NCBI GenBank assembly: GCA_029560585.1
Contig: JAKQKQ010000228.1
Location: 1 to 64,000, forward strand
Source of the DNA: Verrucomicrobiota bacterium
Lineage (GTDB): Bacteria > Verrucomicrobiota > Verrucomicrobiia > JADLBR01
DNA: 64,000 bases
Reading direction: 5' to 3'
The notes under the pieces are model-generated. The model was given only the letters and a program-made list of their open reading frames with translations, did not search any database and had not been told where the DNA came from. A program made the translations under genes and the position numbers. This document shows positions 1 to 64,000 of this stretch, in pieces; within the stretch, counting starts at the first letter, position 1, and each line of letters opens with the position of its first letter.

Positions 1-1
1 A

Positions 2-445
2 CTCGTCGCGCAGCCGGCCGTGGAAGCTCTCCACGAACCCGTTCTGCCACGGGCTGCCCGGATCGATGTAGATGGTCTTGATCCTGTTTTCGGCCAGCCA
101 GCGCTGCAGCTCGTTGGCGATGAACTCCGGGCCGTTGTCGCCGCGCGGGTAGGCCGGCGCCCCGTGCGCCGCGATCGCCCGCTTGAGCCACTCCAGGACG
201 TCGGCAGAGCGAAGGGCCCGGTCGGCCCGCAGCACGTGGCACTCCCGGGTGTATTCGTCCAGGATGGTGAGCGTCTTCAGCGCCCCGCCGCGCACCGTCG
301 CGTCGGCGACGGAGTCCCAGCTCCAGACGTGGCCGCGGTGCTCCGCCTTGGTCGGCAGGCCCAGATAGCGGCATGCCGCACGCCCGGAACACATCCCTTC
401 GGCCACCACCCCCCTGACCGCCTGTCGCCCGTGGGCCGGGCTCAC
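2..445 (-). pseudogene. IS3-family transposase OrfB with internal in-frame deletion, partial
   Basis: Read in the -1 frame relative to OrfA, this is an rve-type integrase core. Visible landmarks are HVWSWDSVAD, LTILDEYTREC, RGDNGPEFIA and PGSPWQNGFVESFHGRLRDE, so the catalytic Asp, Asp and Glu positions are present. However, the start (CSGRACRYLGLP) joins directly to the HVWSWD segment. The roughly 75-80 residues normally between them (the HTH_21 region) are missing without loss of frame. The copy is therefore probably inactive by itself, although the catalytic core could still be translated. The C-terminus runs off the window. Confidence 0.75.
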
Positions 446-708
446 AATTTTTTTTCGCACGCCGCCTCCAGAACCCGGTTCTTGAGCAGCGCGTCGGCCA
501 GCAGCTTCTTGAGCTCCAGGTTCTCCCGCTCCAGCTCCCTGAGCCGCCGGGCCTCCCGGATCTCCATCTGCCCGAACTGCCGCTTCCACCGGTGGAAGCT
601 CACCTCGCTGATGTTGTGGGCCCGGCAGACCTCGGTGATCGCCTTGCCCCCGTCCGCCTCCCGCAGGATGCGGATCTTCTCCTCAGTCGTGTAGCGCTTG
701 CCTTTCAT
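442..708 (-). CDS. IS3-family transposase OrfA
   Basis: An 88-residue protein with an N-terminal helix-turn-helix of the IS3 OrfA type: YTTEEKIRILREADGG, then a recognition helix around VCRAHNISEVSFHRWKRQ. A leucine-rich coiled coil follows (RRLRELERENLELKKLL). These regions bind the IS ends and dimerise. The frame ends just after the codons GAA AAA AAA TTG, so ribosomes can slip back one base on the A8 run into the OrfB frame. That would give the OrfAB fusion which is normally the active transposase. Length is normal for the family. Confidence 0.9.
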   Translation of the reverse strand: MKGKRYTTEEKIRILREADGGKAITEVCRAHNISEVSFHRWKRQFGQMEIREARRLRELERENLELKKLLADALLKNRVLEAACEKKL

Positions 709-770
709 CTCGTCTGGTTCCTCCTCGGCCCCAGACTAACATCTCAGGCGGCTCGAAAAAGCGCGGTCAC

Positions 771-971
771 GTCAGAGCCATCACCGCATCGCAGATACCC
801 GACGTGCTGGAGGAATGGAGGCACCCGGAACATGACGCCTTCCGGCCGCGGAATGCGTGGTCGCTATTCAACGCCTTCACCGGCGTCTACCGCGAAATCA
901 ACCCGCACACGACCCTGCGCAGAGGAGAAGCCCTACACGGCCTCTTCGACGCGGTCGTCGGGATGTCGTGA
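771..971 (+). pseudogene. C-terminal remnant of a DUF932 (phage/plasmid-like) protein
   Basis: An open stretch of 66 codons ends in TGA at 969-971. It carries the ending of the DUF932/TIGR03299 family: FRPRNAWSLFNAFTGVYRE, then INPHTTLRRGEALHGLFDAV. There is no start codon of its own. The frame begins exactly where the IS3 element stops, so the element either interrupted the gene or brought this tail with it. A second, shorter copy of the same tail lies at 56318-56392. DUF932 genes are typical of phages, plasmids and integrated elements. Confidence 0.7.
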
Positions 972-1130
972 AACAAGGGAGAGCCCTTGCACCGCGTGGC
1001 GCGGGGACTTTCCTTTAGATGGCAGCGGCCATTCGAGGGCCTCGCGCATCCACTCCCGTGGGTAGCCCCACATGTCCCGACACAGGCCCCTGGCCCACAG
1101 AACTGCGGCGATCTTCCAGACCTGCGGCAA

Positions 1131-1790
1131 CTACCTGCCCCCGAACTGTTTTGCAACACATCGGCCAAAGAACAGCCGGAAGGCAGCCATGATGAGAATC
1201 GCCGATGCGACGGTCCAGCAACTCACGACGAAAATCTGGCCCGGGATGAAAGTCTGAAACCTCTTCTCGATCAGGCCACCCGACATCACACGACCGCCAT
1301 TGCCTTTCTGGGCCTCGACAAGGTTCACCATGACATGGGCCACGTATTGGCGGGAAAAGAACCCCTCGTAGGAATAGACCCCGGATACCGGCGCGGTGAA
1401 GGTCAGATCGTACTGATACTCGGTCTCGCGTTTCAACTCTTCGTCCGACTTATCCTTGTTTTCCTCGCTCTTCGTGATGGTCAGGATGTTCGCCCCCACC
1501 GCGTGCAGTTTGCTCTTCACCGCGGTATGGAGCACCTTGTCGGCGTAGCCGTCGCAGGTGGTGAACGTGTCCACGTAAACGTTCTTGTTCGCGTACTTGG
1601 TCCAGTCGATCTTGCCAAGGGCCTCATTGAGTCCCCCGAGGAGGAGGACCTCGTGGATCCCGTTGGGACTCACCAGATCGATGGTGTTTTCCATGAGCAG
1701 GCGCGGCTCGTCATCGATGCAACCTGTCAGGGCAACGGTGACCAGTGCAAAGATGGGGAGCCGGACGGATGTTCTCAGATTTGCTTTCAT
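1131..1790 (-). CDS. Putative lipoprotein with C-terminal membrane segment, unknown function
   Basis: A 219-residue protein. The N-terminus is a lipoprotein signal (hydrophobic LPIFALVTVALTGC, with lipobox Cys near residue 24), so lipidation and export are likely. The middle is mixed alpha/beta with a charged stretch near residues 105-120. A second hydrophobic segment (IFVVSCWTVASAILIMAAF) lies close to the C-terminus. That is unusual for a lipoprotein and suggests a second membrane contact. I do not recognise the family. It is divergent from the GAF-phosphatase gene across a 139-bp intergenic region that must hold both promoters. Confidence 0.65.
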   Translation of the reverse strand: MKANLRTSVRLPIFALVTVALTGCIDDEPRLLMENTIDLVSPNGIHEVLLLGGLNEALGKIDWTKYANKNVYVDTFTTCDGYADKVLHTAVKSKLHAVGANILTITKSEENKDKSDEELKRETEYQYDLTFTAPVSGVYSYEGFFSRQYVAHVMVNLVEAQKGNGGRVMSGGLIEKRFQTFIPGQIFVVSCWTVASAILIMAAFRLFFGRCVAKQFGGR

Positions 1791-1929
1791 ATGTGTGCTT
1801 CTACCTGCCCCCTAATCGTCGGCCGGGGCGAGCTGATTGCGTGATATTCAAAGCTTTAGACTTGGTTCGACCACAAATGACTGGTATCATCGTTGCGTCC
1901 GACGAGAGAATCAGCAATGAGAGGGTGCC

Positions 1930-3207
1930 ATGACACGCCAACGCCAGAAAAAGGACCGCAACAACACACTGGTTGAGGCCGCGAGCCACCTGGGGCGTGC
2001 AACAAATTTAGAGGAACTCATCGACTGGTTGCTGTCGGCCGTATGCCGACAATTCCGGTGCAAGGCGTGCTCGATCTCCACGGTGGACGAGGCCACGGGC
2101 GATCTCTTGCTTCGAAGTTCAGAGCCCGATTTGCGCGATGGTCCGCCCATCCGAATACCGAGGGGAAAGGGTATAGCGGGCAGGGTTTTCGCCACCGGAG
2201 AACCGGACAACACCGCAGATGCGGGGGCTGATCCCGAGCACTACACCAAGGTACAAGAGCGGGCACGATCTGGCACTCGAGCCATGATGACGGTGCCGCT
2301 GATGGACGGGAACCGGCGGCTCGGGGTGGCACAAGCCCTTAACCCAATTGGCCGAGGCCGTCGCAAGTTCCGACCGAAAGAACTTGAGATCTTCGAGGCC
2401 TTTGCCGGGCTGGCAGGGGTCACGTTGTGTCGGATCGAGCATCAGCGTCAGGAGATCCGGAATGCCGAGTTGCGTCGAGAATTGCGAATCGCCGCAGAAC
2501 TGGTCGAAGGGATTCTGCCACCGAAGGCCGGGGTCTTCGCCGGGATCGGCTACAGGGCGTTCGTGCTACAGGCCAACACCGTCGGGGGGGACTTCTTCAT
2601 CGCGGAGGAGACCGCCAGCGGAATCCGATTCTTCGCCCTGGGCGACGTCTGCGGACACGGGATCCCGGCGGCCATCGACATGGCCCGTGTGTCCACCGTG
2701 ATCCACGGGCGCTTGCCAGAATTGGATCGCATGGGGCTGGCACCCTGGACCTCCAGCCTGAACGACGTGCTGCAAGGTATGGTTCAACAGTGCCGATTCA
2801 CCGCCGCCATTTTCTTGGCAATCGGGCCGAAGACCGTCGAGCTTGTCATCGCCGGCCACCGGCCACCGCTCCTGTGGCTTCGGCCCGATGGCACTACACT
2901 GGGTCTAATTCCCCAGAATCCACCGCTCGGCGTGCGCTCAAGCACTACCTGGAGTGCCCTATCGGTTCCTCGCAAGACTTTCCACACGTGCCTTATGATG
3001 TCTGATGGGATTTTCGAGCGCCGGAATACAAGCGGCCAGTTCTTCGAGGACTTTGCCTGGCCCCTTCCCTCCAGAGACCGCACTCCGACCGTCGAAGACT
3101 TCGAAGCATTTCTGGATGTGTTTCAGGATTTCGCGGCTGGAGGCGCGCTACAAGACGATGCAACCGCCCTCTGGATATCGGTTGAGCCGTCGGACCCCGC
3201 CGGGTAA
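1930..3207 (+). CDS. GAF domain - SpoIIE/RsbU-type PP2C phosphatase
   Basis: A 425-residue cytoplasmic protein. An N-terminal GAF domain (about residues 15-165) is followed by a short coiled linker and a PPM phosphatase domain of the SpoIIE/RsbU class (about 190-420). Metal-binding signatures are visible: GGDFF near 217, GDVCGHGIPAAI near 238, and a late Asp in LQDDATALWI. Proteins of this type dephosphorylate anti-sigma-antagonist or other phosphoproteins in response to a GAF-sensed ligand. A GAGAGGG sequence precedes ATG 1930. It is followed by the FHA-cyclase gene on the same strand, which suggests a shared signalling role. Confidence 0.85.
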   Translation: MTRQRQKKDRNNTLVEAASHLGRATNLEELIDWLLSAVCRQFRCKACSISTVDEATGDLLLRSSEPDLRDGPPIRIPRGKGIAGRVFATGEPDNTADAGADPEHYTKVQERARSGTRAMMTVPLMDGNRRLGVAQALNPIGRGRRKFRPKELEIFEAFAGLAGVTLCRIEHQRQEIRNAELRRELRIAAELVEGILPPKAGVFAGIGYRAFVLQANTVGGDFFIAEETASGIRFFALGDVCGHGIPAAIDMARVSTVIHGRLPELDRMGLAPWTSSLNDVLQGMVQQCRFTAAIFLAIGPKTVELVIAGHRPPLLWLRPDGTTLGLIPQNPPLGVRSSTTWSALSVPRKTFHTCLMMSDGIFERRNTSGQFFEDFAWPLPSRDRTPTVEDFEAFLDVFQDFAAGGALQDDATALWISVEPSDPAG

Positions 3208-3293
3208 GTCCTTCACGGATTTCCCTTGTGCGCCAGTAGACCGCCAATAGTCTATGCATCATCGGCTCAACGACAGGGCGATCGACGCAGGGC

Positions 3294-4169
3294 ATGGCAA
3301 CAAGTCGCACCCAAATAGAATGGGCTTGTCTCATCACCGACGGTGGTACCCCCGCAACTATCCTAGATGAATTCAGGATAGGCCGCGATCGAACGAACGA
3401 CCTCCAAGTGGACTGTGCCGACGTTTCCCGCCACCACGCCATCATCCGCCGACATGGCCGAAACGAATACCGGATCTTCGACCAGAACAGCACCAACGGC
3501 GTCCGCGTAAACGGCGCGCTCCTCGCCCGCCCAAGACGCTTGGCGGACGGTGATCGTATCACTATCGGCAGGGCGTGCTTCCGTTTCCGCCAATCCAGCA
3601 GCGAAGATCGAAAAGGGCCATCTTCATCCGCCGCCGGATCCCAGATCACAGAAAGGCACATCGAAACCCATGCCTGCTGGTTGCTTATCGCCGATATCGA
3701 AGGCTACACGAAACTCAACCAACACCAGCCTCCCGCGAATGTCCGCCGTCTTTTCGAATCTTGGATCAGGCGAAGCGATAGTATTCTCGAAGAGCATGAT
3801 GGCGTCTTGATCAAGTTGACCGGCGATGGCTTCCTCGCCTACTGGCACGATCACCCAGATGTCCGGCCCGGCATCGCCGCCGCCCTCGAAAAGCTGCGTG
3901 AGTTCCAGAAAGAAGAAGACCCGAAATTCCGAATTGCCGTCCACCTGGGTACCGCTTCCTTCGCCGGTCGCGTCGGTGGCGATTTCATGATCATGAGCCC
4001 AGATGTGATTTTCGTCTTCCGCATGGAGATGCTCGCCAAGGCTTTGCGCGCCCCCCGCATCATCAGCGCCCCCGTCGCCCGCATCCTAAAACACCACATG
4101 CCCGTCAGATATCTTGGCACACGCTCCGTCCACGGCTTCGGTCGCAAATTCGGCTTCCACGCCTTTTGA
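3294..4169 (+). CDS. FHA domain - class III nucleotidyl cyclase homology protein
   Basis: A 291-residue soluble protein. The FHA domain is at about 15-100 (FRIGRDRTNDLQV, VSRHHAII, DQNSTNGVRVNG), with the Arg, Ser and His of phosphothreonine recognition. A class III cyclase homology domain follows (about 125-290). Both metal-binding Asp positions look present (LLIADIEGYTKL and LTGDGFLAYW). The Asn that normally lies four residues before the catalytic Arg appears to be Ile (DVIFVFRME), so activity is uncertain. It could be a cyclase, a nucleotide sensor or a scaffold docking on a phosphorylated kinase. Confidence 0.8.
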   Translation: MATSRTQIEWACLITDGGTPATILDEFRIGRDRTNDLQVDCADVSRHHAIIRRHGRNEYRIFDQNSTNGVRVNGALLARPRRLADGDRITIGRACFRFRQSSSEDRKGPSSSAAGSQITERHIETHACWLLIADIEGYTKLNQHQPPANVRRLFESWIRRSDSILEEHDGVLIKLTGDGFLAYWHDHPDVRPGIAAALEKLREFQKEEDPKFRIAVHLGTASFAGRVGGDFMIMSPDVIFVFRMEMLAKALRAPRIISAPVARILKHHMPVRYLGTRSVHGFGRKFGFHAF

Positions 4170-4531
4170 TCCGCGGAACGTGTAACTGGTCCACAGGGTG
4201 CAGAATCCTAACCCCGCAGCACAACCGCTTTGTCCATCGCCATGCTGCCCGCCTCCAATCCGACCTGCGCCCCTTCGCTAGTGCCTGTCAGTAAGCCTTG
4301 ATCTACTGGCGACGCTCGTCCTACCGACAACCCGTCGTCCGCACACGTCCCGCGCGAACAGCGCCACGGGGCCATAAACGCGCTGCAAGAGCCGCCCAAT
4401 ATCCGGCTCAATATATCCTGCTTCCCCCTGCCTTTCATTTCCGATACACGTTTCTCAAGGAGATGCTCGTTTCCGGGTGTTGGCACTGAGGTCGTGCGCA
4501 CGGCGCCCGCAGAACGGTTTCCTGTCACCGC
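4170..4531. other. 362-bp intergenic stretch with a doubtful minus-strand ORF
   Basis: No gene can be supported here. A minus-strand frame (4208-4636, 142 codons) starts with a signal-like hydrophobic run ending in AGC. Its N-terminus lies antisense to the clearly real zinc ribbon of the next gene, and its tail is low in recognisable features. No terminator or promoter is evident. Confidence 0.4.
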
Positions 4532-5734
4532 ATGCCGTTGAACGTCTGCGCAGCCTGCAATCACGCATACAACAGCGATGAGGGAGATCGCTGTCCCAAG
4601 TGCGGGCACGATGTGCGCGGGCGCGATTCCCATCACGATGGCTCTGAATTAACAACGCTCCTGATCGAGCCATGGGGTTTGGTGAAGCGGCTCTCACCAG
4701 TGTCATCATCGGCCCTTTCCAGGGTATTCAGGGGTGAGATGGGAGGGCGCGACGTGTGCGTCAAGGTGCCCCCTGCTTCACGGAGCACGGCGGGCCGCGC
4801 CGTCCAACACTCCCTCGGATACTATCGGCAAGAGTGGTATTCTGAAACACGTGCCTTCGCGTGGAGTGGCATGATTGAGGAGGATTTGCCAGCGGATGTC
4901 TGTGGACGCCTGATCGCGGCACAGGCCGCGATCCTCAAACGCGTCGGCCCACACTGGAACCACGAGCCCATTGGGCTCGGGAACGCCACGATTGATGGGT
5001 CCGCCTGTCCCGTATTGCTCATGAATGCCTATCAGGGTCAGACCTTGAACAGTTTCGCCCCCGAGAGACGACGAGAGATCTTCCCAACCCTCCTGCCCGC
5101 GCTTTGGGACGCATTGAGCCATTGCCCCCATGGCGATCTCAAGGATGACTCCATTTTCTTAGACTCCGGGGAAAGATTCTTCCGCATCCTCGATCCGGGC
5201 TCGCTGGTGAGGGACGACCGCCCGGGACCAACGCGCTCCAATAACTTCGAACTCCGCTTTGCGACCAACCTGGCACACTACCCCGTGCTTTGCCCCGAGT
5301 TCGGTCCCGGGCCACCTCGGGCTTTTTCGGGCACCCTTTACGATCTACTACTACACCGCGGTGGGGGACCGTTCTTCATGGACTTGCCCTTCGACTGCGT
5401 CGCGGAACGCACGGATTCTTCTGCCCGACCCTCGGCGAGCGACCTTCTGGCCCTAGGCCTGATATACCTGTCATATCTTGCCCCAAATGCTCTTGAACCA
5501 CTCAAAGCCGTCTTCGGCCCACATCCCATGTGGTCGTTTATGGGATTCGATGCCCCCGCGGGCTGGCCCAAGATGCGACTGCGGTTACTCTCTGCCCTGC
5601 AGGGCGGGTTGCTGGAGGATCTGCTGCCCTCCTCCCAAGCGCGACCCGGCCAACGCGAACTCTGCATTCGGCTCCTGACGCTCCGTATCGATTGCCAGGA
5701 AACACTCATGACGCTCGTGCAGCAGGCGGCATGA
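4532..5734 (+). CDS. Zinc-ribbon protein with degenerate protein-kinase-like domain
   Basis: A 400-residue protein. It opens with a four-cysteine zinc ribbon (CAACNHAYNSDEGDRCPKC). The rest resembles a protein kinase fold with altered catalytic motifs: a VCVKVP strand supplying a possible lysine, HGDLKDDSIFLD in place of HRDxKxxN, and ILDPGS in place of DFG. The Asn of the catalytic loop is a Ser and the DFG Phe is Pro. This is probably a pseudokinase that binds a partner or a substrate, though weak activity cannot be excluded. No clear ribosome binding site precedes ATG 4532. It converges on the anti-sigma gene with a 51-bp gap. Confidence 0.65.
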   Translation: MPLNVCAACNHAYNSDEGDRCPKCGHDVRGRDSHHDGSELTTLLIEPWGLVKRLSPVSSSALSRVFRGEMGGRDVCVKVPPASRSTAGRAVQHSLGYYRQEWYSETRAFAWSGMIEEDLPADVCGRLIAAQAAILKRVGPHWNHEPIGLGNATIDGSACPVLLMNAYQGQTLNSFAPERRREIFPTLLPALWDALSHCPHGDLKDDSIFLDSGERFFRILDPGSLVRDDRPGPTRSNNFELRFATNLAHYPVLCPEFGPGPPRAFSGTLYDLLLHRGGGPFFMDLPFDCVAERTDSSARPSASDLLALGLIYLSYLAPNALEPLKAVFGPHPMWSFMGFDAPAGWPKMRLRLLSALQGGLLEDLLPSSQARPGQRELCIRLLTLRIDCQETLMTLVQQAA

Positions 5735-5785
5735 ATCCAATTTGCGGCGATCCCGCAGAACGCGGTCCACTGACCACATCGATGC

Positions 5786-6769
5786 TCAGTTGGCGAGGCC
5801 GCCCTCGATGGCCTCCCGCTTTGCGCGGACCCGCTCGTCGGCGAGGACATCGGGCGGGGATGCCAGTATCAGCATGAGTGCGTCAGCGGGCCTCCCGGCC
5901 GCCTTGATCCGCGCGACCTGTTCCAAGAGAGTATCGACGGATCGCAAGGGTGCCGGGCCATCCGAGGCATCGGTTACCACTAGAAACTCTCGCGTCGCCT
6001 TCGCGGCCGGAACACCGGACACCGGCTCGACCGTCAGCCGGTAGCGCACCCCCGGTTGGAGCGGCTTCGAGTCCAGCCCGGAAAACGGCATCGGAGATCG
6101 CGACACGATCGCTGTGGTCGAGGGCGGCGGGGCGGAACCCGGATCAGCCAATTCGATTCGAACCCGACAATCCCCGGAAGTGGGCAGCCGCCAGACAAAC
6201 CAGGGCCGCGTGAAACCCGTGGTATCGCCCGGTGCCATAAGCCCAAGCTGCTCCCCCGCATCTTGCCCCTGGGTTCTTTTTCCCACCCTGTAACCCGCCA
6301 CGTCTTCTAGTTGACCTTGGAATACGCGCCCCGACAACTTCACCGAATCTCGGCCTGTCCCATCTCCAGCACCCGCGACCATCCCCGGCTGTTGCTCCCC
6401 AGAACACCACCAGAATGCGCTGGTCGCCAAAATGAGGACCGCCGCGCCCGCCAAGGCCACCCGAGGCACCCATGTCGGAAGCGCTCCGCCGGCCCCCCTC
6501 CCACGCCGCCGCTTCCCCATCTCTCGCGACACGGTTTCTCGAACCCGATCAAGCCTTGCCACGACATGCCCAGGGATTTTGTCGCTCCGCGGCGACGGCT
6601 TCACCCGCGATGTGTACGCGCGGGATACGACGCTCGCCACCGCCCGTAGACGTTTCAACTCCTCGCCGGCATCCGAGTCACGGAGAAGCAAGAGTCGCAA
6701 GCGCAGTCGGTCCAACCAACCCGTCTCACCCAAGGCTGCCTTAGCCAGCAATTCTCCGCGATCTCTCAT
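5786..6769 (-). CDS. Membrane anti-sigma-factor-like protein
   Basis: A 327-residue single-pass protein. A basic cytoplasmic N-terminus of about 100 residues is followed by one transmembrane helix (VALAGAAVLILATSAFWW, about 104-121) and a periplasmic part of about 200 residues. The periplasmic part includes a beta-rich segment with Pro-rich linker. It begins 10 bp after an ECF sigma factor gene on the same strand and has a GGGGG motif 5 bp before its ATG. This arrangement is that of a regulatory anti-sigma partner. No zinc-binding HxxxCxxC motif is present, so it is not a canonical ZAS anti-sigma factor. Confidence 0.65.
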   Translation of the reverse strand: MRDRGELLAKAALGETGWLDRLRLRLLLLRDSDAGEELKRLRAVASVVSRAYTSRVKPSPRSDKIPGHVVARLDRVRETVSREMGKRRRGRGAGGALPTWVPRVALAGAAVLILATSAFWWCSGEQQPGMVAGAGDGTGRDSVKLSGRVFQGQLEDVAGYRVGKRTQGQDAGEQLGLMAPGDTTGFTRPWFVWRLPTSGDCRVRIELADPGSAPPPSTTAIVSRSPMPFSGLDSKPLQPGVRYRLTVEPVSGVPAAKATREFLVVTDASDGPAPLRSVDTLLEQVARIKAAGRPADALMLILASPPDVLADERVRAKREAIEGGLAN

Positions 6770-6779
6770 GTGATCCCCC

Positions 6780-7355
6780 CTATGTGCCTCCGCGCAACCG
6801 TCGAAGGTTCGGCCTAAGCACCAAGAAAGCCCTCCTGAAGCGGCTCAATACCGTGCCCAGTGGCATGCGGCGCTTGCGAGCGATCTGGCTCGTGGTCAGC
6901 CCCAGCACGAACCGGTCTTGGAACAGTTCCGGGTCCGGGGACGGCAATCGCCCGATGATGCCCAGCAACTCCTCCAAGCTGAACTCCGGACAGTCCGGTT
7001 CGGCAAACCGAACATCCGGCGAGTGCCCCTTCTCGGGCTCACGCTCTTCGGGTCGACGCATCCGATAACGGATGTAGTCCACCACACGATTCCTGGCGAT
7101 CGCCTTGGTCACATTAACCAGATCGTCAAAGGACCGAATATTATTGAAGGAATTTGTGGTCGGTCGCAGGACCTGCGGAACGACCTCATCCGCAAGGATA
7201 TCCGCGGCAATATCGTCGATATCGTGCGTCTCGGGGAACATCAGTTTTGAGCGGATTACCCCCACCGCCGCCCGCCAAAGAATCGGGTAGGCCGCTTCCC
7301 AAGCGGTTTGCTCGTTGGCGCGCAGCGCCTTCAAGCTCGGCAGCCCATCGTCCAC
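6780..7355 (-). CDS. ECF-type RNA polymerase sigma factor
   Basis: A 191-residue protein with region 2 (AWEAAYPILWRAAVGVI to RNRVVDYIRYRMRR) and a region 4 helix-turn-helix (GLTTSQIARKRRMPLGTVLS). The size and the lack of regions 1 and 3 match the ECF family. The start is GTG at 7355. An insertion of about 40 residues between the two sigma regions is acidic. It is cotranscribed with the downstream membrane protein. The divergent 7706-12718 operon starts 350 bp away, so this sigma factor may control it. No consensus ECF promoter was identified with confidence. Confidence 0.85.
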   Translation of the reverse strand: MDDGLPSLKALRANEQTAWEAAYPILWRAAVGVIRSKLMFPETHDIDDIAADILADEVVPQVLRPTTNSFNNIRSFDDLVNVTKAIARNRVVDYIRYRMRRPEEREPEKGHSPDVRFAEPDCPEFSLEELLGIIGRLPSPDPELFQDRFVLGLTTSQIARKRRMPLGTVLSRFRRAFLVLRPNLRRLRGGT

Positions 7356-7705
7356 TCGCTCTAGTCATTAGTCCAAGTCCCAGAAGAGTCACGTCATTTC
7401 CGTGGCGCCCATATCACATAGGCCCAAACTGTCATCACCCCCTCCGCCCCTGGGTCCGAACTCGCTCACGGCATGCGCCACGGCTGCATGAAAAAACACG
7501 GCCACTCAAGAATCCTGCATTGTCACACCGCCGCCCAACGATTACCGTATCGATGCGCGCCGAAAGCAGTCTTGTTTCGGATGTGAAGAACATGGGGACC
7601 ATAGGATCCGGGCCGACCGGCCGCGCCGACAGAGTATTTTTCCTTGGCTATAAGAACGGCACGCATACGATTAACTTCAGAACAGTATCCATGGGAGGTT
7701 CTGCG
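7356..7705. promoter_or_regulatory. Divergent intergenic region, sigma factor / vWA-FHA operon
   Basis: This 350-bp stretch separates the minus-strand sigma/anti-sigma genes from the plus-strand six-gene operon, so it should contain both promoters. A plus-strand frame stays open through it, but its sequence is not protein-like and it lies antisense to the sigma gene further upstream. GGAGG at 7693-7697 is well placed for the ATG at 7706 and fixes that start. I see no convincing -35/-10 pair or operator. Confidence 0.6.
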
Positions 7706-9067
7706 ATGGATTACCGAAGTAGCTGTGGACCTCAGTCCAAAATGGCCCCACTCATCGCGGTCGCGCTCTGCTGTGTCACCTTCGCCCGTGCAGAAATCCG
7801 CCCCCTTTCCACCGAGTTCCGGCGGGAATCGGCTCTCCGAGCCACCCTTGCGATCTCGTTCGGCACGACAGAAGGTGCCGAGGTCAAAGAGGTATCGGCC
7901 AAGGGGGGCGACCGTATCCTCGATGCTACGTTCGCACCGTTTGAACCCGCCAAAGACGGTAAAAGCGCCTACCTGTTTCTTGTCGACACCAGCGACCCAA
8001 ATCGCGCCAAGACCCTGGCAAGCAACAAGAAGTGGTTGGCGGAAATCATCAAGAAAGCCGGCCCAGAGCGGCTCATCGCGCTATACGCCTTCGACAGCGA
8101 GCTCCGAGAAATCCTGCCTTTTGGTCCTCCTCCGACCGATGTTGAGAAGAAGCTGGCGCCGCTCAAAGCCGCTGGCCAAGCCACCGAGCTGTTCCGCTCG
8201 GTCATGGAGGGCGCCAGGCGCCTGTCTGAAGTCAAGGCCACGCGCAAGGCTCTAGTCGTCATCTCCGATGGGAAGGCTGAGGATCAACCCTATTACTCAA
8301 TCACCAACGCCGTGGCCGAGGTCGCGAATGCCGGGCTCGTGCTCATCGCGATCGGGATCCCCGAGTCGCCGTCGGAGAAACCGGCGCTCCAGAGCCTCCG
8401 CTCCCTGGCCGAGAACACCGGTGGAATCTTTATCGATGCCAACATTGACAGCAAGACACCCAAGGACGAGGACACCGCACGTTTCTTCCGCTTCCTAGAA
8501 AGCGGTGGAACCGCCTCCGTCAAGCTGCCGCGTTTTTCGGGAGCCACGACGGTCACCCTAACCGTGACAACCGCAGATGGCCGCACCTTCCCACTCGAGA
8601 GAACCGTCCAACCGATGCCGTTGCCAACCTGGCTCTGGCTTGTCGTCGGCGGCCTCACTTCGGTTTTCATCACATTCCTGATCCTCGTTAACCTCCGACG
8701 GCGCTCCAGCGATGGTCCGGACCGACCCACCCTCGCGACGCTTGAAGTCCTCGACGGCGACGAACCTCGCTCTTTCGCGATCACTTCACCGGCCGTGCGG
8801 ATCGGCCGCGGCAAGCGATGCGAAATCCGGTTCAGAAATGACTCCGTGTCTGAAACCCATGCGGAGATCATCTGCGACCGAGATGGCACTTTCGCCCTCA
8901 CGGACCTGGGTTCCAGCAACGGCGTCAGTGTCAACGGCGACAAGGTTGAGCATTTCAACCTGAAAAGTGGAGACACCATAAAAATGGGCGACTTGATCCT
9001 GCGCTTCACGCAGCACCCCGACGGTCCAGGCGCGAAACCAAGCGCCCAGACGGTTCGCCGCAAGTGA
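7706..9067 (+). CDS. Secreted vWA-like domain, transmembrane helix and cytoplasmic FHA domain
   Basis: A 453-residue protein. A signal peptide (LIAVALCCVTFARA) is followed by an extracytoplasmic alpha/beta domain of von Willebrand A type (about 80-240). It has LFLVDTSDPNRAKTL at the metal site position and LVVISDGKAEDQP at the next strand. The MIDAS is imperfect (DTSDP instead of DxSxS). A transmembrane helix (WLWLVVGGLTSVFITFLILV, about 310-330) leads to a C-terminal FHA domain (VRIGRGKRCEI, SETHAEI, LGSSNGVSVNG). It can therefore link an external binding event to a phosphothreonine partner inside the cell. It is the first gene of a tightly packed operon. ATG 7706 was chosen for its GGAGG and signal peptide. 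Confidence 0.8.
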   Translation: MDYRSSCGPQSKMAPLIAVALCCVTFARAEIRPLSTEFRRESALRATLAISFGTTEGAEVKEVSAKGGDRILDATFAPFEPAKDGKSAYLFLVDTSDPNRAKTLASNKKWLAEIIKKAGPERLIALYAFDSELREILPFGPPPTDVEKKLAPLKAAGQATELFRSVMEGARRLSEVKATRKALVVISDGKAEDQPYYSITNAVAEVANAGLVLIAIGIPESPSEKPALQSLRSLAENTGGIFIDANIDSKTPKDEDTARFFRFLESGGTASVKLPRFSGATTVTLTVTTADGRTFPLERTVQPMPLPTWLWLVVGGLTSVFITFLILVNLRRRSSDGPDRPTLATLEVLDGDEPRSFAITSPAVRIGRGKRCEIRFRNDSVSETHAEIICDRDGTFALTDLGSSNGVSVNGDKVEHFNLKSGDTIKMGDLILRFTQHPDGPGAKPSAQTVRRK

Positions 9068-9088
9068 CAACCATCGCCGTCCCATGCC

Positions 9089-9550
9089 ATGAAAAAGCTG
9101 GTTCGCAACGATGACGGGGAGGTCCGCGAAATCGATGTGCCCACGACATCCTACCCTTCGTCCCGTCGCCACTTCCTCGTGGGGCGCAACTCCCAATGCC
9201 ACATCCGAATCCCGAAGACTTTTGACTCGATCAGCAATCGGCACCTCATCATCGAAATCCTCGATGATCGCCACTATCGCATCGTCGATCAGGAGAGCGC
9301 CAACGGCACCGAGTTCTTCGACCGCCAGATGCGCAAATGGGTTTCTGTCACCGACCCCGTCAGAGTGCGAGGCGACACCCCCCTCCGCCTTGGCAAGAAA
9401 TTCAAGACATCCATCGACGAACTCCTTTCCAAATACCGCGCCGAAAGCCGCGGCGACGCGCGCTCCGACTCCGAATCCATCATCATCCGCGATGACGATG
9501 GAAACGTGCGGCGCCGCAGTTCCCGCAAGAAACCGCCATACACCACATGA
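9089..9550 (+). CDS. Small FHA domain protein
   Basis: A 153-residue cytoplasmic protein, most of it one FHA domain (about 25-110): FLVGRNSQCHIRIP, ISNRHLIIEI and DQESANGTEFFD. The Arg, Ser and His/Asn positions for phosphothreonine binding are present. The C-terminus is a charged, probably disordered tail rich in Arg, Asp and Ser. It starts 21 bp after the vWA-FHA gene and overlaps the next gene by 4 bp (ATGA). This points to translational coupling with the proton-channel protein, for which it may be a phosphorylation-dependent adaptor. Confidence 0.85.
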   Translation: MKKLVRNDDGEVREIDVPTTSYPSSRRHFLVGRNSQCHIRIPKTFDSISNRHLIIEILDDRHYRIVDQESANGTEFFDRQMRKWVSVTDPVRVRGDTPLRLGKKFKTSIDELLSKYRAESRGDARSDSESIIIRDDDGNVRRRSSRKKPPYTT

Positions 9551-10311
9551 CACGCAGTGATCCCAGCAGGCAGAGACCGGTGGTCGCCGTCATATGCATC
9601 GTCGCGGCCGCACTCTTTCTTCTTATCCTCAATCTCCTGCCCCTGCCCGGCTCTTTCAGCAGGGTATTCCTCGGCAACGCCGTGGACGGCACGATCCATC
9701 CCTTCTCGATCCAAAATTTCACCTGGCTCGCCTTCTTCATCGCGCTCGGCGAACTCTGGGTGAGACTGCTTTACGGCATGGACGAGGAGCGCGAGGTCCG
9801 GCGCGGCCATCTCCCCGCCGGCAACGAGATGCTCCGCCCCTCGGACCTGGGCCCCATCGTCCGCAGGGTGCGGGAGAAATCCCTCGAGGATCTCTTCCTG
9901 CCGCGTCTCGTCCTCCGCACCGCCTTCCAGTTCCAGGCGTCCCGATCGGTCGCCCAAGCCAGTGATGTCCTTAAGTCCAGCCTCGATCTGCTATCGCACG
10001 AGATCGATCTGCGCTACAACATGGTGCGCTACCTCGTCTGGCTCATCCCCACCCTCGGGTTCATTGGCACCGTCGTCGGCATCTCCGGCGCCATGGGCGT
10101 CGCCACCAAGGAAGGCGCCGAATCCCTCGACAAGGTCACCGCGGAACTCGCCGTGGCCTTCGACACCACCCTGGTCGCCCTCCTCCTATCCGGGGTCGTC
10201 GTCTTCCTCATGCACCTCATCCAAGAAAAAGAGGAAAGGGCCCTCAATTCGGCAGGGCAATACTGCCTCGATAACCTCATCAACCGCCTCTTCGAAAAGC
10301 AGGAGAACTGA
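9547..10311 (+). CDS. MotA/TolQ/ExbB-family proton channel protein
   Basis: A 254-residue membrane protein. There are two N-terminal transmembrane segments (about 12-34 and 55-75), then a cytoplasmic helical region with the family's conserved cytoplasmic face. Two further helices form the channel (VWLIPTLGFIGTVVGISGAM and AFDTTLVALLLSGVVVFLMH). The Pro-Thr-Leu-Gly-Phe-Ile-Gly-Thr-Val-Gly pattern and the following FDTTL are typical of TolQ/ExbB/MotA subunits, which conduct H+ or Na+ together with a TolR/ExbD/MotB partner. A likely partner is encoded at 11870. There are no tol, exb or flagellar genes nearby, so this is not a standard Tol-Pal, TonB or motor locus. Confidence 0.85.
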   Translation: MTRSDPSRQRPVVAVICIVAAALFLLILNLLPLPGSFSRVFLGNAVDGTIHPFSIQNFTWLAFFIALGELWVRLLYGMDEEREVRRGHLPAGNEMLRPSDLGPIVRRVREKSLEDLFLPRLVLRTAFQFQASRSVAQASDVLKSSLDLLSHEIDLRYNMVRYLVWLIPTLGFIGTVVGISGAMGVATKEGAESLDKVTAELAVAFDTTLVALLLSGVVVFLMHLIQEKEERALNSAGQYCLDNLINRLFEKQEN

Positions 10312-10314
10312 GCC

Positions 10315-10962
10315 ATGTCACCCATCAAACACCGCGACGACGACGATACGGAACCTTCGCTGCCCACACGCATCATCCGCCCAGGCCCCGAAGACCCCTC
10401 GATGCACCGCCCCGGGGCCCAAGATACCGATGACGATGATGAGACCGGCACGGTGCCGCTCTCTGAAGACTCCGCCGAGGCCGAGACGAAAACTCACAAG
10501 AAACCGAAAGTGGTCGGCAGGCAATCGGATTCGGAATCTTTCGGTTCATCCGGTGGTCCCACCATACTCGTGGGTCCCAATATCCCTAAGCAGCACTTTG
10601 AGCTTCCCACTGGCTGCCTGTTGATCGTGCGCGGGAAAGGTCGCGGGAAGATCCTCCCGATACCCAGGGAAACGAGCACCGTAGGCCGCGGTGAGGATCA
10701 GCGAATCCGTATCGACTTTGGCGACAACAGCATCAGCGCTCACCACGCCACGGTCAGCTATGATCCGCCGGGCCACAAGTTCTGGATCGCGAACGCCAGC
10801 GGAAAAATCACAACGCGTGTCAATGGCGAATCCGCGTTGACCCAGCGTGAACTCAAGTCGTTCGATGAAATTCAAATAGGCAATACTTATCTCAAGTTCT
10901 TCCCCTTCTGCGGAGAGAACTTCGACTGGGAGCGGGAGATCGGCAAAGAAAAGGCCCCCTGA
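10315..10962 (+). CDS. FHA domain protein with long acidic N-terminus
   Basis: A 215-residue protein. The first 85 residues are charged and low in complexity, with Asp runs and several Thr that could be phosphorylated. An FHA domain follows at about 100-205 (TSTVGRGEDQRIRIDFG, SISAHHATVSY, ITTRVNGESAL). The FHA phosphothreonine-contacting Arg and Ser are visible. The gene starts 3 bp after the proton-channel gene, so it is very likely cotranslated in the same complex. A role as phospho-reader for the kinases encoded downstream is inferred from family and context. Confidence 0.85.
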   Translation: MSPIKHRDDDDTEPSLPTRIIRPGPEDPSMHRPGAQDTDDDDETGTVPLSEDSAEAETKTHKKPKVVGRQSDSESFGSSGGPTILVGPNIPKQHFELPTGCLLIVRGKGRGKILPIPRETSTVGRGEDQRIRIDFGDNSISAHHATVSYDPPGHKFWIANASGKITTRVNGESALTQRELKSFDEIQIGNTYLKFFPFCGENFDWEREIGKEKAP

Positions 10963-10976
10963 CCACCACCAGCGCG

Positions 10977-11873
10977 ATGGTGTCTGCCCGGCTCACGCTA
11001 TTGCCCCCTGAGATGGACCCCGGAGAGAAAGCGGTGCCCGCCACGAAGCCCACCTTCGGCCAAGGGTCGGGCGCGGGCTTGGAGGTCGAGCGTGACTTCG
11101 CCTCGCGGTCGGTCATTGGCGAGCGGCAGGAGCAGGAAGACTATTGCGCGTTCTGCCCGGACCCGACGGGCACGACGGCGTCCAGTCTCCTCATGGTCCT
11201 CGCCGATGGCATGGGTGGGACACAGGCAGGCGCGGAGGCCAGCCGCATCGCTGTGACCTCCTTCATCAAGGAATTCAACCGGGCTGACGGCTCGATCCGC
11301 GACCGTCTGCTCGTTGCCATCCACGCCGCCAACGGGGCCATCGAGGAGCGTGTCGCGTCGGACCCCGAGCGCTTCGAGGGCATGGGCACGACGCTCGTGG
11401 GTGCGTCTGCCTCCCCAGCGGGCATCGAATGGGTGAGCGTCGGCGATTCGCCGCTCTTTCACTGGTCCCGCGGGAAAAAGGCCCTCCGGCGGATCAACGT
11501 GGACCACTCCGCCAACGCATCCGAAGAGGGCGGCGTCGGCGACTCCAGGCGCAAGAAGAAGCGGAGTTCGAGGCTCCGCTCCGCCCTGGTCGGCGGCGAC
11601 ATCCGCCTGATCGATGTCTCTGACAATCCCCTGCCCTTCGCGGATGGAGACATCCTCCTCGCCGCGAGCGATGGGATTCTCACCATGTCCGTCTACAAGA
11701 TTGGCGACAAGATCGAGGTCAACCGCAACGAGCCCGCCAGCCGCATCGCCGCAGCCCTCGTGACCGCCGTCCGTGCCCACCGCTACGAGCACCAGGACAA
11801 TGTGACGGTGGCCGCCATCCGCCTCGACGCCATACGGGGCGCCGCTCCGCCCACCGATCGGGAGTCACCATGA
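10977..11873 (+). CDS. PP2C-family Ser/Thr protein phosphatase
   Basis: A 298-residue cytoplasmic phosphatase with the PPM motifs in order: QEQEDYCAF, VLADGMGGTQAG, GMGTTLVGA, VSVGDSPLF, LLAASDGI and HQDNVTVAAI. The metal-coordinating Asp residues are all present, so it should be active and oppose the local kinases. ATG 10977 has no obvious ribosome binding site. ATG 11013 is an alternative start. It overlaps the next gene by 4 bp (ATGA). A basic insertion (RRKKKRSSRLR) lies in the second half, where PP2C flap subdomains often vary. Confidence 0.9.
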   Translation: MVSARLTLLPPEMDPGEKAVPATKPTFGQGSGAGLEVERDFASRSVIGERQEQEDYCAFCPDPTGTTASSLLMVLADGMGGTQAGAEASRIAVTSFIKEFNRADGSIRDRLLVAIHAANGAIEERVASDPERFEGMGTTLVGASASPAGIEWVSVGDSPLFHWSRGKKALRRINVDHSANASEEGGVGDSRRKKKRSSRLRSALVGGDIRLIDVSDNPLPFADGDILLAASDGILTMSVYKIGDKIEVNRNEPASRIAAALVTAVRAHRYEHQDNVTVAAIRLDAIRGAAPPTDRESP

Positions 11874-12718
11874 GACGCATCCAGCGCGGTGTCCCCATCT
11901 TCGGCCTCTCCCTGATCGACCTCTTCGCCTGCGCCACCGGCGCCTACATCGTCATCGCCTTCGTCCTCTGGCCCTACTACCTCAAGAGCGGCCAGCTCAA
12001 GGAATCCCTCACCCAAGCCACACAGCAGACCGCCGCACTCCGTGCGGCCGCACAGGCCGCACGGGCCGAAGCCGCGCGCCAGGCCAGCCGAGCCGCCCAG
12101 TTCGAGGGCGAAAACCGCCGCCTCATCGCCGATAACCAGGCCCTCAACCAGCAACTCGACGAGGCCCGCCAAATCGCCTTCCTCGGTATCACCACTAAGG
12201 CAAAACGCCTGATCCTCCTCGTCGACATGTCCGGTTCCATTTCGGAGAACGGCTATACCCCCATCATGCAGCGCGTCCTCAACCAGATGATCGATATCGT
12301 CGACGAGGACTACTGGATACAGATGATCGGCTTCCGCGCTCCCAGCCAAAGGAATGTGAGCCTCTACTCCTGGTTGCCCGAGGGCCGTCTCGCTGCGATG
12401 ACCGGTGCCATGAAAACCCAGGCCAATGCATGGATCGCCGGCCTCGGCGCGCAATTCGGCGGAGGCACACCCACCGGCTTCACACTCAACAAGGCACTCG
12501 ACTACTCCGATGCCCAAGCCATTTTCCTCTTCACCGACGGCGAACCCACCGACGCCCCGAAGGACGCCATTGTCAACCAGGTCACAGCCCGCAACGCCGG
12601 CCGAGCGGAAATCCACTGCGTCGCCATCGGCAACTACTCCACCCAGTTCCAGCTCCAGCAGTTCCTCATCCCCCTATCCGCCCAAAACCGCGGAGAGTTT
12701 ATCGGCGTCACGCGGTAG
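11870..12718 (+). CDS. TolR/MotB-like membrane anchor fused to a von Willebrand A domain
   Basis: A 282-residue protein. One N-terminal membrane helix (FGLSLIDLFACATGAYIVIA, residues 11-30) carries an Asp at position 17, near the start of the helix, as in the ion-binding helix of TolR, ExbD and MotB. An Ala/Gln/Arg-rich coiled coil follows (about 40-100) and then a vWA domain (about 105-280) with a perfect MIDAS, VDMSGSISENG, and the later FLFTDGEPTD. The partner channel subunit is encoded at 9547. The fusion puts a metal-dependent adhesion domain where MotB or ZorB has a peptidoglycan-binding OmpA domain. It is the last gene of the operon. Confidence 0.8.
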   Translation: MRRIQRGVPIFGLSLIDLFACATGAYIVIAFVLWPYYLKSGQLKESLTQATQQTAALRAAAQAARAEAARQASRAAQFEGENRRLIADNQALNQQLDEARQIAFLGITTKAKRLILLVDMSGSISENGYTPIMQRVLNQMIDIVDEDYWIQMIGFRAPSQRNVSLYSWLPEGRLAAMTGAMKTQANAWIAGLGAQFGGGTPTGFTLNKALDYSDAQAIFLFTDGEPTDAPKDAIVNQVTARNAGRAEIHCVAIGNYSTQFQLQQFLIPLSAQNRGEFIGVTR

Positions 12719-13405
12719 ATCCATCCCGCATGAGGGCCGCTGCACGGAAAGACACTGCCGTCACCCTCTGTGAATGCAACAACACGCCTCTAAAGGTTCT
12801 GGGAAGGCAGTCTTGGCACGGGGACCGAGAAGACGTGTTCCCTCCGATTGACCACGATGTACAAAATCGCAATGCGATCAATTGCCCCGTTATCCCTCGA
12901 ACCCAGATAGCCGAGCGATCGAGGATATCCCCAAGCCCTTGAGAGGAAATGGACAACATCGAATCGATGATGCGGCACGAAGCAATTGTGCGTCTCCACC
13001 ACACGACCCTTTGGCATCCTGATTCCGCACCCCCTGCCGAAAAAAGACCTCCCAACTTCTTCTGCCAGATCACTCGGAACGCAATCGGTTTCATTTCGCC
13101 GCACTCTCATATCCTACTTCCGCTGGCAGAGGAAGACCACGAGATCCTCCTTTCCGCCGCGCACACGATCGCCGCGAGCAACGGCGAATCCGTAGGAAGC
13201 GATGCCGCCATGGGCAGCAACATTACCCACCTCACCACGGAAATCTCCTGGCTCTATGTCCAGAAACACTCCACCCTGACATTCAATCATTCCGCATCAT
13301 ACCGGGAATCTGAACCCACGACTTCGCACGCCCTGATCAGCACACCGTTCTCTCTCCTCTCAGACAGCCTTGCCCCCTATTGAGTCCTGTATAAAAGAGT
13401 GAACT
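12719..13405. other. 687-bp stretch without a supportable gene
   Basis: Frames are open on both strands (plus 12949-13383, minus 12790-13110), but neither has a ribosome binding site, domain or consistent coding composition. The stretch lies between the end of the proton-channel operon and an IS630 fragment, and may be decayed sequence left by transposition. No hairpin terminator was recognised just after the operon. Confidence 0.5.
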
Positions 13406-14080
13406 ATGCGAGGACTCATGTATATTCTCGGCATGGGTTTCGCACCTGGCACGAAGATCGATCCGAAGGAGTTGGAGAGGCGGCGGTTGAAGGCGGCCCG
13501 GCTGTTCGAGCGCGGGCTCGGCCCCTCCGAGATAGCGCGCAGGCTGAAGGTGTCCTGCCAGTCGGCGTGCCGCTGGTGGGCTAAGCTGCGCGCCGGTGGC
13601 AAGTCCGCCATTGGGGCACAGCCGTGGGGCAGGCGGTCGCTCTTGAGCGACGCGCAGCTGCGGGACCTGGAGCGGTCGCTGGTGGAGGGTCCCGAGAAAT
13701 CGGGCTACTCGACCCCGCTCTGGACAGCGGCGCGCGTGGCCGATCTGATCCGGCGCAAGACGGGGGTGCGCTATCACACCGACCATATCTACCGGCTGCT
13801 GGCCAGGCTGGGCTGGAGCTGCCAGCGTCCCAGCGGCCGCGCCCTGGAGCGCGACGAGGCCAAGGTGCGCCGCTGGAAGCGCCGCGAGTGGCCGGCGCTA
13901 AAAAAAGAGGCCATCGCCGAGGGGCGCGCGATCGTCTTCGTCGACGAGAGCGGCCTGAGCCAGCGCCCCCACCAGGTGCACACCTGGAGCCCGCGCGGGC
14001 AGACCCCGGTGCTCCAGCACGCGTTCAACTGGAAGAGCTTCTCGGTCATCGCGGGCATCACGGTGTCTGGCGACAATTAA
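13406..14080 (+). pseudogene. IS630-family transposase, 3' truncated
   Basis: The 224 codons encode the N-terminal part of an IS630 transposase. There is a winged helix-turn-helix (ARRLKVSCQSACRWWAKLRA), a second helical domain (YSTPLWTAARVADLIRRKTG, HTDHIYRLLARLGW) and the start of the DDE domain (IVFVDESGLSQRP and HAFNWKSFSVIAGIT). Family members are about 340 residues. The second catalytic Asp and the Glu are missing, because the frame stops in the motif CGACAATTAAAAC. The motif CGACAATTA recurs 24 bp later and may mark the break or an element end. Confidence 0.8.
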
Positions 14081-14129
14081 AACTGGGCTCCGACGACAAT
14101 TAGCGAACCGCTGGTCCCCCGCGGACTGA

Positions 14130-14264
14130 ACCCTCCCAGCCCTGGCGCATCTCAGGTCACGAAAGACTTTTGAAACTCTTCCTGCCGCCAAATACGGCTA
14201 CACTTCCGATTGCCTATTCCTCGCCACCGCCCGCGATGCTGACGTCTACATCGAGCGGGAATAA
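14130..14264 (+). pseudogene. C-terminal fragment of an unidentified protein
   Basis: A short open stretch after a TGA has strongly coding-like codon use and ends in TAA. Its last residues read KYGYTSDCLFLATARDADVY and then IERE. There is no start codon, and upstream lies the IS630 fragment. It is most likely the tail of a gene destroyed by the insertion. I cannot assign a family. Confidence 0.3.
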
Positions 14265-14332
14265 ATGCCCACCACACAAATCCGCATCGGCAATGCTGAG
14301 AGCCGCTCCACCTCCGGAGCGTCACCAGCAAC

Positions 14333-17300
14333 TCAACGGAAGTGCCCCAACTTCTGTTCCGCGAAGCGCAGCCCTTCCATGAGATCCGCCTGTTGCGTAC
14401 GGGCGAACTCGGCGCGCAGCACGACCACAGCCTCTCGAAGTTCTCTCTCAGCACCTTGCCGGTCGCCAAGTGTCTCAAGGACTTCAGAATATAACACCCG
14501 AGCAAAACCTAACTGCCCGACCACCGCCCAGTTCCTCTCCGCCTTCTTGTCATTCACCAACTTATCAAACATCTTGATCCCCTGATCGCATAGCCGCACA
14601 GCAGCACGCGATCCCCCAACACTCTGAGACAAACAAGCCGCGTTGATGTAGGTAGTTGCTAAGATGTGCGCATACTCACTCCGGCCCTCCTTATTCACCA
14701 AACTCTCGAAAAGCCTAATTGCCCTGTGGTATAGGCACACTGCGCTTCCACTCAAATGTACCTTTCGAAGCGCGTCTGCCTTCTCCGCGCACGTTCTGGC
14801 AAAGTGCTCGCCCAGTCTGCACCGCTCCTCCCGATCTTTTAACTTACTGCAAAGTTCGATTACCCGATCGCAAAGCGTCCCTACGCCGCGGTGCTCGCCC
14901 AGATCATTTAGCTCATCACTCTTGTTGATGCACGCGGTTGTCAAATAGTGTGTCAGCTCTCTCCGACCCTCCCGCGTCACAAGCTGCTCGTAAATTTCGA
15001 TAGCGCGGTCAAAAAGTGCGCAGGCGGTTCTCCCGTCATTCAAAGAACGAAGCGCCCGAGCTTTGTTCAGCAGGCTCAGGGCCAATCCATCGGCCAGTTC
15101 ACGCCGACCCTCCTGTTCCACCAGTCTCTCGTAGATGTGGATCGCTCGATCACACATAGCAGCCGCCCCGCGCTTGTCGCCCGAATCTGTAAGCGAGGCC
15201 CCTTTGTTCATGTAAGCCTTGGCCAAACCATCGGCAAGTTCACGCCGGCCCTCTTGATCGACCAGCCTTTCGTAAATATCAATTGCTCGGTCAAACAGAG
15301 TGCCTGCTTCGCGATGCTCGCCCAAACCGGCCAGCGCAATGCTCTTGTTCATATAGGCCGAGGCCAATTCATCATCGAACTCATGTCGGTTCTCCTTGTT
15401 TATCAGTCGCTCATAGATCTCGACGGCCCGCCCACAGACCTCCACCGCGCCGCGTTTGTCGGCCAAGGCTGAGAGCGCGTTGGCTTTGTTCATGTAGGTG
15501 TCAGCCAGATGGTTTGCCAGATCACCTCGGCCCGCCCGATTCACTAGGCGCTCGTACATGTCAATGGCCAGATCGTAGAGCCCCACTGCACCCGGGGCAT
15601 CACCCAGATCCGAAACAGCGGCACCCTTGTTTGCGTAGGCCGCTGCCAGCTGATCGAGCACTTTTACCCCGTTTAAACCTCTAATCATTTGATTGAAAGT
15701 GTCGATTGCCCGATCATACAGTTCAACCGCCTCGCGTTTGTCGCCTAAGTCACGGACCATGTTGGCCTTGTTCACGTAGGTCCTGGCCAGATCATCAACC
15801 AGTTCTCGCCGGTTTTCTCGATTCACCAGTCGATCGAGATCGTTGATGGCCCGGTTGTACAGCGCCAAGGCGCCGGACGAATCGTCGGCCGTCTGATGCA
15901 GATAGGCCGCCTCAGCGCAAAGGATTGCCAGATCATGCTCCAGTTCCTTCCGTCCGGCCTGAACCAGCCGCTCGTAAATCTGCCGGGCCTCATCGTACAC
16001 CGCGATCTCGGTCACCAGCTGGCCCCGGCGTGTTGCTCCGTGTCTATCGGCGATTGCCAGTGCTTCGGCCGAATCCCCGCCTTCAGCGCGCAACGCCTTT
16101 TGCAACCATTCTCGGGGATCCCTCCAATCACCTCCCGAACGACCCCGGCGTTCTTTGATGCCAACTTGGTCAACAGGCTGTTGGTCGACGCGTCCGAGCG
16201 GCCGCCCGTACTCGCGCCCAACGGTATTACGATAGACGATCTTCAGTTCTTCGACTGCATCGGCCAGGGTTGCCCAGCGTTCGGCAGCCTTTTCGCGAAA
16301 ACAGCGCGCAAGCACCCTTGAAACGCCGTCGGGCATTCGCGGGATGCCTGCAGGCCCATTCTCGTCGGCGAAATGTTGCTGCAGAACGGAGTCCGCAACC
16401 TGGCCAGTGAGCCATGTCACCTCCCCGGTGAACATCTCGAGCACCGAAACGCCCCAACTCCAGATGTCGGTGTGCCTAGTCAGCCGATCACCGCGTGCCT
16501 GTTCCGGCGAGCAATACGCCGGCGTGCAACCGCCACTGCTAACGAGGACGTCTTGACCCGGTTTGGGAACATGCCGTTCCCCGGCGGCCGCCCTGGCCCG
16601 TGCCAAGCCGTAATCGGTCACTTGCACACGAAACCCAGATCCCGGCGAGCCGCCGTTTTCGGAGACGAGAACGTTGCCGGGTTTGACGTCCTGGTGCACA
16701 ACGCCCAACTCGTGGACACAGTGCAGACCCCAGGCAAACTGGATCGCCATGTCCAGCATCCGCTCGAGCGCCTTCGCCGCATCACCGCCATAGAGTTTGC
16801 GGCTCTCGATCCAGTGCTCCAGGCTCCCGCCCTCGACGTAGTCGGCGAAGATCACGACCTCGGTGCCCAGCGTGCGGAAGAAACGGCACGGCACCATGTT
16901 CGGGTGCTCCGGCAGGTCGATCCACACCTGCAACTCGGACAGAAAATTCTGCCGTTCGGGGCCGCTCAATCCGATGGCGCGCTTCACGGCAAAGCGCGAT
17001 CCCCCAGACTGGTTCCGCACCAGATAGACACGTCCCATCCCTCCTTGGCCCAGTAACCGTTCGACAACGAAATCACCCAAGATCGCCTGCCCGTCCGCCC
17101 AGTCGCTTCCCGCGGCGAATTCTTCAGTCTCAGGCGGCACACCCTGGTTCTTTCGGGACGCTACATAGAACTTTGCGTCGCACTGGGGACACTCCACATT
17201 TCGGTCCCAATATTTCGGACCGAGGGAGTAGGTGCTCGAACACTTGGGGCATGTGACATCGATGGTCCCCTCAGTCTCCGTCGCGGGGGGCGGAGCCTCA

Positions 17301-18661
17301 GGTTGCGAGGGCTGTGGCGGAGCGGGTTTCGGTGACGTGGCAGCCTTCGGGGGCCGCACCGGAGCCCTGGTTTCAGGGGTCAGGCCTCCCACCGCTGCGG
17401 CTTTCTGCCGCAAGGCCGTTTCGAACCGTTCGAGGCATCGGCCGCAGATCGTCGCCCCTCCCTTAGAGGGCATGGCGACCAACGCGGACGGCAGTTCCCT
17501 GCTACAAAACGAACAGCGTACCCGATCCGCCACCTTCGCGCCGCTGGCAAGCGCCGCTAGGTTCAAGGGAAGCCGCCTCAGGGCGGTCACACACCCATTG
17601 CAGATACAGTGGCTTGGACCCTTAACCAGGAACTGAACCTGAACCGCCGCTTTTCCGCAGAAGGCGCAAACCAACGTCTGGGTGGCCGCGGCCGGCTGTG
17701 GTTTGCGGACCGCTGAGGGACTTGCAACCTTGATTCGGCCTTCCGCCAGGGAGGCCGCGATTTCCGCCACGACCCTGATGTCCTCCACGCCGGCGGGAAG
17801 GGGCAATCGGTTCCACCTTTCACCATCGAGGCGCCAGAGCCCATGCGAGCCAGAGGCAGCGATGATCCTCCCCTCGCCATCCTCGCAAAATGCACAGACC
17901 AGTCCCGCGTCGGGCAGGGCAAGATCCCGCGTGATGGACAGGGTTCGCGTGTCGAACTGAACAATTCCGCCTCCCCATGTGCCGAACCACACCCGTCCAT
18001 GGGAATCGGCGAAAGCGGCCTGCACGGTCTTCTGGGGCAGCCCCGTCTCCACTGTTAGCTCGATATACGACAAGTCGGGCTGCACGACCATCGTGCGCCC
18101 GATTGCCCCAAGATAGATCCGGCCGCCCGAATCGGAAGCCACGGATTTCACGTTCAGCGGCGCAAACGCTTTCGGGATTCCCGGTAAGAAGGCCCCGTCC
18201 TGAAGCACCGACACGCCCCGGTCCGTCGCGATCCAGAGCCGCCCCAGCCCGTCCTCAGCGAACCCATTGACGTCATCAAAGCAGAGCCCGTCCTGCTGAT
18301 GCAGGCGCTTGACCCGACCATCCTCCCAACATCCGATGCCATCCCCCCATGTGCCGAACCAAACGCGCCCCTTCCGGTCTTCGACGAGACTCGACACGGG
18401 CTTCGCGACGGTCGAGATCATCACCCCACCGGCGTTAAAGCGGCAGAGGGCCCCCTGACCCCCTATCCAAAGTTGCCCCCTGCTGTCGGTGAACACCGCC
18501 CTGACCACTCGGATGACTGGCCTCACGGCCTCCCAGGGAATCCATTGGTCCCGGCGGCTCAGATAGCACTCGCCCCCCTCCCTGACAACGAGGATGTCCC
18601 TGGCGCCCGAATCCGCAGCAGCACCGGCAGATTTGGCGGGCGAGGGGCGAGCACGATTCAT
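14333..18661 (-). CDS. Giant Ser/Thr kinase: beta-propeller, zinc fingers, kinase, TPR array
   Basis: A 1442-residue protein with no membrane segment. Residues 25-300 form a two-component-regulator-type propeller with repeats such as GRVWFGTWGDGIG and GRLWIATDRGVSVL. Residues 330-410 hold two treble-clef or ClpX-like zinc fingers (CAFC...CNGC, CSFC...CGRC). A zinc ribbon lies at 471-498 (CPKCSSTYSL, CPQCDAKFYV). The kinase domain is at 530-810 (LGQGGMGRVYLV, Lys560, VVHQDVKPGN, DYG at 683). The C-terminal 570 residues are about a dozen TPR-like repeats. The catalytic loop has HQD rather than HRD, as does the kinase at 30906, so the two look like paralogues. It is divergent from the FHA-kinase gene. 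ATG 18661 is preceded by GGAG. Confidence 0.85.
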   Translation of the reverse strand: MNRARPSPAKSAGAAADSGARDILVVREGGECYLSRRDQWIPWEAVRPVIRVVRAVFTDSRGQLWIGGQGALCRFNAGGVMISTVAKPVSSLVEDRKGRVWFGTWGDGIGCWEDGRVKRLHQQDGLCFDDVNGFAEDGLGRLWIATDRGVSVLQDGAFLPGIPKAFAPLNVKSVASDSGGRIYLGAIGRTMVVQPDLSYIELTVETGLPQKTVQAAFADSHGRVWFGTWGGGIVQFDTRTLSITRDLALPDAGLVCAFCEDGEGRIIAASGSHGLWRLDGERWNRLPLPAGVEDIRVVAEIAASLAEGRIKVASPSAVRKPQPAAATQTLVCAFCGKAAVQVQFLVKGPSHCICNGCVTALRRLPLNLAALASGAKVADRVRCSFCSRELPSALVAMPSKGGATICGRCLERFETALRQKAAAVGGLTPETRAPVRPPKAATSPKPAPPQPSQPEAPPPATETEGTIDVTCPKCSSTYSLGPKYWDRNVECPQCDAKFYVASRKNQGVPPETEEFAAGSDWADGQAILGDFVVERLLGQGGMGRVYLVRNQSGGSRFAVKRAIGLSGPERQNFLSELQVWIDLPEHPNMVPCRFFRTLGTEVVIFADYVEGGSLEHWIESRKLYGGDAAKALERMLDMAIQFAWGLHCVHELGVVHQDVKPGNVLVSENGGSPGSGFRVQVTDYGLARARAAAGERHVPKPGQDVLVSSGGCTPAYCSPEQARGDRLTRHTDIWSWGVSVLEMFTGEVTWLTGQVADSVLQQHFADENGPAGIPRMPDGVSRVLARCFREKAAERWATLADAVEELKIVYRNTVGREYGRPLGRVDQQPVDQVGIKERRGRSGGDWRDPREWLQKALRAEGGDSAEALAIADRHGATRRGQLVTEIAVYDEARQIYERLVQAGRKELEHDLAILCAEAAYLHQTADDSSGALALYNRAINDLDRLVNRENRRELVDDLARTYVNKANMVRDLGDKREAVELYDRAIDTFNQMIRGLNGVKVLDQLAAAYANKGAAVSDLGDAPGAVGLYDLAIDMYERLVNRAGRGDLANHLADTYMNKANALSALADKRGAVEVCGRAVEIYERLINKENRHEFDDELASAYMNKSIALAGLGEHREAGTLFDRAIDIYERLVDQEGRRELADGLAKAYMNKGASLTDSGDKRGAAAMCDRAIHIYERLVEQEGRRELADGLALSLLNKARALRSLNDGRTACALFDRAIEIYEQLVTREGRRELTHYLTTACINKSDELNDLGEHRGVGTLCDRVIELCSKLKDREERCRLGEHFARTCAEKADALRKVHLSGSAVCLYHRAIRLFESLVNKEGRSEYAHILATTYINAACLSQSVGGSRAAVRLCDQGIKMFDKLVNDKKAERNWAVVGQLGFARVLYSEVLETLGDRQGAERELREAVVVLRAEFARTQQADLMEGLRFAEQKLGHFR
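14464..15994 (-). repeat. Tandem TPR-coding repeats, about 135-150 bp each
   Basis: The C-terminal half of the large kinase gene is built of tandem units encoding variants of AVELYDRAIDIYERLVNREG followed by RRELADxLAxxYMNKAxALxxLGD. Units near the centre (about 15,050-15,500) are similar at nucleotide level as well as protein level, which suggests recent duplication. Such arrays usually form a superhelical surface for protein partners. Confidence 0.75.
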
Positions 18662-18890
18662 CGCCTTGATCTCCGATCCGCCCGAGCCTGGGCGACCCTA
18701 TGTCGCATACAGCATCGCGGCGCCTTCACCCTCGACCCCACATTGTCGTACTGCATGGGAACACTCCTGCCATGCCGCCTCCTTTAAGACTGATCGGCGC
18801 TCCGCCTCCAATCAAGCCCAATCCCATGGCGCATGACATTTTACGCTCCCACCAGCCGAATCTTCCTGTCAAAATTGGCTAGGAGTGGAT
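18662..18890. promoter_or_regulatory. Divergent promoter region between two kinase genes
   Basis: 229 bp separate the minus-strand TPR-kinase from the plus-strand FHA-kinase, so both promoters should be here. AGGAG at 18881-18885 sits 5 bp before ATG 18891 and decides that start over the GTG at 18885, which lies inside the motif. No confident -35/-10 elements were recognised. Confidence 0.5.
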
Positions 18891-20264
18891 ATGCTCACAA
18901 AGGTCCAGTTGATCGTGTCGGAGGGCGCGGCCGCAGGGAAGCGTTTCGTCTTCGATGAGCACGACACGCTGATACTCGGGCGCGAGACGGATTGCCACAT
19001 CCAGATGCCAGAAGGCGATCCCGCCGTTTCAAGGCACCACTTCATCCTCGAGGTCGATCCACCCGACATGATGCTCCGTGACCTCGGGAGCATGAATGGG
19101 ACTTGGGTCAACGACGAGAAGCAAGGGGGACGCGAGAAAGGCGAGACACCGGAGCAGGGTGCCCGGCGCAAGCATCCTGAGGTAGAACTCCGGCACGGCG
19201 ACAAGATCAAGGTGGGCAACACAGTCCTCACGGTGGCTGTCGATAGGCCTCCGCCACCGAAGGGGTCTCCCAAACCCCGCGCGCAGACCTGCCTTCGCTG
19301 TGGCAAGGATGTCGCCGTCGAAGTGGCCGGACGACAAGAGGGCGCCTATGTGTGCAAGGACTGCCGGAAGACAGCCGAGCACGATCCGGCCGCGCTACTC
19401 GCAAACCTCATCGCCCGCGCCGTGAAGGGCGGCGCCGCAGGCCCCTCCATCACAGGGTATGACTTTGTCCGGCGCCTCGGCACCGGAGGTTTCGGGGCGG
19501 TCTACGAGGCCCGCGATAAGCGCAGCAAGCAACCCGTGGCGATCAAGATAATGCTCTCGCGGGTCGCCGTCGAAAAGCGCGGCCGGGAGATCTTCGAAAG
19601 AGAAGTCAGCCTGATGCGCGATATGCGCCATCCCCACATCGTGGGATTCCTCGATCATGGATGCGAGGGCACGGCGTTTTATTTCATAATGGAACTGTGT
19701 GACGGAAACCTCGCGGACCTGATAAAGAGATCTGGGGGACGGATACCGCTCAAAGAAGCCGTCCCCATCATGCGCGATTCCCTCAAGGGCCTTGAGTACG
19801 CCCATTCCCGCGGTTTCATCCACCGCGACCTCAAACCCCACAACATTTTGCTCGCCCGCGCCAGCGGTCGAACGATTGCCAAAGTCGCCGACTTCGGGCT
19901 GGCGAAGAGCTTCATTAAAGCCGGGCTGAGTGGCATGACCGTCACGGGGTCCTTCGCCGGCACGGTCGAGTTCATGCCGCGCGAGCAGATCTCCAATTTC
20001 AAATACCTCAAACCCGTCAGCGATGTGTGGAGTATCGGAGCGACGTTTTACATGATGCTCTGCGGACAACTACCCCGCGAATTCCCTGCGGGCCACGACC
20101 GCGTCCGGGCCGTCCTGCAAAACCCGACGATCCCGCTCTCCAAGCAACAGCCCGGTCTCCCCAAAGCCCTGACCGCGGCCATCGACCGCGCCCTCTCGGA
20201 CCGCATCGATGAGCGATACCCATCCGCTGTGGAATTCTCCCGCGCCATCGAGGCCGCACTTTGA
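18891..20264 (+). CDS. FHA - zinc ribbon - Ser/Thr kinase
   Basis: A 457-residue cytoplasmic protein. The FHA domain is at about 20-125 (LILGRETDCHIQMP, VSRHHFILEV, LGSMNGTWVN). A four-cysteine ribbon follows at about 132-160 (CLRCGKDV, CKDC), then a complete Hanks kinase at about 185-455 (LGTGGFGAVYEA, VAIKIM, IHRDLKPHN, VADFGLAKS). All catalytic residues are present. A cis FHA domain typically binds the kinase's own or a partner's phosphothreonine. The last codons overlap the next start (TTGA), so kinase and phosphatase are translationally coupled as an opposing pair. Confidence 0.9.
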   Translation: MLTKVQLIVSEGAAAGKRFVFDEHDTLILGRETDCHIQMPEGDPAVSRHHFILEVDPPDMMLRDLGSMNGTWVNDEKQGGREKGETPEQGARRKHPEVELRHGDKIKVGNTVLTVAVDRPPPPKGSPKPRAQTCLRCGKDVAVEVAGRQEGAYVCKDCRKTAEHDPAALLANLIARAVKGGAAGPSITGYDFVRRLGTGGFGAVYEARDKRSKQPVAIKIMLSRVAVEKRGREIFEREVSLMRDMRHPHIVGFLDHGCEGTAFYFIMELCDGNLADLIKRSGGRIPLKEAVPIMRDSLKGLEYAHSRGFIHRDLKPHNILLARASGRTIAKVADFGLAKSFIKAGLSGMTVTGSFAGTVEFMPREQISNFKYLKPVSDVWSIGATFYMMLCGQLPREFPAGHDRVRAVLQNPTIPLSKQQPGLPKALTAAIDRALSDRIDERYPSAVEFSRAIEAAL

Positions 20265-21076
20265 CTGCCGGGACCCAAGATCCAGACCCGCCGCAGGAAA
20301 TCCGCAATCCGAGTTTTCGGCGCAGCGGAGTCGCGCCGCACGGCCCCACACGACTCCATTGGGCAACAGCCACCGATCCCGGGAGGGTCCGGACCGCCAA
20401 CGAGGATGCCTGCCGCGCCATCCCGGAATCGGGTCTCTTCATATTGGCCGACGGCATGGGCGGCAGCGCTGCCGGAGCACTGGCCGCCGATATCGTCGTC
20501 CAACTCCTTCCCGACCTGCTCGCACGTCGCCTCAAGTCAAACGCCGTCGAAACGTCCGATGATGCTTGCTCGGCCATTGAGGCTTCGCTTTCCGAGCTTA
20601 GCGAAATGGTCCTCGAGAAGGCCGAGACCACCCCCGCCCTTCTGGGCATGGGATCGACCGTCGTGACGGCATGGTTGCGCGAACAGGCCGACGTCATCGC
20701 GCACATGGGCGACAGCCGAGCCTATCTGCTCCAGAAGGGCAGACTCAATCGGTTGACCCAAGACCACAATCTCGCTCAGATTCTCGACCCCGCAGGACAG
20801 CCCCCCGCTTTCGGAGGCGAACAGCTCCTTCGGTATATCGGAATGCGGAGCGAGCCCTTGCCCGAGGCCCGCATTATCTCTCTGGATCACGGCGATCGTC
20901 TGCTCCTCTGCTCCGACGGACTCACCAATATGCTCGACGACCAGACCCTCGCCCGAATCCTCTCATCCGCATCCGCGCCTCGTGAGACCTGCGATGAACT
21001 CGTCACGGCCGCCAACCGGGCCGGAGGCCGCGACAATATCACCGTGATGGTCCTCGACGTGATAAGCCCGCCCTGA
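20261..21076 (+). CDS. PP2C-family Ser/Thr protein phosphatase, partner of the FHA-kinase
   Basis: A 271-residue cytoplasmic PPM phosphatase. Its motifs are RTANEDACRAI, ILADGMGGSAAG, GMGSTVVTAW, AHMGDSRAYLL, LLLCSDGLTNM and GRDNITVMVLD. All metal-site Asp residues are present. The start is TTG 20261, embedded in the stop of the kinase gene (TTGA), and no ATG lies nearby. Family knowledge predicts reversal of phosphorylation by the preceding kinase. It converges on the kinase gene at 21116. Confidence 0.9.
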   Translation: MTAGTQDPDPPQEIRNPSFRRSGVAPHGPTRLHWATATDPGRVRTANEDACRAIPESGLFILADGMGGSAAGALAADIVVQLLPDLLARRLKSNAVETSDDACSAIEASLSELSEMVLEKAETTPALLGMGSTVVTAWLREQADVIAHMGDSRAYLLQKGRLNRLTQDHNLAQILDPAGQPPAFGGEQLLRYIGMRSEPLPEARIISLDHGDRLLLCSDGLTNMLDDQTLARILSSASAPRETCDELVTAANRAGGRDNITVMVLDVISPP

Positions 21077-21119
21077 CTGACGCCGGATTGCCCCATCCCA
21101 CGGAGACCTGGGCAGTCAG
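21073..21119. terminator. Possible bidirectional terminator between convergent genes
   Basis: The 40-bp gap between two convergent stop codons contains an interrupted inverted repeat: CTGACTG at 21073-21079 pairs with CAGTCAG at 21113-21119, with an inner GCCC/GGGC pair. There is no U-tract, so an intrinsic terminator is only a possibility. Confidence 0.3.
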
Positions 21120-22744
21120 TTGACCTTCGAGGATCGGATCGACACAATCTCAAACGTGTCTCGTTCGTGGACCGGTCTTAGGATTATCACATCCTCGACC
21201 GTGCCCTTGTGTGGCTTATTCCTGTTATCGGCCGAACCGAATCTGCCCTTGCAGTCATAGTCGATCCTCACCTTGACCTCATATAAGCCGCCCTCCAGAA
21301 AACTGATTTGAGGCGTTCCAGCTATCCTGTATGACCTCTGCGGCCACTTGCGCGTGTAATCGATCATATCTTTGGCGATGAATTCCCTATCCACTTCGCC
21401 ATTATCGAAATACTCGACTCGAGGCGCGTAGAAACCGATCTGGAATCCCTTTGCTCCCGTATTGCCCATCTCAATAAATCCCTCGATGAAGCGCCTGATC
21501 TTTTCTTCGTCCACCTTCGCTGGGCCAGCCACTGGCATGCTCGGGGGCACCGGGCCAACGACAACTGGTTGCGTCGCTGGCGCCACCTGCGCCGCCCGCT
21601 CTTCCAATACACCGGGATGGCCTTGCGGCACGCCCGCCGTGGCTGCCGGAACGACAGACCCAGTCTTCCCTCCCACCGGCCCACTGGGGCCGACGGGCAA
21701 CCCGCGATCCATCACATACCACAGACCGAATCCCGCAAAACACAGAAACCCAGAAACGGCCGTCACCAGCGCCCATTTCCAGCCGTCTCTCCGCGGCGCC
21801 CGGGCTCGAGGCGGCGAACCCTCTCGGCCGCCCAAGGCCTTGCGAAATTCTGCAACCGACCGAGGGCGGTCTCTTGGCGCAACCGCAAAACCCCAGTCGA
21901 TTGCCCTGAGAAAACCGGGCGAATAGCGCCGCCCTAAGTCCAGATCGTCCGCCAGGGGCACGAAAGGATCACCCCTCTTCGGATCCAGCCTGTCGATCGC
22001 TTCGGGCACGGCGTCTCCGCCGCGCAGTGTCCAGATCACCAGCGCCGCCAACGCGTAGATATCGGTGTACGGCCCCTGCTCTTCCGTGCTTACGTATTGT
22101 TCCCAGGGAGCGAACTTGGGCGTCAGGACGCTCGTGAGCGACCGGGTCCGCTCTGATATCACATGCCGTGCGCTCCCGAAATCCAGCAGAACCGGTCCCC
22201 CTTGATCTCGAATGTAGAGATTCGACGGCTTTATATCCCGGTGGAGGTACCCTTTGTGGTGAACCACCTCCAGCCCGTCCAACGTCGGCAGCAGGACGTC
22301 GAGCAATTCACTCTCCTCAGGCAGTCGCCCAAAATTCTCCGCCCACTTGTCAAACCTGCATCCCTCCGCGTAAGCAGTCACGAGATATGCCGTCCCATTC
22401 GCCTGAAAAACTTCGTGCACCTGCACCACCGCCGAGTGCTCGCAAGCCGCAAGCGCCCTCCCCTCCTGCATGAAGCGTTTCATGGCCCAATCGAAATCCC
22501 TCGACAGGCCCGATCGCAACATCAGCACCTCCGCACACCCCGGCCTCCTCGTCACCAGGTCCATCGGGAGCAATTCCTTGATGGCGACCCACCGCCCCAG
22601 CGCCCTGTCCTTGGCCTTGTATGTGATCCCGAATCCCCCACAACCCAGAACACTTTCCAAGGTGTACTGCTTGAGCATGTACCCCTTGCCCACAGGCAAA
22701 ACCCGCCTCTGACGACTCCCGGCCATCCCATCCGAATTCGTCAT
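21116..22744 (-). CDS. Transmembrane Ser/Thr kinase with periplasmic NTF2-like domain
   Basis: A 542-residue protein. The cytoplasmic kinase domain is at about 25-305 (LGCGGFGITYKA, VAIKELLP, YLHRDIKPSN, LLDFGSAR). One transmembrane helix follows at about 320-341 (VTAVSGFLCFAGFGLWYVM), then a Pro/Gly-rich linker. A C-terminal domain of about 120 residues (EKIRRFIEGFIEMGN, FYAPRVEYFDNGEVDREFI, TRKWPQRSYRIAG) resembles SnoaL/NTF2-like folds and recurs twice in the preceding kinase. The periplasmic domain is probably the sensor. It is the last gene of a six-gene minus-strand operon and starts 14 bp after its neighbour. Confidence 0.85.
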   Translation of the reverse strand: MTNSDGMAGSRQRRVLPVGKGYMLKQYTLESVLGCGGFGITYKAKDRALGRWVAIKELLPMDLVTRRPGCAEVLMLRSGLSRDFDWAMKRFMQEGRALAACEHSAVVQVHEVFQANGTAYLVTAYAEGCRFDKWAENFGRLPEESELLDVLLPTLDGLEVVHHKGYLHRDIKPSNLYIRDQGGPVLLDFGSARHVISERTRSLTSVLTPKFAPWEQYVSTEEQGPYTDIYALAALVIWTLRGGDAVPEAIDRLDPKRGDPFVPLADDLDLGRRYSPGFLRAIDWGFAVAPRDRPRSVAEFRKALGGREGSPPRARAPRRDGWKWALVTAVSGFLCFAGFGLWYVMDRGLPVGPSGPVGGKTGSVVPAATAGVPQGHPGVLEERAAQVAPATQPVVVGPVPPSMPVAGPAKVDEEKIRRFIEGFIEMGNTGAKGFQIGFYAPRVEYFDNGEVDREFIAKDMIDYTRKWPQRSYRIAGTPQISFLEGGLYEVKVRIDYDCKGRFGSADNRNKPHKGTVEDVIILRPVHERDTFEIVSIRSSKVN

Positions 22745-22758
22745 GATCTGCTCCAGGA

Positions 22759-25734
22759 CTACTTGTTCCCGATTCTCTTGATCGATGTGATCCTCAGCCG
22801 GCCTTCGGCCAACCGCACAACTATCTGGTCATGCGCTCGCCCCCCATGGTCCTTCTTCTTGGTGCTCCCCCAAGCCCTATACCGCATCCATAGTGTCACC
22901 CTGAATTCCCCACCTTGTCCCGGCGTGACGTCAATCTGGCCCTCTGGACAAAAGCTCCGCCGGGGCCAGTCACCGGCATATTTCGTGAGATCATCCCGGA
23001 TGAAGGAAGGGCCGATGCCCTTGTCGTCAAAGTAATCGACGGTGTCCGAAAAAAAACCTAGTTGTCCGAGCGCGGGCAAGGCGCCCCCCGCATCATCATG
23101 GGAGTTTCCGGCGCTGTAGTATCTCCGGACGAACTCCCGGACCCTGTCTTCCAGGCTCAGCGTCTCAATCGGGGTCGAAGCTATCGACGTGATCTGGAGG
23201 GAACCGCCGACAACCCGAATCCCCATTTCATCGCGCACCTTGCCCCAAGTCCGGTCCTGACCATCGTCCAATTCATAGCGGATTTCGGCCGTCGCCTCGT
23301 AGACCTCGCCTCCGGCACGCCGCACATTCGGCCCGCTGATGATTGTGTATTTCCGCGTGGGCCAACGCTCGCAAAATCGGCGCCGATCCTCACGGATGAA
23401 CGCCTGATTTACCCCCCTGTCGCCAAAATAGTTGTCCACCCTGGCAGCGTACATCCCCACTTCCTCCTCGATTCCTCGCCTTGCCCCTTCCTCAAAGTAT
23501 TTTCGGGCAAATGCCTTCACCTCCGCCTCCGATGGCCCGGCGGCGCGAAGGATGATGTCGCGGCGCATCTCCCTGCCCGGTTCTATTTGCACCGCGAAAT
23601 TTGTTGATGCGCCCGATTGGTTATCCGTCAACCGCACCAAGTGAGTGCCCGACGCCAAATCGGTGACTGCCTTCGGCGTCTTGCCCTTGTGATCCCCATC
23701 CACATACACATCACAAGCCACCGGGTCCGATTCGATTCTCAGGGAACCAGTCGGCTCAGGCCACCGCACCTCCAGCCGTTTTGTTGCGCCGGCACTCACC
23801 CTCACGACGACGCTCGTCATGCCAAGCCCCAAACCGGCCGGCGGCTCAAGACGGAAAGCATGCGACCCGGGCGCAACATCCGTACGACGGTACGGCGTTA
23901 TTCCCAGCTGCCTCCCGTTTTCATCAAACACGTGCGCATCTGACGGTACCGACTCCAAAACGACTTCGCCAACCATCGGCGGCCGCGGCTCAACAATCGG
24001 TGGGACAGGCACATTCGTCATCGGCCCCTCTACTGTGCCAGTCCCCTGCGGCCCGGAACCGCCCTCATCAGTCGAACCGCCTGTCGAGCGCGCCCACCAG
24101 ACTCCGATCAATCCCACCACGCCGATCAGCAAAACAAAGGCCAGTGGCACTGCGGCCGGATTATCCCGTCGCCACAGATTCCCCCATGCTCCCCTCACTC
24201 CCCTTATCAACCCCATGCCACCCAGGCGGGCCTTCAACCACCCCCACACGCTCGCATTTGCATCTTGGAGTGCGGGCGTAACTGATGTGGCCCCCTGCGG
24301 CGGCAAGTTCCCGACTCCTATAGCGCCGCCCCCCGGTCGCTGTTGTGCCCTCTTCTGCCTCTCCAATTCCTCACGATCCCTTGCAGACAACCAGTCCCGC
24401 CACGCCTGGACAGTCTCGGGCCGATCCTTGGGACTCAACCTCATTCCCCAGTCAATGCACTCCAGAAACGAACGGGAGTAGTGAAATGTTAGCCGTTGGT
24501 CCGCAGATAGGGGCTGGTAAGTATCCCCAAGGGTACGACTTATTGCGGTCGGGGGCCGCTCGCGTCGCATCAACCATGAGAAGGTTGCGGCCACCGCATA
24601 GATGTCCGTGTAGCGACCCAGTTGCTTCTGATCCTCCAGATACTGCTCGGGCGGCGCGAAGCCATCCGTGGCCATCCGCGTTACCGTCCCAGTTTCCTCT
24701 TTGAAGACATATCGGGCGCTCCCAAAGTCCAGCAGGACAACGAGCCCACTTTCCTGACAGAGATATAGGTTCGAAGGCTTGATATCGCGGTGCAGCAACA
24801 TCGGCTCCTGCCCATGGATGCACTCAAGTGCTGTCAAGATCTGCCCAAAGAAATCCCGAAGCTTCGCCTCGTCCGGCGGCCTCTTCGCGTTCCATTTCCA
24901 GATCCCACGCCACTCCCCGAAGTCCTTCACCGGTGGACGCACCTGCCCACGCTGCGGATCCACCCAGTTCGGAATGACCGCCAGCAGCCGCTCGAGTGTC
25001 TCCCTAGTCGGGCTGCGGCCCGAAGCCCACAACCACCGGCCATCATCGAAGCGACCAAACTGCTCCAAGCCGCCGGGCATCTCTTGCCCTCCTCGGAATC
25101 TTTCCTCCAGCCATCTCTCCAGATCCTCAGCGAGATCGGAAAACACCGTCGTCGACAAAGTAACCTGCTCATTCCAATGCCAGCGGCTGTCCGTTTCCGC
25201 CCCCAAACCCTCAATCCACTGCTCCAGTGTCTGGCCCTTCAGGTAGTCCATGACCATATAGGCCGTGTTGTTCTCGATGAAGACATCATGCACTGTGACG
25301 ATGCGTGGATCGCTGGAAAACTTCGCCAGAATCGTCGCTTCTGTAAGGAAGCGTTCCTTTGCCCAGTCGAAGTGGATTCCACGTCCGTCATGTGCGGTGA
25401 CGCCCACGCCGTTGGCCGCCCGCCTCGCAATGTCCAGCGGCATGAGTTCCTTTACGGCAACGAGCTTCTTCAAAGAACCACTCCGGGCCAAATACGTGAT
25501 GCCGAAACCACCCCTCCGCCCCAACACCTCCTGAAGCACGTATTTGTGGGTGCATCCAAACCGCTCCGCCTCCTCCTTTTTCAACTTCTGCAGATTCCGG
25601 GGCAGCGGCAGCCCCCCCCTCACGGTTCGCCTCCTCACCCGGCCACCCCCGCTTTCGCCTCCCTCCAGAGGTGTGGTCTCGTCGGAACTAGCGGCTGATC
25701 CGATCTTGCGTGTGCCCTTTTGTCTTTCGATCAT
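22759..25734 (-). CDS. Transmembrane Ser/Thr kinase with PEGA and two NTF2-like domains, catalytic-domain insert
   Basis: A 991-residue protein. The cytoplasmic kinase (about 65-455) has LGRRGGFGITYLA, Lys95, LLHRDIKPSN at 314-322 and LLDFGSAR. It carries an insertion of about 110 residues (about 178-287) between the hinge and the helices before the catalytic loop, rich in Trp, Arg and Glu. A transmembrane helix (VPLAFVLLIGVVGLIGVWW, about 529-547) is followed by two PEGA domains (588-630 and 663-705). Two copies of an NTF2-like domain come last (about 735-860 and 875-990, sharing Y..RVD.YF and RWP.R.Y). The extracytoplasmic part of about 440 residues looks like a ligand or cell-wall sensor. 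All catalytic residues are intact. Confidence 0.85.
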   Translation of the reverse strand: MIERQKGTRKIGSAASSDETTPLEGGESGGGRVRRRTVRGGLPLPRNLQKLKKEEAERFGCTHKYVLQEVLGRRGGFGITYLARSGSLKKLVAVKELMPLDIARRAANGVGVTAHDGRGIHFDWAKERFLTEATILAKFSSDPRIVTVHDVFIENNTAYMVMDYLKGQTLEQWIEGLGAETDSRWHWNEQVTLSTTVFSDLAEDLERWLEERFRGGQEMPGGLEQFGRFDDGRWLWASGRSPTRETLERLLAVIPNWVDPQRGQVRPPVKDFGEWRGIWKWNAKRPPDEAKLRDFFGQILTALECIHGQEPMLLHRDIKPSNLYLCQESGLVVLLDFGSARYVFKEETGTVTRMATDGFAPPEQYLEDQKQLGRYTDIYAVAATFSWLMRRERPPTAISRTLGDTYQPLSADQRLTFHYSRSFLECIDWGMRLSPKDRPETVQAWRDWLSARDREELERQKRAQQRPGGGAIGVGNLPPQGATSVTPALQDANASVWGWLKARLGGMGLIRGVRGAWGNLWRRDNPAAVPLAFVLLIGVVGLIGVWWARSTGGSTDEGGSGPQGTGTVEGPMTNVPVPPIVEPRPPMVGEVVLESVPSDAHVFDENGRQLGITPYRRTDVAPGSHAFRLEPPAGLGLGMTSVVVRVSAGATKRLEVRWPEPTGSLRIESDPVACDVYVDGDHKGKTPKAVTDLASGTHLVRLTDNQSGASTNFAVQIEPGREMRRDIILRAAGPSEAEVKAFARKYFEEGARRGIEEEVGMYAARVDNYFGDRGVNQAFIREDRRRFCERWPTRKYTIISGPNVRRAGGEVYEATAEIRYELDDGQDRTWGKVRDEMGIRVVGGSLQITSIASTPIETLSLEDRVREFVRRYYSAGNSHDDAGGALPALGQLGFFSDTVDYFDDKGIGPSFIRDDLTKYAGDWPRRSFCPEGQIDVTPGQGGEFRVTLWMRYRAWGSTKKKDHGGRAHDQIVVRLAEGRLRITSIKRIGNK

Positions 25735-25809
25735 ATCTCAATCCTCGGCGTTTCCTCGGCACCCGCCTCACCACGACATCTTCAAGCAAAAGAACCAAAG
25801 CATATGTGT

Positions 25810-26205
25810 TCAACGCTCCAGCGACACGATCATGGTCATCCCACCCAGCAGAAGCCCGTCGCCGTGGCGTAGCAGCAGCCGCCGACCGCGCCCAATGAGC
25901 CGCTTACCGTTCACGGATGTGCCATTCTTGGATCCAAGGTCCTCGACAAACATCTCCCCATGCTCAAACACGAGCGCGGCATGGGCACGAGAGATTCGGG
26001 GATCCTCGACCACCAGGTGGGCGGCTCGCGGGGATCTACCCAAGATAAGACGGTTGCCCTTCCAGCGCATGTCCGCCTCCGAGAAACTAAGGGCGCGCGC
26101 GACGCCCTGCCCGTCGCACCATGCCAACCGCCAGCGCTTCACCCGCCGGGTGCGCGGCATGGCCTTCGCGATTCGTACAACACGTGGGCTGCGACGTACC
26201 GGCAT
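25810..26205 (-). CDS. FHA domain protein
   Basis: A 131-residue protein consisting mainly of one FHA domain: LILGRSPRAAHLVVEDPRIS, RAHAALVFEHGE, LGSKNGTSVNGKRL and LRHGDGLLLGG. The N-terminus is basic. The start at ATG 26205 is chosen because it lies 8 bp after the stop of the protease gene and has a G-rich motif (GGGGGTGGT) just before it. A longer frame upstream is antisense-like and lies inside the protease gene. It probably reads phosphothreonine marks made by the two kinases encoded downstream. Confidence 0.85.
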   Translation of the reverse strand: MPVRRSPRVVRIAKAMPRTRRVKRWRLAWCDGQGVARALSFSEADMRWKGNRLILGRSPRAAHLVVEDPRISRAHAALVFEHGEMFVEDLGSKNGTSVNGKRLIGRGRRLLLRHGDGLLLGGMTMIVSLER

Positions 26206-26213
26206 ACCACCCC

Positions 26214-27761
26214 CTAATCTCTTTGAACCCTCCCCCCCCCAGGATCGTCTTCCGTGAACGTCAGCGAGAGATCTCCCAGCAGCAACTTGTCGCCATCGCG
26301 TATGCGCACCCTGACGAATCGTTCCAACCGCTTCCCATTCAATCTGGTGCCGTTCATGGATTCCCAATCCTCAACCCAGAACCGCCCCTCCTGGTCCCGA
26401 CCCAATTTGACATGCTGGGCGGAAACATGCCCATCATCAATAACCAGATCTGCCCTATCGCTCTTGCGCCCGATCATCAGTCCCTTCTCCAACCGCTTGC
26501 GCGAATCGGGGCCAATCCTCACCGAAAGCTTGTCTCCACTGCTGTCGCGTCCTTCCAGGCGACATCCGCCCACCGGAGAGAGCGGACGCGGGTGGTCAGT
26601 GGTGGTTCCCCCGCCGCCGCCATCCACTGGGCGCCTTGGATGCTTGCCCCACCCGACGACCGTCGTGTACATGCGGCTGAGGCGCTGGCGCATCGGCTTG
26701 CGCGTGGCGGTGTAAAGCGCCACTAACGCAACCGCCATTGACGTTGTCCAGCCCAGACTTTGCGCCAGCACCCCAAACAGACGCGGATGAAATGAGAATG
26801 CCGCCACGCGGTAGCGGACTCCGCGCGCATCGAGCACCGATCGCGCGACCGCGGCCCCGGACGAGAATTTCACCGTGCCACCTTCGTTACCCCTCGAAAA
26901 TACGTTCACCCCCAAGACTTCGCCACCTTCGTTCAGGAGGGGCCCCCCGCTGTCCCCAGGCATCATGTTGACATCATGGTGGATGACCTCGATCTCCGGC
27001 CGTTTGGAGCGAATATCGTCCCCGACCATCTGCACGAGTTGCTTGAGATCTTGGGGCAACCGCGGTCCCCTGCCCTCCTTGCCTTCAAACACTTTAGCCC
27101 AGCGATTCGCGTCGGCCTTCAGCGCCGCCAAAATGGTCTCGATCGATGGCGGCACCCGAGCGCCCGCCAGTTTCCGCACGGGACCCTTGGAGATCGAAGG
27201 GCGGACAACGTCAGACAATCCCTGCCCTTTGACATCTATCTGCTGCATCGAGCCCGACTTGATCTTCTGAATGTCTACCAGCTTAACGAACTTCTCCAGC
27301 GCCTCGAGGTTCTCCGCCGCTCCTGGGAAACCGACCGTGTACACGGTGTCGTTTGGGGCCGGAGGGCGCCGCGAAAAAACCAGCGGCCGCATCGTCATGC
27401 CAGATGCCCGCAACAAGGCAATGTCCCGCTCCGGTTCGCGCGTCATAATCTCCGCGCGCGCCGCCTGCACCGCATCGCCTTGCCTCCCCAGTATAAGCAC
27501 AAGGGCGTTTTCCCCCTCCACGACATGGGCCGCCGTGAGAATGTGCCCCTCGTCGCTGACAACAAAACCGCTGCCCGTGCTGCTGATCTCGTCTTTCACA
27601 ATGATCAGGATTTGCACGATCCCGCGCTCGATTCGCCGCAGGTTGATGTCGGCACGCGCGGGGAGGGCACCCAACGCGACGATGAGCGAAAACCACCAGC
27701 AGAAGCTGATCGCGCGCCGACCCCCTATCTTCCTCTTGTTCCTATCGTGGCACTTTCTCAT
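26214..27761 (-). CDS. Membrane trypsin-like serine protease fused to cytoplasmic FHA domain
   Basis: A 515-residue protein. An N-terminal signal anchor or signal peptide (FCWWFSLIVALGALPARA) is followed by a trypsin/HtrA-like domain with His79 (GHILTAAHVV), Asp113 (PERDIALLRA) and Ser271 (MMPGDSGGPLLNE). Extra sequence of about 100 residues lies between the Asp and Ser motifs. A transmembrane helix (LGWTTSMAVALVALYTA, about 336-352) leads to a cytoplasmic C-terminal FHA domain (LMIGRKSDRADLV, VSAQHVKLG, ESMNGTRLNG). Phosphothreonine binding inside could thus control or localise a protease outside the membrane. AGGAGGG precedes ATG 27761, which lies inside the 3' end of the PP2C gene (20-bp overlap). 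Confidence 0.85.
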   Translation of the reverse strand: MRKCHDRNKRKIGGRRAISFCWWFSLIVALGALPARADINLRRIERGIVQILIIVKDEISSTGSGFVVSDEGHILTAAHVVEGENALVLILGRQGDAVQAARAEIMTREPERDIALLRASGMTMRPLVFSRRPPAPNDTVYTVGFPGAAENLEALEKFVKLVDIQKIKSGSMQQIDVKGQGLSDVVRPSISKGPVRKLAGARVPPSIETILAALKADANRWAKVFEGKEGRGPRLPQDLKQLVQMVGDDIRSKRPEIEVIHHDVNMMPGDSGGPLLNEGGEVLGVNVFSRGNEGGTVKFSSGAAVARSVLDARGVRYRVAAFSFHPRLFGVLAQSLGWTTSMAVALVALYTATRKPMRQRLSRMYTTVVGWGKHPRRPVDGGGGGTTTDHPRPLSPVGGCRLEGRDSSGDKLSVRIGPDSRKRLEKGLMIGRKSDRADLVIDDGHVSAQHVKLGRDQEGRFWVEDWESMNGTRLNGKRLERFVRVRIRDGDKLLLGDLSLTFTEDDPGGGRVQRD

Positions 27762-29331
27762 CTGCCCTCCTAGTCTTGCTTTCTCCTTGCATCGGCACCG
27801 TTGCGCCAGCCCGCGACCCGGAAATGAGCAAGCGGACCCGAAACGACTGCTCACCCACCCACTCCGCTTGCCCATCCACCACGTACTTCTCACTCTCCCT
27901 CAAGGCCCCGCTCTTGTGCTCCATCTCGGTTAGTTTATGGCAAAAATGAGTCGCGATCCCGGCCATGATTTCTATGGGCGAGTTTTCCATCAAACTGTTG
28001 GAGGATCCCGGCGGAATCGGTCGCCTCTCCGTCACCCGATGATACTGATCGACCGTCGTGGGCCTCTCCGCCACCCAATCAGTCCCACCCGGCACCCGTC
28101 CGAGCACAATGCCAACACTGTTCGTCCGCCGCAGGAAGACCGCGCCAGGATCACTGGACGCGCCATCGGGACTCGCGCGCCGAACGACCCTATCCCCTTC
28201 CACCCCCGCGGGAACATCTACCTGAGGCGTCAAGCGCCCTGCATCATTCGTGATCTCCGCTCCGTCGACCACCACCGGCTTCACATCGGGCAGTGGCGGT
28301 GCGCTGAGACCATCTCCATACAGGCCGGGTGACACCCCCCCTCGATTCGCGCCCCCGACATCCCGTTGGCCCCCGACCCCGGGTTTGACTCGTGGGACGA
28401 CGGGGACCACCGCAGTGCTCCCGTGCCCATCATCCGATGGAACATTCGAGAACCGCTTCTGCAACGTCGCAAGCGGATCCTCCCACAGAGCGAAAATGAT
28501 GGCGCAGGTGATTGAAGCCATCATCAGTGACAGCAAAACCACTTCATGGAGCGAGACGGGCACCCGTTTGCCGGCCCCGTCGGACCCTGCCTCGCGCTTG
28601 GGCACGATCGCCACCGCCGTGATGTTGTCGCAGCGATCCCCACCCCGCGCCCGCGCCTTGCCGATAGAAGCACGCAGTCGGCGATCCAGGTCTCTATCCT
28701 TCCGAAGGACTTGGCCAATTTCCTCGATGCCAGTCTTTTCCCAGAAACCGTCCGTGCACAGCAGGAATGCGTCCCTTGTGTCAACGTCGCACGCCCCCAT
28801 CGTAGGGGGCTTGTACTCGTCCCCACCCAGACACTGGAGGAGCCGCCCCTGGTCAGGATGGTCTTCCATCTCCGCCTTTGTCACGCGACCGGCATCAAGC
28901 AGCACCTGCAATACGGAATGATCCTTTGTCTGATCCGCCAGTTCGCCGCCCCGGAAATGATACAGCCGACTGTCACCGCTGTGCATCCAGAAGGCCTTGC
29001 CCCCCTGGATCACCAGGGCGACGACGGTGGCACGGGCCCTGATGTCGCGCTTCGCGGACATCGCTTCGATGCTCCTGTGGGCCCGAAATGCGAGATCCCG
29101 AAGGTAGACCTCGGGGTCTCCCAATCGCCCATCCTTCGCATCGATTAGGCGCTCGGCCTCATCGATTACCGCCTGGGCCGCATCCTCACCCGAGGCATGC
29201 CCGCCCACCCCATCGGATACGACGACTAGCCACTCCCCGGCATCGGGATTCTCCCATACGAAGAACCGGTCCTCTTGGATCTTGCGCGCTCCCTTGTCTT
29301 TCGCGCTCTCGATTGTCCATGAGAGGGCCAT
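27742..29331 (-). CDS. Membrane PP2C phosphatase with extracytoplasmic tail
   Basis: A 529-residue protein. The N-terminal PPM phosphatase domain is at about 1-245 (RKIQEDRFFVW, VVVSDGVGGHASG, WMHSGDSRLYHF, LLCTDGFWEKTG, CDNITAVAI), with all metal ligands. A transmembrane segment follows at about 262-284 (VVLLSLMMASITCAIIFAL), then about 245 residues of Pro/Gly/Val-rich linker and a small beta-rich C-terminal domain outside. A membrane phosphatase between membrane kinases suggests a local phosphorylation cycle. ATG 29331 was preferred. GTG 29358, nearer the upstream stop, is an alternative. Confidence 0.85.
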   Translation of the reverse strand: MALSWTIESAKDKGARKIQEDRFFVWENPDAGEWLVVVSDGVGGHASGEDAAQAVIDEAERLIDAKDGRLGDPEVYLRDLAFRAHRSIEAMSAKRDIRARATVVALVIQGGKAFWMHSGDSRLYHFRGGELADQTKDHSVLQVLLDAGRVTKAEMEDHPDQGRLLQCLGGDEYKPPTMGACDVDTRDAFLLCTDGFWEKTGIEEIGQVLRKDRDLDRRLRASIGKARARGGDRCDNITAVAIVPKREAGSDGAGKRVPVSLHEVVLLSLMMASITCAIIFALWEDPLATLQKRFSNVPSDDGHGSTAVVPVVPRVKPGVGGQRDVGGANRGGVSPGLYGDGLSAPPLPDVKPVVVDGAEITNDAGRLTPQVDVPAGVEGDRVVRRASPDGASSDPGAVFLRRTNSVGIVLGRVPGGTDWVAERPTTVDQYHRVTERRPIPPGSSNSLMENSPIEIMAGIATHFCHKLTEMEHKSGALRESEKYVVDGQAEWVGEQSFRVRLLISGSRAGATVPMQGESKTRRADEKVPR

Positions 29332-29364
29332 ACTACGCTGTCCCACACCGAGTCGCACTCATGA

Positions 29365-30624
29365 TCAGATCCGAAGGAAAACCACCAGCAACGTTAGAAA
29401 AACCAACCCCACCCCAAGGATAAGTAACAGCTTCCCGACTGTGTGGTCGGAAAAAAATGTCGTCGCCTCCTCAAAACTGCTCTTGGCCGGTGGCTTGGCC
29501 GCCCAAATCGTCTTGCCCCCCTGAGTCCCTGACTCCACCGCGCCGTCATCACTCCCCTGTGCCCCTCGCTTCACAGGCACGTGTCGTCTCTTCTCGGACG
29601 GGAAACGACTCCTCCACGCGCCAACGGACTGCGGTCTGTCCTCCGGTTCGAACTGCAGCGCCCAATCAATCGCCCCAAGCAACTCCGCGCTGAACTCGTT
29701 CGAATAGCGGCTCTTCCTAGACAGGGACATGTACGGGTCACACGCGCCGCCCTGGCCGTAGGCCATTATCCTCTTCAACGCATCCGGCGGCTTCTTCCGC
29801 GTCACCATCTCGTGCAAGACCGCGCCGAAGGCGTAGATGTCCGACCATGGGCCGATGCGACCCTTCGAGTCGATCTGCTCGCAAGGCGAGTAGCCCGGTT
29901 TCCACACGCGCGACTTGGTCCCGCACATTCTCGAAATATCCCGGTCGAAATCCGCCTTCGCGGCCCCGAAGTCGATCAGCACCGGAAAGCCTTCCTTGGT
30001 GATCATCATGTTGTCCGGTGCGATATCGCGATGGACGCAGTCGGCGCCGTGTATTTCCTCCATCGCACCCATCAACGGGAAGGCGATGTCGAGAATGTCC
30101 CGCTCTCCCAAGGCGCCAAAGCGCCGCTGATAGGCGCTCAACCTGTATCCATCCAAGTACTCCATGACAAGATAGAGGGTGTTGTTCGCGGGAAACACAT
30201 CGAACCCCTTCACGATATAGGAACTCTTGAACCGACCCATGAGCAACCCGCCCTCGCGGCGAAAACGCGACCGGCAATTGCGGAATACCTCCTCATACTC
30301 GTGATCGTCGTCCTCGTGCGGTCGCACAGACCCATCATCGTCCCGGTAGACCAGGTCTATCGGGAATAGTTCCTTGATTGCGACAAATCCCTCCCCGTTG
30401 CCCTTCGCCTCCCTGTCATGCTTCCTCGGATAAGAAGCCTTGTACGTGATCCCGAACCCACCCTGGCCGATAGTCTTCAGGATCCGATAATCCCCCAATC
30501 GATATCCGGGTGCCAACGCCTGGGCGAACGTTTCCTCTTTCCTATGCCGACGCTCGCCTTCGCCCGCAGTCATGCTCTCTTCCCGCCACTGTCCCCCCCC
30601 CGCGCCGGGCCTTTGCTGCGCCAT
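29365..30624 (-). CDS. Tail-anchored Ser/Thr kinase
   Basis: A 419-residue protein with the kinase domain at about 45-345: IGQGGFGITYKASY, Lys84 in VAIKELFP, CVHRDIAPDN at 196-205 and LIDFGAAK. An acidic insertion (DDDGSVRPHEDDDHEYEE) lies after the lysine. A C-terminal helix (LLLILGVGLVFLTLLVVFL, about 399-417) anchors it with only two residues outside, so it has no periplasmic sensor. GGAG lies about 8 bp before ATG 30624. It is the first gene of the minus-strand operon. The gene is divergent from the WD40-kinase across 281 bp. Confidence 0.85.
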   Translation of the reverse strand: MAQQRPGAGGGQWREESMTAGEGERRHRKEETFAQALAPGYRLGDYRILKTIGQGGFGITYKASYPRKHDREAKGNGEGFVAIKELFPIDLVYRDDDGSVRPHEDDDHEYEEVFRNCRSRFRREGGLLMGRFKSSYIVKGFDVFPANNTLYLVMEYLDGYRLSAYQRRFGALGERDILDIAFPLMGAMEEIHGADCVHRDIAPDNMMITKEGFPVLIDFGAAKADFDRDISRMCGTKSRVWKPGYSPCEQIDSKGRIGPWSDIYAFGAVLHEMVTRKKPPDALKRIMAYGQGGACDPYMSLSRKSRYSNEFSAELLGAIDWALQFEPEDRPQSVGAWRSRFPSEKRRHVPVKRGAQGSDDGAVESGTQGGKTIWAAKPPAKSSFEEATTFFSDHTVGKLLLILGVGLVFLTLLVVFLRI

Positions 30625-30905
30625 GACATTCTCCTTCCGCAACACCTTCCTCCTAAGCCTCTTCGTTGAATCCCTGGCCACGCCAAGACACGGCTGGATC
30701 TTGTTACGAAACATCTGCCCAAAATCAAGCCGAATTTCCCAAGGTCGCTCCTCTGCGCAGGTTAGAAACCGGCGGCTGCAGACATCAATCGCCACGCTGA
30801 TGAAATCGACTTTGGCACGGAAGTGATTGCGACAAGCGCTCGAAAACCAATCGCCCAAACCCTCCCGGCCTTGCTACCCTCGGGCCCCGACAACAGGTAG
30901 CTGCC
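30625..30905. promoter_or_regulatory. Divergent promoter region for the six-gene operon and the WD40-kinase
   Basis: These 281 bp separate two divergent kinase genes and should carry both promoters. Minus-strand coding frames extend into it but carry no domain and lack a ribosome binding site. No operator-like inverted repeat stood out on reading. Confidence 0.45.
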
Positions 30906-33900
30906 ATGGATGCCATCGAGGCCAAGTGCCCGGGATGTGGGAGCGTCTACGACCTGGGCCCCGAGTACTGGGAGCGCAACGTCGAGTGCCCCAAGTGCGA
31001 AGCGACGTTTTTTGTGGAGTCTTCCCGGGCCGGTGCGTGCGGAGCCCCGGTAGCCCCCAGGGCCCCCGACCCGATCGCGGCACCCGAAGACGGGATCCCG
31101 GCCGAGTGGCAAATCGGCGACGCGATCCTGGACCTCTACGAGGTCAAGCAGATCCACGAGGGCGGCGGCATGGGGTTGGTCTATCGCGTCCACCACCGGG
31201 GCTGGAACACCGACCTGGCGGTGAAGAGCCCGCGTGCCGAGTATTTCGCCACCGAGGAGCAGAAGGAGAACTTCACACGCGAGTGCGAGGCATGGATCAA
31301 CCTCGGCCTCCACCCCCACATCGTCAGCTGCCACTACGTCCGCCGGCTCGGCGGCATCCCGCGGGTGTTCGCGGAGTACGTCGAGGGCGGCAGTCTCGCG
31401 GAATGGGTCCAGGACCGCAGGCTGTATGAGGGTGGCCCGGATCGGGCCCTGGGGCGCATCCTGGACATCGCCATCCAGACCGCGTGGGGGCTCCACCACG
31501 CCCACGAGTGCGGCCTCATCCATCAGGACGTCAAGCCCGGCAACATGCTCATGCAGTCCGATGGCACCGCGAAGATCACCGACTTCGGGCTGGCGAAGGC
31601 GCGGGCCACCAGTGGGGAATTCGCGAACGCGGGCCCCGGCCGGAGCGTCCTCGTGAGCACCGGGGGCATGACACCGGCCTACTGCTCTCCGGAGCAGGCA
31701 GCGCGGGAACCCCTCACCCGCCGCACCGACATCTGGTCGTGGGCGCTCTCGGTGGTCGAGATGTTCACGGGCGAGGTCACCTGGCAGAGCGGGGTGGCGG
31801 CGGCCCAGGTGCTGGAGAGCATCGAGGAACTCCGTGCTGAGGATGTGGCGCTGCCGTCGCTCCCGGACGACTTGAGAAGACTGCTCGAACGGTGCTTCGA
31901 GATGGATCCGGCCCAGAGGCCGAAGGACTTCGCGGAAATCACTGCGCGACTGAAGGAGATCTACCGAACGGAGCAAGGCGCCGAATACGCCCGATCGGAG
32001 CCCGCGGTTGCCGAGTTGCGCGCCGACGCGCTGAACAACCGGGCGGTGTCGCTGTTGGACCTAGGAAAGCGCGATGAGGCGTTGGGGGCATTCGAACAGG
32101 CGCTCGCTGTCGAACCGCACCAATCGGAGGCGACGTACAATCGCGCCTTGCTGCTGTGGCGCTCGGCACGAATGACAGACCAGGAACCGATCGAACAAAT
32201 CGTAGAGGCGAGTCGAGCGCAACGAGCGAATTGGCAAAGCAATTATCTCTTGGGATTGCTGCATCTTGAACGTGGAGATCCGTGGAGCGCAATCGATGCA
32301 TTACATAATATCGCGAAAGACGCGGCAGGCGCTCCCAGTTACAACAGTGTGTTGCGCGCTGCACGATTGGCAGCGCAGGCGATGGGGCCCAGAGTTCAAG
32401 CCTTCGAGGGGCACATGGGCACAGTAAGTTCCGTCGCGTTTTCTCCCGACGGGCATCTCATCCTATCCGGAAGTCACGACAAAACCCTGCGCCTTTGGAA
32501 TGTTGAATCTGGCGACTGCCTTCGCAGATTCGAACGGCAGGAACACAGCATAAATGTCATCTGCTTTTCACCGGACGGCCGCCACGCCTTATCAGGAGCA
32601 ACAGGCGAGAGTTTCATCCGGTTGTGGGAGGTGGCCACAGGCAAGTGCGTGCGCACTTTCGATGGGCGCTGGGGCAAGATACTTGCCGTGGCGTTTTCTC
32701 CAAAGGGCCAATTCGTCTTGGCATCTGGTGCATACCGGCCCCCCCGGATCTGGGATGTGGCATCTGGCAACTGCCTCCGCACCTTTGAGGGACACGCAGG
32801 CTCGGTAAACTCCGTCACCTTCTCACGCGACGGTAATCTTATCCTCTCCGGTGGTGAGGATGGAACCCTACGGCTCTGGAATGTGGAAACCGGAGAGTGC
32901 CTACGTACGTTCAAAGGGCACAGCAGCGAAGTCGCCTCTGTCTCGTTCTCCCCAAACTGCTGCCACGCCCTCTCAGCGGATTTCGGCAGAACCCTGCGGC
33001 TCTGGAATGTGGAAACCGGAGAGTGCCTACGCATTTTTTCGGGGGCCAACGGAAAGGCCGCATTTTCCCCTGACGGTCGTTACGCCCTTTCGAGTACGCC
33101 CATGCGGCTTTGGGAGGTTTCTACCGCCCGGTGTTTGCATACCTTTGGGCCCAGCGCTACAGCCGTCGCATTTTCTCCCGACGGCCGTCTGGCCCTCTCG
33201 GGCCACGGCGATGAGAACGTAAGGCTCTGGAAAGTCCCCCTTGATTTTTCTCCGGCGCCCCTTTGTCTCTGCGTTCCCCTAAAGTGCGAGGCGATTGCCC
33301 AAGTCGCTGACCAAGTTGGGAAACTGATCGCCTCGGCGCAGTCTTGGGTGCGCCGTGGGGATGCCGGCGAGGCCTATCGGAACATTCTGGCAGCCATGGC
33401 CGTCAAAGGCTATGCGCGTGATAATTGCCTCTTGTCGCTTCGGCGAAAGATAGGGCTGCTCGGCCGCGCGGCGGGCTTCGCCGATGCCTGGCATAGCAGC
33501 ACCTTTGATGGGCACAGCAGCACAGCGTGCGGTGCCTTTTCCCCCGATGGCCGCTTCGTTCTATCAGGAAGTGATGATGAGAGTCTTCGGCTCTGGGATG
33601 TTGCCACAGGCAAATGCCTGCGCACTTTCCAAGGACAAGTCAAGAGTGTAGCGAGGGTGGCGTTCTCCTATGACGGTCGCTTGGCCCTGTCGGGGGGCAG
33701 AATCGAAGCCATCCAGCTCTGGGAGGTGGCCACCGGTAAGTGCCTGCACACTTTCAAAGGACACAGTTGGTTGGTGAATGCTGTCGCCTTCTCACCGGAC
33801 GGCCGTTTCGCACTGTCTGGCAGCCATGATAAGCCTATCCAATTCTGGGATGTGGCCACCGGCAGGTGCGCACGCGTTTTGGACAAACAGACCGACAAAG

Positions 33901-34703
33901 CAAACTCCTTTGCATTCTCTCCGGATGGCCGATTGGTTCTATCGGCGAGCCTTGACGACGCTCTGCGGCTCTGGGAGATTGCCTCCGGCCAGTGCCTACG
34001 CGTCTTCAAAGCGCACACCGACCCAGGAAGTCCCACGCCCGTTTCTCTGGAGAGCTATCTTGCACAGACAGAGAGTGTGGACCAAATGCGACTGCGAATT
34101 TCGCAGAAGGTAGTTTGCAGGAGGGCAGACTCGCTTGCCTTCTCGCCGGACGCTCAATTTGCCGTATCGGGTCATTATGACAAAGTCGTACGACTTTGGG
34201 AACTGGCCACCGCCAAGTGTCTGCGTACCTTCGAGGGACATGAAAACCCCGTATATTCTGTCGCGTTCTCACCCGATGGTCATTACATTCTCTCGGGTAG
34301 TGCGGAGGGGCGGAGGCTATGGGAGGCAACCTCCGGCGAGTGCCTTCGTATTTTCACGGGGGGCTATGGCCCGATCGCCTTTTCCCCTGACGGTCGTTTC
34401 GGTCTGTCCGCGCTCCGACTCTGGGAGTTCGTTTGGAACCACACGTTCCCGGATCCTGTGCATTGGGATGAGAAAGCGAAACCTCATCTGGAGATCTTCC
34501 TGACGCTGCATTGTGCGGTGGGCGAGGATGGCTTCAGCCGCCTCGGCAAGCCGGTGTGGACCGACGAGGATTTCCAGAAGCTGATCGTGGACCTCCAGTA
34601 CCGCGGCTACGGCTGGTTGCGACCCGAGGGCGTGCGCAGGAAGCTGGAGCAGATGACGGCGGAATGGCAGGGTCCGCCGCCGTTGCCGGGCGCCGAAGCA
34701 TGA
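30906..34703 (+). CDS. Zinc ribbon - Ser/Thr kinase - TPR - WD40 protein
   Basis: A 1265-residue cytoplasmic protein. The zinc ribbon (Cys 8, 11, 28, 31) is nearly identical in pattern to that of the 1442-aa kinase: CPGCGSVYDLGPEYWERNVE. The kinase at 72-350 has Lys107, LIHQDVKPGN and ITDFGLAKA. TPR-like helices lie at about 366-480. WD40 repeats follow from about 500 to 1170 (SSVAFSPDGHLILSGSHDKT type), interrupted by about 85 helical residues near 785-870. That would give two propellers. The end has a conserved-looking alpha/beta segment of about 90 residues (WTDEDFQKLIVDLQYRGYGW). WD40 blades near 32.4-34.4 kb are C-rich on the plus strand while parts of the kinase half are G-rich. Confidence 0.85.
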   Translation: MDAIEAKCPGCGSVYDLGPEYWERNVECPKCEATFFVESSRAGACGAPVAPRAPDPIAAPEDGIPAEWQIGDAILDLYEVKQIHEGGGMGLVYRVHHRGWNTDLAVKSPRAEYFATEEQKENFTRECEAWINLGLHPHIVSCHYVRRLGGIPRVFAEYVEGGSLAEWVQDRRLYEGGPDRALGRILDIAIQTAWGLHHAHECGLIHQDVKPGNMLMQSDGTAKITDFGLAKARATSGEFANAGPGRSVLVSTGGMTPAYCSPEQAAREPLTRRTDIWSWALSVVEMFTGEVTWQSGVAAAQVLESIEELRAEDVALPSLPDDLRRLLERCFEMDPAQRPKDFAEITARLKEIYRTEQGAEYARSEPAVAELRADALNNRAVSLLDLGKRDEALGAFEQALAVEPHQSEATYNRALLLWRSARMTDQEPIEQIVEASRAQRANWQSNYLLGLLHLERGDPWSAIDALHNIAKDAAGAPSYNSVLRAARLAAQAMGPRVQAFEGHMGTVSSVAFSPDGHLILSGSHDKTLRLWNVESGDCLRRFERQEHSINVICFSPDGRHALSGATGESFIRLWEVATGKCVRTFDGRWGKILAVAFSPKGQFVLASGAYRPPRIWDVASGNCLRTFEGHAGSVNSVTFSRDGNLILSGGEDGTLRLWNVETGECLRTFKGHSSEVASVSFSPNCCHALSADFGRTLRLWNVETGECLRIFSGANGKAAFSPDGRYALSSTPMRLWEVSTARCLHTFGPSATAVAFSPDGRLALSGHGDENVRLWKVPLDFSPAPLCLCVPLKCEAIAQVADQVGKLIASAQSWVRRGDAGEAYRNILAAMAVKGYARDNCLLSLRRKIGLLGRAAGFADAWHSSTFDGHSSTACGAFSPDGRFVLSGSDDESLRLWDVATGKCLRTFQGQVKSVARVAFSYDGRLALSGGRIEAIQLWEVATGKCLHTFKGHSWLVNAVAFSPDGRFALSGSHDKPIQFWDVATGRCARVLDKQTDKANSFAFSPDGRLVLSASLDDALRLWEIASGQCLRVFKAHTDPGSPTPVSLESYLAQTESVDQMRLRISQKVVCRRADSLAFSPDAQFAVSGHYDKVVRLWELATAKCLRTFEGHENPVYSVAFSPDGHYILSGSAEGRRLWEATSGECLRIFTGGYGPIAFSPDGRFGLSALRLWEFVWNHTFPDPVHWDEKAKPHLEIFLTLHCAVGEDGFSRLGKPVWTDEDFQKLIVDLQYRGYGWLRPEGVRRKLEQMTAEWQGPPPLPGAEA

Positions 34704-34865
34704 ATCTGGTTCGGGCAAGAGCTTCGCGGTCAAGCGCGATCCCCCCTCTCTGTACGGTACCCTCGGTCAGGTGCTCCGTATCGAGCCGCGCGATAGGTTC
34801 GACGTATTCGATCCGCTGCCCAGCATTTCCATCGTCTAGGCACCCAAAGCGACCTCGGCTGGGAC

Positions 34866-35408
34866 TCAAAACGGTGTCAGTCCCAGCCTGCTGGTTTCAC
34901 GCCGCATGGCGGCCATCTCGATATCATCGAGCGCCTTCTGCTCGAGATAGAATCGTGGCATGATTTGCGGCGCGGAACGCCTGAGGATCTTCGTTCGATG
35001 GTATGCTGTCAGCACCCCGCGAAGGTTCGCCAGCGTCCGTTCCTTCAGATCTTCCAGGCCCTTGCTGGTCCCAAGTCTCTTGAAATCGTATAACTCCTCA
35101 TACATGATGGGTATTCCCTCCTCGCTATAGCCCAGGAAACGCACGACATACTCGAATAGCCCCCTGATGCCATTGGGAGGATCGATCAACGCATTCCTGC
35201 TGATGCTAATGACCGTAACCAAGACGGGGCTGCTCCTCGATTCCGAAATGGACTCGGCAAACTGGTGAATGTCCTGAACTAGTACCCTCTTTAGATGGCC
35301 ACCGATTGGCGGTCCGCATGGGCCGCCACCCGTCTGACCGACGACTATCCGCTTCTCCGCCGGATCAACCTGACCCTCTTCGGGGCCGTCCTGAGTGGGC
35401 TCTTTCAT
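34866..35408 (-). CDS. Hypothetical protein, unknown function
   Basis: A 180-residue protein without signal peptide or membrane segment. The first 45 residues are polar. The rest is alpha/beta (HLKRVLVQDIHQFAESI, SPVLVTVISISRNAL, GLFEYVVRFLGYSEEGIPIM) with a charged helical end. ATG 35408 was chosen because the longer frame upstream is compositionally unlike it. No ribosome binding site is obvious. It lies 52 bp downstream of a cysteine-rich lipoprotein gene on the same strand, so the two could be cotranscribed. Family not recognised. Confidence 0.55.
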   Translation of the reverse strand: MKEPTQDGPEEGQVDPAEKRIVVGQTGGGPCGPPIGGHLKRVLVQDIHQFAESISESRSSPVLVTVISISRNALIDPPNGIRGLFEYVVRFLGYSEEGIPIMYEELYDFKRLGTSKGLEDLKERTLANLRGVLTAYHRTKILRRSAPQIMPRFYLEQKALDDIEMAAMRRETSRLGLTPF

Positions 35409-35460
35409 GGCAAGTAATGTGACGTCACAACGCAAGTCTCTCCGCCTTCGATAGCCGCGC

Positions 35461-35922
35461 TCATGGGGCGGGGCGCAGGATGTTGCCGCAGGCGTCGCGC
35501 ATCCAGACCCTGCCCGAGCCCTGGCATTGCGGGCAGGTGCAACCGCCGCAACCGTTGCCACCGCACCCCGGGCACGTCACCCGCGTGTATTGGCGCTCTG
35601 GCGCCTGATAGTACATGGTCGGCCCACCCAGGGTCGTCGGCCCGACCCGTTGCGAAGGGCGACCCGTTGGCGAGAAGTAACCTTGCGTCTTGCTCTCCTG
35701 CACAACCCACCCCTTGCCCCCGCAATTACCGCACACTGTCCCAGGCCCGTTGCAGCGCGTGCACACGTACGCCCCGGCAGCCCCAGGTGGCGCCGCCGCG
35801 TAGCTCGGGCCTGATTCCGTCGCCACACATCCAGTCATCAAAAGCATGACCATAGCCTCCATCCCGAACGTCACCAGCCCCCGCGGGATTGGGACCTCCT
35901 TTCTTCTTCTCAACTTCTTCAT
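35461..35922 (-). CDS. Lipoprotein with DnaJ-type cysteine-rich zinc-finger motifs
   Basis: A 153-residue protein. It has a lipoprotein signal (MVMLLMTGC, Cys near residue 32), an Ala/Pro/Gly linker, and then CxxCxGxG-like repeats: CTRCNGPGTVCGNCGGKGW near the start and CPGCGGNGCGGCTCPQCQGSG near the end. A DnaJ cysteine-rich domain has four such repeats. Here they are split by about 50 residues rich in Tyr, Pro and Thr. A zinc-binding or redox-active surface protein is inferred. The ATG overlaps the stop of a broken upstream frame (ATGA). Confidence 0.7.
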   Translation of the reverse strand: MKKLRRRKEVPIPRGLVTFGMEAMVMLLMTGCVATESGPSYAAAPPGAAGAYVCTRCNGPGTVCGNCGGKGWVVQESKTQGYFSPTGRPSQRVGPTTLGGPTMYYQAPERQYTRVTCPGCGGNGCGGCTCPQCQGSGRVWMRDACGNILRPAP

Positions 35923-36346
35923 GCCTTCCACATCGCCACGCGGCATTTGACGATTGCACGAAACCGTTCCTCCAAGAAGATCCCCGACAAAGTCAGGCGA
36001 CCGAATCCCCGGGGGAAACTCAGTGCGATGCACAAGAACGACGGGATGCCCCTCGTGTCAAGATTCTGCACCATCCAAATCCCACAAGATGGCAGCGGGC
36101 TTCCGATCACAACCGTGCAGTTCCCGCTCGATGCGCCGCACCTGAGCCACGACCTAGTCCCGGGCCCCATCCCGCCCAGCCACAGCACATTGGCCGCCAC
36201 ATGCCCGTTCCGATACCGTTCGCGGAACACCCGCGCCTGCCCCCCAGCCCGATCTCCTCCTCGAAATCCGCCCCGCCCAGGACGTCGCCTGCCTTGACCA
36301 TCGCCATGTCGTTATCCGGGAAAAAGAAAGGAATCGTCGCAATCAA
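35919..36346 (-). pseudogene. Probable frameshifted gene, unknown function
   Basis: Two protein-like minus-strand frames meet at a run of six G (CTGGGGGGCAGG, near 36,240). The first reads DMAMVKAGDVLGGADFEEEI and the second RVFRERYRNGHVAANVLWLG through to ERFRAIVKCR. One extra G would fuse them into about 140 residues. The second frame ends exactly at the ATG of the cysteine-rich lipoprotein with a 4-bp overlap, as expected for an operon partner. The plus-strand frames across the same bases look less protein-like. A sequencing error in the G-run is equally possible. Confidence 0.4.
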
Positions 36347-36373
36347 AAACCTACCAGAAACGATCTACCTGGC

Positions 36374-37312
36374 ATGACGCCCTTCACCATGCCGGAGATT
36401 CGACAAACCCAGGCTTTACTGCTCTTTTGCTCATGCCTCCCGCGACAAGCTCCCTCCCTGCTGGAGACCTTCACCAAGCTGGAAGAGAATATCCGTGATC
36501 AAGGCGGTCCTCACGGAATCCCCGTTCATCGGTGCGGTCCGATATCGCCAAGGATTCCATCGAGTCTGACAGCCGGTCATCTCTCCGTGGATGCCGCGCG
36601 CCATGTCATATATCGGCACGCAGACCCAGCGTCCCTGCCCACGCTTGCGGTCCAGTCCAATGGCCTCCGGCATCAAAGGCTAAACGCAGGCGCTACCCTG
36701 GACATCTCCGCCCTGACACAGAACAAGGGAAAGGCGGTCCTCGCCTTTGCAGAGAGACTCCACCCTTTCACATTCGAGCCGCCCTGGGAATACCTAAACG
36801 CTATCCAGCCGCCCTCCAGCTTCTTGCTGCAGTTCTCTTCGGACGAAATCTTCACGCACACGGTCTGCATCTACCAGCGCCTGCCCGACGGTGAATACGC
36901 CCATGCATCCGCTGCCGCACTCCACTTCTCCTACCACCAAGGCGTCACCGACAATGCGACCGAGGGCATCCAGATCGATGTCACCGTCGCCGAAAACCTC
37001 TATCCCCGGATGCCCTGGCCCGTCCTCAAAGAAGGACTCGCCAAGCATGGCATCGATCCCTCCCACGAGTGTCCGGGAGCCAGCAATCCCACGGGCGACC
37101 TCCGCACCTTTCGTCAGATTGCCATCCAGAAGCAATCGCGACTCGTCGCCGATGCCTGCCCGATCGAAGAACTGGCAAACAAACAGGCCGGCAGGCGCCC
37201 CATCAGGCTGAAGAAGCTCCTCGATCTCCATCTATGCCTCGACGACCCCGCCCAAGCCATTCTCCCTTTGCCAAGCATTCCACAGCCACAAGGCTGTGGC
37301 ACAGGCAGGTGA
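36374..37312 (+). CDS. Hypothetical protein, unknown function
   Basis: A 312-residue protein. The N-terminal 100 residues are poorly defined. From about 110 to 290 the sequence is protein-like with regular alternation: KAVLAFAERLHPFTFEPPWE, FTHTVCIYQRLPDGEYAH, GIQIDVTVAENLYPRMPWPV. There is no clear signal peptide or membrane helix. ATG 36374 is the first of the frame, and a later start is possible. The last codons overlie a perfect 8-bp hairpin. The gene converges on the NADAR fragment. Family not recognised. Confidence 0.5.
   Translation: MTPFTMPEIRQTQALLLFCSCLPRQAPSLLETFTKLEENIRDQGGPHGIPVHRCGPISPRIPSSLTAGHLSVDAARHVIYRHADPASLPTLAVQSNGLRHQRLNAGATLDISALTQNKGKAVLAFAERLHPFTFEPPWEYLNAIQPPSSFLLQFSSDEIFTHTVCIYQRLPDGEYAHASAAALHFSYHQGVTDNATEGIQIDVTVAENLYPRMPWPVLKEGLAKHGIDPSHECPGASNPTGDLRTFRQIAIQKQSRLVADACPIEELANKQAGRRPIRLKKLLDLHLCLDDPAQAILPLPSIPQPQGCGTGR
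37280..37299. terminator. Perfect 8-bp hairpin near convergent gene ends
   Basis: CCACAGCC-ACAA-GGCTGTGG forms an 8-bp stem with a 4-base loop. It lies at the end of the plus-strand gene and 40 bp past the stop of the minus-strand NADAR fragment. There is no U-tract on either side, so termination activity is unproven. Confidence 0.3.
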
Positions 37313-37338
37313 GATCACCTTCCCCAGGGATGGGGGTG

Positions 37339-37665
37339 TCACCGATGATGGAAATGTCGGACCGTAGCCGATCTCGCGAGATTGTTCACTTCGTCCCAAT
37401 CAAGGCGCTTGCCGAAACGCCTGCCCATGCGCTTGGCCTCGCCTGGTGTTGCGGCCGCGCGGATCTCCTCGAGATTCTTGTCGTAGAGTATCTTCGCCCC
37501 CTGGAAGGCACGCTCGACCGTTGGCACCTCCCGCCCATCCCAACGGATCGCGCGCCGAGAAAAGTTCCTCAGGAACCGGAAATCCCCAAGAAAAGAATTG
37601 ATCGTCTCGAAGACAGTCTCCTCCGGATCGCCGCCACCATCCCCGCGATCAGCCCTGTCAAGCAC
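37339..37665 (-). pseudogene. NADAR (YbiA-like) domain, truncated
   Basis: The frame encodes the first half of a NADAR domain: INSFLGDFRFLRNFSRRAI, then VERAFQGAKILYDKNLEEIR and AAATPGEAKRMGRRFGKR. These match the family pattern FLSNF...VEHAFQAxK...AxTPGEAKRLGR. NADAR enzymes cleave or release ADP-ribose derivatives and appear in NAD/ADP-ribose conflict systems. Complete domains run about 150 residues. This one ends about 25 residues after the GEAKR motif, so the C-terminal half is missing. The only near start is GTG 37665, inside the 3' end of the membrane protein gene. The product is probably inactive, unless the window hides a frameshift. Confidence 0.6.
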
Positions 37666-38270
37666 GCACACGCATACGCTCCGGCTGCCGCAAAGGCCAC
37701 GCACGCGCCAATCGCCAGATCCGAGAACATGTAAAGAACCACAACCGCCAGACACGTCTCTGCGCATAGCAAGAGCGCCAGGATATCCAGCAGCCAACCG
37801 AATCGGCACCCTCCAAACCACCACCCGAGCAGCAGCACCACCACCGGCCAAATGTATGCCAGAGTAGTGAGAATGCCCTCCCTATCGGATCCGAAACGTT
37901 CGAAGGGATAAGTGTAGGTGTAGTAGTCATCGCCCCACGGAAACAGCCACTCTTTCAGAGATGAATGCCCCACGCTAGCGCCGGACGCCCCAACCGCAAT
38001 GACCGGAGGGGATTCTCCCGCCGCATCGGCGGCCCCGCCAACATCGTTGGATGCCAACCCCGCCGATCCGACCTGCGATCCTGTATCCTCAGTCCTAGCC
38101 CGCTCCGACCGCGTTCCACCAGCCAAACAGCAGGCCATCATTACGGCGGTTTCCATATTGGACGCCACTTGCCGTTGCTGCGCCCGCGAGCACCGGCTAA
38201 CCGGCAACAGCACGGAACAGCACAGGACGATGCCCGCCACCGTCTTGATTTTCCTCAGCCACACCCTCAT
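37569..38270 (-). CDS. Multi-pass membrane protein, unknown function
   Basis: A 233-residue protein. It has a signal peptide or first helix (VAGIVLCCSVLLPVS), a soluble loop of about 80 residues (Gly/Ala/Ser-rich, then EWLFPWGDDYYTYTYPFERF), and two or three C-terminal membrane helices (LAYIWPVVVLLLGWWFGG, LLDILALLLCAETCLAVVV, IGACVAFAAAGAYACACL). ATG 38270 gives a clean signal sequence. ATG 38324 is an upstream alternative. The 3' end overlaps the NADAR frame by about 97 bp. Family not recognised. Confidence 0.55.
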   Translation of the reverse strand: MRVWLRKIKTVAGIVLCCSVLLPVSRCSRAQQRQVASNMETAVMMACCLAGGTRSERARTEDTGSQVGSAGLASNDVGGAADAAGESPPVIAVGASGASVGHSSLKEWLFPWGDDYYTYTYPFERFGSDREGILTTLAYIWPVVVLLLGWWFGGCRFGWLLDILALLLCAETCLAVVVLYMFSDLAIGACVAFAAAGAYACACLTGLIAGMVAAIRRRLSSRRSILFLGISGS

Positions 38271-38344
38271 GCACCCATATCGTCTCCCAGCGATCCTAGA
38301 TTGCAGCAATGTCTTACGTATCATTAAAGGTCCAATCGTTTCGC

Positions 38345-38842
38345 TCACGCCAATCCCAGCTCTCTGCGCCTTTGCGAAATCGCATCCCGGATCCTCTTTC
38401 TCAACGCATTTTTTTCGTTCAGCTGGGTTGTCACTAAATCCAGCATGTCGCACAGCTCGCTACAGTCTCTCCGGTCCAGCAACACGTTCACGCAGGGCTC
38501 GATCGACGCCGCCATCTCGTCGAGCAGTGCCATGTAGTCCCCGATCATCCGCAGCATGTCGTCGATCTCTCGTTCCCCGTGCCTCACCTTGAGATCGGCC
38601 TCCCGGTCCAGCATTTCCATCCGCACCCGCCTCCACCCGGCGTGCTCGTTGCAAACACCCTGCCCGATTTGCACGATGGCCCTCATGATCAAAGGATACA
38701 GTTCCCGTTTCACTCCAGGGTCCAAGACATCGTCGCCCTCCAAACCTGAAGCCCTGCCACAGTTCGCACCACCCGCTGCCGCGGCATGCCTCGGGCGTTC
38801 AAACAGATCATCCAGCAAATCAGCATCCTCAGAAGTTCCCAT
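38345..38842 (-). CDS. Hypothetical helical protein
   Basis: A 165-residue soluble protein. An acidic N-terminus (DADLLDDLFERPRH) is followed by largely helical sequence with heptad-like spacing (EREIDDMLRMIGDYMALLDE, DLVTTQLNEKNALRKRIRDA). It is first in a minus-strand group with the membrane protein and NADAR fragment. No known domain was recognised. A coiled-coil or helical-bundle adaptor is a guess from composition only. Confidence 0.55.
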   Translation of the reverse strand: MGTSEDADLLDDLFERPRHAAAAGGANCGRASGLEGDDVLDPGVKRELYPLIMRAIVQIGQGVCNEHAGWRRVRMEMLDREADLKVRHGEREIDDMLRMIGDYMALLDEMAASIEPCVNVLLDRRDCSELCDMLDLVTTQLNEKNALRKRIRDAISQRRRELGLA

Positions 38843-38897
38843 GGCTTTCTGATCGCTTCACCGGAGCGGATGATTGCAAAAACTGAACGCGACGTCC

Positions 38898-39065
38898 TCA
38901 GCCACCGGGTCCCTCACGCATCCTGATCTGCGTCCCTTTGCCCACGTCGATCTGCAGCGTCATCCCGGAGCTCTCCCCGGAAGGACCCTGCCCCGGTTTC
39001 CGTTTCGGTCGGCGGCACCAGTGCACCCCCACACAGCCAGATGTGCCATCCAATGCGAGGATCAA
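38898..39065 (-). CDS. Possible 55-residue protein
   Basis: A short minus-strand frame with TTG 39065 as candidate start reads DGTSGCVGVHWCRRPKRKPG and ends TLQIDVGKGTQIRMREG. The codon composition resembles real genes here, and the frame fills most of the gap after the CPBP gene. There is no ribosome binding site, and it could equally be decayed coding sequence. Confidence 0.3.
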   Translation of the reverse strand: MILALDGTSGCVGVHWCRRPKRKPGQGPSGESSGMTLQIDVGKGTQIRMREGPGG

Positions 39066-39070
39066 ACGGC

Positions 39071-39817
39071 TTAGCCCACCCGGCACGGGTAAGCCAGCCA
39101 CAGGCTGATCGTCACCAAGGCATTTCCGGCGAAATGCATGGACATCGCGGGCAAAAGAGAACCGGTCACTTCGAACAACCACGTCGCCGTCAGGCTGTGC
39201 AGGAAGAATTGGGGTATCCCGCTCGGGTGGTAGTGCAACAGCGCAAAAACCAAGGCGGTCAGGAACGCCGCGCCAAACCGATTGAGGCGCCCCTTCAGCC
39301 AAGGATATAGCATCCCGGTCAAGGCCATCTCCTCCACGAAAGGAGCCTCCAAAACAAGCGAGGGGATCATGGCCAGCCGCCCCTCCAGAGTGGCATCGAT
39401 GAACCTCGCCACGCAGCCTTGGCTCGGGATCCCCCAGCCCATCTCCTCAAACATCTCACGCCAAGCCCACAATCCAAAAGCCTCGACCGGCAGGGTGGCC
39501 AAGCACACGCATGCCCCGCCCATCAGCGCCCACCAAGGACTGAACCCACGAAAACCCCAGAAAACGACGACCGTCGGCACGCTGAGGGAGAAAACCAGGA
39601 TCGCTGACAATACCCAGGTTGCCTCATACGGGTACCCCAAGAAAGCGACGGCCAACGCCACCGCCACGACCCACGCCGGTGCCCTCACGCTCGGCACGGT
39701 CTCGGTGACGATGTATCGCCGCCCCCCGCGGGTCCCGACCAGCAAGATCAGGCCCCCGACGAATGCCGCCAGAGACCCAACCACCAACACGAGCCAGAAA
39801 AATTCCCGCGAGTTCAT
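39071..39817 (-). CDS. CPBP-family intramembrane protein (CAAX protease / Abi-like)
   Basis: A 248-residue protein with about seven membrane helices. The CPBP motifs are in order: APFVEEMALTGMLYPWL, FALLHYHPSG and MHFAGNAL. They correspond to EExxxR, FxxxH and HxxxN. The two Glu and both His are present, but the Arg of the first motif is Thr, so proteolytic activity is uncertain. Family members process prenylated or bacteriocin-related substrates and are often linked to immunity or phage exclusion. The gene stands alone between small uncharacterised genes on the same strand. Confidence 0.75.
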   Translation of the reverse strand: MNSREFFWLVLVVGSLAAFVGGLILLVGTRGGRRYIVTETVPSVRAPAWVVAVALAVAFLGYPYEATWVLSAILVFSLSVPTVVVFWGFRGFSPWWALMGGACVCLATLPVEAFGLWAWREMFEEMGWGIPSQGCVARFIDATLEGRLAMIPSLVLEAPFVEEMALTGMLYPWLKGRLNRFGAAFLTALVFALLHYHPSGIPQFFLHSLTATWLFEVTGSLLPAMSMHFAGNALVTISLWLAYPCRVG

Positions 39818-39991
39818 GTCGTTTCTCCCCCGATCAAAGGACTTTCACCTCGATCGACTCGATGTCCCATGCCTAATGATCGCTCCCGGCCACCGCCTGA
39901 TTGCGCACATCTCGCGGGATCCTTCACACAACGACAACGGGAGCGGACCTTGCGATCCGCCCCCGCGTCTCACCCCGACTCTACCCCAAAC

Positions 39992-40234
39992 TCAATAGGG
40001 CCCGAGGCTCCGGAAAAAGTCCCCCATCGCCGCTATCCCCTCGGCGCCGCGGTAGTCCCCGTTGGCGTAGGTTATGACACCCATCGTGTCACAGAGCGTC
40101 CCTGTCATCGCCGATAGCTCCGCCTGGGTCTGCGCATCACTGTACCCCGAGTATCCATCCGTCGAGACACAGCCCGTTCAGGCCAGCACACCCAGCAGCC
40201 CTACCACGGTCCGCAATTCTCGGACTGTTTTCAT
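39992..40234 (-). pseudogene. Small lipoprotein interrupted by an in-frame UGA
   Basis: ATG 40234 has a strong AGGAGG ribosome binding site 8 bp upstream and begins a lipoprotein signal: MKTVRELRTVVGLLGVLA. The next codon is TGA (40180-40178). The same frame then continues with the lipobox end TGCVSTDGYSGYSDAQTQAE through a coherent 62-residue mature sequence to a second TGA at 39994-39992. The stop lies two residues before the lipidated Cys. Other genes here use TGA as a normal stop, so a point mutation is more likely than a recoded genetic code. No selenocysteine element was recognised. Confidence 0.65.
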
Positions 40235-40375
40235 TTTGGCTCCCTCCTTTTTGCTGGTCATGCCATGTGATCGACAGCGGCCGCGCCCCGACTGCAAAAA
40301 TCGGCCGGGGAACCAGTCCCCGGCCGCGATTGCTCTTTCCAGTGCGATGTTCGAGGGGACCATCGGCGGGCGCGA

Positions 40376-40987
40376 CTATAGCGCCATGACCTCCTCCAGC
40401 CCGCGCCAGTAGTCACCCCAGCCACCGCAGAGGCGCTTGATGCTGTCGTGCACCATCTCGGCGTGAACGGCGACATCGGGTCCCGGGATGTTGACCAGCG
40501 TCTCCAGCATGATGTTCCCGGCATCGTCCACGGTGATGCGATCAGGCGCCCACCGCTCGCGCATGATGGCGTTGTTGTACCCCAGCACCTTTAACTTCCC
40601 CTGTTCCGTTTTCCACGCCGCGGGCAGAATATGGACGGCCGTGATGCGGATCACTCGCTCTGTGACCTTCCCATCGGGGCCCTTGCCGCTGATCAGCGTA
40701 TCCACATCGATCCGAAGTTCCGGCGCATCGCCGCCGCTCCCGCCCCGGTACCGCAAGATGACGTCCTCGTCATTCCTGCCAACAGTCCCGATGTCCGCGG
40801 TTATACCATAGCGGGCCCGGATATAGTTCCGGTACTGCATCTCCAAGGACTTCTCGTCCTGGCAGACGGACAGCATCGGATCGGCGCCCACCGGGACCGC
40901 CTTGGCCGCGCCATCGTCCGCCTTCTGCACCAACTGCAACGCGCACGCCGCCAGCATCCCGGCGATGGTGCCATGTATCGTATTCAT
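40376..40987 (-). CDS. Putative exported protein, possibly YbjN-like
   Basis: A 203-residue protein. A short hydrophobic N-terminus (GTIAGMLAACALQLVQ) suggests export. The body is alpha/beta with alternating strands and helices (EMQYRNYIRARYGITADIG, KVTERVIRITAVHILPA, IMLETLVNIPGPDVAVHAEM). This resembles the YbjN/secretion-chaperone-like fold, but only loosely. ATG 40987 was chosen over an upstream extension of Arg-rich sequence. GAGG lies about 12 bp before it. Function unknown. Confidence 0.55.
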   Translation of the reverse strand: MNTIHGTIAGMLAACALQLVQKADDGAAKAVPVGADPMLSVCQDEKSLEMQYRNYIRARYGITADIGTVGRNDEDVILRYRGGSGGDAPELRIDVDTLISGKGPDGKVTERVIRITAVHILPAAWKTEQGKLKVLGYNNAIMRERWAPDRITVDDAGNIMLETLVNIPGPDVAVHAEMVHDSIKRLCGGWGDYWRGLEEVMAL

Positions 40988-41253
40988 ATCAGGTTGCTTC
41001 CTCTCTTGTTTCTTGCATCCCCGGCCGCCGCGATCTCGACAGCCACCCGGCCGTCGCTGCAATGGGCCACATGTGCTCGCCCACCGCTCTCCTTCGCGAT
41101 CCTCCGGTGATGTGTTCTCACGTCATGGGTATCGTCTGCCGGGCCCGCATGATTGCACCCAGCGAACGGAGGGGGCATCGCCCGCACCACCGACAGCCAG
41201 CGGGCACCCGTTTGCGGCAATCATTCCTCGCCCCCGGACGATTCCCGTGATGA

Positions 41254-42342
41254 ATGCGTGCCTCCAAACAGCGCCCCGTCGGGCATCTGCGGATGGTCGC
41301 CACGTTCTTGGCCCTCGCCCTCTTCCCATTCCTCTGCCGCCCATGTCACGGCCAATCCAAACTTCTTTTTCCCGATGCCTGTGGCGGGGCGTACGAGTTC
41401 CGTCCCGCCACCGAAGAGGACGAGACGTGGATCCGTGAACTATTCGCCCACAAATCCCGAAGCTTCGGTGTTCCAGAACACGATACGCGCAGCGTGGAGG
41501 TTACGCTCAGGTGCTGCCCGAGCCTCCGGATCCTGTCCATCCGTCTTCTCGGAAATGATGGAACCTACCCCGCTCGCGCCACGATATCCTCCGAAAGATC
41601 CGCCCTCATCCTTATCGAAAACCCCCTGGAGGAAGCATTTCATTCCCTCCTGCGGCGGCTCACCAAGCCTGCCGCCAGACCGGATATCCCGGTGCTGCTG
41701 GAAAGGAGGCAGTTCCAAAAATTTGTCGGGATCGACACCGACGATACCAAGTCTGTCGAGCGACTCCGTCGCGCGTTTTTCGGGATCGCTGGAGAAACTC
41801 AGGGCCTGCTGACCTCGATCCTGCTCGAGGAGCTATTGCACTCCGAAGACAAACCGCGCCACCGTTTCTCGCGTCACCAGTTGGAAGAACGGGCCATGCT
41901 CCTTCGATTACTCAAGGGCCGACCTTTCCTCGAACTTTCCCAAGCCGTCTTGATCGGGCAGGCCCTCCGAAAAGCACCCAAGGACTCCAAAGACTACTTT
42001 CGCCTGCATTATTACGTGGGCTGGGCAAACATAGTAGATTTTGTCCGCAAGAACATGTCCACCCCGATGGAATCCGTTACCGAGGCAGAAATCCGCTGCC
42101 TCGCCGAACAGTACCTCTTTGAACACTATCCCCATGACGCCGAGGCGATCCTCAACCACCCCAGCCTTGCCGGGCTCGGCATCGCGAAAGACGCATCCAG
42201 CCACCCGCTCCCGGCCGACCACTCCCCATTGTCCATCCCAGCCAGCCCTCTCAACATTTCTCCGAACGCACCCATGGCAGGGCCACCACGCCCCACTCAA
42301 CCGCACATCTCCGACGGCGAATCCGCCGCGCCCACGCCTTGA
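41254..42342 (+). CDS. Putative secreted helical protein
   Basis: A 362-residue protein. A hydrophobic N-terminus (VATFLALALFPFLCRPCHG, from ATG 41293) looks like a signal peptide. The longer start at 41254 adds 13 basic residues. The body is alpha/beta then helical (LEEAFHSLLRRLTKP, SVERLRRAFFGIAGETQGLL, EAEIRCLAEQYLFEHYPHDA). It ends in a Pro/Ser-rich tail of about 50 residues that is probably disordered. No domain was recognised. It is divergent from the YbjN-like gene. Confidence 0.55.
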   Translation: MRASKQRPVGHLRMVATFLALALFPFLCRPCHGQSKLLFPDACGGAYEFRPATEEDETWIRELFAHKSRSFGVPEHDTRSVEVTLRCCPSLRILSIRLLGNDGTYPARATISSERSALILIENPLEEAFHSLLRRLTKPAARPDIPVLLERRQFQKFVGIDTDDTKSVERLRRAFFGIAGETQGLLTSILLEELLHSEDKPRHRFSRHQLEERAMLLRLLKGRPFLELSQAVLIGQALRKAPKDSKDYFRLHYYVGWANIVDFVRKNMSTPMESVTEAEIRCLAEQYLFEHYPHDAEAILNHPSLAGLGIAKDASSHPLPADHSPLSIPASPLNISPNAPMAGPPRPTQPHISDGESAAPTP

Positions 42343-42542
42343 ATCCACGAGACCTAATACCAGATACCAAACTCGGTCCTCGACAAGGCGCAGAATTGAC
42401 AGAAGGGTCCAATCATGCAGGTGGAAGTGCCCACGTCGTGGAGGCCCAAACCACGGTGTTTGATGCCCTGCAGCCATTTCCCCGACGAATTGATCGACAC
42501 CCAGACAACGGGCGCGCACCATTCTGGACTAGGAGATATCTC

Positions 42543-43202
42543 GTGAAATACTGGGGCCTCATTACACTCGCCCTCTACCTGGTGTATCTCGTCCTCATCA
42601 CCATCGGCTACTGCGCTGCCGTCGGCGTTGAAATCGGCGAACTTGCATGGGACTCTGAGCCACTCTGGTTCTGGCTCTGGCTTGGCCTCATGCTCCTGAG
42701 CCAAGCGATCCTATTGTTCGTCCCTGTCTCGATCGCGGAGCGGCGCCCCGTCCGACACCGATCACTTCTTTGGTCCATCATCGGCTCCGCAGGCCTGATC
42801 GGACTCATGTTGGCGATTGCCGCATGGAGCATGACCGCTGCCGTATGGGGCGAGGGGAACAACCCCTTGGACACGTGGCCGAGGATTCTGACTGTGCTGG
42901 GCCTGTCTTGGTTAATCTGGGCTATCCTCTTCCACCGGATGCTCAAGCATCGGGAACCCCAGCAGACGATCGATCGCCTGACCCGTTGGCTTCTGGGTGG
43001 CAGCATCCTAGAATTACTCGTGGCCGTCCCCTGCCATGTGATCGTCCGCCAGCGACACTACTGCTGCGCTCCTGCTATCACCGGGGTTGGTATCGCGACC
43101 GGCCTTGCGGTGATGCTCATGTCCTTCGGGCCCGGCATCTTCTGCCTCTTCGTCGCCCGCGCGCGGCGGCTGAAACCGCCTTCCCCCAAGGCGCCGCGGT
43201 AG
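42543..43202 (+). CDS. Multi-pass inner-membrane protein
   Basis: A 219-residue protein with five or six membrane helices (GLITLALYLVYLVLITIGYC, FWLWLGLMLLSQAILLFVPV, SIIGSAGLIGLMLAIAAW, ILTVLGLSWLIWAILF, GVGIATGLAVMLMSFGPGIF). GTG 42543 is chosen because AGGAG at 42531-42535 lies 7 bp before it. The longer frame from 42339 has no membrane or domain character. Short basic loops and a basic C-terminus suggest that the C-terminus is cytoplasmic. Function unknown. Confidence 0.65.
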   Translation: MKYWGLITLALYLVYLVLITIGYCAAVGVEIGELAWDSEPLWFWLWLGLMLLSQAILLFVPVSIAERRPVRHRSLLWSIIGSAGLIGLMLAIAAWSMTAAVWGEGNNPLDTWPRILTVLGLSWLIWAILFHRMLKHREPQQTIDRLTRWLLGGSILELLVAVPCHVIVRQRHYCCAPAITGVGIATGLAVMLMSFGPGIFCLFVARARRLKPPSPKAPR

Positions 43203-43484
43203 CCGAACCCGTCGGCGTTTGGCGCACTAGACCAAGCCCCTATGACACCCGATTACCCCCCAATTCCGCGCGCTTGCGACAATACGGCCCATCACGGCGC
43301 GCCATCGAGTAGAGATCTCGCAATCCAGAATATTTGGCGTGGGCGGTCGCGACAGGCCCGAAGCCAGCGCGCACGAGCGAAAGGTGCGCCCGCGGGATAT
43401 GCCAAAACTGCGTCACCACCGGTCCTGTCCGCCGCCATGATCTGGAGCCGATGCACTTCCGGGACGGATTGCCCCCCTGATGGC

Positions 43485-44774
43485 TTACGCAGAGTTCCGT
43501 TTTGATGCCCGCACGACCTCGTTGATTCGCAGGATAAGATCCTGCGCTTCGGGCCAGCAGATGCGGTGCAACACATCGAGACTGTGACGAAACTCTCCCC
43601 TGTGGCACAGGCGCGTGTACTGAATCGCGTCGTATCGCTCGAGATTCATGCCGATCAATGCCGGATAATAAGCCGTGGGGAAAAAATTCAGCGCCTCGAC
43701 CGTCGCCTGCAATTCCGGATTGCCGGTGTGGACGTCGATGACAGTAGTCAAATGATCCCCTGCCGCCTCCTGTGTCAGCTCTTTAACGATACCGGCTATC
43801 AGCAAGCCCTGCAGGCCCTGCCCATGGCTCTTGAGGTCGAGAATGCGGGCCCGCCGGTCCCGCCGATCCGAAACGACACGCGCGGCGGCGACGACGCGCC
43901 CACCGGCGCGCATCACGAAACAGCGCCTGTCATATCGGTCGGGATTGCCATGACCGCCCTCGAGACGACGCAGACAGGCCACGCCCGCGCCATGCGCCTG
44001 ATCCTGATCCCAGCTCTGAAGATAGCGCAATCCGGCCTCATCGTCCCGCTCGATCAAATGACCCGCGGGCCCCGGCTCCGTCGCCATGCCTGACGGCGAT
44101 TGCCGCATGCGAGTCAGGCCCCGCGGATCGACCGCGAACGGAACGGCGCGTTTGACCTCTGGCAGTGCCACGCCGAAAGATTCGAGCACCGGCTCGGCAA
44201 GCGCGCGCACCATCTGCGTGATCGAGGCGCGGGCGCTGCGCTGGCCCAGTGCGGCGGAGGACACCCGCGCCGTCAATAGCATCGCCTCGCGGCCTGCCGG
44301 GGTCAGATGGGCGAAAGGCTCGAATCCGGTGGGCTTGAATCCGTTGTGCCGAACGCATTTCCACCCTCCGGCATCGGCCGTGCGCGTCTCCGCGATGAAG
44401 TAATGCGCCTGCTCCTCCACCGCCGCATACAAGGCGGCCATCAGCCGGGTGCCAATGCGATGCCCGCGTGCCCCCTGGCTCACAACCAGGCCGAATCCCT
44501 CCGCCACCCTGTCAAAACGGCTTCCGACGTTCCGCTCCGCACCGACCGTGCCCACGACCTTTCCCTCAAGCTCGGCGACCAGCCAGCAGATCCCGGGATC
44601 CAACACGGCCTCCGCCACCCACCCGGGGTCAAAAAACTGGGGAAAAGGATAATGCTCGCGCGCCTCCCCGCCCGCCGGCGGCCTGTATGCCTCGGCAAAC
44701 AAACCGCACAATGCCAGCGCGTCCGCCGGACGGGCCGGTCGAATTGTGCTCACGCATGATTCCAGGAATGGCAT
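43485..44774 (-). CDS. Tandem GNAT-fold acetyltransferase-like protein
   Basis: A 429-residue protein. The N-terminal half is a GNAT domain (STIRPARPADALALCGLFAE, GKVVGTVGAE, SQGARGHRIGTRLMAALYAA), with an acetyl-CoA loop RGHRIGT of the expected type. The C-terminal half (about 230-429) looks like a second, more divergent GNAT domain (GRVVAAARVVSDRRDRRARI, LQGLLIAGIVKELTQEA, VEALNFFPTAYYPALIGMNL). It starts 13 bp after a methyltransferase gene in the same operon as the cyclase-TIR-like protein. It could modify a small molecule or an amine on a protein. Confidence 0.7.
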   Translation of the reverse strand: MPFLESCVSTIRPARPADALALCGLFAEAYRPPAGGEAREHYPFPQFFDPGWVAEAVLDPGICWLVAELEGKVVGTVGAERNVGSRFDRVAEGFGLVVSQGARGHRIGTRLMAALYAAVEEQAHYFIAETRTADAGGWKCVRHNGFKPTGFEPFAHLTPAGREAMLLTARVSSAALGQRSARASITQMVRALAEPVLESFGVALPEVKRAVPFAVDPRGLTRMRQSPSGMATEPGPAGHLIERDDEAGLRYLQSWDQDQAHGAGVACLRRLEGGHGNPDRYDRRCFVMRAGGRVVAAARVVSDRRDRRARILDLKSHGQGLQGLLIAGIVKELTQEAAGDHLTTVIDVHTGNPELQATVEALNFFPTAYYPALIGMNLERYDAIQYTRLCHRGEFRHSLDVLHRICWPEAQDLILRINEVVRASKRNSA

Positions 44775-44787
44775 CCTCGCGTGCTCC

Positions 44788-45543
44788 TCAGCGCGCCGAA
44801 GCCCGCCCGTCCACGCACCTGTCCGTCGGCGCAAGGCCCGCCGGCTTGCAACCCCGGATCGTGCCGCAATGCCCCATGTGCGAATCCTCGAAACTCAATC
44901 GCTCGAAACCCAGCGACCGAAATCGCTCGAAAATGTCCTCGGAAGACAAAGTCGGACGCTTGCCTGGATCGAAGCGCTCGTTGCACTCCTTCACCCTCTC
45001 CCAATCCTCGCGCATCGGCTCCAGTGCGCCGTCGTCCCGCAAAAAACCTTCGGCGGCATCCAGCAGCGCCCGCAAATCAAAACAGCGCCTTGGCTCCGTG
45101 ATCACGATGGCCCCTCCCGGCCGCAACAGGCGCAGCACTTCCTGAAGTGCATCCTTCGGCCGCTCCACCGCATAAAGCGCCAGCAGGATGCTCGCCCCGT
45201 CAAAACTGCCATCGGCGAACTGCCCCAGCTCTTCCGCACTGTGTCGAATGATGCGCGGGTTGGACAGATCGCCCTGCGGCAGCTTCGCGCGCAGACAGGC
45301 AAGCATCGCCGGGCTTGAATCCACGGCCGTGACCTCCCGACCGGCCCGCACCAGTTGCAGGGTGACGTTTCCGGTGCCAGCTCCTATGTCGATGACCCGG
45401 AGCACGTGGGCCTGCGTCATCGCCTTCACATGACGGGCCACCACCTCGCGGTAGAAAGGCATCCTCAGTAGGATCCGATCATACGCCTGGGCATAGCTCT
45501 CCCACATCCGCTCGTTCTCATCGCCGGCATCGGCACGGCTCAA
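44788..45543 (-). CDS. Class I SAM-dependent methyltransferase
   Basis: A 251-residue protein with the Rossmann methyltransferase motifs: VIDIGAGTGNVTLQLVRAG (motif I), VTAVDSSPAML, DGASILLALYAVE and LRPGGAIVITEPRR. The lid regions around it are helical. The substrate cannot be told. TTG 45543 is the preferred start. It overlaps the stop of the cyclase-TIR gene (TTGA) and has GGGAGGGGG just upstream. ATG 45507 is an alternative with a poor ribosome binding site. Its placement shows cotranslation with the cyclase-TIR-like protein. Confidence 0.85.
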   Translation of the reverse strand: MSRADAGDENERMWESYAQAYDRILLRMPFYREVVARHVKAMTQAHVLRVIDIGAGTGNVTLQLVRAGREVTAVDSSPAMLACLRAKLPQGDLSNPRIIRHSAEELGQFADGSFDGASILLALYAVERPKDALQEVLRLLRPGGAIVITEPRRCFDLRALLDAAEGFLRDDGALEPMREDWERVKECNERFDPGKRPTLSSEDIFERFRSLGFERLSFEDSHMGHCGTIRGCKPAGLAPTDRCVDGRASAR

Positions 45544-47666
45544 AGTCCCCCTCCCAGGTCGCATTCGCAATAGCCTCCGTCGGTCATCCGGGTCACCTTC
45601 GTCACGTCCAGATAGACAATCCGCATGTAAACCGACTGCCCTTCCGCCTTGAACTGGATCCTGTGCTGGACCACCAGCGGCAGAAACGCGCGGCCCCGGC
45701 GCAGCGCCGGCTGGTCGGGCGTTTCCTTGAATATTATCGGGATCGTGGCCACGGGAACCTGCGCGTCGCGTCCCCAGACATTGAGCAGCAGATTGTCATA
45801 AATCCTGCCCTGCTCGGCGAAGAACGCGTTGAACTGCTTCTCGGGAATGCTCTCGCGCAACGCCTCAACCAGCTCGGCGACGGGTTTCCCCTCATCAATG
45901 GCCGTTCCGAAAAGCTGCCGCGCCTTCTCGGACACGAACGTGGCCCTGATATCAGGCCTTTCTCCCCCGCCACGCCCCTGATGGACCCGGTACTCGACGA
46001 ACGGCCGCGGCGACAGCCACGTCTGGCCACCGCCCGCCTCCAGCTCCTTGACGAGCGCGTCAAGTTTCTGAATGGGATCTTCGGGCACCTGATAGACCGT
46101 CTTGTCGTTGAGGTTGAAAGGGAGCCTCTCCTCCTCGTCCCCCTCCGGGTCGCGCGCGGGCTCATCCCGCAAGAGGACAATGGGCCGCCCCGTCGCCAGC
46201 CGGAATCCCACCTCAATCATGACATTGGCGTTGAACTGCCCGTTGCCAGTGGGCGCCCCGAGATAGGCGACCACCATCGGCGTGCGCTCCAGGGATTCGA
46301 CGATGCGATCCCATTTGTTCTGGCCCGTGAGCTGGTCCGCCTGGATTGACCGGTAACCCGCCCTCTGGCACGCGGGACGAATCAGCCGCTCCATCACCGT
46401 CCTGGAGCGCGGGTGCGCCGGATTGAGGGGCATGATCACGAAGCAATCCTTGAGCGCGACCGGGATCACGGCGGTTTGATCATCGACCGGCGGGGCGATC
46501 GGGGGTGGTTCCTTCTCCCAGGGCGCGTGCTTGTCCACCGCCCAACGGTGACCCACGAGTGGCAGCTCATGGGCCTTGCCGGGGACGGGCTCCTTACCCC
46601 CAAACTTCTGGCGCAGCTCGCCCGGAAGCTCTTCAAACGCATCGTGGCTGATACGGATTTCGCCGCTGCAATGCATCAGGCTGTCATGCCCCCCGCCCTC
46701 CTGAAGCCGCTCCGCATCGGAGATGCACCGGCCGCGCCAATGTTTGTCGGCGGAACGCTCCAGCCAGCCATAGTCGATCCCCACCCGAAAGCACCGCATC
46801 CTCGCGGGTGAGCTCTTTCCCTGATTCCTGTCCCGCGCTGCGATCAGAAGCGCCCTCCCCATCCGAACGGCCTCCTCGGTCCGCTCAAACAACAGGATGC
46901 CGCCATCCCCTCGCCATGTGTCCAGATGTGCCTCGAATTTCGCGCCCACGGACTGGCAGGCATTCCGGATCAGCGTCCGTATCTGATCATCGATCATCGC
47001 CACGGGATTCGGATGATCGGCATCCTCCATCGCCATGACCGTCTCCCTGTAATGGGCCATGTCGATGGAGACCACACAATACGCCTTGCGCTCTTTTCGC
47101 TCGAATAGCCGGCTCCGCCGAAACTCGAAGGCGCCCGGCCCGTCCCCGACCGCCTCGACCGTCTCTATGTCCCCGTACGCCCGCTGATGCCTTTCTGGCA
47201 GGTCCCCATACGCCCCAACGCATGCGCAGATTTCGCCGCCGCGCGCCACTTTGCTCAGGGCCTGGGCCAGGCACTCACCCTCCGTTGGTCTGTCCGGCAT
47301 CCCAACGCCGTTCCTACACTTGGCCAAACCGATGCGGATCTCGACTCTCCCAGCAGCCGCGGCGTCTGTGCCGTCGTCGCGCGCGGCCAGGTGCAGGAGC
47401 TCCCTGCCCAGCGCGTGCGCGTCACCGGCGACCGATAGGTAAAACATCGGCGCCCCCGAGGTCGACAGCGACGCCTTGAGCGGCTTCACCCGCGCTTGCC
47501 CCACCGCTTCCTCAACCCACAGGTCAAGATCGCCAATGGGACACTGCCTCTCGCCCGAGCCACGTGACTTGTCATCGCGAGCAAAGGTCATTCCTTTCAC
47601 GTCCAGACACAGGACATAAATCGCCGGCTGATTACCGATGCCGCCCCTATCGGTTTTCTTTGTCAT
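45540..47666 (-). CDS. Tandem cyclase-homology domains fused to a TIR-like / nucleoside-deoxyribosyltransferase-like domain
   Basis: A 708-residue soluble protein. Residues 14-185 resemble a degenerate class III cyclase domain (AIYVLCLDVKGMTF, VEIRIGLAKC, KVARGGEICACVGAYGDLP). Residues 195-378 are a second one with both metal Asp positions (VVSIDMAHYRE with Asp202; TWRGDGGILLF with Asp254). Residues 407-545 match the FVIMPF...NxNVxxExG type of TIR-like/NDT-like domain: CFVIMPLNPAHPR, then NANVMIEVGFRLATGRPIVL with a conserved Glu485. About 160 residues of unknown fold follow. The parts recall Pycsar (a cyclase plus a TIR effector), here in one chain. ATG 47666 has GGGGGT upstream. It is first in an operon with a methyltransferase and a GNAT protein. 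Confidence 0.7.
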   Translation of the reverse strand: MTKKTDRGGIGNQPAIYVLCLDVKGMTFARDDKSRGSGERQCPIGDLDLWVEEAVGQARVKPLKASLSTSGAPMFYLSVAGDAHALGRELLHLAARDDGTDAAAAGRVEIRIGLAKCRNGVGMPDRPTEGECLAQALSKVARGGEICACVGAYGDLPERHQRAYGDIETVEAVGDGPGAFEFRRSRLFERKERKAYCVVSIDMAHYRETVMAMEDADHPNPVAMIDDQIRTLIRNACQSVGAKFEAHLDTWRGDGGILLFERTEEAVRMGRALLIAARDRNQGKSSPARMRCFRVGIDYGWLERSADKHWRGRCISDAERLQEGGGHDSLMHCSGEIRISHDAFEELPGELRQKFGGKEPVPGKAHELPLVGHRWAVDKHAPWEKEPPPIAPPVDDQTAVIPVALKDCFVIMPLNPAHPRSRTVMERLIRPACQRAGYRSIQADQLTGQNKWDRIVESLERTPMVVAYLGAPTGNGQFNANVMIEVGFRLATGRPIVLLRDEPARDPEGDEEERLPFNLNDKTVYQVPEDPIQKLDALVKELEAGGGQTWLSPRPFVEYRVHQGRGGGERPDIRATFVSEKARQLFGTAIDEGKPVAELVEALRESIPEKQFNAFFAEQGRIYDNLLLNVWGRDAQVPVATIPIIFKETPDQPALRRGRAFLPLVVQHRIQFKAEGQSVYMRIVYLDVTKVTRMTDGGYCECDLGGGL

Positions 47667-48085
47667 GGGAGACCCCCGTAGAGTGCCCTGACCATCGCGC
47701 ATCGATTCTGCATGCGGCCAGGGAACAACGCCGGCGGCGGGAAACTGTTCCACAGACAGCCAGCGGATGAACACATACTCACCACCCTGAGGCCATATGA
47801 TCGATCGGACGGCCTCGCCGATTGCATCCTTCTATCAAATCCCGCCCGTGCGGGCAAGACCGAGCTTCCCCCCACCAAAGGCCAGATATATCCGCTGCAA
47901 TCAAAACGGCAGCTGTGCCGATTGGTGTCTGCAGTGACGTCTCAATGTGAACGACGCCATCAAGTAATATGAAAGAGACCAGACCTCGCGGGGCACGCTT
48001 GCCGGCAGGAGTCAAGAAGACGGGACTCCCTGTCGATCGCCGGCACCGGAATCGGCCGGCGGGGATCTTCTCAAGGAGCGCTCCC
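47667..48085. promoter_or_regulatory. 419-bp divergent region, cyclase-TIR operon / alpha-2-macroglobulin
   Basis: This region should carry promoters in both directions. The plus-strand frame of the macroglobulin is open from 47969, but AAGGAG at 48073-48078, 7 bp before ATG 48086, fixes the start there. The extra 39 upstream codons are Arg/Gly-rich and unlike a signal peptide. No operator or clear promoter boxes were recognised. Confidence 0.5.
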
Positions 48086-51000
48086 ATGAACACCGGCAAC
48101 ACACTCTCGCAGAACCCGGCCGCCTCGGGCCAGCAACTTGGAACGGTCAATCCTGTGCCACATGACCGATGGGCCAGAGTCCGCTCCCTGCGCCTCATCT
48201 GCCAGATCGGCCTACTGGCGCTCTCCACCGTGTTTCTTCTCGTCGGCTGTCATCCGGAAAAGAAGTCGGGGACAAGTGCACGCCCCGCCATCAAAATCGA
48301 AGGACCGAAGGCCACCACGGAAACGCGCCCCCCAACAGGTGCGGCCCCCGCCGAGGTGCCGGCGACCAACGCGCCAATCGACCGTTCAACCGCCCCCCGG
48401 AAAGGGGGACCGACCGCTGTCTGCCAGTCCGCCCTCGAAGCGCCCGCCCGCATCGAGAGCGGCGTGCGCCTCATGGTGGATCTGGAAAACCTAGGGCCGA
48501 TGTCCGGCTTCGAGCTCCGGTTCGACCAGCCGGTCATCGCACAAGACCGGGTGGGAACGGTGGCGGAATCCTCCCCGCTTGCGTTTGAGCCGCGGGTGTC
48601 CGGCACATGGACCTGGCTGAGCCGGCGCAGCGGGCTATTCGCCCCCGATGAACCGCTGCGCATGGCGACCCGCTATCGCCTCACCCTTCGCCAGCTGGCC
48701 GGGCCGGACGACAAGCCCATCGACGCGCGCCTGCAATACGAGTTCCACACCCCCGGCTTCGCGGTGCTCGATCCGCCGGGCAAACCCGACGCGAACGCCT
48801 CGGCCGAGTGTCCCTTCCAATTGCATTTTACCGCGGACGTGGACCCGGCCGCGGCGTCCCTGTTCATCGGATTTGAAAACGCGTCCGGCCAGCGCGCGGG
48901 CGTGGTGGTCGAAACCGACAAGTCCTGGTCCTCGGAAGCGCGCTACTTCGCCGGCCAGCCCAAGCTGGCCCCCTGGCGCCTGCGCCGCATCGCATCTGCG
49001 GGCGACCGTGGGTCAAATGACTCTGGCGACGCGCGTCTCCCGAGCGTCCTCGCGATCAAACCCGCCGGCCCGCTGCCCCCCGGGCCGGGATGGCGACTCG
49101 TCCTGCGCAAGGGCCTGCCCTCGGCAGACTGCGAGTTCCAGCTCGACAAGACCGTCGAATTTCCGATCGGCGATGTCCTGGAACTCAAAATCACCAACGC
49201 CTCGGCGCACTCCATCCTCAACAGGGGCCGATTCATCGTCCTCGACGTCAACAAATACATCCGTGATAGGGACTTTGACATCCGGCCCCTCATCAGGGTC
49301 TCTCCGGCACCAGACAAACTGGTTATCCGGCAGCGATTCGACGACATCCTGATCGACGGCGGCTTCGGCCTCGGGACCAATTACACCGTGGAGGTATCGC
49401 CCGGCCTGCTAGCACACGACGGCACCCAGGGCACCGAGAAATTCGTCGCAACGCTGCTTTTCGAACCGCTCGCCCCGCGCCTCTATTTTCCCGAAGAGGT
49501 ATCCCACCAGCAGGCGCACGGCGGTCGGGAGTTCGGCTTCGCCTCGGTCAACGTGCCCGGCGCGCGCGTCCGCGCCTACAGGGTGGCCCCATCCTCCGCC
49601 GCCGCGGTCCTGGACCATTTCGAATCGCAGTACCCCCAGCCCGCGCCCACCGAGGACCAACGCGACGATTGCGAGCGCTATCGGCGCGTTGACTTTGCGC
49701 CCACCCCGCTGGCCCCTGCCCTCACGCAGGTCTGGGAAAGGGTCTTCGATACCGCCGCCGCGAGCGACGATGCCCGGGTCACCCGGTTCTCATGGGACGA
49801 GGTGCTCGGCGCGGGCAAATCCGGCATGGTGCTCCTGGAGATCGAATCGACCGGCACCACGCCGCGCATTGGCGCGCAGACCCTGGTGCAGGTGACTGAC
49901 CTCGGTGCCGTCTGCACGCGCGACGGCGGCGAGTGGCGCGCGTGGGTGTTCTCCCACCAGACGGGCGAACCGCTCGCGGGCGTCACCGTCGGCTCCGGCG
50001 ACCGCCGCGCCACCACCGGCGCCGACGGCATCGCGAGACTGCCCGGCCAACCCCAGCTCATCGAAATGGGCCGGGGCGAGGACGTCCACCTCACCCGCCT
50101 GGACCGCGATGCCCGGGAACTTGAGACCTGGGGCTTCGATATCCCCCGGGGCTACGGAGAACCGGAGAAGGGGGGGCCACCCCTCCGGATCCTGGCTTTC
50201 ACCGAACGGCCCGTCTACCGGCCCGGAGAGACGGTGCACCTGAAAGTCATCGCGCGCGCGCTGGACGGCAAGGGCCTCTCGCTGCCCGAGGCCAGGGCGG
50301 CCTCGATCCGGTTCGCCGACAACCACGACCGCGACTTCTACAACGAGGCGGTCGGGCTCGGCGTGTCCGGCACGCTCTCGGTCTCGGTCGCCCTGCCGGA
50401 TGACGTCCTGGGCCAATGCACCGCCCACATCGAATTGGGCGGGCAGACCGCCGAACACACGTTTCAGGTGGCCGACTACCAGCCCGACGCGTTCGAGGTC
50501 AACATCGGCGGGGCGCGGGACTATGCCCCCGGGCAGATGATCGACCTGTCGGTCGCCTGCCGCTATTATTTCGGGAAGGCCCTCTCCGGCGCCGGGGGCA
50601 AGTGGAGCCTGTCCGGTTCCGCCGCGCCGTTCGCGCCGACCGGCTTCGACGATTTCCTATTCCTCTCGGGTGATTGCGACCACCGCCTGCGGGAGGCGGA
50701 CTCGCATTTCAACGAGGAGGGCGATATCGCGCTGGACGCGGACGGCGCATGCCGCCTCTCGCCCAAGGCGGCCCAGGCCTTCGCGGGCCCAGCCCCGCAG
50801 TGGTTTCGCCTGCTGGCGGAGGTCACCGATGTCAACCAGCAAACCGTCAGCCAAAGCGCCTCGTTCACCAGGCACGCCTCGGATTTCTATCTGGGGCTCC
50901 GGCGCCCGGACGGCCCGATCCGCGCCGGCGAACCCATTCCGGTGGAAATCGTCGCGGTCGATCCCGACGGGCAACCGCACAGGGGCGCGGTCGGGGCGCG

Positions 51001-54000
51001 CGCACGCCTCTATTACGTCGAGTGGCTGACCCAGGACATCGGCGGGGCCAGCCACTCCCGATTCTACCGGGCGGAGCCCCGACTGCATCTGCTCGCGGAA
51101 GCCGGGGTCACCACGGGCAGGGTGGCCCGCGAGGGCACCCGCTGGCGCTACCTCAAGGGATCCGGCCCGCGCGTCGCTTTCACCGCCGAGAAAACGGGCA
51201 AGCACCTCGTCGAGATCGAGGCCCGCGATGCCGCCGGCCGGCGCACCGTGACGCGCCACGACTTCACGGTCTTCGGGCCGGGCGTGGCCACGTGGGACTT
51301 CCGGGATGCCGCCCGGATCGAGGTCGAGACCGACAAGGCAGAGTACCGGGCCGGGGAAACCGCCACCCTCCTGATCAAGTCGCCCATCGCGGGCACAGCC
51401 CTGGTTTCTGTCGAAAGGGAGACGGTCCTGCGCTCCTTCGTCGCGCGCATCGAAAAAGGGAGGGCCAGCGTCCAGGTTCCCCTGCTGGCGTGCGATGCGC
51501 CCAACGTGTTCGCCAGCGTGGTGGTGGTTCGGGGGTCCGATGCCTGCCCCCACCAGCATCCTGCCCCGGAGTACCGCTTCGGCTATTGCCAGCTCAAGGT
51601 GGCCGATCCGGCGACCCGATTGGGCGTCGAGGTCCAACCCGGCTCTGGCACCTATCGGCCGGGTTCCGAGGTGGCGATCCAGGCCGTCGTCCGCGATGAC
51701 AAGGGCAGGCCGGTGCCCGATGCCGAGGTCACCCTGTATGCGGTTGACGAGGGCGTCCTCGCGCTGATGGGCTACGAGACCCCCGAACCTCACCGCTTCT
51801 TTTTCACCACCCGCCCTCTCCGCGTGGACACGTGCCTGACGCTCGCGCGTCTCATGCCGGAGGATCCCAATGACCGGCGCTACACCAACAAGGGCTTCCT
51901 CGTGGGCGGCGGGGGCGACTCCGCCGAATCCCTGCGCCGCAACATGCTCGCCTGCGCGTACTGGAATGCCTCGCTCAAAACCGACAAGGGGGGCCGCGTG
52001 GCCGTGACATTCAGGGCCCCGGATAGCCTGACGCGCTACCGGGTGATAGCGGTCGCACTGTCCGGCGCGAGCCGCTTCGGGAACGCCCAGTCCTCATTCG
52101 AGATACGCAAGCCGGTGATGATCCAACCCTCGCATCCGATGTTCGCCCGCCTCGGCGACCGGCTCAGTGTCCGCGCCGTGGCGCACAACCAGACCGAGGG
52201 GCCCGGCACGCTCCGGGTCTCCCTGGCCCTCGACGGCAGGGCAAGATCGACGGAGGCCTCACCCAGTCAATCCATCAAGATCGCCGCCGGCGGCACCGCG
52301 GTCATCGATTTCCCAGTGGAGTTCGTCGCCGCGGGCCCATCCCGCTGGACGTGGCGCGCGCGGCTGACCCCCGACGCCGCCGCGCGGCGCACGGGCCCAC
52401 CCACCACCGCATACGGCGACAAGGCCCCGAAAGCGCGACCCCCGGCTGCGGCCCCCGAGGAGTTCGCCGACGCGGTGGAAACCCAGATCACCGTGGAGGA
52501 GCGTGTTCCGCTCCTGCGTCGGATCTATTCCACCAGGGTCACCCCGGACCAGGGCGATCTGTTGCGGGGCGTCGATCCCGCAGCGCTCGAGGCCCGCGGC
52601 CAGCTGACGATCACCGTCGCCAACTCGCCCCTCGCCCAGTTGGCCGGAGCCGCCGATAGCCTGATCCACTACCCCTACGGCTGCGTCGAGCAGACTTCCT
52701 CGTCGCTCCTGCCATTGCTCGTGCTGGGGGATTCGGCCGGAGCCATCCCGGGATTCGCCTCCCGCGCCAGGCAGATCGCACCGATGGTCCGCAAGGGAAT
52801 CACGCGCCTGCTGGACATGCAGACGCCCTCCGGTGGCCTCGCCTACTGGCCCGGCGACACCGAACCCGACCCCTGGGGCAGCGCCTGGGGCTGCGCCGCG
52901 CTCGCGATCGCCCGCTCCCTCGGGCACCAGGTACCCCCGCAGGCCATGGATCCGCTCTGCGAATACCTGCGGGCCCAGATGGCCAATGCGGCCCTGGCCT
53001 CCGGCGACGCCCAGCTCGGGCCCCGCTGCCTCGCCGCCTGGGCGCTGGCCCTCGCCCGGTCCCCCGACCCGTCGTACCACGAGATCCTCTTCTCGAAACG
53101 GGGGGGCCTCTCCCCCGAGAATCGCGCACTCCTCGCCCTCGCCATACTCGAATCCGCCGGCCCTCGCGCGATGGCCGAGGAGCTTGCCGCCGACCTGCCC
53201 GACGCGGACCATGTCATCTCGCCGTGGTTCTACGACGCGGCGCGCGACATCGCCCTGCGCCTCATGGTCTCCGCGCGCCTCGGGCACATCGATGAGGCAG
53301 GCCGCCTCGCCGACCGGCTGCTCGCGCACTGCCAGGGCGGCGATTGGCACACCACCCAGGGCAACGCCTGGGCCGTGCTCGCGCTTTCCGACTTCGTCCG
53401 CAAGGGCCGCGCCGACGCCGGTCCCGCGCAAGGCACCATCCTCTACGGCGGCGCGAGGCTCGCAGACTTCTCGCTCGATCCCTCGGGAGGCTTCGCCGAA
53501 ACCCGCATCGACCTCCCGGCGAAGGAGGCCGGGGCACGGCTCCAAGTGCAGGGGGCCACGGCGGGGCCGCTCTTCGCGCGGCTGGTCTTCGAATCACGAC
53601 CCGACGCGGCCACGCGCATGCCGCAGGAGCGCGGCTTCGCCATCGGGCGCGCGTACCACAAGATCCTCGACGACGGCTCGCTCGCGCGGGCGGATGACCT
53701 GCGGCTCGGCGACCGAGTGATGGTGACGCTGTCGATCCAATCGCAGTCGCACGCGTCGTACGTGGCGATCGAGGACCCCCTGCCTTCGGTGTTCGAGGCG
53801 ATCAACCCCGAATTCCGCTCCAGGGAGGCCGCTGGCTCTTCGTCGACCCGCACCACGCTGTGGTCGAGCCACAGGGAGATGCGCGCCGATCGGCTGATCT
53901 GGTTCGTGAACCACATGCCCGCCGGCCAATACCAGATCCAGTACCTGGCCCGCGTGCGGGCCGCGGGGGAGGCCGAGGCACCCGCGGCACAGATTGGCGA

Positions 54001-54067
54001 GATGTACCGCCCGGACCGCCTCGGCACCACGGCGCCAGACCACCTGGGCGCGGGGTCCCCCCGATGA
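48086..54067 (+). CDS. Bacterial alpha-2-macroglobulin lipoprotein
   Basis: A 1993-residue protein. After a polar N-terminal leader comes a lipoprotein signal (IGLLALSTVFLLVGC, Cys near residue 55). Successive macroglobulin-like MG domains follow (for example FAVLDPPGKPDANASAE, RPVYRPGETVHLKVIARALD, FRAPDSLTRYRVIAVALSGA). The thioester motif is PYGCVEQTSSS near residue 1533, so the CxEQ thioester is intact. A complement-like alpha-helical domain and a final receptor-binding-like domain complete it. Such proteins trap invading proteases by covalent thioester attack in the periplasm. The stop overlaps the pbpC start (ATGA), the classic macroglobulin/PBP1C pairing. Confidence 0.9.
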   Translation: MNTGNTLSQNPAASGQQLGTVNPVPHDRWARVRSLRLICQIGLLALSTVFLLVGCHPEKKSGTSARPAIKIEGPKATTETRPPTGAAPAEVPATNAPIDRSTAPRKGGPTAVCQSALEAPARIESGVRLMVDLENLGPMSGFELRFDQPVIAQDRVGTVAESSPLAFEPRVSGTWTWLSRRSGLFAPDEPLRMATRYRLTLRQLAGPDDKPIDARLQYEFHTPGFAVLDPPGKPDANASAECPFQLHFTADVDPAAASLFIGFENASGQRAGVVVETDKSWSSEARYFAGQPKLAPWRLRRIASAGDRGSNDSGDARLPSVLAIKPAGPLPPGPGWRLVLRKGLPSADCEFQLDKTVEFPIGDVLELKITNASAHSILNRGRFIVLDVNKYIRDRDFDIRPLIRVSPAPDKLVIRQRFDDILIDGGFGLGTNYTVEVSPGLLAHDGTQGTEKFVATLLFEPLAPRLYFPEEVSHQQAHGGREFGFASVNVPGARVRAYRVAPSSAAAVLDHFESQYPQPAPTEDQRDDCERYRRVDFAPTPLAPALTQVWERVFDTAAASDDARVTRFSWDEVLGAGKSGMVLLEIESTGTTPRIGAQTLVQVTDLGAVCTRDGGEWRAWVFSHQTGEPLAGVTVGSGDRRATTGADGIARLPGQPQLIEMGRGEDVHLTRLDRDARELETWGFDIPRGYGEPEKGGPPLRILAFTERPVYRPGETVHLKVIARALDGKGLSLPEARAASIRFADNHDRDFYNEAVGLGVSGTLSVSVALPDDVLGQCTAHIELGGQTAEHTFQVADYQPDAFEVNIGGARDYAPGQMIDLSVACRYYFGKALSGAGGKWSLSGSAAPFAPTGFDDFLFLSGDCDHRLREADSHFNEEGDIALDADGACRLSPKAAQAFAGPAPQWFRLLAEVTDVNQQTVSQSASFTRHASDFYLGLRRPDGPIRAGEPIPVEIVAVDPDGQPHRGAVGARARLYYVEWLTQDIGGASHSRFYRAEPRLHLLAEAGVTTGRVAREGTRWRYLKGSGPRVAFTAEKTGKHLVEIEARDAAGRRTVTRHDFTVFGPGVATWDFRDAARIEVETDKAEYRAGETATLLIKSPIAGTALVSVERETVLRSFVARIEKGRASVQVPLLACDAPNVFASVVVVRGSDACPHQHPAPEYRFGYCQLKVADPATRLGVEVQPGSGTYRPGSEVAIQAVVRDDKGRPVPDAEVTLYAVDEGVLALMGYETPEPHRFFFTTRPLRVDTCLTLARLMPEDPNDRRYTNKGFLVGGGGDSAESLRRNMLACAYWNASLKTDKGGRVAVTFRAPDSLTRYRVIAVALSGASRFGNAQSSFEIRKPVMIQPSHPMFARLGDRLSVRAVAHNQTEGPGTLRVSLALDGRARSTEASPSQSIKIAAGGTAVIDFPVEFVAAGPSRWTWRARLTPDAAARRTGPPTTAYGDKAPKARPPAAAPEEFADAVETQITVEERVPLLRRIYSTRVTPDQGDLLRGVDPAALEARGQLTITVANSPLAQLAGAADSLIHYPYGCVEQTSSSLLPLLVLGDSAGAIPGFASRARQIAPMVRKGITRLLDMQTPSGGLAYWPGDTEPDPWGSAWGCAALAIARSLGHQVPPQAMDPLCEYLRAQMANAALASGDAQLGPRCLAAWALALARSPDPSYHEILFSKRGGLSPENRALLALAILESAGPRAMAEELAADLPDADHVISPWFYDAARDIALRLMVSARLGHIDEAGRLADRLLAHCQGGDWHTTQGNAWAVLALSDFVRKGRADAGPAQGTILYGGARLADFSLDPSGGFAETRIDLPAKEAGARLQVQGATAGPLFARLVFESRPDAATRMPQERGFAIGRAYHKILDDGSLARADDLRLGDRVMVTLSIQSQSHASYVAIEDPLPSVFEAINPEFRSREAAGSSSTRTTLWSSHREMRADRLIWFVNHMPAGQYQIQYLARVRAAGEAEAPAAQIGEMYRPDRLGTTAPDHLGAGSPR

Positions 54068-56319
54068 AAAGGATTTTTAGCAAATCCTGTCGGATCGCCG
54101 CCGCGATCGCGGCCGCGGCCCTCGGCCTCCTGGCGATCGCCGTCGCGCGCGCGCCACTGCCGCCGGGATTGGACGGCCCCCCGCCCGGCGCCGTCGAACT
54201 CACCGACCGGAACGGCCAACTCCTCCGCGAGGTCCTCGAGGACGAGGCCCGCTACGCGCGACCCGCGACCCGCGGGGAAATACCGGCGACCCTGCGGCTC
54301 GCGACGCTCGCGGCCGAGGACAGGCGCTTCTTCCACCACCCCGGAATCGACCCGATCGCCATCGCGCGCGCAGCGTCCGACTGGTTCCGGGAGGGCCGGG
54401 TCGTGTCGGGGGCGTCCACCATCACGCAGCAGCTGGTGAAAATCGCCTCCGGGCGCCTGGGCCGGCCCACCCTCGCCGGCAAGGCGACCGAGGCGCTACA
54501 GGCCATCAAGCTGGACCTGCTCTGGGACAAGGAGCGCATCCTCGATGCCTACCTCAACCGCCTCGACTATGGCAACCTCCGGATCGGTTGCCGGGCCGCA
54601 GCGCGATTCTATTTCGACAAGCCGCTCGCCGACCTCTCTTTCGCCGAGGCCTCGTTGCTAGCCGCGCTGCCACGCTCGCCGGTCCGCCTCAACCCACTGC
54701 TCCATCCCGGCGCGGCCGAGACCGCGCGAGAGGCGGTCCTCGACCGGCTCCTGCGCAACGGGTGGATCGACGCGTCTTCCCACATCCGCGCCGTCGGCCA
54801 GCCCATGTCCCCGGGCGGGCGCCGGCGCGTCTTCCGCACCCCCCATTTCGCCGACCTCGCCCTCTCGCGGATCGGTGACCGCACCGGCCCGGTCGTCACG
54901 ACCATCGACCTCGACCTCAACCGCTTTGTCGAGGCGCGCCTCCGCGGGCGGATCGTCGGCCTTACCCCGCGCCGCGTCACCAACGGCGCCGCCGTGGTCA
55001 TCGACAACCGCACCGGAGAACTCCTCGCCCTAGTCGGCTCAGAGTGCTATTTCGCGCCCGGCTGCGGCCAGGTCAACGCGGCCCTCGCCCCGCGCTCCGC
55101 CGGCTCCACACTCAAGCCGTTCACCTACCTGCTCGCTCTGGAGCGCGGCTGGACCCCCGCCTCTCCCCTGCCCGACATCCCGGCCGAGTACGTCACCGAG
55201 ACGGGACTCTTCCGCCCGGAGAACTTCGACCGCACCTTCTCTGGACCCGTGCGCCTCCGCCGCGCCCTGGCCAACTCCCTCAACGTGCCCGCCGTCCACC
55301 TGCTCCAGGAGATCGGCGGACCCGCGCCCCTGGCGCGGGCCCTGCAGCGGTGCGGCGTCACGACGCTCGACCGGCCCCCCTCCGACTACGGACTCGGGTT
55401 GACCATCGGCAACGGCGAGGTCCGCCTGCTCGAGCTCGCCAACGCCTATGCGTGCCTCGCCCGGCTGGGAGTATATCGGCCCATCCGGATATTCCGCGAC
55501 GAGCGCAACGATCCGGACGGGGGGCGCCGCGTCTTCGGTCCCGCGGCCGCCTACCTCATCGCGCACATCCTGGACGACGACATCGCGCGGACCCCGGCCT
55601 TCGGCCCCGACTCCATCCTGAACATCGGTTTCCCCGTCGCCTGCAAGACCGGCACCAGCTCGAACTTTCGCGACAACTGGGCCTTCGGCTACACGCCCGA
55701 GTTCACCGTCGGGGTCTGGGTCGGCAACTTCGACGGCTCGCCCATGGGCGATGTCTCCGGCGTCACCGGCGCCGCGCCCCTGCTCGCCGACATCTTCCGC
55801 CACCTCAGGGCCACCCGCGGCACCATCTGGTACGCGCAACCGCCCGGCATCATCGCCGCACAGGTCCACCCGGCCACCGGAAAGCGCCTCGCCGGCGTCA
55901 GCCGCTCACGCGGCATCACCGAATACTTCCTGGCCGACCATCCCCCCGCCGGTGAGAGCCCACGAGACTACGATGTCTCCGGCCGCGTCATCCTCCCCCC
56001 GCAGTTCGCCGACTGGCTCGCATCCACCCGCCCACCCGGTTTCGCCCCCCCGGACGCCGCCGGACCCGCGAGCCTCGCCATCGTCTCGCCAAAGTCCGAA
56101 TCCCTTTACTTTCTCGATCCGGACCTCCCCGGCTCCGACCAGCTCCGCCTCCGCGCCATCGCCCCGGTTCCCGTCACGTGGCGCAGCGCCACGCTGCCCA
56201 TCGAGCGCACCGGAAACGAGACCATCGCCCGGCTCGCCCCCGGCCGCCATTGTCTCGAGGCCGTGAATTCAGTCACCGGCGAGAGCTGCCGAGCGTGGAT
56301 CAACGTGGAACGGCAGTGA
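54064..56319 (+). CDS. pbpC: Penicillin-binding protein 1C (glycosyltransferase-transpeptidase)
   Basis: A 751-residue class A PBP. It has one N-terminal membrane helix (IAAAIAAAALGLLAIAVARA). The GT51 domain contains AAEDRRFFHHPGIDPIAIAR and GASTITQQLVK. The transpeptidase has SAGSTLKPFTY (catalytic Ser near 349), ANSLNVPAV and CKTGTSSNF (Lys near 528). A C-terminal BiPBP-type domain follows (SLAIVSPKSESLYFLDPD). It polymerises and cross-links peptidoglycan. Coupling to alpha-2-macroglobulin is widely seen and is thought to link defence with wall repair. The frame is open further upstream, but ATG 54064 overlaps the previous stop and begins the membrane helix. Confidence 0.95.
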   Translation: MKRIFSKSCRIAAAIAAAALGLLAIAVARAPLPPGLDGPPPGAVELTDRNGQLLREVLEDEARYARPATRGEIPATLRLATLAAEDRRFFHHPGIDPIAIARAASDWFREGRVVSGASTITQQLVKIASGRLGRPTLAGKATEALQAIKLDLLWDKERILDAYLNRLDYGNLRIGCRAAARFYFDKPLADLSFAEASLLAALPRSPVRLNPLLHPGAAETAREAVLDRLLRNGWIDASSHIRAVGQPMSPGGRRRVFRTPHFADLALSRIGDRTGPVVTTIDLDLNRFVEARLRGRIVGLTPRRVTNGAAVVIDNRTGELLALVGSECYFAPGCGQVNAALAPRSAGSTLKPFTYLLALERGWTPASPLPDIPAEYVTETGLFRPENFDRTFSGPVRLRRALANSLNVPAVHLLQEIGGPAPLARALQRCGVTTLDRPPSDYGLGLTIGNGEVRLLELANAYACLARLGVYRPIRIFRDERNDPDGGRRVFGPAAAYLIAHILDDDIARTPAFGPDSILNIGFPVACKTGTSSNFRDNWAFGYTPEFTVGVWVGNFDGSPMGDVSGVTGAAPLLADIFRHLRATRGTIWYAQPPGIIAAQVHPATGKRLAGVSRSRGITEYFLADHPPAGESPRDYDVSGRVILPPQFADWLASTRPPGFAPPDAAGPASLAIVSPKSESLYFLDPDLPGSDQLRLRAIAPVPVTWRSATLPIERTGNETIARLAPGRHCLEAVNSVTGESCRAWINVERQ

Positions 56320-56392
56320 ACCGATCGTCTTCCAGGAGATCAACCCCCAGACCGCCCTGCGGCGCGGCGAGACCCTCGACGGGCTCTTTTAG
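56318..56392 (+). pseudogene. Second C-terminal remnant of a DUF932 gene
   Basis: Directly after the pbpC stop, 24 codons read PIVFQEINPQTALRRGETLD and GLF before TAG. They match the tail at 771-971, which reads REINPHTTLRRGEALHGLF. No start codon belongs to it. Its adjacency to pbpC suggests that a recombination joined the two. Both copies lie on the plus strand. Confidence 0.6.
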
Positions 56393-56458
56393 AGCTAAAG
56401 ACATTTGCCACGCCGTGGCCGATGTCGCTCCTCCATCCGTCTCGAATTGCATGCGGTC

Positions 56459-56662
56459 TCAACGGCAATCATCCAATAGGGTATCCGTGCCCAGCGCCAA
56501 TAGCTCCGCGTGAGATCGTCCCGTCGCCTCGCGAATCGACTTCATCTCCGCCCGGAGGGCATCTGCACCGTCCCGCTTGAGCAGGCGCGCGGCGCATTCC
56601 ATGTAGCGCAGGACATGGAGGCGAAGCTCCTTGGCAGCTTGATCGTCCGTAAGTTCTGGCAC
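56459..56662 (-). CDS. Small hypothetical protein
   Basis: A 67-residue helical protein (AKELRLHVLRYMECAARLLK, ALRAEMKSIREATGRSHAEL). GTG 56662 has AGAGGAG 7-12 bp upstream, better than the longer frame, which runs over IS debris. It may be a helix-turn-helix-sized or toxin-antitoxin-like protein, but no motif confirms this. It lies in a stretch of mobile-element fragments. Confidence 0.45.
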   Translation of the reverse strand: MPELTDDQAAKELRLHVLRYMECAARLLKRDGADALRAEMKSIREATGRSHAELLALGTDTLLDDCR

Positions 56663-56732
56663 GTTTGTTTCTCCTCTTGTATATGATCGCGCACCCTCCT
56701 CGCGACCCTTCCGCGGTGCCGGTTTCCGCTGG

Positions 56733-57110
56733 CTAATCCAGCAAACCCCCGTGCCCCTCTGGACCGGATGCGTCGCGGACGCCGAAGGTGCCCAACATAC
56801 CAACGACCCTCTTCTTTCCCTTCAGAAAGCACTTTGTTGCCGTCTCGACCTCCTGCCTGGTGATCGGCGGACCGCTTCCATCTAAGAGGTCAGCGCCGAC
56901 GAATTCGGCCTTAGGCGCACCCTCGGCGCGCACCTCGATGAAACGTGCGCGCCGGGCCCGCCGCAGCCAGCCCCCCAACGTCGCCAGCGCCACTCCCCGG
57001 TTCGCCGCGAAATCTCGCTGCGTGAGCCCGCTGCGCTCGTACTCCTCGATGGTCCCCGAGATCTCTTCGCGACTCCTTCGACTTCGATTGCCAATCCGCC
57101 TTCTTCTCAT
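56733..57110 (-). pseudogene. IS66-type TnpA-like accessory protein, probably a fragment
   Basis: The 125-codon frame holds a helix-turn-helix as in IS66 OrfA: IEEYERSGLTQRDFAANRGV and LATLGGWLRRARRARFIEVR. The sequence beyond about residue 75 no longer resembles the family, and there is no tnpB or tnpC nearby. It is most likely a leftover of an IS66-like element joined to other debris. Confidence 0.5.
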
Positions 57111-57320
57111 GGCCCCGGCGTGCCCGGCGATCCCCTGCGCGCATAGATGGGGTTGCTCAGATGCTTACGGATGATCCGCTCCAAGGGATTGTTGCTGCGC
57201 AGGCTGCGCCAGCGCTCGCGGGGAAAGCCCATGTGGGCCAACGTCTGCCCGATGGCCTCCCGCACCATGGCTGCGGCCTCTGTCAACTTCACCTCGCGGA
57301 GCGTGCCAAGATTGAACTTG
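57107..57320 (-). pseudogene. IS256 (Mutator) transposase fragment
   Basis: The minus-strand frame contains the C-terminal signature of Mutator-type transposases: LAHMGFPRERWRSLRSNNPL then ERIIRK, which resembles the family's RTNNPLERxxREIRRRTRVVG. After ERIIRK the sequence diverges (HLSNPIYARR), so the reading frame is broken before the normal end. The catalytic domain is absent. Confidence 0.65.
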
Positions 57321-57451
57321 TCGGATGAACTAGAACAAACCCAACCTTACCGTTGTGGAGCGCCAAGCGATCTTCCGAGACGATTTGCAACTGGAGCCAG
57401 ACGCTGAACGTGCGGTCGAAGCACCGCATTGACGTTTGGCCAGCTCACCAC

Positions 57452-58735
57452 ATGACCGCCGCCGCACCACCGACCGAAGCGACCCCTGCCCGGCAACAGG
57501 CCGCCTGGGAGGAAACCTTCCGTTACGCGGGCAAACATTCCCGGTTCTACCGCGAACACTTTGCGCGCGCCGGCATCTCCCCCGCCGACAAGATCCCTCT
57601 CGCCGATATCGCACGCATCCCTCCGGTGGATAAGTCCGTCGTGTGCCAACAACCCGATGAGTTCCTCTGTGTCCCCCGCGAGAAGATCGTGGACATCGTC
57701 ACCACCAGCGGCACGACCGGCCAGCCGCTCCTCTGGCAACTCACCGATTCCGATCTAGAACGCCTCGGCTACAACGAACAACTTTCCTTCGCAACCGCCG
57801 GCTTCACCGCCGCCGACACCGTCCTCCTTGCCGTCGCCATGGACCGCTGCTTCATCGCTGGCATGGCATATTTTCTCGGTCTCCGAAAACTCGCCTGCGG
57901 CATCGTCCGCGCCGGCCCCGCCGCCCCCGCGCTGCATCTGGACATGATCCGCCGCGTCCGGCCCACTGCCGTCGTCAGCGTTCCCTCATTCCTCCACCAC
58001 GTTGCCGAAAAGGCCCGCGAGACCGGCTTCGACCTCGCCGCCGCCGGCATCCGCAAGGCCGTGTGCATCGGCGAGCCCGTCCGCGAAAACGATTTCTCCC
58101 TTAACCGCGCCGGGCAACTCATCGAAACCCACTGGGGCGCGAAAGTCTTTTCCACCTACGGCGTGACCGAACTCGCCGCCTCCCTCTGTGAGTGCCCCGC
58201 CGGTCAAGGCGGCCACCTCCACCCCGGCCTCCTTTACCTCGAGGCCCTCGACGAAGCCGGCCAGCCCGTCCCCGACGGCCAAGCCGGCGAACTCACCGCC
58301 ACCACCCTCGGCGTGGAGGCCATGCCCCTCATCCGCTATCGCTCGGGCGATTTTGCCGCCATCCACCGCGCACCCTGCGCCTGCGGGCGCACCACCCTCC
58401 GCATCGGCCCCATCGTCGGCCGGAAAAACCAGAAGCTGAAACTCAAAGGAACCACCGTCTTTCCCTCCGCCCTTAAAACGATTCTCGACACCACCCCCGA
58501 AGTCTCCACCTACGCCATCATCGCCCGCCGCGAAAACGATCTCGCCGACACCATCGAAATCAAGATCTCCTGCTCCGGTGACGCCGCGAAGATCTCCGCC
58601 GCCCTCCGCGAACGCTTCCGCGGCGAAATCAAGGTCGCGCCCCACATCACCCCAGCAACCGCCGCCGAAATCGAGGAACTCCAACTCCCCCCCGGCGCCC
58701 GCAAACGCCGCTACTTCGCCGACCTCCGCCATTGA
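57452..58735 (+). CDS. AMP-forming acyl-CoA ligase, PaaK / phenylacetate-CoA ligase type
   Basis: A 427-residue adenylate-forming enzyme. The P-loop TTSGTTGQPLLWQLT is near residue 92. FSTYGVTELAASLCECP is the adenine-binding motif, YRSGDFAAIHRAPCACGR contains the ribose-binding Asp, and GRKNQKLKLKGTTVFPSALK is the hinge to the C-terminal domain. It activates an aromatic or fatty carboxylate as acyl-AMP/CoA or loads a carrier protein. ATG 57452 starts the conserved part. It is first in a plus-strand run with a glycosyltransferase and an exporter, a set seen in aryl-polyene-like lipid pathways. Carrier protein and ketosynthase genes are not in the window. Confidence 0.85.
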   Translation: MTAAAPPTEATPARQQAAWEETFRYAGKHSRFYREHFARAGISPADKIPLADIARIPPVDKSVVCQQPDEFLCVPREKIVDIVTTSGTTGQPLLWQLTDSDLERLGYNEQLSFATAGFTAADTVLLAVAMDRCFIAGMAYFLGLRKLACGIVRAGPAAPALHLDMIRRVRPTAVVSVPSFLHHVAEKARETGFDLAAAGIRKAVCIGEPVRENDFSLNRAGQLIETHWGAKVFSTYGVTELAASLCECPAGQGGHLHPGLLYLEALDEAGQPVPDGQAGELTATTLGVEAMPLIRYRSGDFAAIHRAPCACGRTTLRIGPIVGRKNQKLKLKGTTVFPSALKTILDTTPEVSTYAIIARRENDLADTIEIKISCSGDAAKISAALRERFRGEIKVAPHITPATAAEIEELQLPPGARKRRYFADLRH

Positions 58736-58736
58736 C

Positions 58737-59915
58737 ATGACCGGCGAACCCAACATCTGCATCGTCGTCCCCGTTTACAACCACGCCCAGACGGTCGGCC
58801 CCGTCGTGCGCGCCGCCGCCAGACACTTCCCCGTCATCGTCGTCAACGATGGATCCACCGACGCCACCGCCGCCGCGCTCGCCACCGAAAAGGACATTCA
58901 AATCATCACCCTCCCCTACAACCAGGGCAAAGGCGCCGCTCTCCGCGTCGGCTTTGCCAACGCCGAACGACTCGGCTACACCCACGCCATCACCATCGAT
59001 GCCGACGGCCAGCACAACCCGGATGAAATCCCCGGCTTCGCTGCCGCCACGCGCCTCCACCCCGATGCCTTCATCATCGGCGTCCGCGACCTCGTGAAAG
59101 AGAATGCCCCGCTCGGCCGGCGCATCACCAACGACCTCTCGACCTTCTGGTTCAAGGTCCAAACCGGCGTGCCCCTGACCGACACCCTATGTGGCTTCCG
59201 CAGCTATCCGCTCCGGGCCATCAACCGCCTCCGCGTCCGCTCCCAACATTACGCCTACGAACTCGACATTATGGTCAAGGCCGCCTGGGCAGGCATCTCA
59301 CTTCGCGCCCAACCCGTCTCTGCCGACTACGCAGCGCCCACCTCGCGCCTTTCACATTTCGATCCCTGGCGCGACATGCTGCGGATTTCGCTCCTCCACG
59401 GGTGCCTTTCCGCCCAGACATTCTGCGTCCCCGCGCTGTTGCGCAAATTCTCCGCCACCGGCGAATTGCACAACCTCTCCTGCGGCCAGCGCCTCAAGAC
59501 CATCCTTCGCCACCTTTTCTCCGAGCACACCGACACCCCCGCCAAACTCGCCTGGGCCGTCGGTCTTGGCCTGTTCTGCGGCATCGCTCCCATCTGGGGC
59601 TTCCAAATCATCGCCGCCGCCGCCGTCGCCCATGTATTGCGCCTGAACAAAGCCATCGCCGTCACCGCCAGCAACATTTCGTTTCCGCTCGCGGCGCCCT
59701 TCATCATGGCCGGCGGACTGTTGCTCGGCCATTACCTCCACACCGGCGCGCTCCTGCCCTTCAATGCCGAGACCCTCCTCCGCGAAATCCCCCTCCGCTT
59801 CGCCGAATGGTTCCTGGGCAGCATCGCCCTCGGCCTGCTCGTTGGCATTTTGGGCACGGTCATCACCTGGCTCGTCTGTCGGATGTTGCCCACCAAAGAA
59901 GATTCCCCCGCATGA
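58737..59915 (+). CDS. Family 2 glycosyltransferase with C-terminal DUF2062 membrane domain
   Basis: A 392-residue protein. The GT2 domain is at about 5-215 (CIVVPVYNHAQTVGPVV, VNDGSTDATAAAL, ITIDADGQHNPDEI). The DxD motif and donor-binding residues are present. The C-terminal part (about 275-385) has the DUF2062 pattern GLGLFCGIAPIWGFQIIAAA and ASNISFPLAAPFIMAGG, with about three membrane helices. Such fusions add sugars to lipid carriers at the inner membrane. It starts 1 bp after the ligase stop and overlaps the exporter by 4 bp, so the three form one operon. Confidence 0.85.
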   Translation: MTGEPNICIVVPVYNHAQTVGPVVRAAARHFPVIVVNDGSTDATAAALATEKDIQIITLPYNQGKGAALRVGFANAERLGYTHAITIDADGQHNPDEIPGFAAATRLHPDAFIIGVRDLVKENAPLGRRITNDLSTFWFKVQTGVPLTDTLCGFRSYPLRAINRLRVRSQHYAYELDIMVKAAWAGISLRAQPVSADYAAPTSRLSHFDPWRDMLRISLLHGCLSAQTFCVPALLRKFSATGELHNLSCGQRLKTILRHLFSEHTDTPAKLAWAVGLGLFCGIAPIWGFQIIAAAAVAHVLRLNKAIAVTASNISFPLAAPFIMAGGLLLGHYLHTGALLPFNAETLLREIPLRFAEWFLGSIALGLLVGILGTVITWLVCRMLPTKEDSPA

Positions 59916-62900
59916 CCGGCCACCTCGTCCAACTGCACCTCCTCCTCGCCCGGCACCGCGTCGCAATCCTTTGCGGCCTCCTGCTGGTTGTCGCCGCCGC
60001 CCTTTACTTCGGGCGCCGCCTCAAACTCAACGAAGACTTCACGGACATCCTCCCCATGTCCGCCCCCGCGATCGCCGAGCAGATCACCGCCCTCAAACGT
60101 GTCCGACAAGCCGACCGCCTATACATCGACGTCGCCACGACCGACCCCACCGCCGCGCCGCCGGCTGAAGCCGCCGCGCGCCTGGCCGCCGCGCTGCGTC
60201 AAATTCCCCACCTCGCTGACCTCCGCGACGAGATTGCCCTCGAAGAACTCGGCATCGCCTACGAAGAGCTGCAGAGCCGCCTGCCCGACCTCCTCGATGC
60301 CGCCAGCCTGCGCGCCCTTGAACCGCTCCTCACGTCCGACGCGCTGGAAAGACGTCTCGCTTGGCTCAAGCAAGCCATGATCCAGCCCCAGGGCATGATG
60401 TTCAAGAACGCCGCCCGCATCGACCCCGCTGGCATAGGCGACCCCATATCCACCCACCTCCGCGCGCTCCAGGCCGGCACCGGCGACGCCCGCATCGTGG
60501 ACGGCCGCATCACCAGCGCCGATGGCCGTCATGTCCTCCTCTACGCCACCCCGGATTTCCCTCCATCCGCCACCGCCAAGAGCGCCCGCCTCATCCCCGC
60601 CGTCCTGCAGGCCGCCCGCTCCATCGAAAGCCAATTCCCGCCCGGCGCGCTAAAGATCTCCATCACCGGCGCCCACCGCGCCACCCTCGACAATGCCCTC
60701 ATGATCCGCGCCGACACCACGATCACCAGCTTCCTTGCCACGCTCGCCATCGCCGCCCTTATCCTGTTCGCCTGCCGCCGCCGCCTCCTTGCCCTCCTGG
60801 CTTTGGCGCCCGTAATCTTCGGGGCCCTCGGTGCCACCCTCTTCTTCTGCCTCACCGGCGACATCGTGTCCGCGGTCGCCCTCGGCTGCGGTAGCATGCT
60901 CATCGGCGTCACCGTGGACTTCGGCGTCTACATCGTTTACACGCTCGACGACGCCGCGCCCGCCGACCGCCCGGAACTCGCCCGCATCATCGCCGGGCTT
61001 TGCCCCGCGCTCCTGTTCGGCGCACTCACCACCATGGCCGCGTTCTTCATCATGCTCTTTTCGCCCATCTCCGGCCACCGCCAACTCGGCATCTTCGGCC
61101 TCATCGGCGTCGGGCTGGCGGCGGCCTTCGCCATGCTCATCCTGCCGCTGTTCATCCCCGTGCAAAGAAGCGGGGGCAACGCACGCCCACTGCCGCTGAC
61201 AACGCTGCTCCAGCGGGTGTTCGACTGGCGGACGCGGAACTCGCGCCTTATGTTGCCGCTGCTCGCGTTGCTCACCCTGGCCTGCCTCTTCGGGCTGACG
61301 CGCCTGAAGTTCGATGGCGACCTGGCGCGGCTCAATGGCGTGACCACCGCCACGCGGCAGGACGAAGCCATCGTCCGCAAGACCTGGGGTCAGGCACTCT
61401 CGCTCACCACCATTGTCGTAGATGGCGCAACACGCGAGGAGGCGCTCCTGAAAAACGAACGGGTCCGGGCCGTTCTTGAAAAATTGCGCTCGCGGGATGT
61501 GTTAGAGTCATTTTCGTCGCTCGCGCCACTGTTTCCTTCGGCGCTGAAGGAGGCGCAGAACCGGCGCGATTGGCAGGCGTTCTGGACGGCGGATCGGCAG
61601 GCGGAAGTGCGCGGTTCACTCGGTGCGGCGGCGGCGAGGCTGGGTTTCCGCGCCGATGCGTTCACGCCGTTCCTGGAAAAAATCGCCGCGCCGGCAACCG
61701 TCGCCCCGGGCACCAATTCCGCACTACAGCGGCTCACCGCCGATTTCTGGAGCGCGCGCGACGGCAGAGTCTTTCTCACGACGTTGGTGAAGGTGGGGGA
61801 CCTCGAAAGATTCCAGCGCTTGCGCGCGGCGGTTCAGGCCGCCGTGCCGGAGGCGGCCCTGTTGAACAAATCAGCTCTCTCGGACGAGGTCACGAAGGTC
61901 GCGCAGAGATCGCTTCCGGTGTTCGGGCTGCTCGTCGCGGCGCTCAATGCGCTCCTGATCTACCTGCTGCTGGGACGGGTTTCGCTGGTCTTGGTCACCC
62001 TCCTGCCCATGGCGGCGGCCGTGCTGTGGACCTTGGGCATACTGGGATTGCTGGGGTTGCCGGTGGACGTGGCAAATTTCATCTTCGTCGTCTTCATCGT
62101 CGGGGTGGGCGGGGACTACAGCCTGTTCATCGTGCTGGGCGAGCTGGAGCCGCTGCGCGGCTGCCCGGAACGCTCGGCGTCCAACGGCGGTGCGGTGACG
62201 ATGACCGGGCTGACATCGCTGCTGGGCACGGGCGTCCTGGTGCTGGCCCGACACCCCGCGTTGTTCTCGGTGGGTTTTACGGCGCTATTGGGAATCAGCT
62301 TCAGTCTGCTGGCGGCATTGTTCCTGGTGCCGCTATGCGTGCGGTGGCTGGCCCAAGACAAACCGCCGCAAACCGCTGCGCCATTGGCGCCAAAGCCGTT
62401 GCGGGGGGCGATCGCCCGGCTCTATCGGTTTCAAGGGCCGTATGTCTGCCAGTTCGTGTTTTGGAAGATGAAGACCGATCCGCTGTTCGTGGCGGTGGAA
62501 CGGACGGCGCCGCCGACGGGCGAGATCCTGGACTTGGGCTGCGGCTTCGGCATCGTGGCGCACTGGCTCACCTTGGCCGCGCCGGCGCGGCGGGTGCGAG
62601 GCATCGATTTCGACACGAAGAAAATCTGTGTGGCGCGGGCCACGGCCCTGGCAAATCCGCGGGTGACATTCGAGCAGGGCGACCTCCTCGAACGGACGGA
62701 ATTTCCGGCGTGCGACTGCGCGCTGCTGTGCGACGTGCTGCACTATTTCCCCCGGGAACAGAAGGCGGCAATATTGAAAAAGACCTTCACGGCACTGCGG
62801 CCCGGCGGTCGGTTGGTGCTGCGGGACGCGATGGCCGGGGACGGTTCAGCTCACCAAGTCGTGGCGTGGGCAGAAAAGTGGGCCGTGCGGCTTGGCCAGA

Positions 62901-63046
62901 ACCGGACGCGGCATGGGCTGCATTTTGCGGACGAAGAAACCCACCTCGCGTTGTTGCGCGAGGCGGGTTTTCAAGCGACCGAAGTCCGGCGCGACGCCGG
63001 ACGGGGATCGAACGCGTTGCTGGTGGCGCTCAAGGCCCAACGGTGA
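59912..63046 (+). CDS. MMPL/RND-type lipid exporter fused to SAM methyltransferase
   Basis: A 1044-residue protein. The N-terminal 800 residues form an RND-superfamily MMPL exporter with two halves of about six helices (VIFGALGATLFFCLTGDIV, GVTVDFGVYIVYTLD; then NALLIYLLLGRVSLVLVTLL, VVFIVGVGGDYSLFIVL). Each half has its large periplasmic loop. After about residue 820 comes a soluble class I methyltransferase (GEILDLGCGFGIVAHWLTLA, VRGIDFDTKKICVA, ALLCDVLHYFPRE, LRPGGRLVLRDAM). In related aryl-polyene loci these are commonly separate genes. The plus strand switches from C-rich to G-rich near 61.2 kb, inside this gene. Confidence 0.85.
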   Translation: MTGHLVQLHLLLARHRVAILCGLLLVVAAALYFGRRLKLNEDFTDILPMSAPAIAEQITALKRVRQADRLYIDVATTDPTAAPPAEAAARLAAALRQIPHLADLRDEIALEELGIAYEELQSRLPDLLDAASLRALEPLLTSDALERRLAWLKQAMIQPQGMMFKNAARIDPAGIGDPISTHLRALQAGTGDARIVDGRITSADGRHVLLYATPDFPPSATAKSARLIPAVLQAARSIESQFPPGALKISITGAHRATLDNALMIRADTTITSFLATLAIAALILFACRRRLLALLALAPVIFGALGATLFFCLTGDIVSAVALGCGSMLIGVTVDFGVYIVYTLDDAAPADRPELARIIAGLCPALLFGALTTMAAFFIMLFSPISGHRQLGIFGLIGVGLAAAFAMLILPLFIPVQRSGGNARPLPLTTLLQRVFDWRTRNSRLMLPLLALLTLACLFGLTRLKFDGDLARLNGVTTATRQDEAIVRKTWGQALSLTTIVVDGATREEALLKNERVRAVLEKLRSRDVLESFSSLAPLFPSALKEAQNRRDWQAFWTADRQAEVRGSLGAAAARLGFRADAFTPFLEKIAAPATVAPGTNSALQRLTADFWSARDGRVFLTTLVKVGDLERFQRLRAAVQAAVPEAALLNKSALSDEVTKVAQRSLPVFGLLVAALNALLIYLLLGRVSLVLVTLLPMAAAVLWTLGILGLLGLPVDVANFIFVVFIVGVGGDYSLFIVLGELEPLRGCPERSASNGGAVTMTGLTSLLGTGVLVLARHPALFSVGFTALLGISFSLLAALFLVPLCVRWLAQDKPPQTAAPLAPKPLRGAIARLYRFQGPYVCQFVFWKMKTDPLFVAVERTAPPTGEILDLGCGFGIVAHWLTLAAPARRVRGIDFDTKKICVARATALANPRVTFEQGDLLERTEFPACDCALLCDVLHYFPREQKAAILKKTFTALRPGGRLVLRDAMAGDGSAHQVVAWAEKWAVRLGQNRTRHGLHFADEETHLALLREAGFQATEVRRDAGRGSNALLVALKAQR

Positions 63047-63079
63047 ACGGCGAGCAAGGTTTGCAGCAGCGACAGATCG

Positions 63080-63667
63080 TCAGCGGCAATCGTCCCTGTG
63101 CAGCTCCGAGACCCGGTCGGATTTTTCACCGCCAAAGAAATCCCTCTTGATGTCCTCCATGCGCGCCCTGTTCTTCTCCTCGTATTCGGTCACATGCTCG
63201 TTCCGGTTCAGGGCCACAACCCGTTTCTCCCGCCGCTCGAACTCGGGCAGTTTCCCCCGGCGGGCATCACCCTTGTGCAAAGGTATCAGCTGGATATTGC
63301 CGCGCACAAAGCCGTACCCAATATCAATCATGATGTCGTAGGTTTTCTCGGCCGCCAAATCCGCCTTGACCACGGTCACATGATCGGCCCATGCGATAAA
63401 GACATGTTCGCCGGGATCGCAGACAAGCTGAAATTCACTGCCGCCGGGCAGATCGATCAGCATCCTTCCATTCCTGTCGAAGATAGCGAGCTTCTCGATA
63501 CCGCCCCAATTGGACGGCCGGTGAAAATTGACAAGCGCCTTGCCGCCGGGGGGGGATGCGATTCGCTTGGTTAGCGTGAGATGTTTTGGCAGGCCAGCCT
63601 GACTGACGACGGGCAGGCCCATAACGACAAGGGAACAAAGCGCTAACAATCTGAGGAAGGGTATCAT
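63080..63667 (-). CDS. Secreted DUF2846-like protein
   Basis: A 195-residue protein. The signal peptide begins at ATG 63667 (LALCSLVVMGLPVVSQAG). A beta-rich domain follows (ALVNFHRPSNWGGIEKLAIF, MLIDLPGGSEFQLVCDPG, HVFIAWADHVTVVKADL), resembling DUF2846/PEGA-type carbohydrate- or wall-associated domains. The C-terminus is a charged Arg/Glu/Lys coil. The longer upstream frame overlies a repeat and is unlikely. AAAGG about 10 bp before the ATG may be the ribosome binding site. It converges on the exporter gene. Confidence 0.65.
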   Translation of the reverse strand: MIPFLRLLALCSLVVMGLPVVSQAGLPKHLTLTKRIASPPGGKALVNFHRPSNWGGIEKLAIFDRNGRMLIDLPGGSEFQLVCDPGEHVFIAWADHVTVVKADLAAEKTYDIMIDIGYGFVRGNIQLIPLHKGDARRGKLPEFERREKRVVALNRNEHVTEYEEKNRARMEDIKRDFFGGEKSDRVSELHRDDCR

Positions 63668-63710
63668 CTCTTTTGCCTTTCTACTAACTCGAGTATTCAG
63701 GTGCCAGGCA

Positions 63711-63767
63711 GTAGGGGCCTGCTTGCAGGCGATTCCATGCGCGAATCGCTCGCAAGCGCGCTCCCAC
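63711..63767. repeat. REP-like inverted repeat pair
   Basis: Two related palindromic units face each other: GTAGGGGCCTGCTTGCAGGC plus GATTCC, and on the other strand GTGGGAGCGCGCTTGCGAGC plus GATTCG. Each contains its own small palindrome (CCTGCTTGCAGG and CGCTTGCGAGCG). This is the layout of REP/BIME-type interspersed elements, which fold as RNA or DNA hairpins. Confidence 0.65.
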
Positions 63768-64000
63768 GTCTCGTTTTTCACCCCCGGTTGTGCTCTGAAT
63801 GCGCGCCGTCGGGCGGGCGGCCGCGGGGCATGGGATCTGGCTTGAAAAGCCACGCCCGAAGGCTACGGCGCGCCCCAGGGCCCTGTCAAGAAAGTCGATG
63901 GATAAGGACTCACTTACCGATTATAGGTCCTCGCCCAGGCGCGGCATCCCCCGGCGGTCTTCGCAGACACAAGCGAAGGATCGTTCGCAGACCTCATTGC
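63768..64000. other. Terminal stretch with no supportable gene
   Basis: These bases follow the REP pair and contain only short frames. A GC-rich patch (63,810-63,890) and a short imperfect direct repeat around TTCGCAGAC near 63,960-63,995 are visible. I see no start, ribosome binding site or RNA gene. Confidence 0.4.

Follow-up and report, generated by a model that had tools for sequence, protein, structure and literature searches.

Ion-driven 5:2 motors form a small, much-studied set, no member of which, to our knowledge, is described as being switched by Ser/Thr phosphorylation. The relatives closest to the locus considered here were described in 2025: section 8 of that work (PMC12204202, Mol Biol Evol) reports a TolQ-like channel with an Asp-bearing transpore-helix (TPH)-vWA partner and no TolR or ExbD; there AF3 models of a sister family put such an Asp inside the pore, and TPH-vWA genes are found predominantly in heterologous pairs. 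Threonine phosphorylation does switch an envelope machine in the type VI secretion system (T6SS), through a membrane Thr kinase, a PP2C phosphatase and an FHA protein (PpkA-PppA-Fha1; PMC12607579), and in Myxococcus Agl-Glt gliding a TolQR-like motor is connected with GltG, an FHA protein of the membrane (PMC3169522). The KKP module joins a PP2C to kinases, one of which carries an FHA domain (PMC11341870).

What is new here is a channel clade that is accompanied by Ser/Thr kinases, two PP2Cs, FHA readers and proteins of protease-TM-FHA architecture. The locus that led to it lies in a 64,000-nucleotide stretch of a Verrucomicrobiota contig (termed here the window) and falls into two halves; the sequence motifs of its PP2Cs and kinases are intact.

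The two halves of the locus

The first half is an operon of six plus-strand genes in the open reading frame list, separated in operon order by 21, -4, 3, 14 and -4 bp (negative values being overlaps). According to Pfam and TM prediction, the g1 protein (7706-9067) consists of a signal peptide, a periplasmic vWA domain (4.8e-9), a TM segment and a cytoplasmic FHA domain (4.7e-18); its MIDAS is degenerate, without the last Ser, because the motif reads DTSDP, as it does in L127, L128 and L129 (DTSNP in L097), and its homologues occupy the same position in L098, L099 and L129. The g2 gene (9089-9550) encodes a small FHA protein (Pfam 9e-9) in which GR...SxxH...NG is present; such a partner is conserved upstream of the TolQ-like channel in L047, L098, L099, L116 and L127-L131. 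It is followed by the channel gene, g3 (9547-10311); by g4 (10315-10962), an FHA protein (7.9e-10) with a conserved C-terminal end, FxPFCGxxFxW, and a disordered N-terminal tail in which a TRIIR-type threonine motif occurs; by g5 (10977-11873), a PP2C phosphatase (PP2C_2 1.9e-10; NF033484 Stp1 1.9e-27) whose motifs, as read in the sequence, are intact (ED54, DGMGG77, SDG231, DN274); and by g6 (11870-12718), a TolR-like transpore helix with a helical stalk and a periplasmic vWA domain (VWA_3 1e-7 and TM prediction). Spacing and Pfam domains thus agree with an earlier, sequence-only reading, which had described six tightly packed genes in the order vWA-TM-FHA, FHA, channel, FHA, PP2C and TolR-like helix with vWA. 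A sigma/anti-sigma-like pair adjoins the operon on the minus strand (5786-7355).

The match of g3 to PF01618 (MotA_ExbB; 8.6e-12) exceeds the curated cut-off, and its best solved relatives by alignment are TolQ, PomA and ExbB chains. Thr175 and Thr208 align to the pore threonines of TolQ, within the last two TM helices, and are invariant in 13/13 channel homologues. The g6 protein has one N-terminal TM helix (residues 15-33), followed by a helical stretch and the vWA domain; Asp17 lies where that TM helix starts, a placement that would suit the single-TM, Asp-bearing partner of a 5:2 motor. Across 16 homologues Ser14, Asp17 and Gly24 of this helix are invariant, so that a variable Asp17, which would have counted against the earlier reading, is not what was found; the vWA MIDAS is intact as that reading claimed (DMSGS and TDGEPTD). 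Pfam finds neither an ExbD/TolR (PF02472) nor an OmpA domain in g6, and none of the helix proteins tested matches the ExbD/TolR family. Together with the PF01618 match and the invariant pore residues, this upholds the pairing of a TolQ/ExbB-type channel with a TolR-like helix that bears vWA in place of OmpA or ExbD. Full-length g6 homologues occur in L129 (36% identity) and L131 (34%), and the helix proteins of L047, L116, L132 and L133 have no detectable vWA in the periplasmic domain, which gives no support to the earlier suggestion that the unit may be tethered through vWA adhesion; there are two helix-protein genes in L130, L131 and L132, and one in the window, L097, L099 and L129. Single-sequence AlphaFold models (pLDDT 46.9 for g3, 48.6 for g6) were too poor for a fold search, and a PDB search with the g6 sequence and a helix profile gave nothing useful, the profile recovering no TolR or ExbD chain.

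In the g4 tails the threonine pattern TRxxR is seen 12 times against a mean of 0.1 in shuffles; because the pattern was picked after the sequences had been seen, occurs in its strict form in 5/10 tails and counts L098 and L099, which are near-copies, this enrichment is a lead rather than proof. Selectivity at the pThr+3 position is itself disputed (PMC4037201).

The second half, which the earlier reading missed, continues the system on the minus strand at 21116-30858, some 9-18 kb downstream of the operon; the two halves stand about 8.4 kb apart, separated by unrelated-looking genes, which counts against their forming one system. It comprises a Ser/Thr kinase (29365-30858; Pkinase 1e-28) with HRDIAPDN and DFG motifs and a C-terminal TM segment (477-495); a second PP2C with a TM segment and a periplasmic part (27742-29358), corresponding to the 'PP2Cb' of other loci and best matched by that of L129 (39% identity); a trypsin-like protease with TM and FHA (26214-27893; Trypsin_2 4.4e-23, FHA 6.1e-15), which matches the protease-TM-FHA proteins of L097, L099, L129 and L131; a small FHA protein (25810-26205; FHA profile 3.6e-11), its start inferred at an ATG inside the open reading frame 25810-26367; and, by sequence match, two further Ser/Thr kinases with a TM segment and an ectodomain like that of the L097 kinase, one with PEGA (22759-25734) and one at 21116-22744. 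The last is 43% identical to the L128 and L097 system kinases and is the best match to the system kinase in its own genome (4.1e-70); the second (29365-30858, 5.4e-49) and third (22759-25734, 2e-29) also fall in this half, the best match outside the window being 8.8e-28. The window holds further, apparently unrelated kinase, FHA and PP2C genes (14333-18661, 18885-21076 and 30906-34703).

The channel clade and its distribution

In the channel tree the 13 system channels form one clade (support 99/99). FHA together with PP2C and/or kinase and/or helix protein lies beside the channel in 11/13 clade members, versus 0/27 other sampled TolQ-like loci. The plain motor of TolQ plus TPH-vWA set out in section 8 of PMC12204202 corresponds to its sister clade; hence the motor core is not new, and the earlier statement that no system of this composition had been described went too far. 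The proposal that the motor is under phospho-control fares better: genomic linkage supports it strongly, without proving it, in that this clade, unlike the other TolQ-like channels sampled, is repeatedly accompanied by kinases, two PP2Cs and FHA proteins. Such control is not obligatory, since L133 has channel and helix with no FHA or kinase nearby. Kinases adjoin the system in L097, L099, L116, L128, L130, L131 and L132 and occur in the window (none was found beside the operon of L047); their ectodomain parts vary among PEGA, PAN, PDZ and beta-helix.

Within the window's class, four further genomes have the same system. A class draw yielded it in 2/384 genomes, one family in 4/195 and one alphaproteobacterial class in 7/289; with the query used for the last, a phylum-wide draw around a Rhodobacter-titled genome gave 0/329 at E<=1e-40. 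It also resides on a complete, conjugative Rhizobium leguminosarum plasmid. The exact six-gene order is kept at L098, L099 and L129, one of which is alphaproteobacterial, and the operon of the window finds its closest full match in another class. Because order and composition recur across phyla, the cluster is more than chance, and the lack of conservation that would have told against the earlier reading is not observed. The channel, not g6, is the suitable query for finding the system: a contig scan with g6 alone gave two weak vWA matches, in genomes from which the channel is absent, and a phylum-wide g6 query recovered vWA domains only. Among viral contigs no relatives of g3 or g6 were found.

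Relation to described systems

Like the TPH-vWA/TolQ motors of PMC12204202, the window system has a TolQ-like gene beside a TPH-vWA gene and no ExbD or TolR, and the two helix proteins of L130 and L131 may form heterologous pairs of the kind reported there; the TPH-vWA section of that paper, however, is silent on FHA, PP2C, kinase or protease partners, which the separate sister clade of the window usually has. With the MotA/TolQ/ExbB-MotB/TolR/ExbD motors (ZorAB and GldLM included) it has in common the channel family, the pore threonines and the helix Asp, but it is without an OmpA/peptidoglycan or ExbD periplasmic domain and has a cytoplasmic phospho-module.

The membrane Thr kinase, PP2C and FHA of the T6SS pathway have counterparts here, the machine in this case being a TolQ-type channel; membership in that pathway was rejected, TssC (PF05943) being absent from 12/12 system-bearing genomes (with E. 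coli as positive control). Agl-Glt uses the ExbD/TolR proteins AglQ and AglS, and its Glt envelope proteins (TPR, OmpA-like) were not seen beside the window operon, while KKP, unlike the window system, is a three-gene prophage module without channel or vWA. Zorya was likewise rejected: ZorB has a peptidoglycan-binding OmpA domain, whereas g6 has vWA and no OmpA, and among the window proteins scanned the PADLOC models gave generic, weak ZorA matches (1.4e-5) and none for ZorB or for ZorC-, ZorD- or ZorE-type effectors. The parts of the TerY-P triad (vWA, PP2C and kinase) are all present in the window, in other architectures; membership was rejected, no TerD/TerC-type Pfam match being found among about 30 window proteins scanned.

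A proposed mechanism and its alternatives

The locus probably encodes a trans-envelope, PMF-driven 5:2 motor under reversible threonine-phosphorylation control. The channel would form a membrane pentamer with two g6 helices in its pore. There Asp17 would accept ions opposite the conserved threonine ring, and the passage of these ions would rotate or shift the g6 stalk together with the periplasmic vWA head. The three kinases of the second half would detect a signal from the envelope with their ectodomains and, in the cytoplasm, phosphorylate threonine residues, for which the disordered g4 tail is the probable site. FHA domains, those of the protease protein as well as of g1, g2 and g4, would then bind the phosphothreonines and, as gene linkage suggests, assemble or gate the stator, with the two PP2Cs resetting the system. 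The g1 vWA and the trypsin-like protease would be the motor's periplasmic partners, and at a guess the motor may answer envelope stress or contact with work, mechanical or proteolytic, on the envelope or its surface. In its fullest form--a rotary envelope motor in which a T6SS-style kinase/PP2C/FHA switch acts on a TolQ-class motor, encoded by a module of about 12 genes that has spread between distant bacteria and drives periplasmic vWA and protease outputs--the proposal is put forward tentatively, at somewhat less than even chances.

An anti-phage system with the logic of Zorya, with the motor as sensor of envelope perturbation and the kinase/FHA/protease arm as effector, would account for the patchy distribution and for the closest full match lying in another class; moreover, a complete Gabija pair lies about 2 kb from the system on the Rhizobium plasmid (GajA 1.8e-238, GajB 8.3e-157), the system kinases resemble PADLOC defence kinases and the protease-FHA protein matches PADLOC protease models. 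These last matches, however, reflect widespread folds, defence genes are lacking from most of the other flanks sampled, and the feeble Zorya matches and the lack of a phage-borne copy among the viral contigs searched also make defence unlikely. A motor that acts as sensor rather than actuator, with ion flow or membrane potential setting a kinase/phosphatase output that controls something else, would fit the several receptors with ectodomains, the many FHA outputs and the neighbouring sigma/anti-sigma-like pair; yet the well-studied channel relatives all do mechanical work and the conserved set includes an output-like periplasmic protease and vWA proteins, and this is judged quite improbable. 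That a plain TPH-vWA motor has merely landed in a phospho-signalling island, with no functional coupling, is suggested by the other kinase, FHA and PP2C genes of the window, but in two phyla-level groups this channel clade comes with one and the same gene set, frequently arranged alike, which leaves coincidence very little room.

A phospho-controlled motor thus remains the preferred reading. With kinases, phosphatases and phospho-readers tied to such a motor in one conserved module, phospho-switching becomes directly testable, one member being carried on a complete plasmid (pRlBT01d) of the culturable R. leguminosarum BT01; the module also gives the recently proposed TPH-vWA motors, as yet without a function, a concrete regulatory context.

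The six-gene operon and its pore residues

An ORF check confirms the layout given by the sequence-only reading, namely six plus-strand genes (g1-g6) at 7706-9067, 9089-9550, 9547-10311, 10315-10962, 10977-11873 and 11870-12718, with successive gaps or overlaps of 21, -4, 3, 14 and -4 bp, whose Pfam domains are, in order, vWA+FHA, FHA, MotA_ExbB (the channel), FHA, PP2C and vWA. The g6 protein has a single TM helix (15-33), with Asp17 at its start, and its MIDAS is complete (DMSGS...TDGEPTD), as that reading had also held; the MIDAS of g1 is incomplete (DTSDP), in a DTS[DN]P form common to homologues at loci L097, L127, L128 and L129. Given the layout of g1 (a signal-peptide-like start, vWA, a TM segment near 304-322, then FHA), the vWA domains of both g1 and g6 would be periplasmic, and every FHA and PP2C domain cytoplasmic, under the usual topology, judging from domain order and charge.

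In a helix alignment of 16 sequences, drawn from the window's channel clade and its sister clade, Ser14, Asp17 and Gly24 are invariant and Arg3, Arg6 and Phe11 nearly so. Channel residues T175 and T208, which align with the TolQ threonines, are invariant in all 13 clade channels. The heads of the helix proteins vary: most are vWA, and those of L047, L116, L132 and L133 are another domain without a Pfam match. Among the 11 MotA/TolQ/ExbB family proteins of the window's own genome, the window's channel matches the family model most weakly.

Relatives in other genomes

Because vWA domains swamp the search, g6 was unusable as a query for relatives; the channel served instead. One genome (G230) stood out in the phylum draw, with a channel match of 33% over the full length; its locus, L047, encodes a helix protein, FHA, TolQ, metzincin-TM-FHA, FHA and PP2C. 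Three further genomes of its family carry the system, so that the operon, as predicted, recurs elsewhere: L098 (which ends at a contig edge inside g6) and L099 keep the exact order g1-g2-g3-g4-g5-g6, and L097 splits these genes over two divergent arms and adds a kinase, a second PP2C and a trypsin-TM-FHA protein. The class draw yielded 2 positives among 384 genomes, and a plasmid collection search found a channel 49% identical on a complete Rhizobium leguminosarum plasmid.

The clade also occurs in 7/289 genomes of the class containing a Rhodobacter-titled MAG, a class different from that of the window's relatives, since the listings for the two groups have no genome handle in common. There, L129 has the exact window order followed by a second PP2C and trypsin-TM-FHA; being closer to the window than any same-class member (channel 56% identical, g6 36% over its full length), it suggests horizontal transfer.

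For 39 loci, FHA, PP2C, kinase and helix profiles were tabulated. A maximum-likelihood tree places the window's channel in a 13-member clade (support 99/99), in 11 members of which FHA together with PP2C, kinase or helix genes adjoins the channel; the remaining two are L127, a contig-cut locus with two FHA proteins, and L133, with channel and helix only. This set adjoins the channel in none of the 27 other sampled TolQ-like loci. In the closest sister clade (94/82), most loci encode two helix proteins and lack phospho genes (L050-L058, L134); vWA is present in at least some of them. This clade fits the TPH-vWA motors described in PMC12204202.

The kinase half and its surroundings

Kinases adjoin the operon in seven loci. 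The sequence-only reading placed the operon correctly at 7706-12718, but the system extends further, to kinases on the window's minus strand: from 30858 to 21116 lie, in order, a kinase, PP2C-TM, trypsin-TM-FHA, FHA, kinase-PEGA and a kinase. When the L128 kinase was compared with the window's whole genome, the top three of 14 matches were these kinases (4.1e-70, 5.4e-49 and 2.0e-29, versus 8.8e-28 for the best elsewhere); for the minus-strand PP2C the nearest relative is the 'second PP2C' seen at other loci, whose trypsin-FHA proteins also match the window's own. Catalytic residues are kept in PP2C and the kinases, except for HRDIAPDN in the 29365-30858 kinase.

Separating the two halves are an IS630-like transposase remnant (13406-14080; it retains just the beginning of the DDE domain and is probably broken), a large regulator-propeller/zinc-finger/kinase/TPR protein (14333-18661, minus strand) and an FHA-kinase gene that shares 4 bp with a PP2C gene (18885-21076, plus strand), both kinases being of types unlike the system's. 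Just upstream of the operon (1930-5734) are a GAF-SpoIIE phosphatase, an FHA-guanylate cyclase and a degenerate kinase-like protein (HGDLKDDS, DPG); the window is thus a dense phospho-signalling island. Divergent from the operon (5786-7355, minus strand), a sigma-factor-like gene with a weak region 4 match is followed by one for a TM protein, possibly the anti-sigma partner. Elsewhere on the plus strand are a kinase fused to a eukaryote-like propeller array of many WD40 repeats (30906-34703), a 2032 aa bacterial alpha-2-macroglobulin (47969-54067) and a single ORF fusing an MMPL exporter to a methyltransferase (59189-63046).

A proposed motor under phospho-control

Gene content, conservation, pore residues and the linked kinase half together make a TolQ-class 5:2 motor, its rotor bearing a periplasmic vWA head and under local kinase/PP2C/FHA control, the best-supported reading. 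We infer a kinase/PP2C/FHA switch acting on this motor, and likewise its direction and the motor's output. Repeated T-R-x-x motifs in the disordered tails of g4, a pattern chosen post hoc, are possible phospho-threonine docking sites. The best working analogy for such control is the T6SS threonine phosphorylation pathway, although here there is no T6SS.

Membership of Zorya was considered and fails. A role in defence is possible: on a conjugative plasmid (NZ_CP125637.1, R. leguminosarum pRlBT01d), one copy has a complete Gabija pair (GajA and GajB, L116:96-2760) at a distance of about 2 kb, but a defence signal is absent from the other sampled flanks. Inside that plasmid's motor cluster, a 1610-aa protein (L116:14003-18835) without a Pfam or PADLOC match is a candidate output component.

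The earlier statement that no described system is known to have this composition is too strong for the motor core, which is already published; the linked phospho-control set was not found among the open-licence papers searched. The TolQ-class motor core is therefore known, and the phospho-control set linked to it appears to be the new part.
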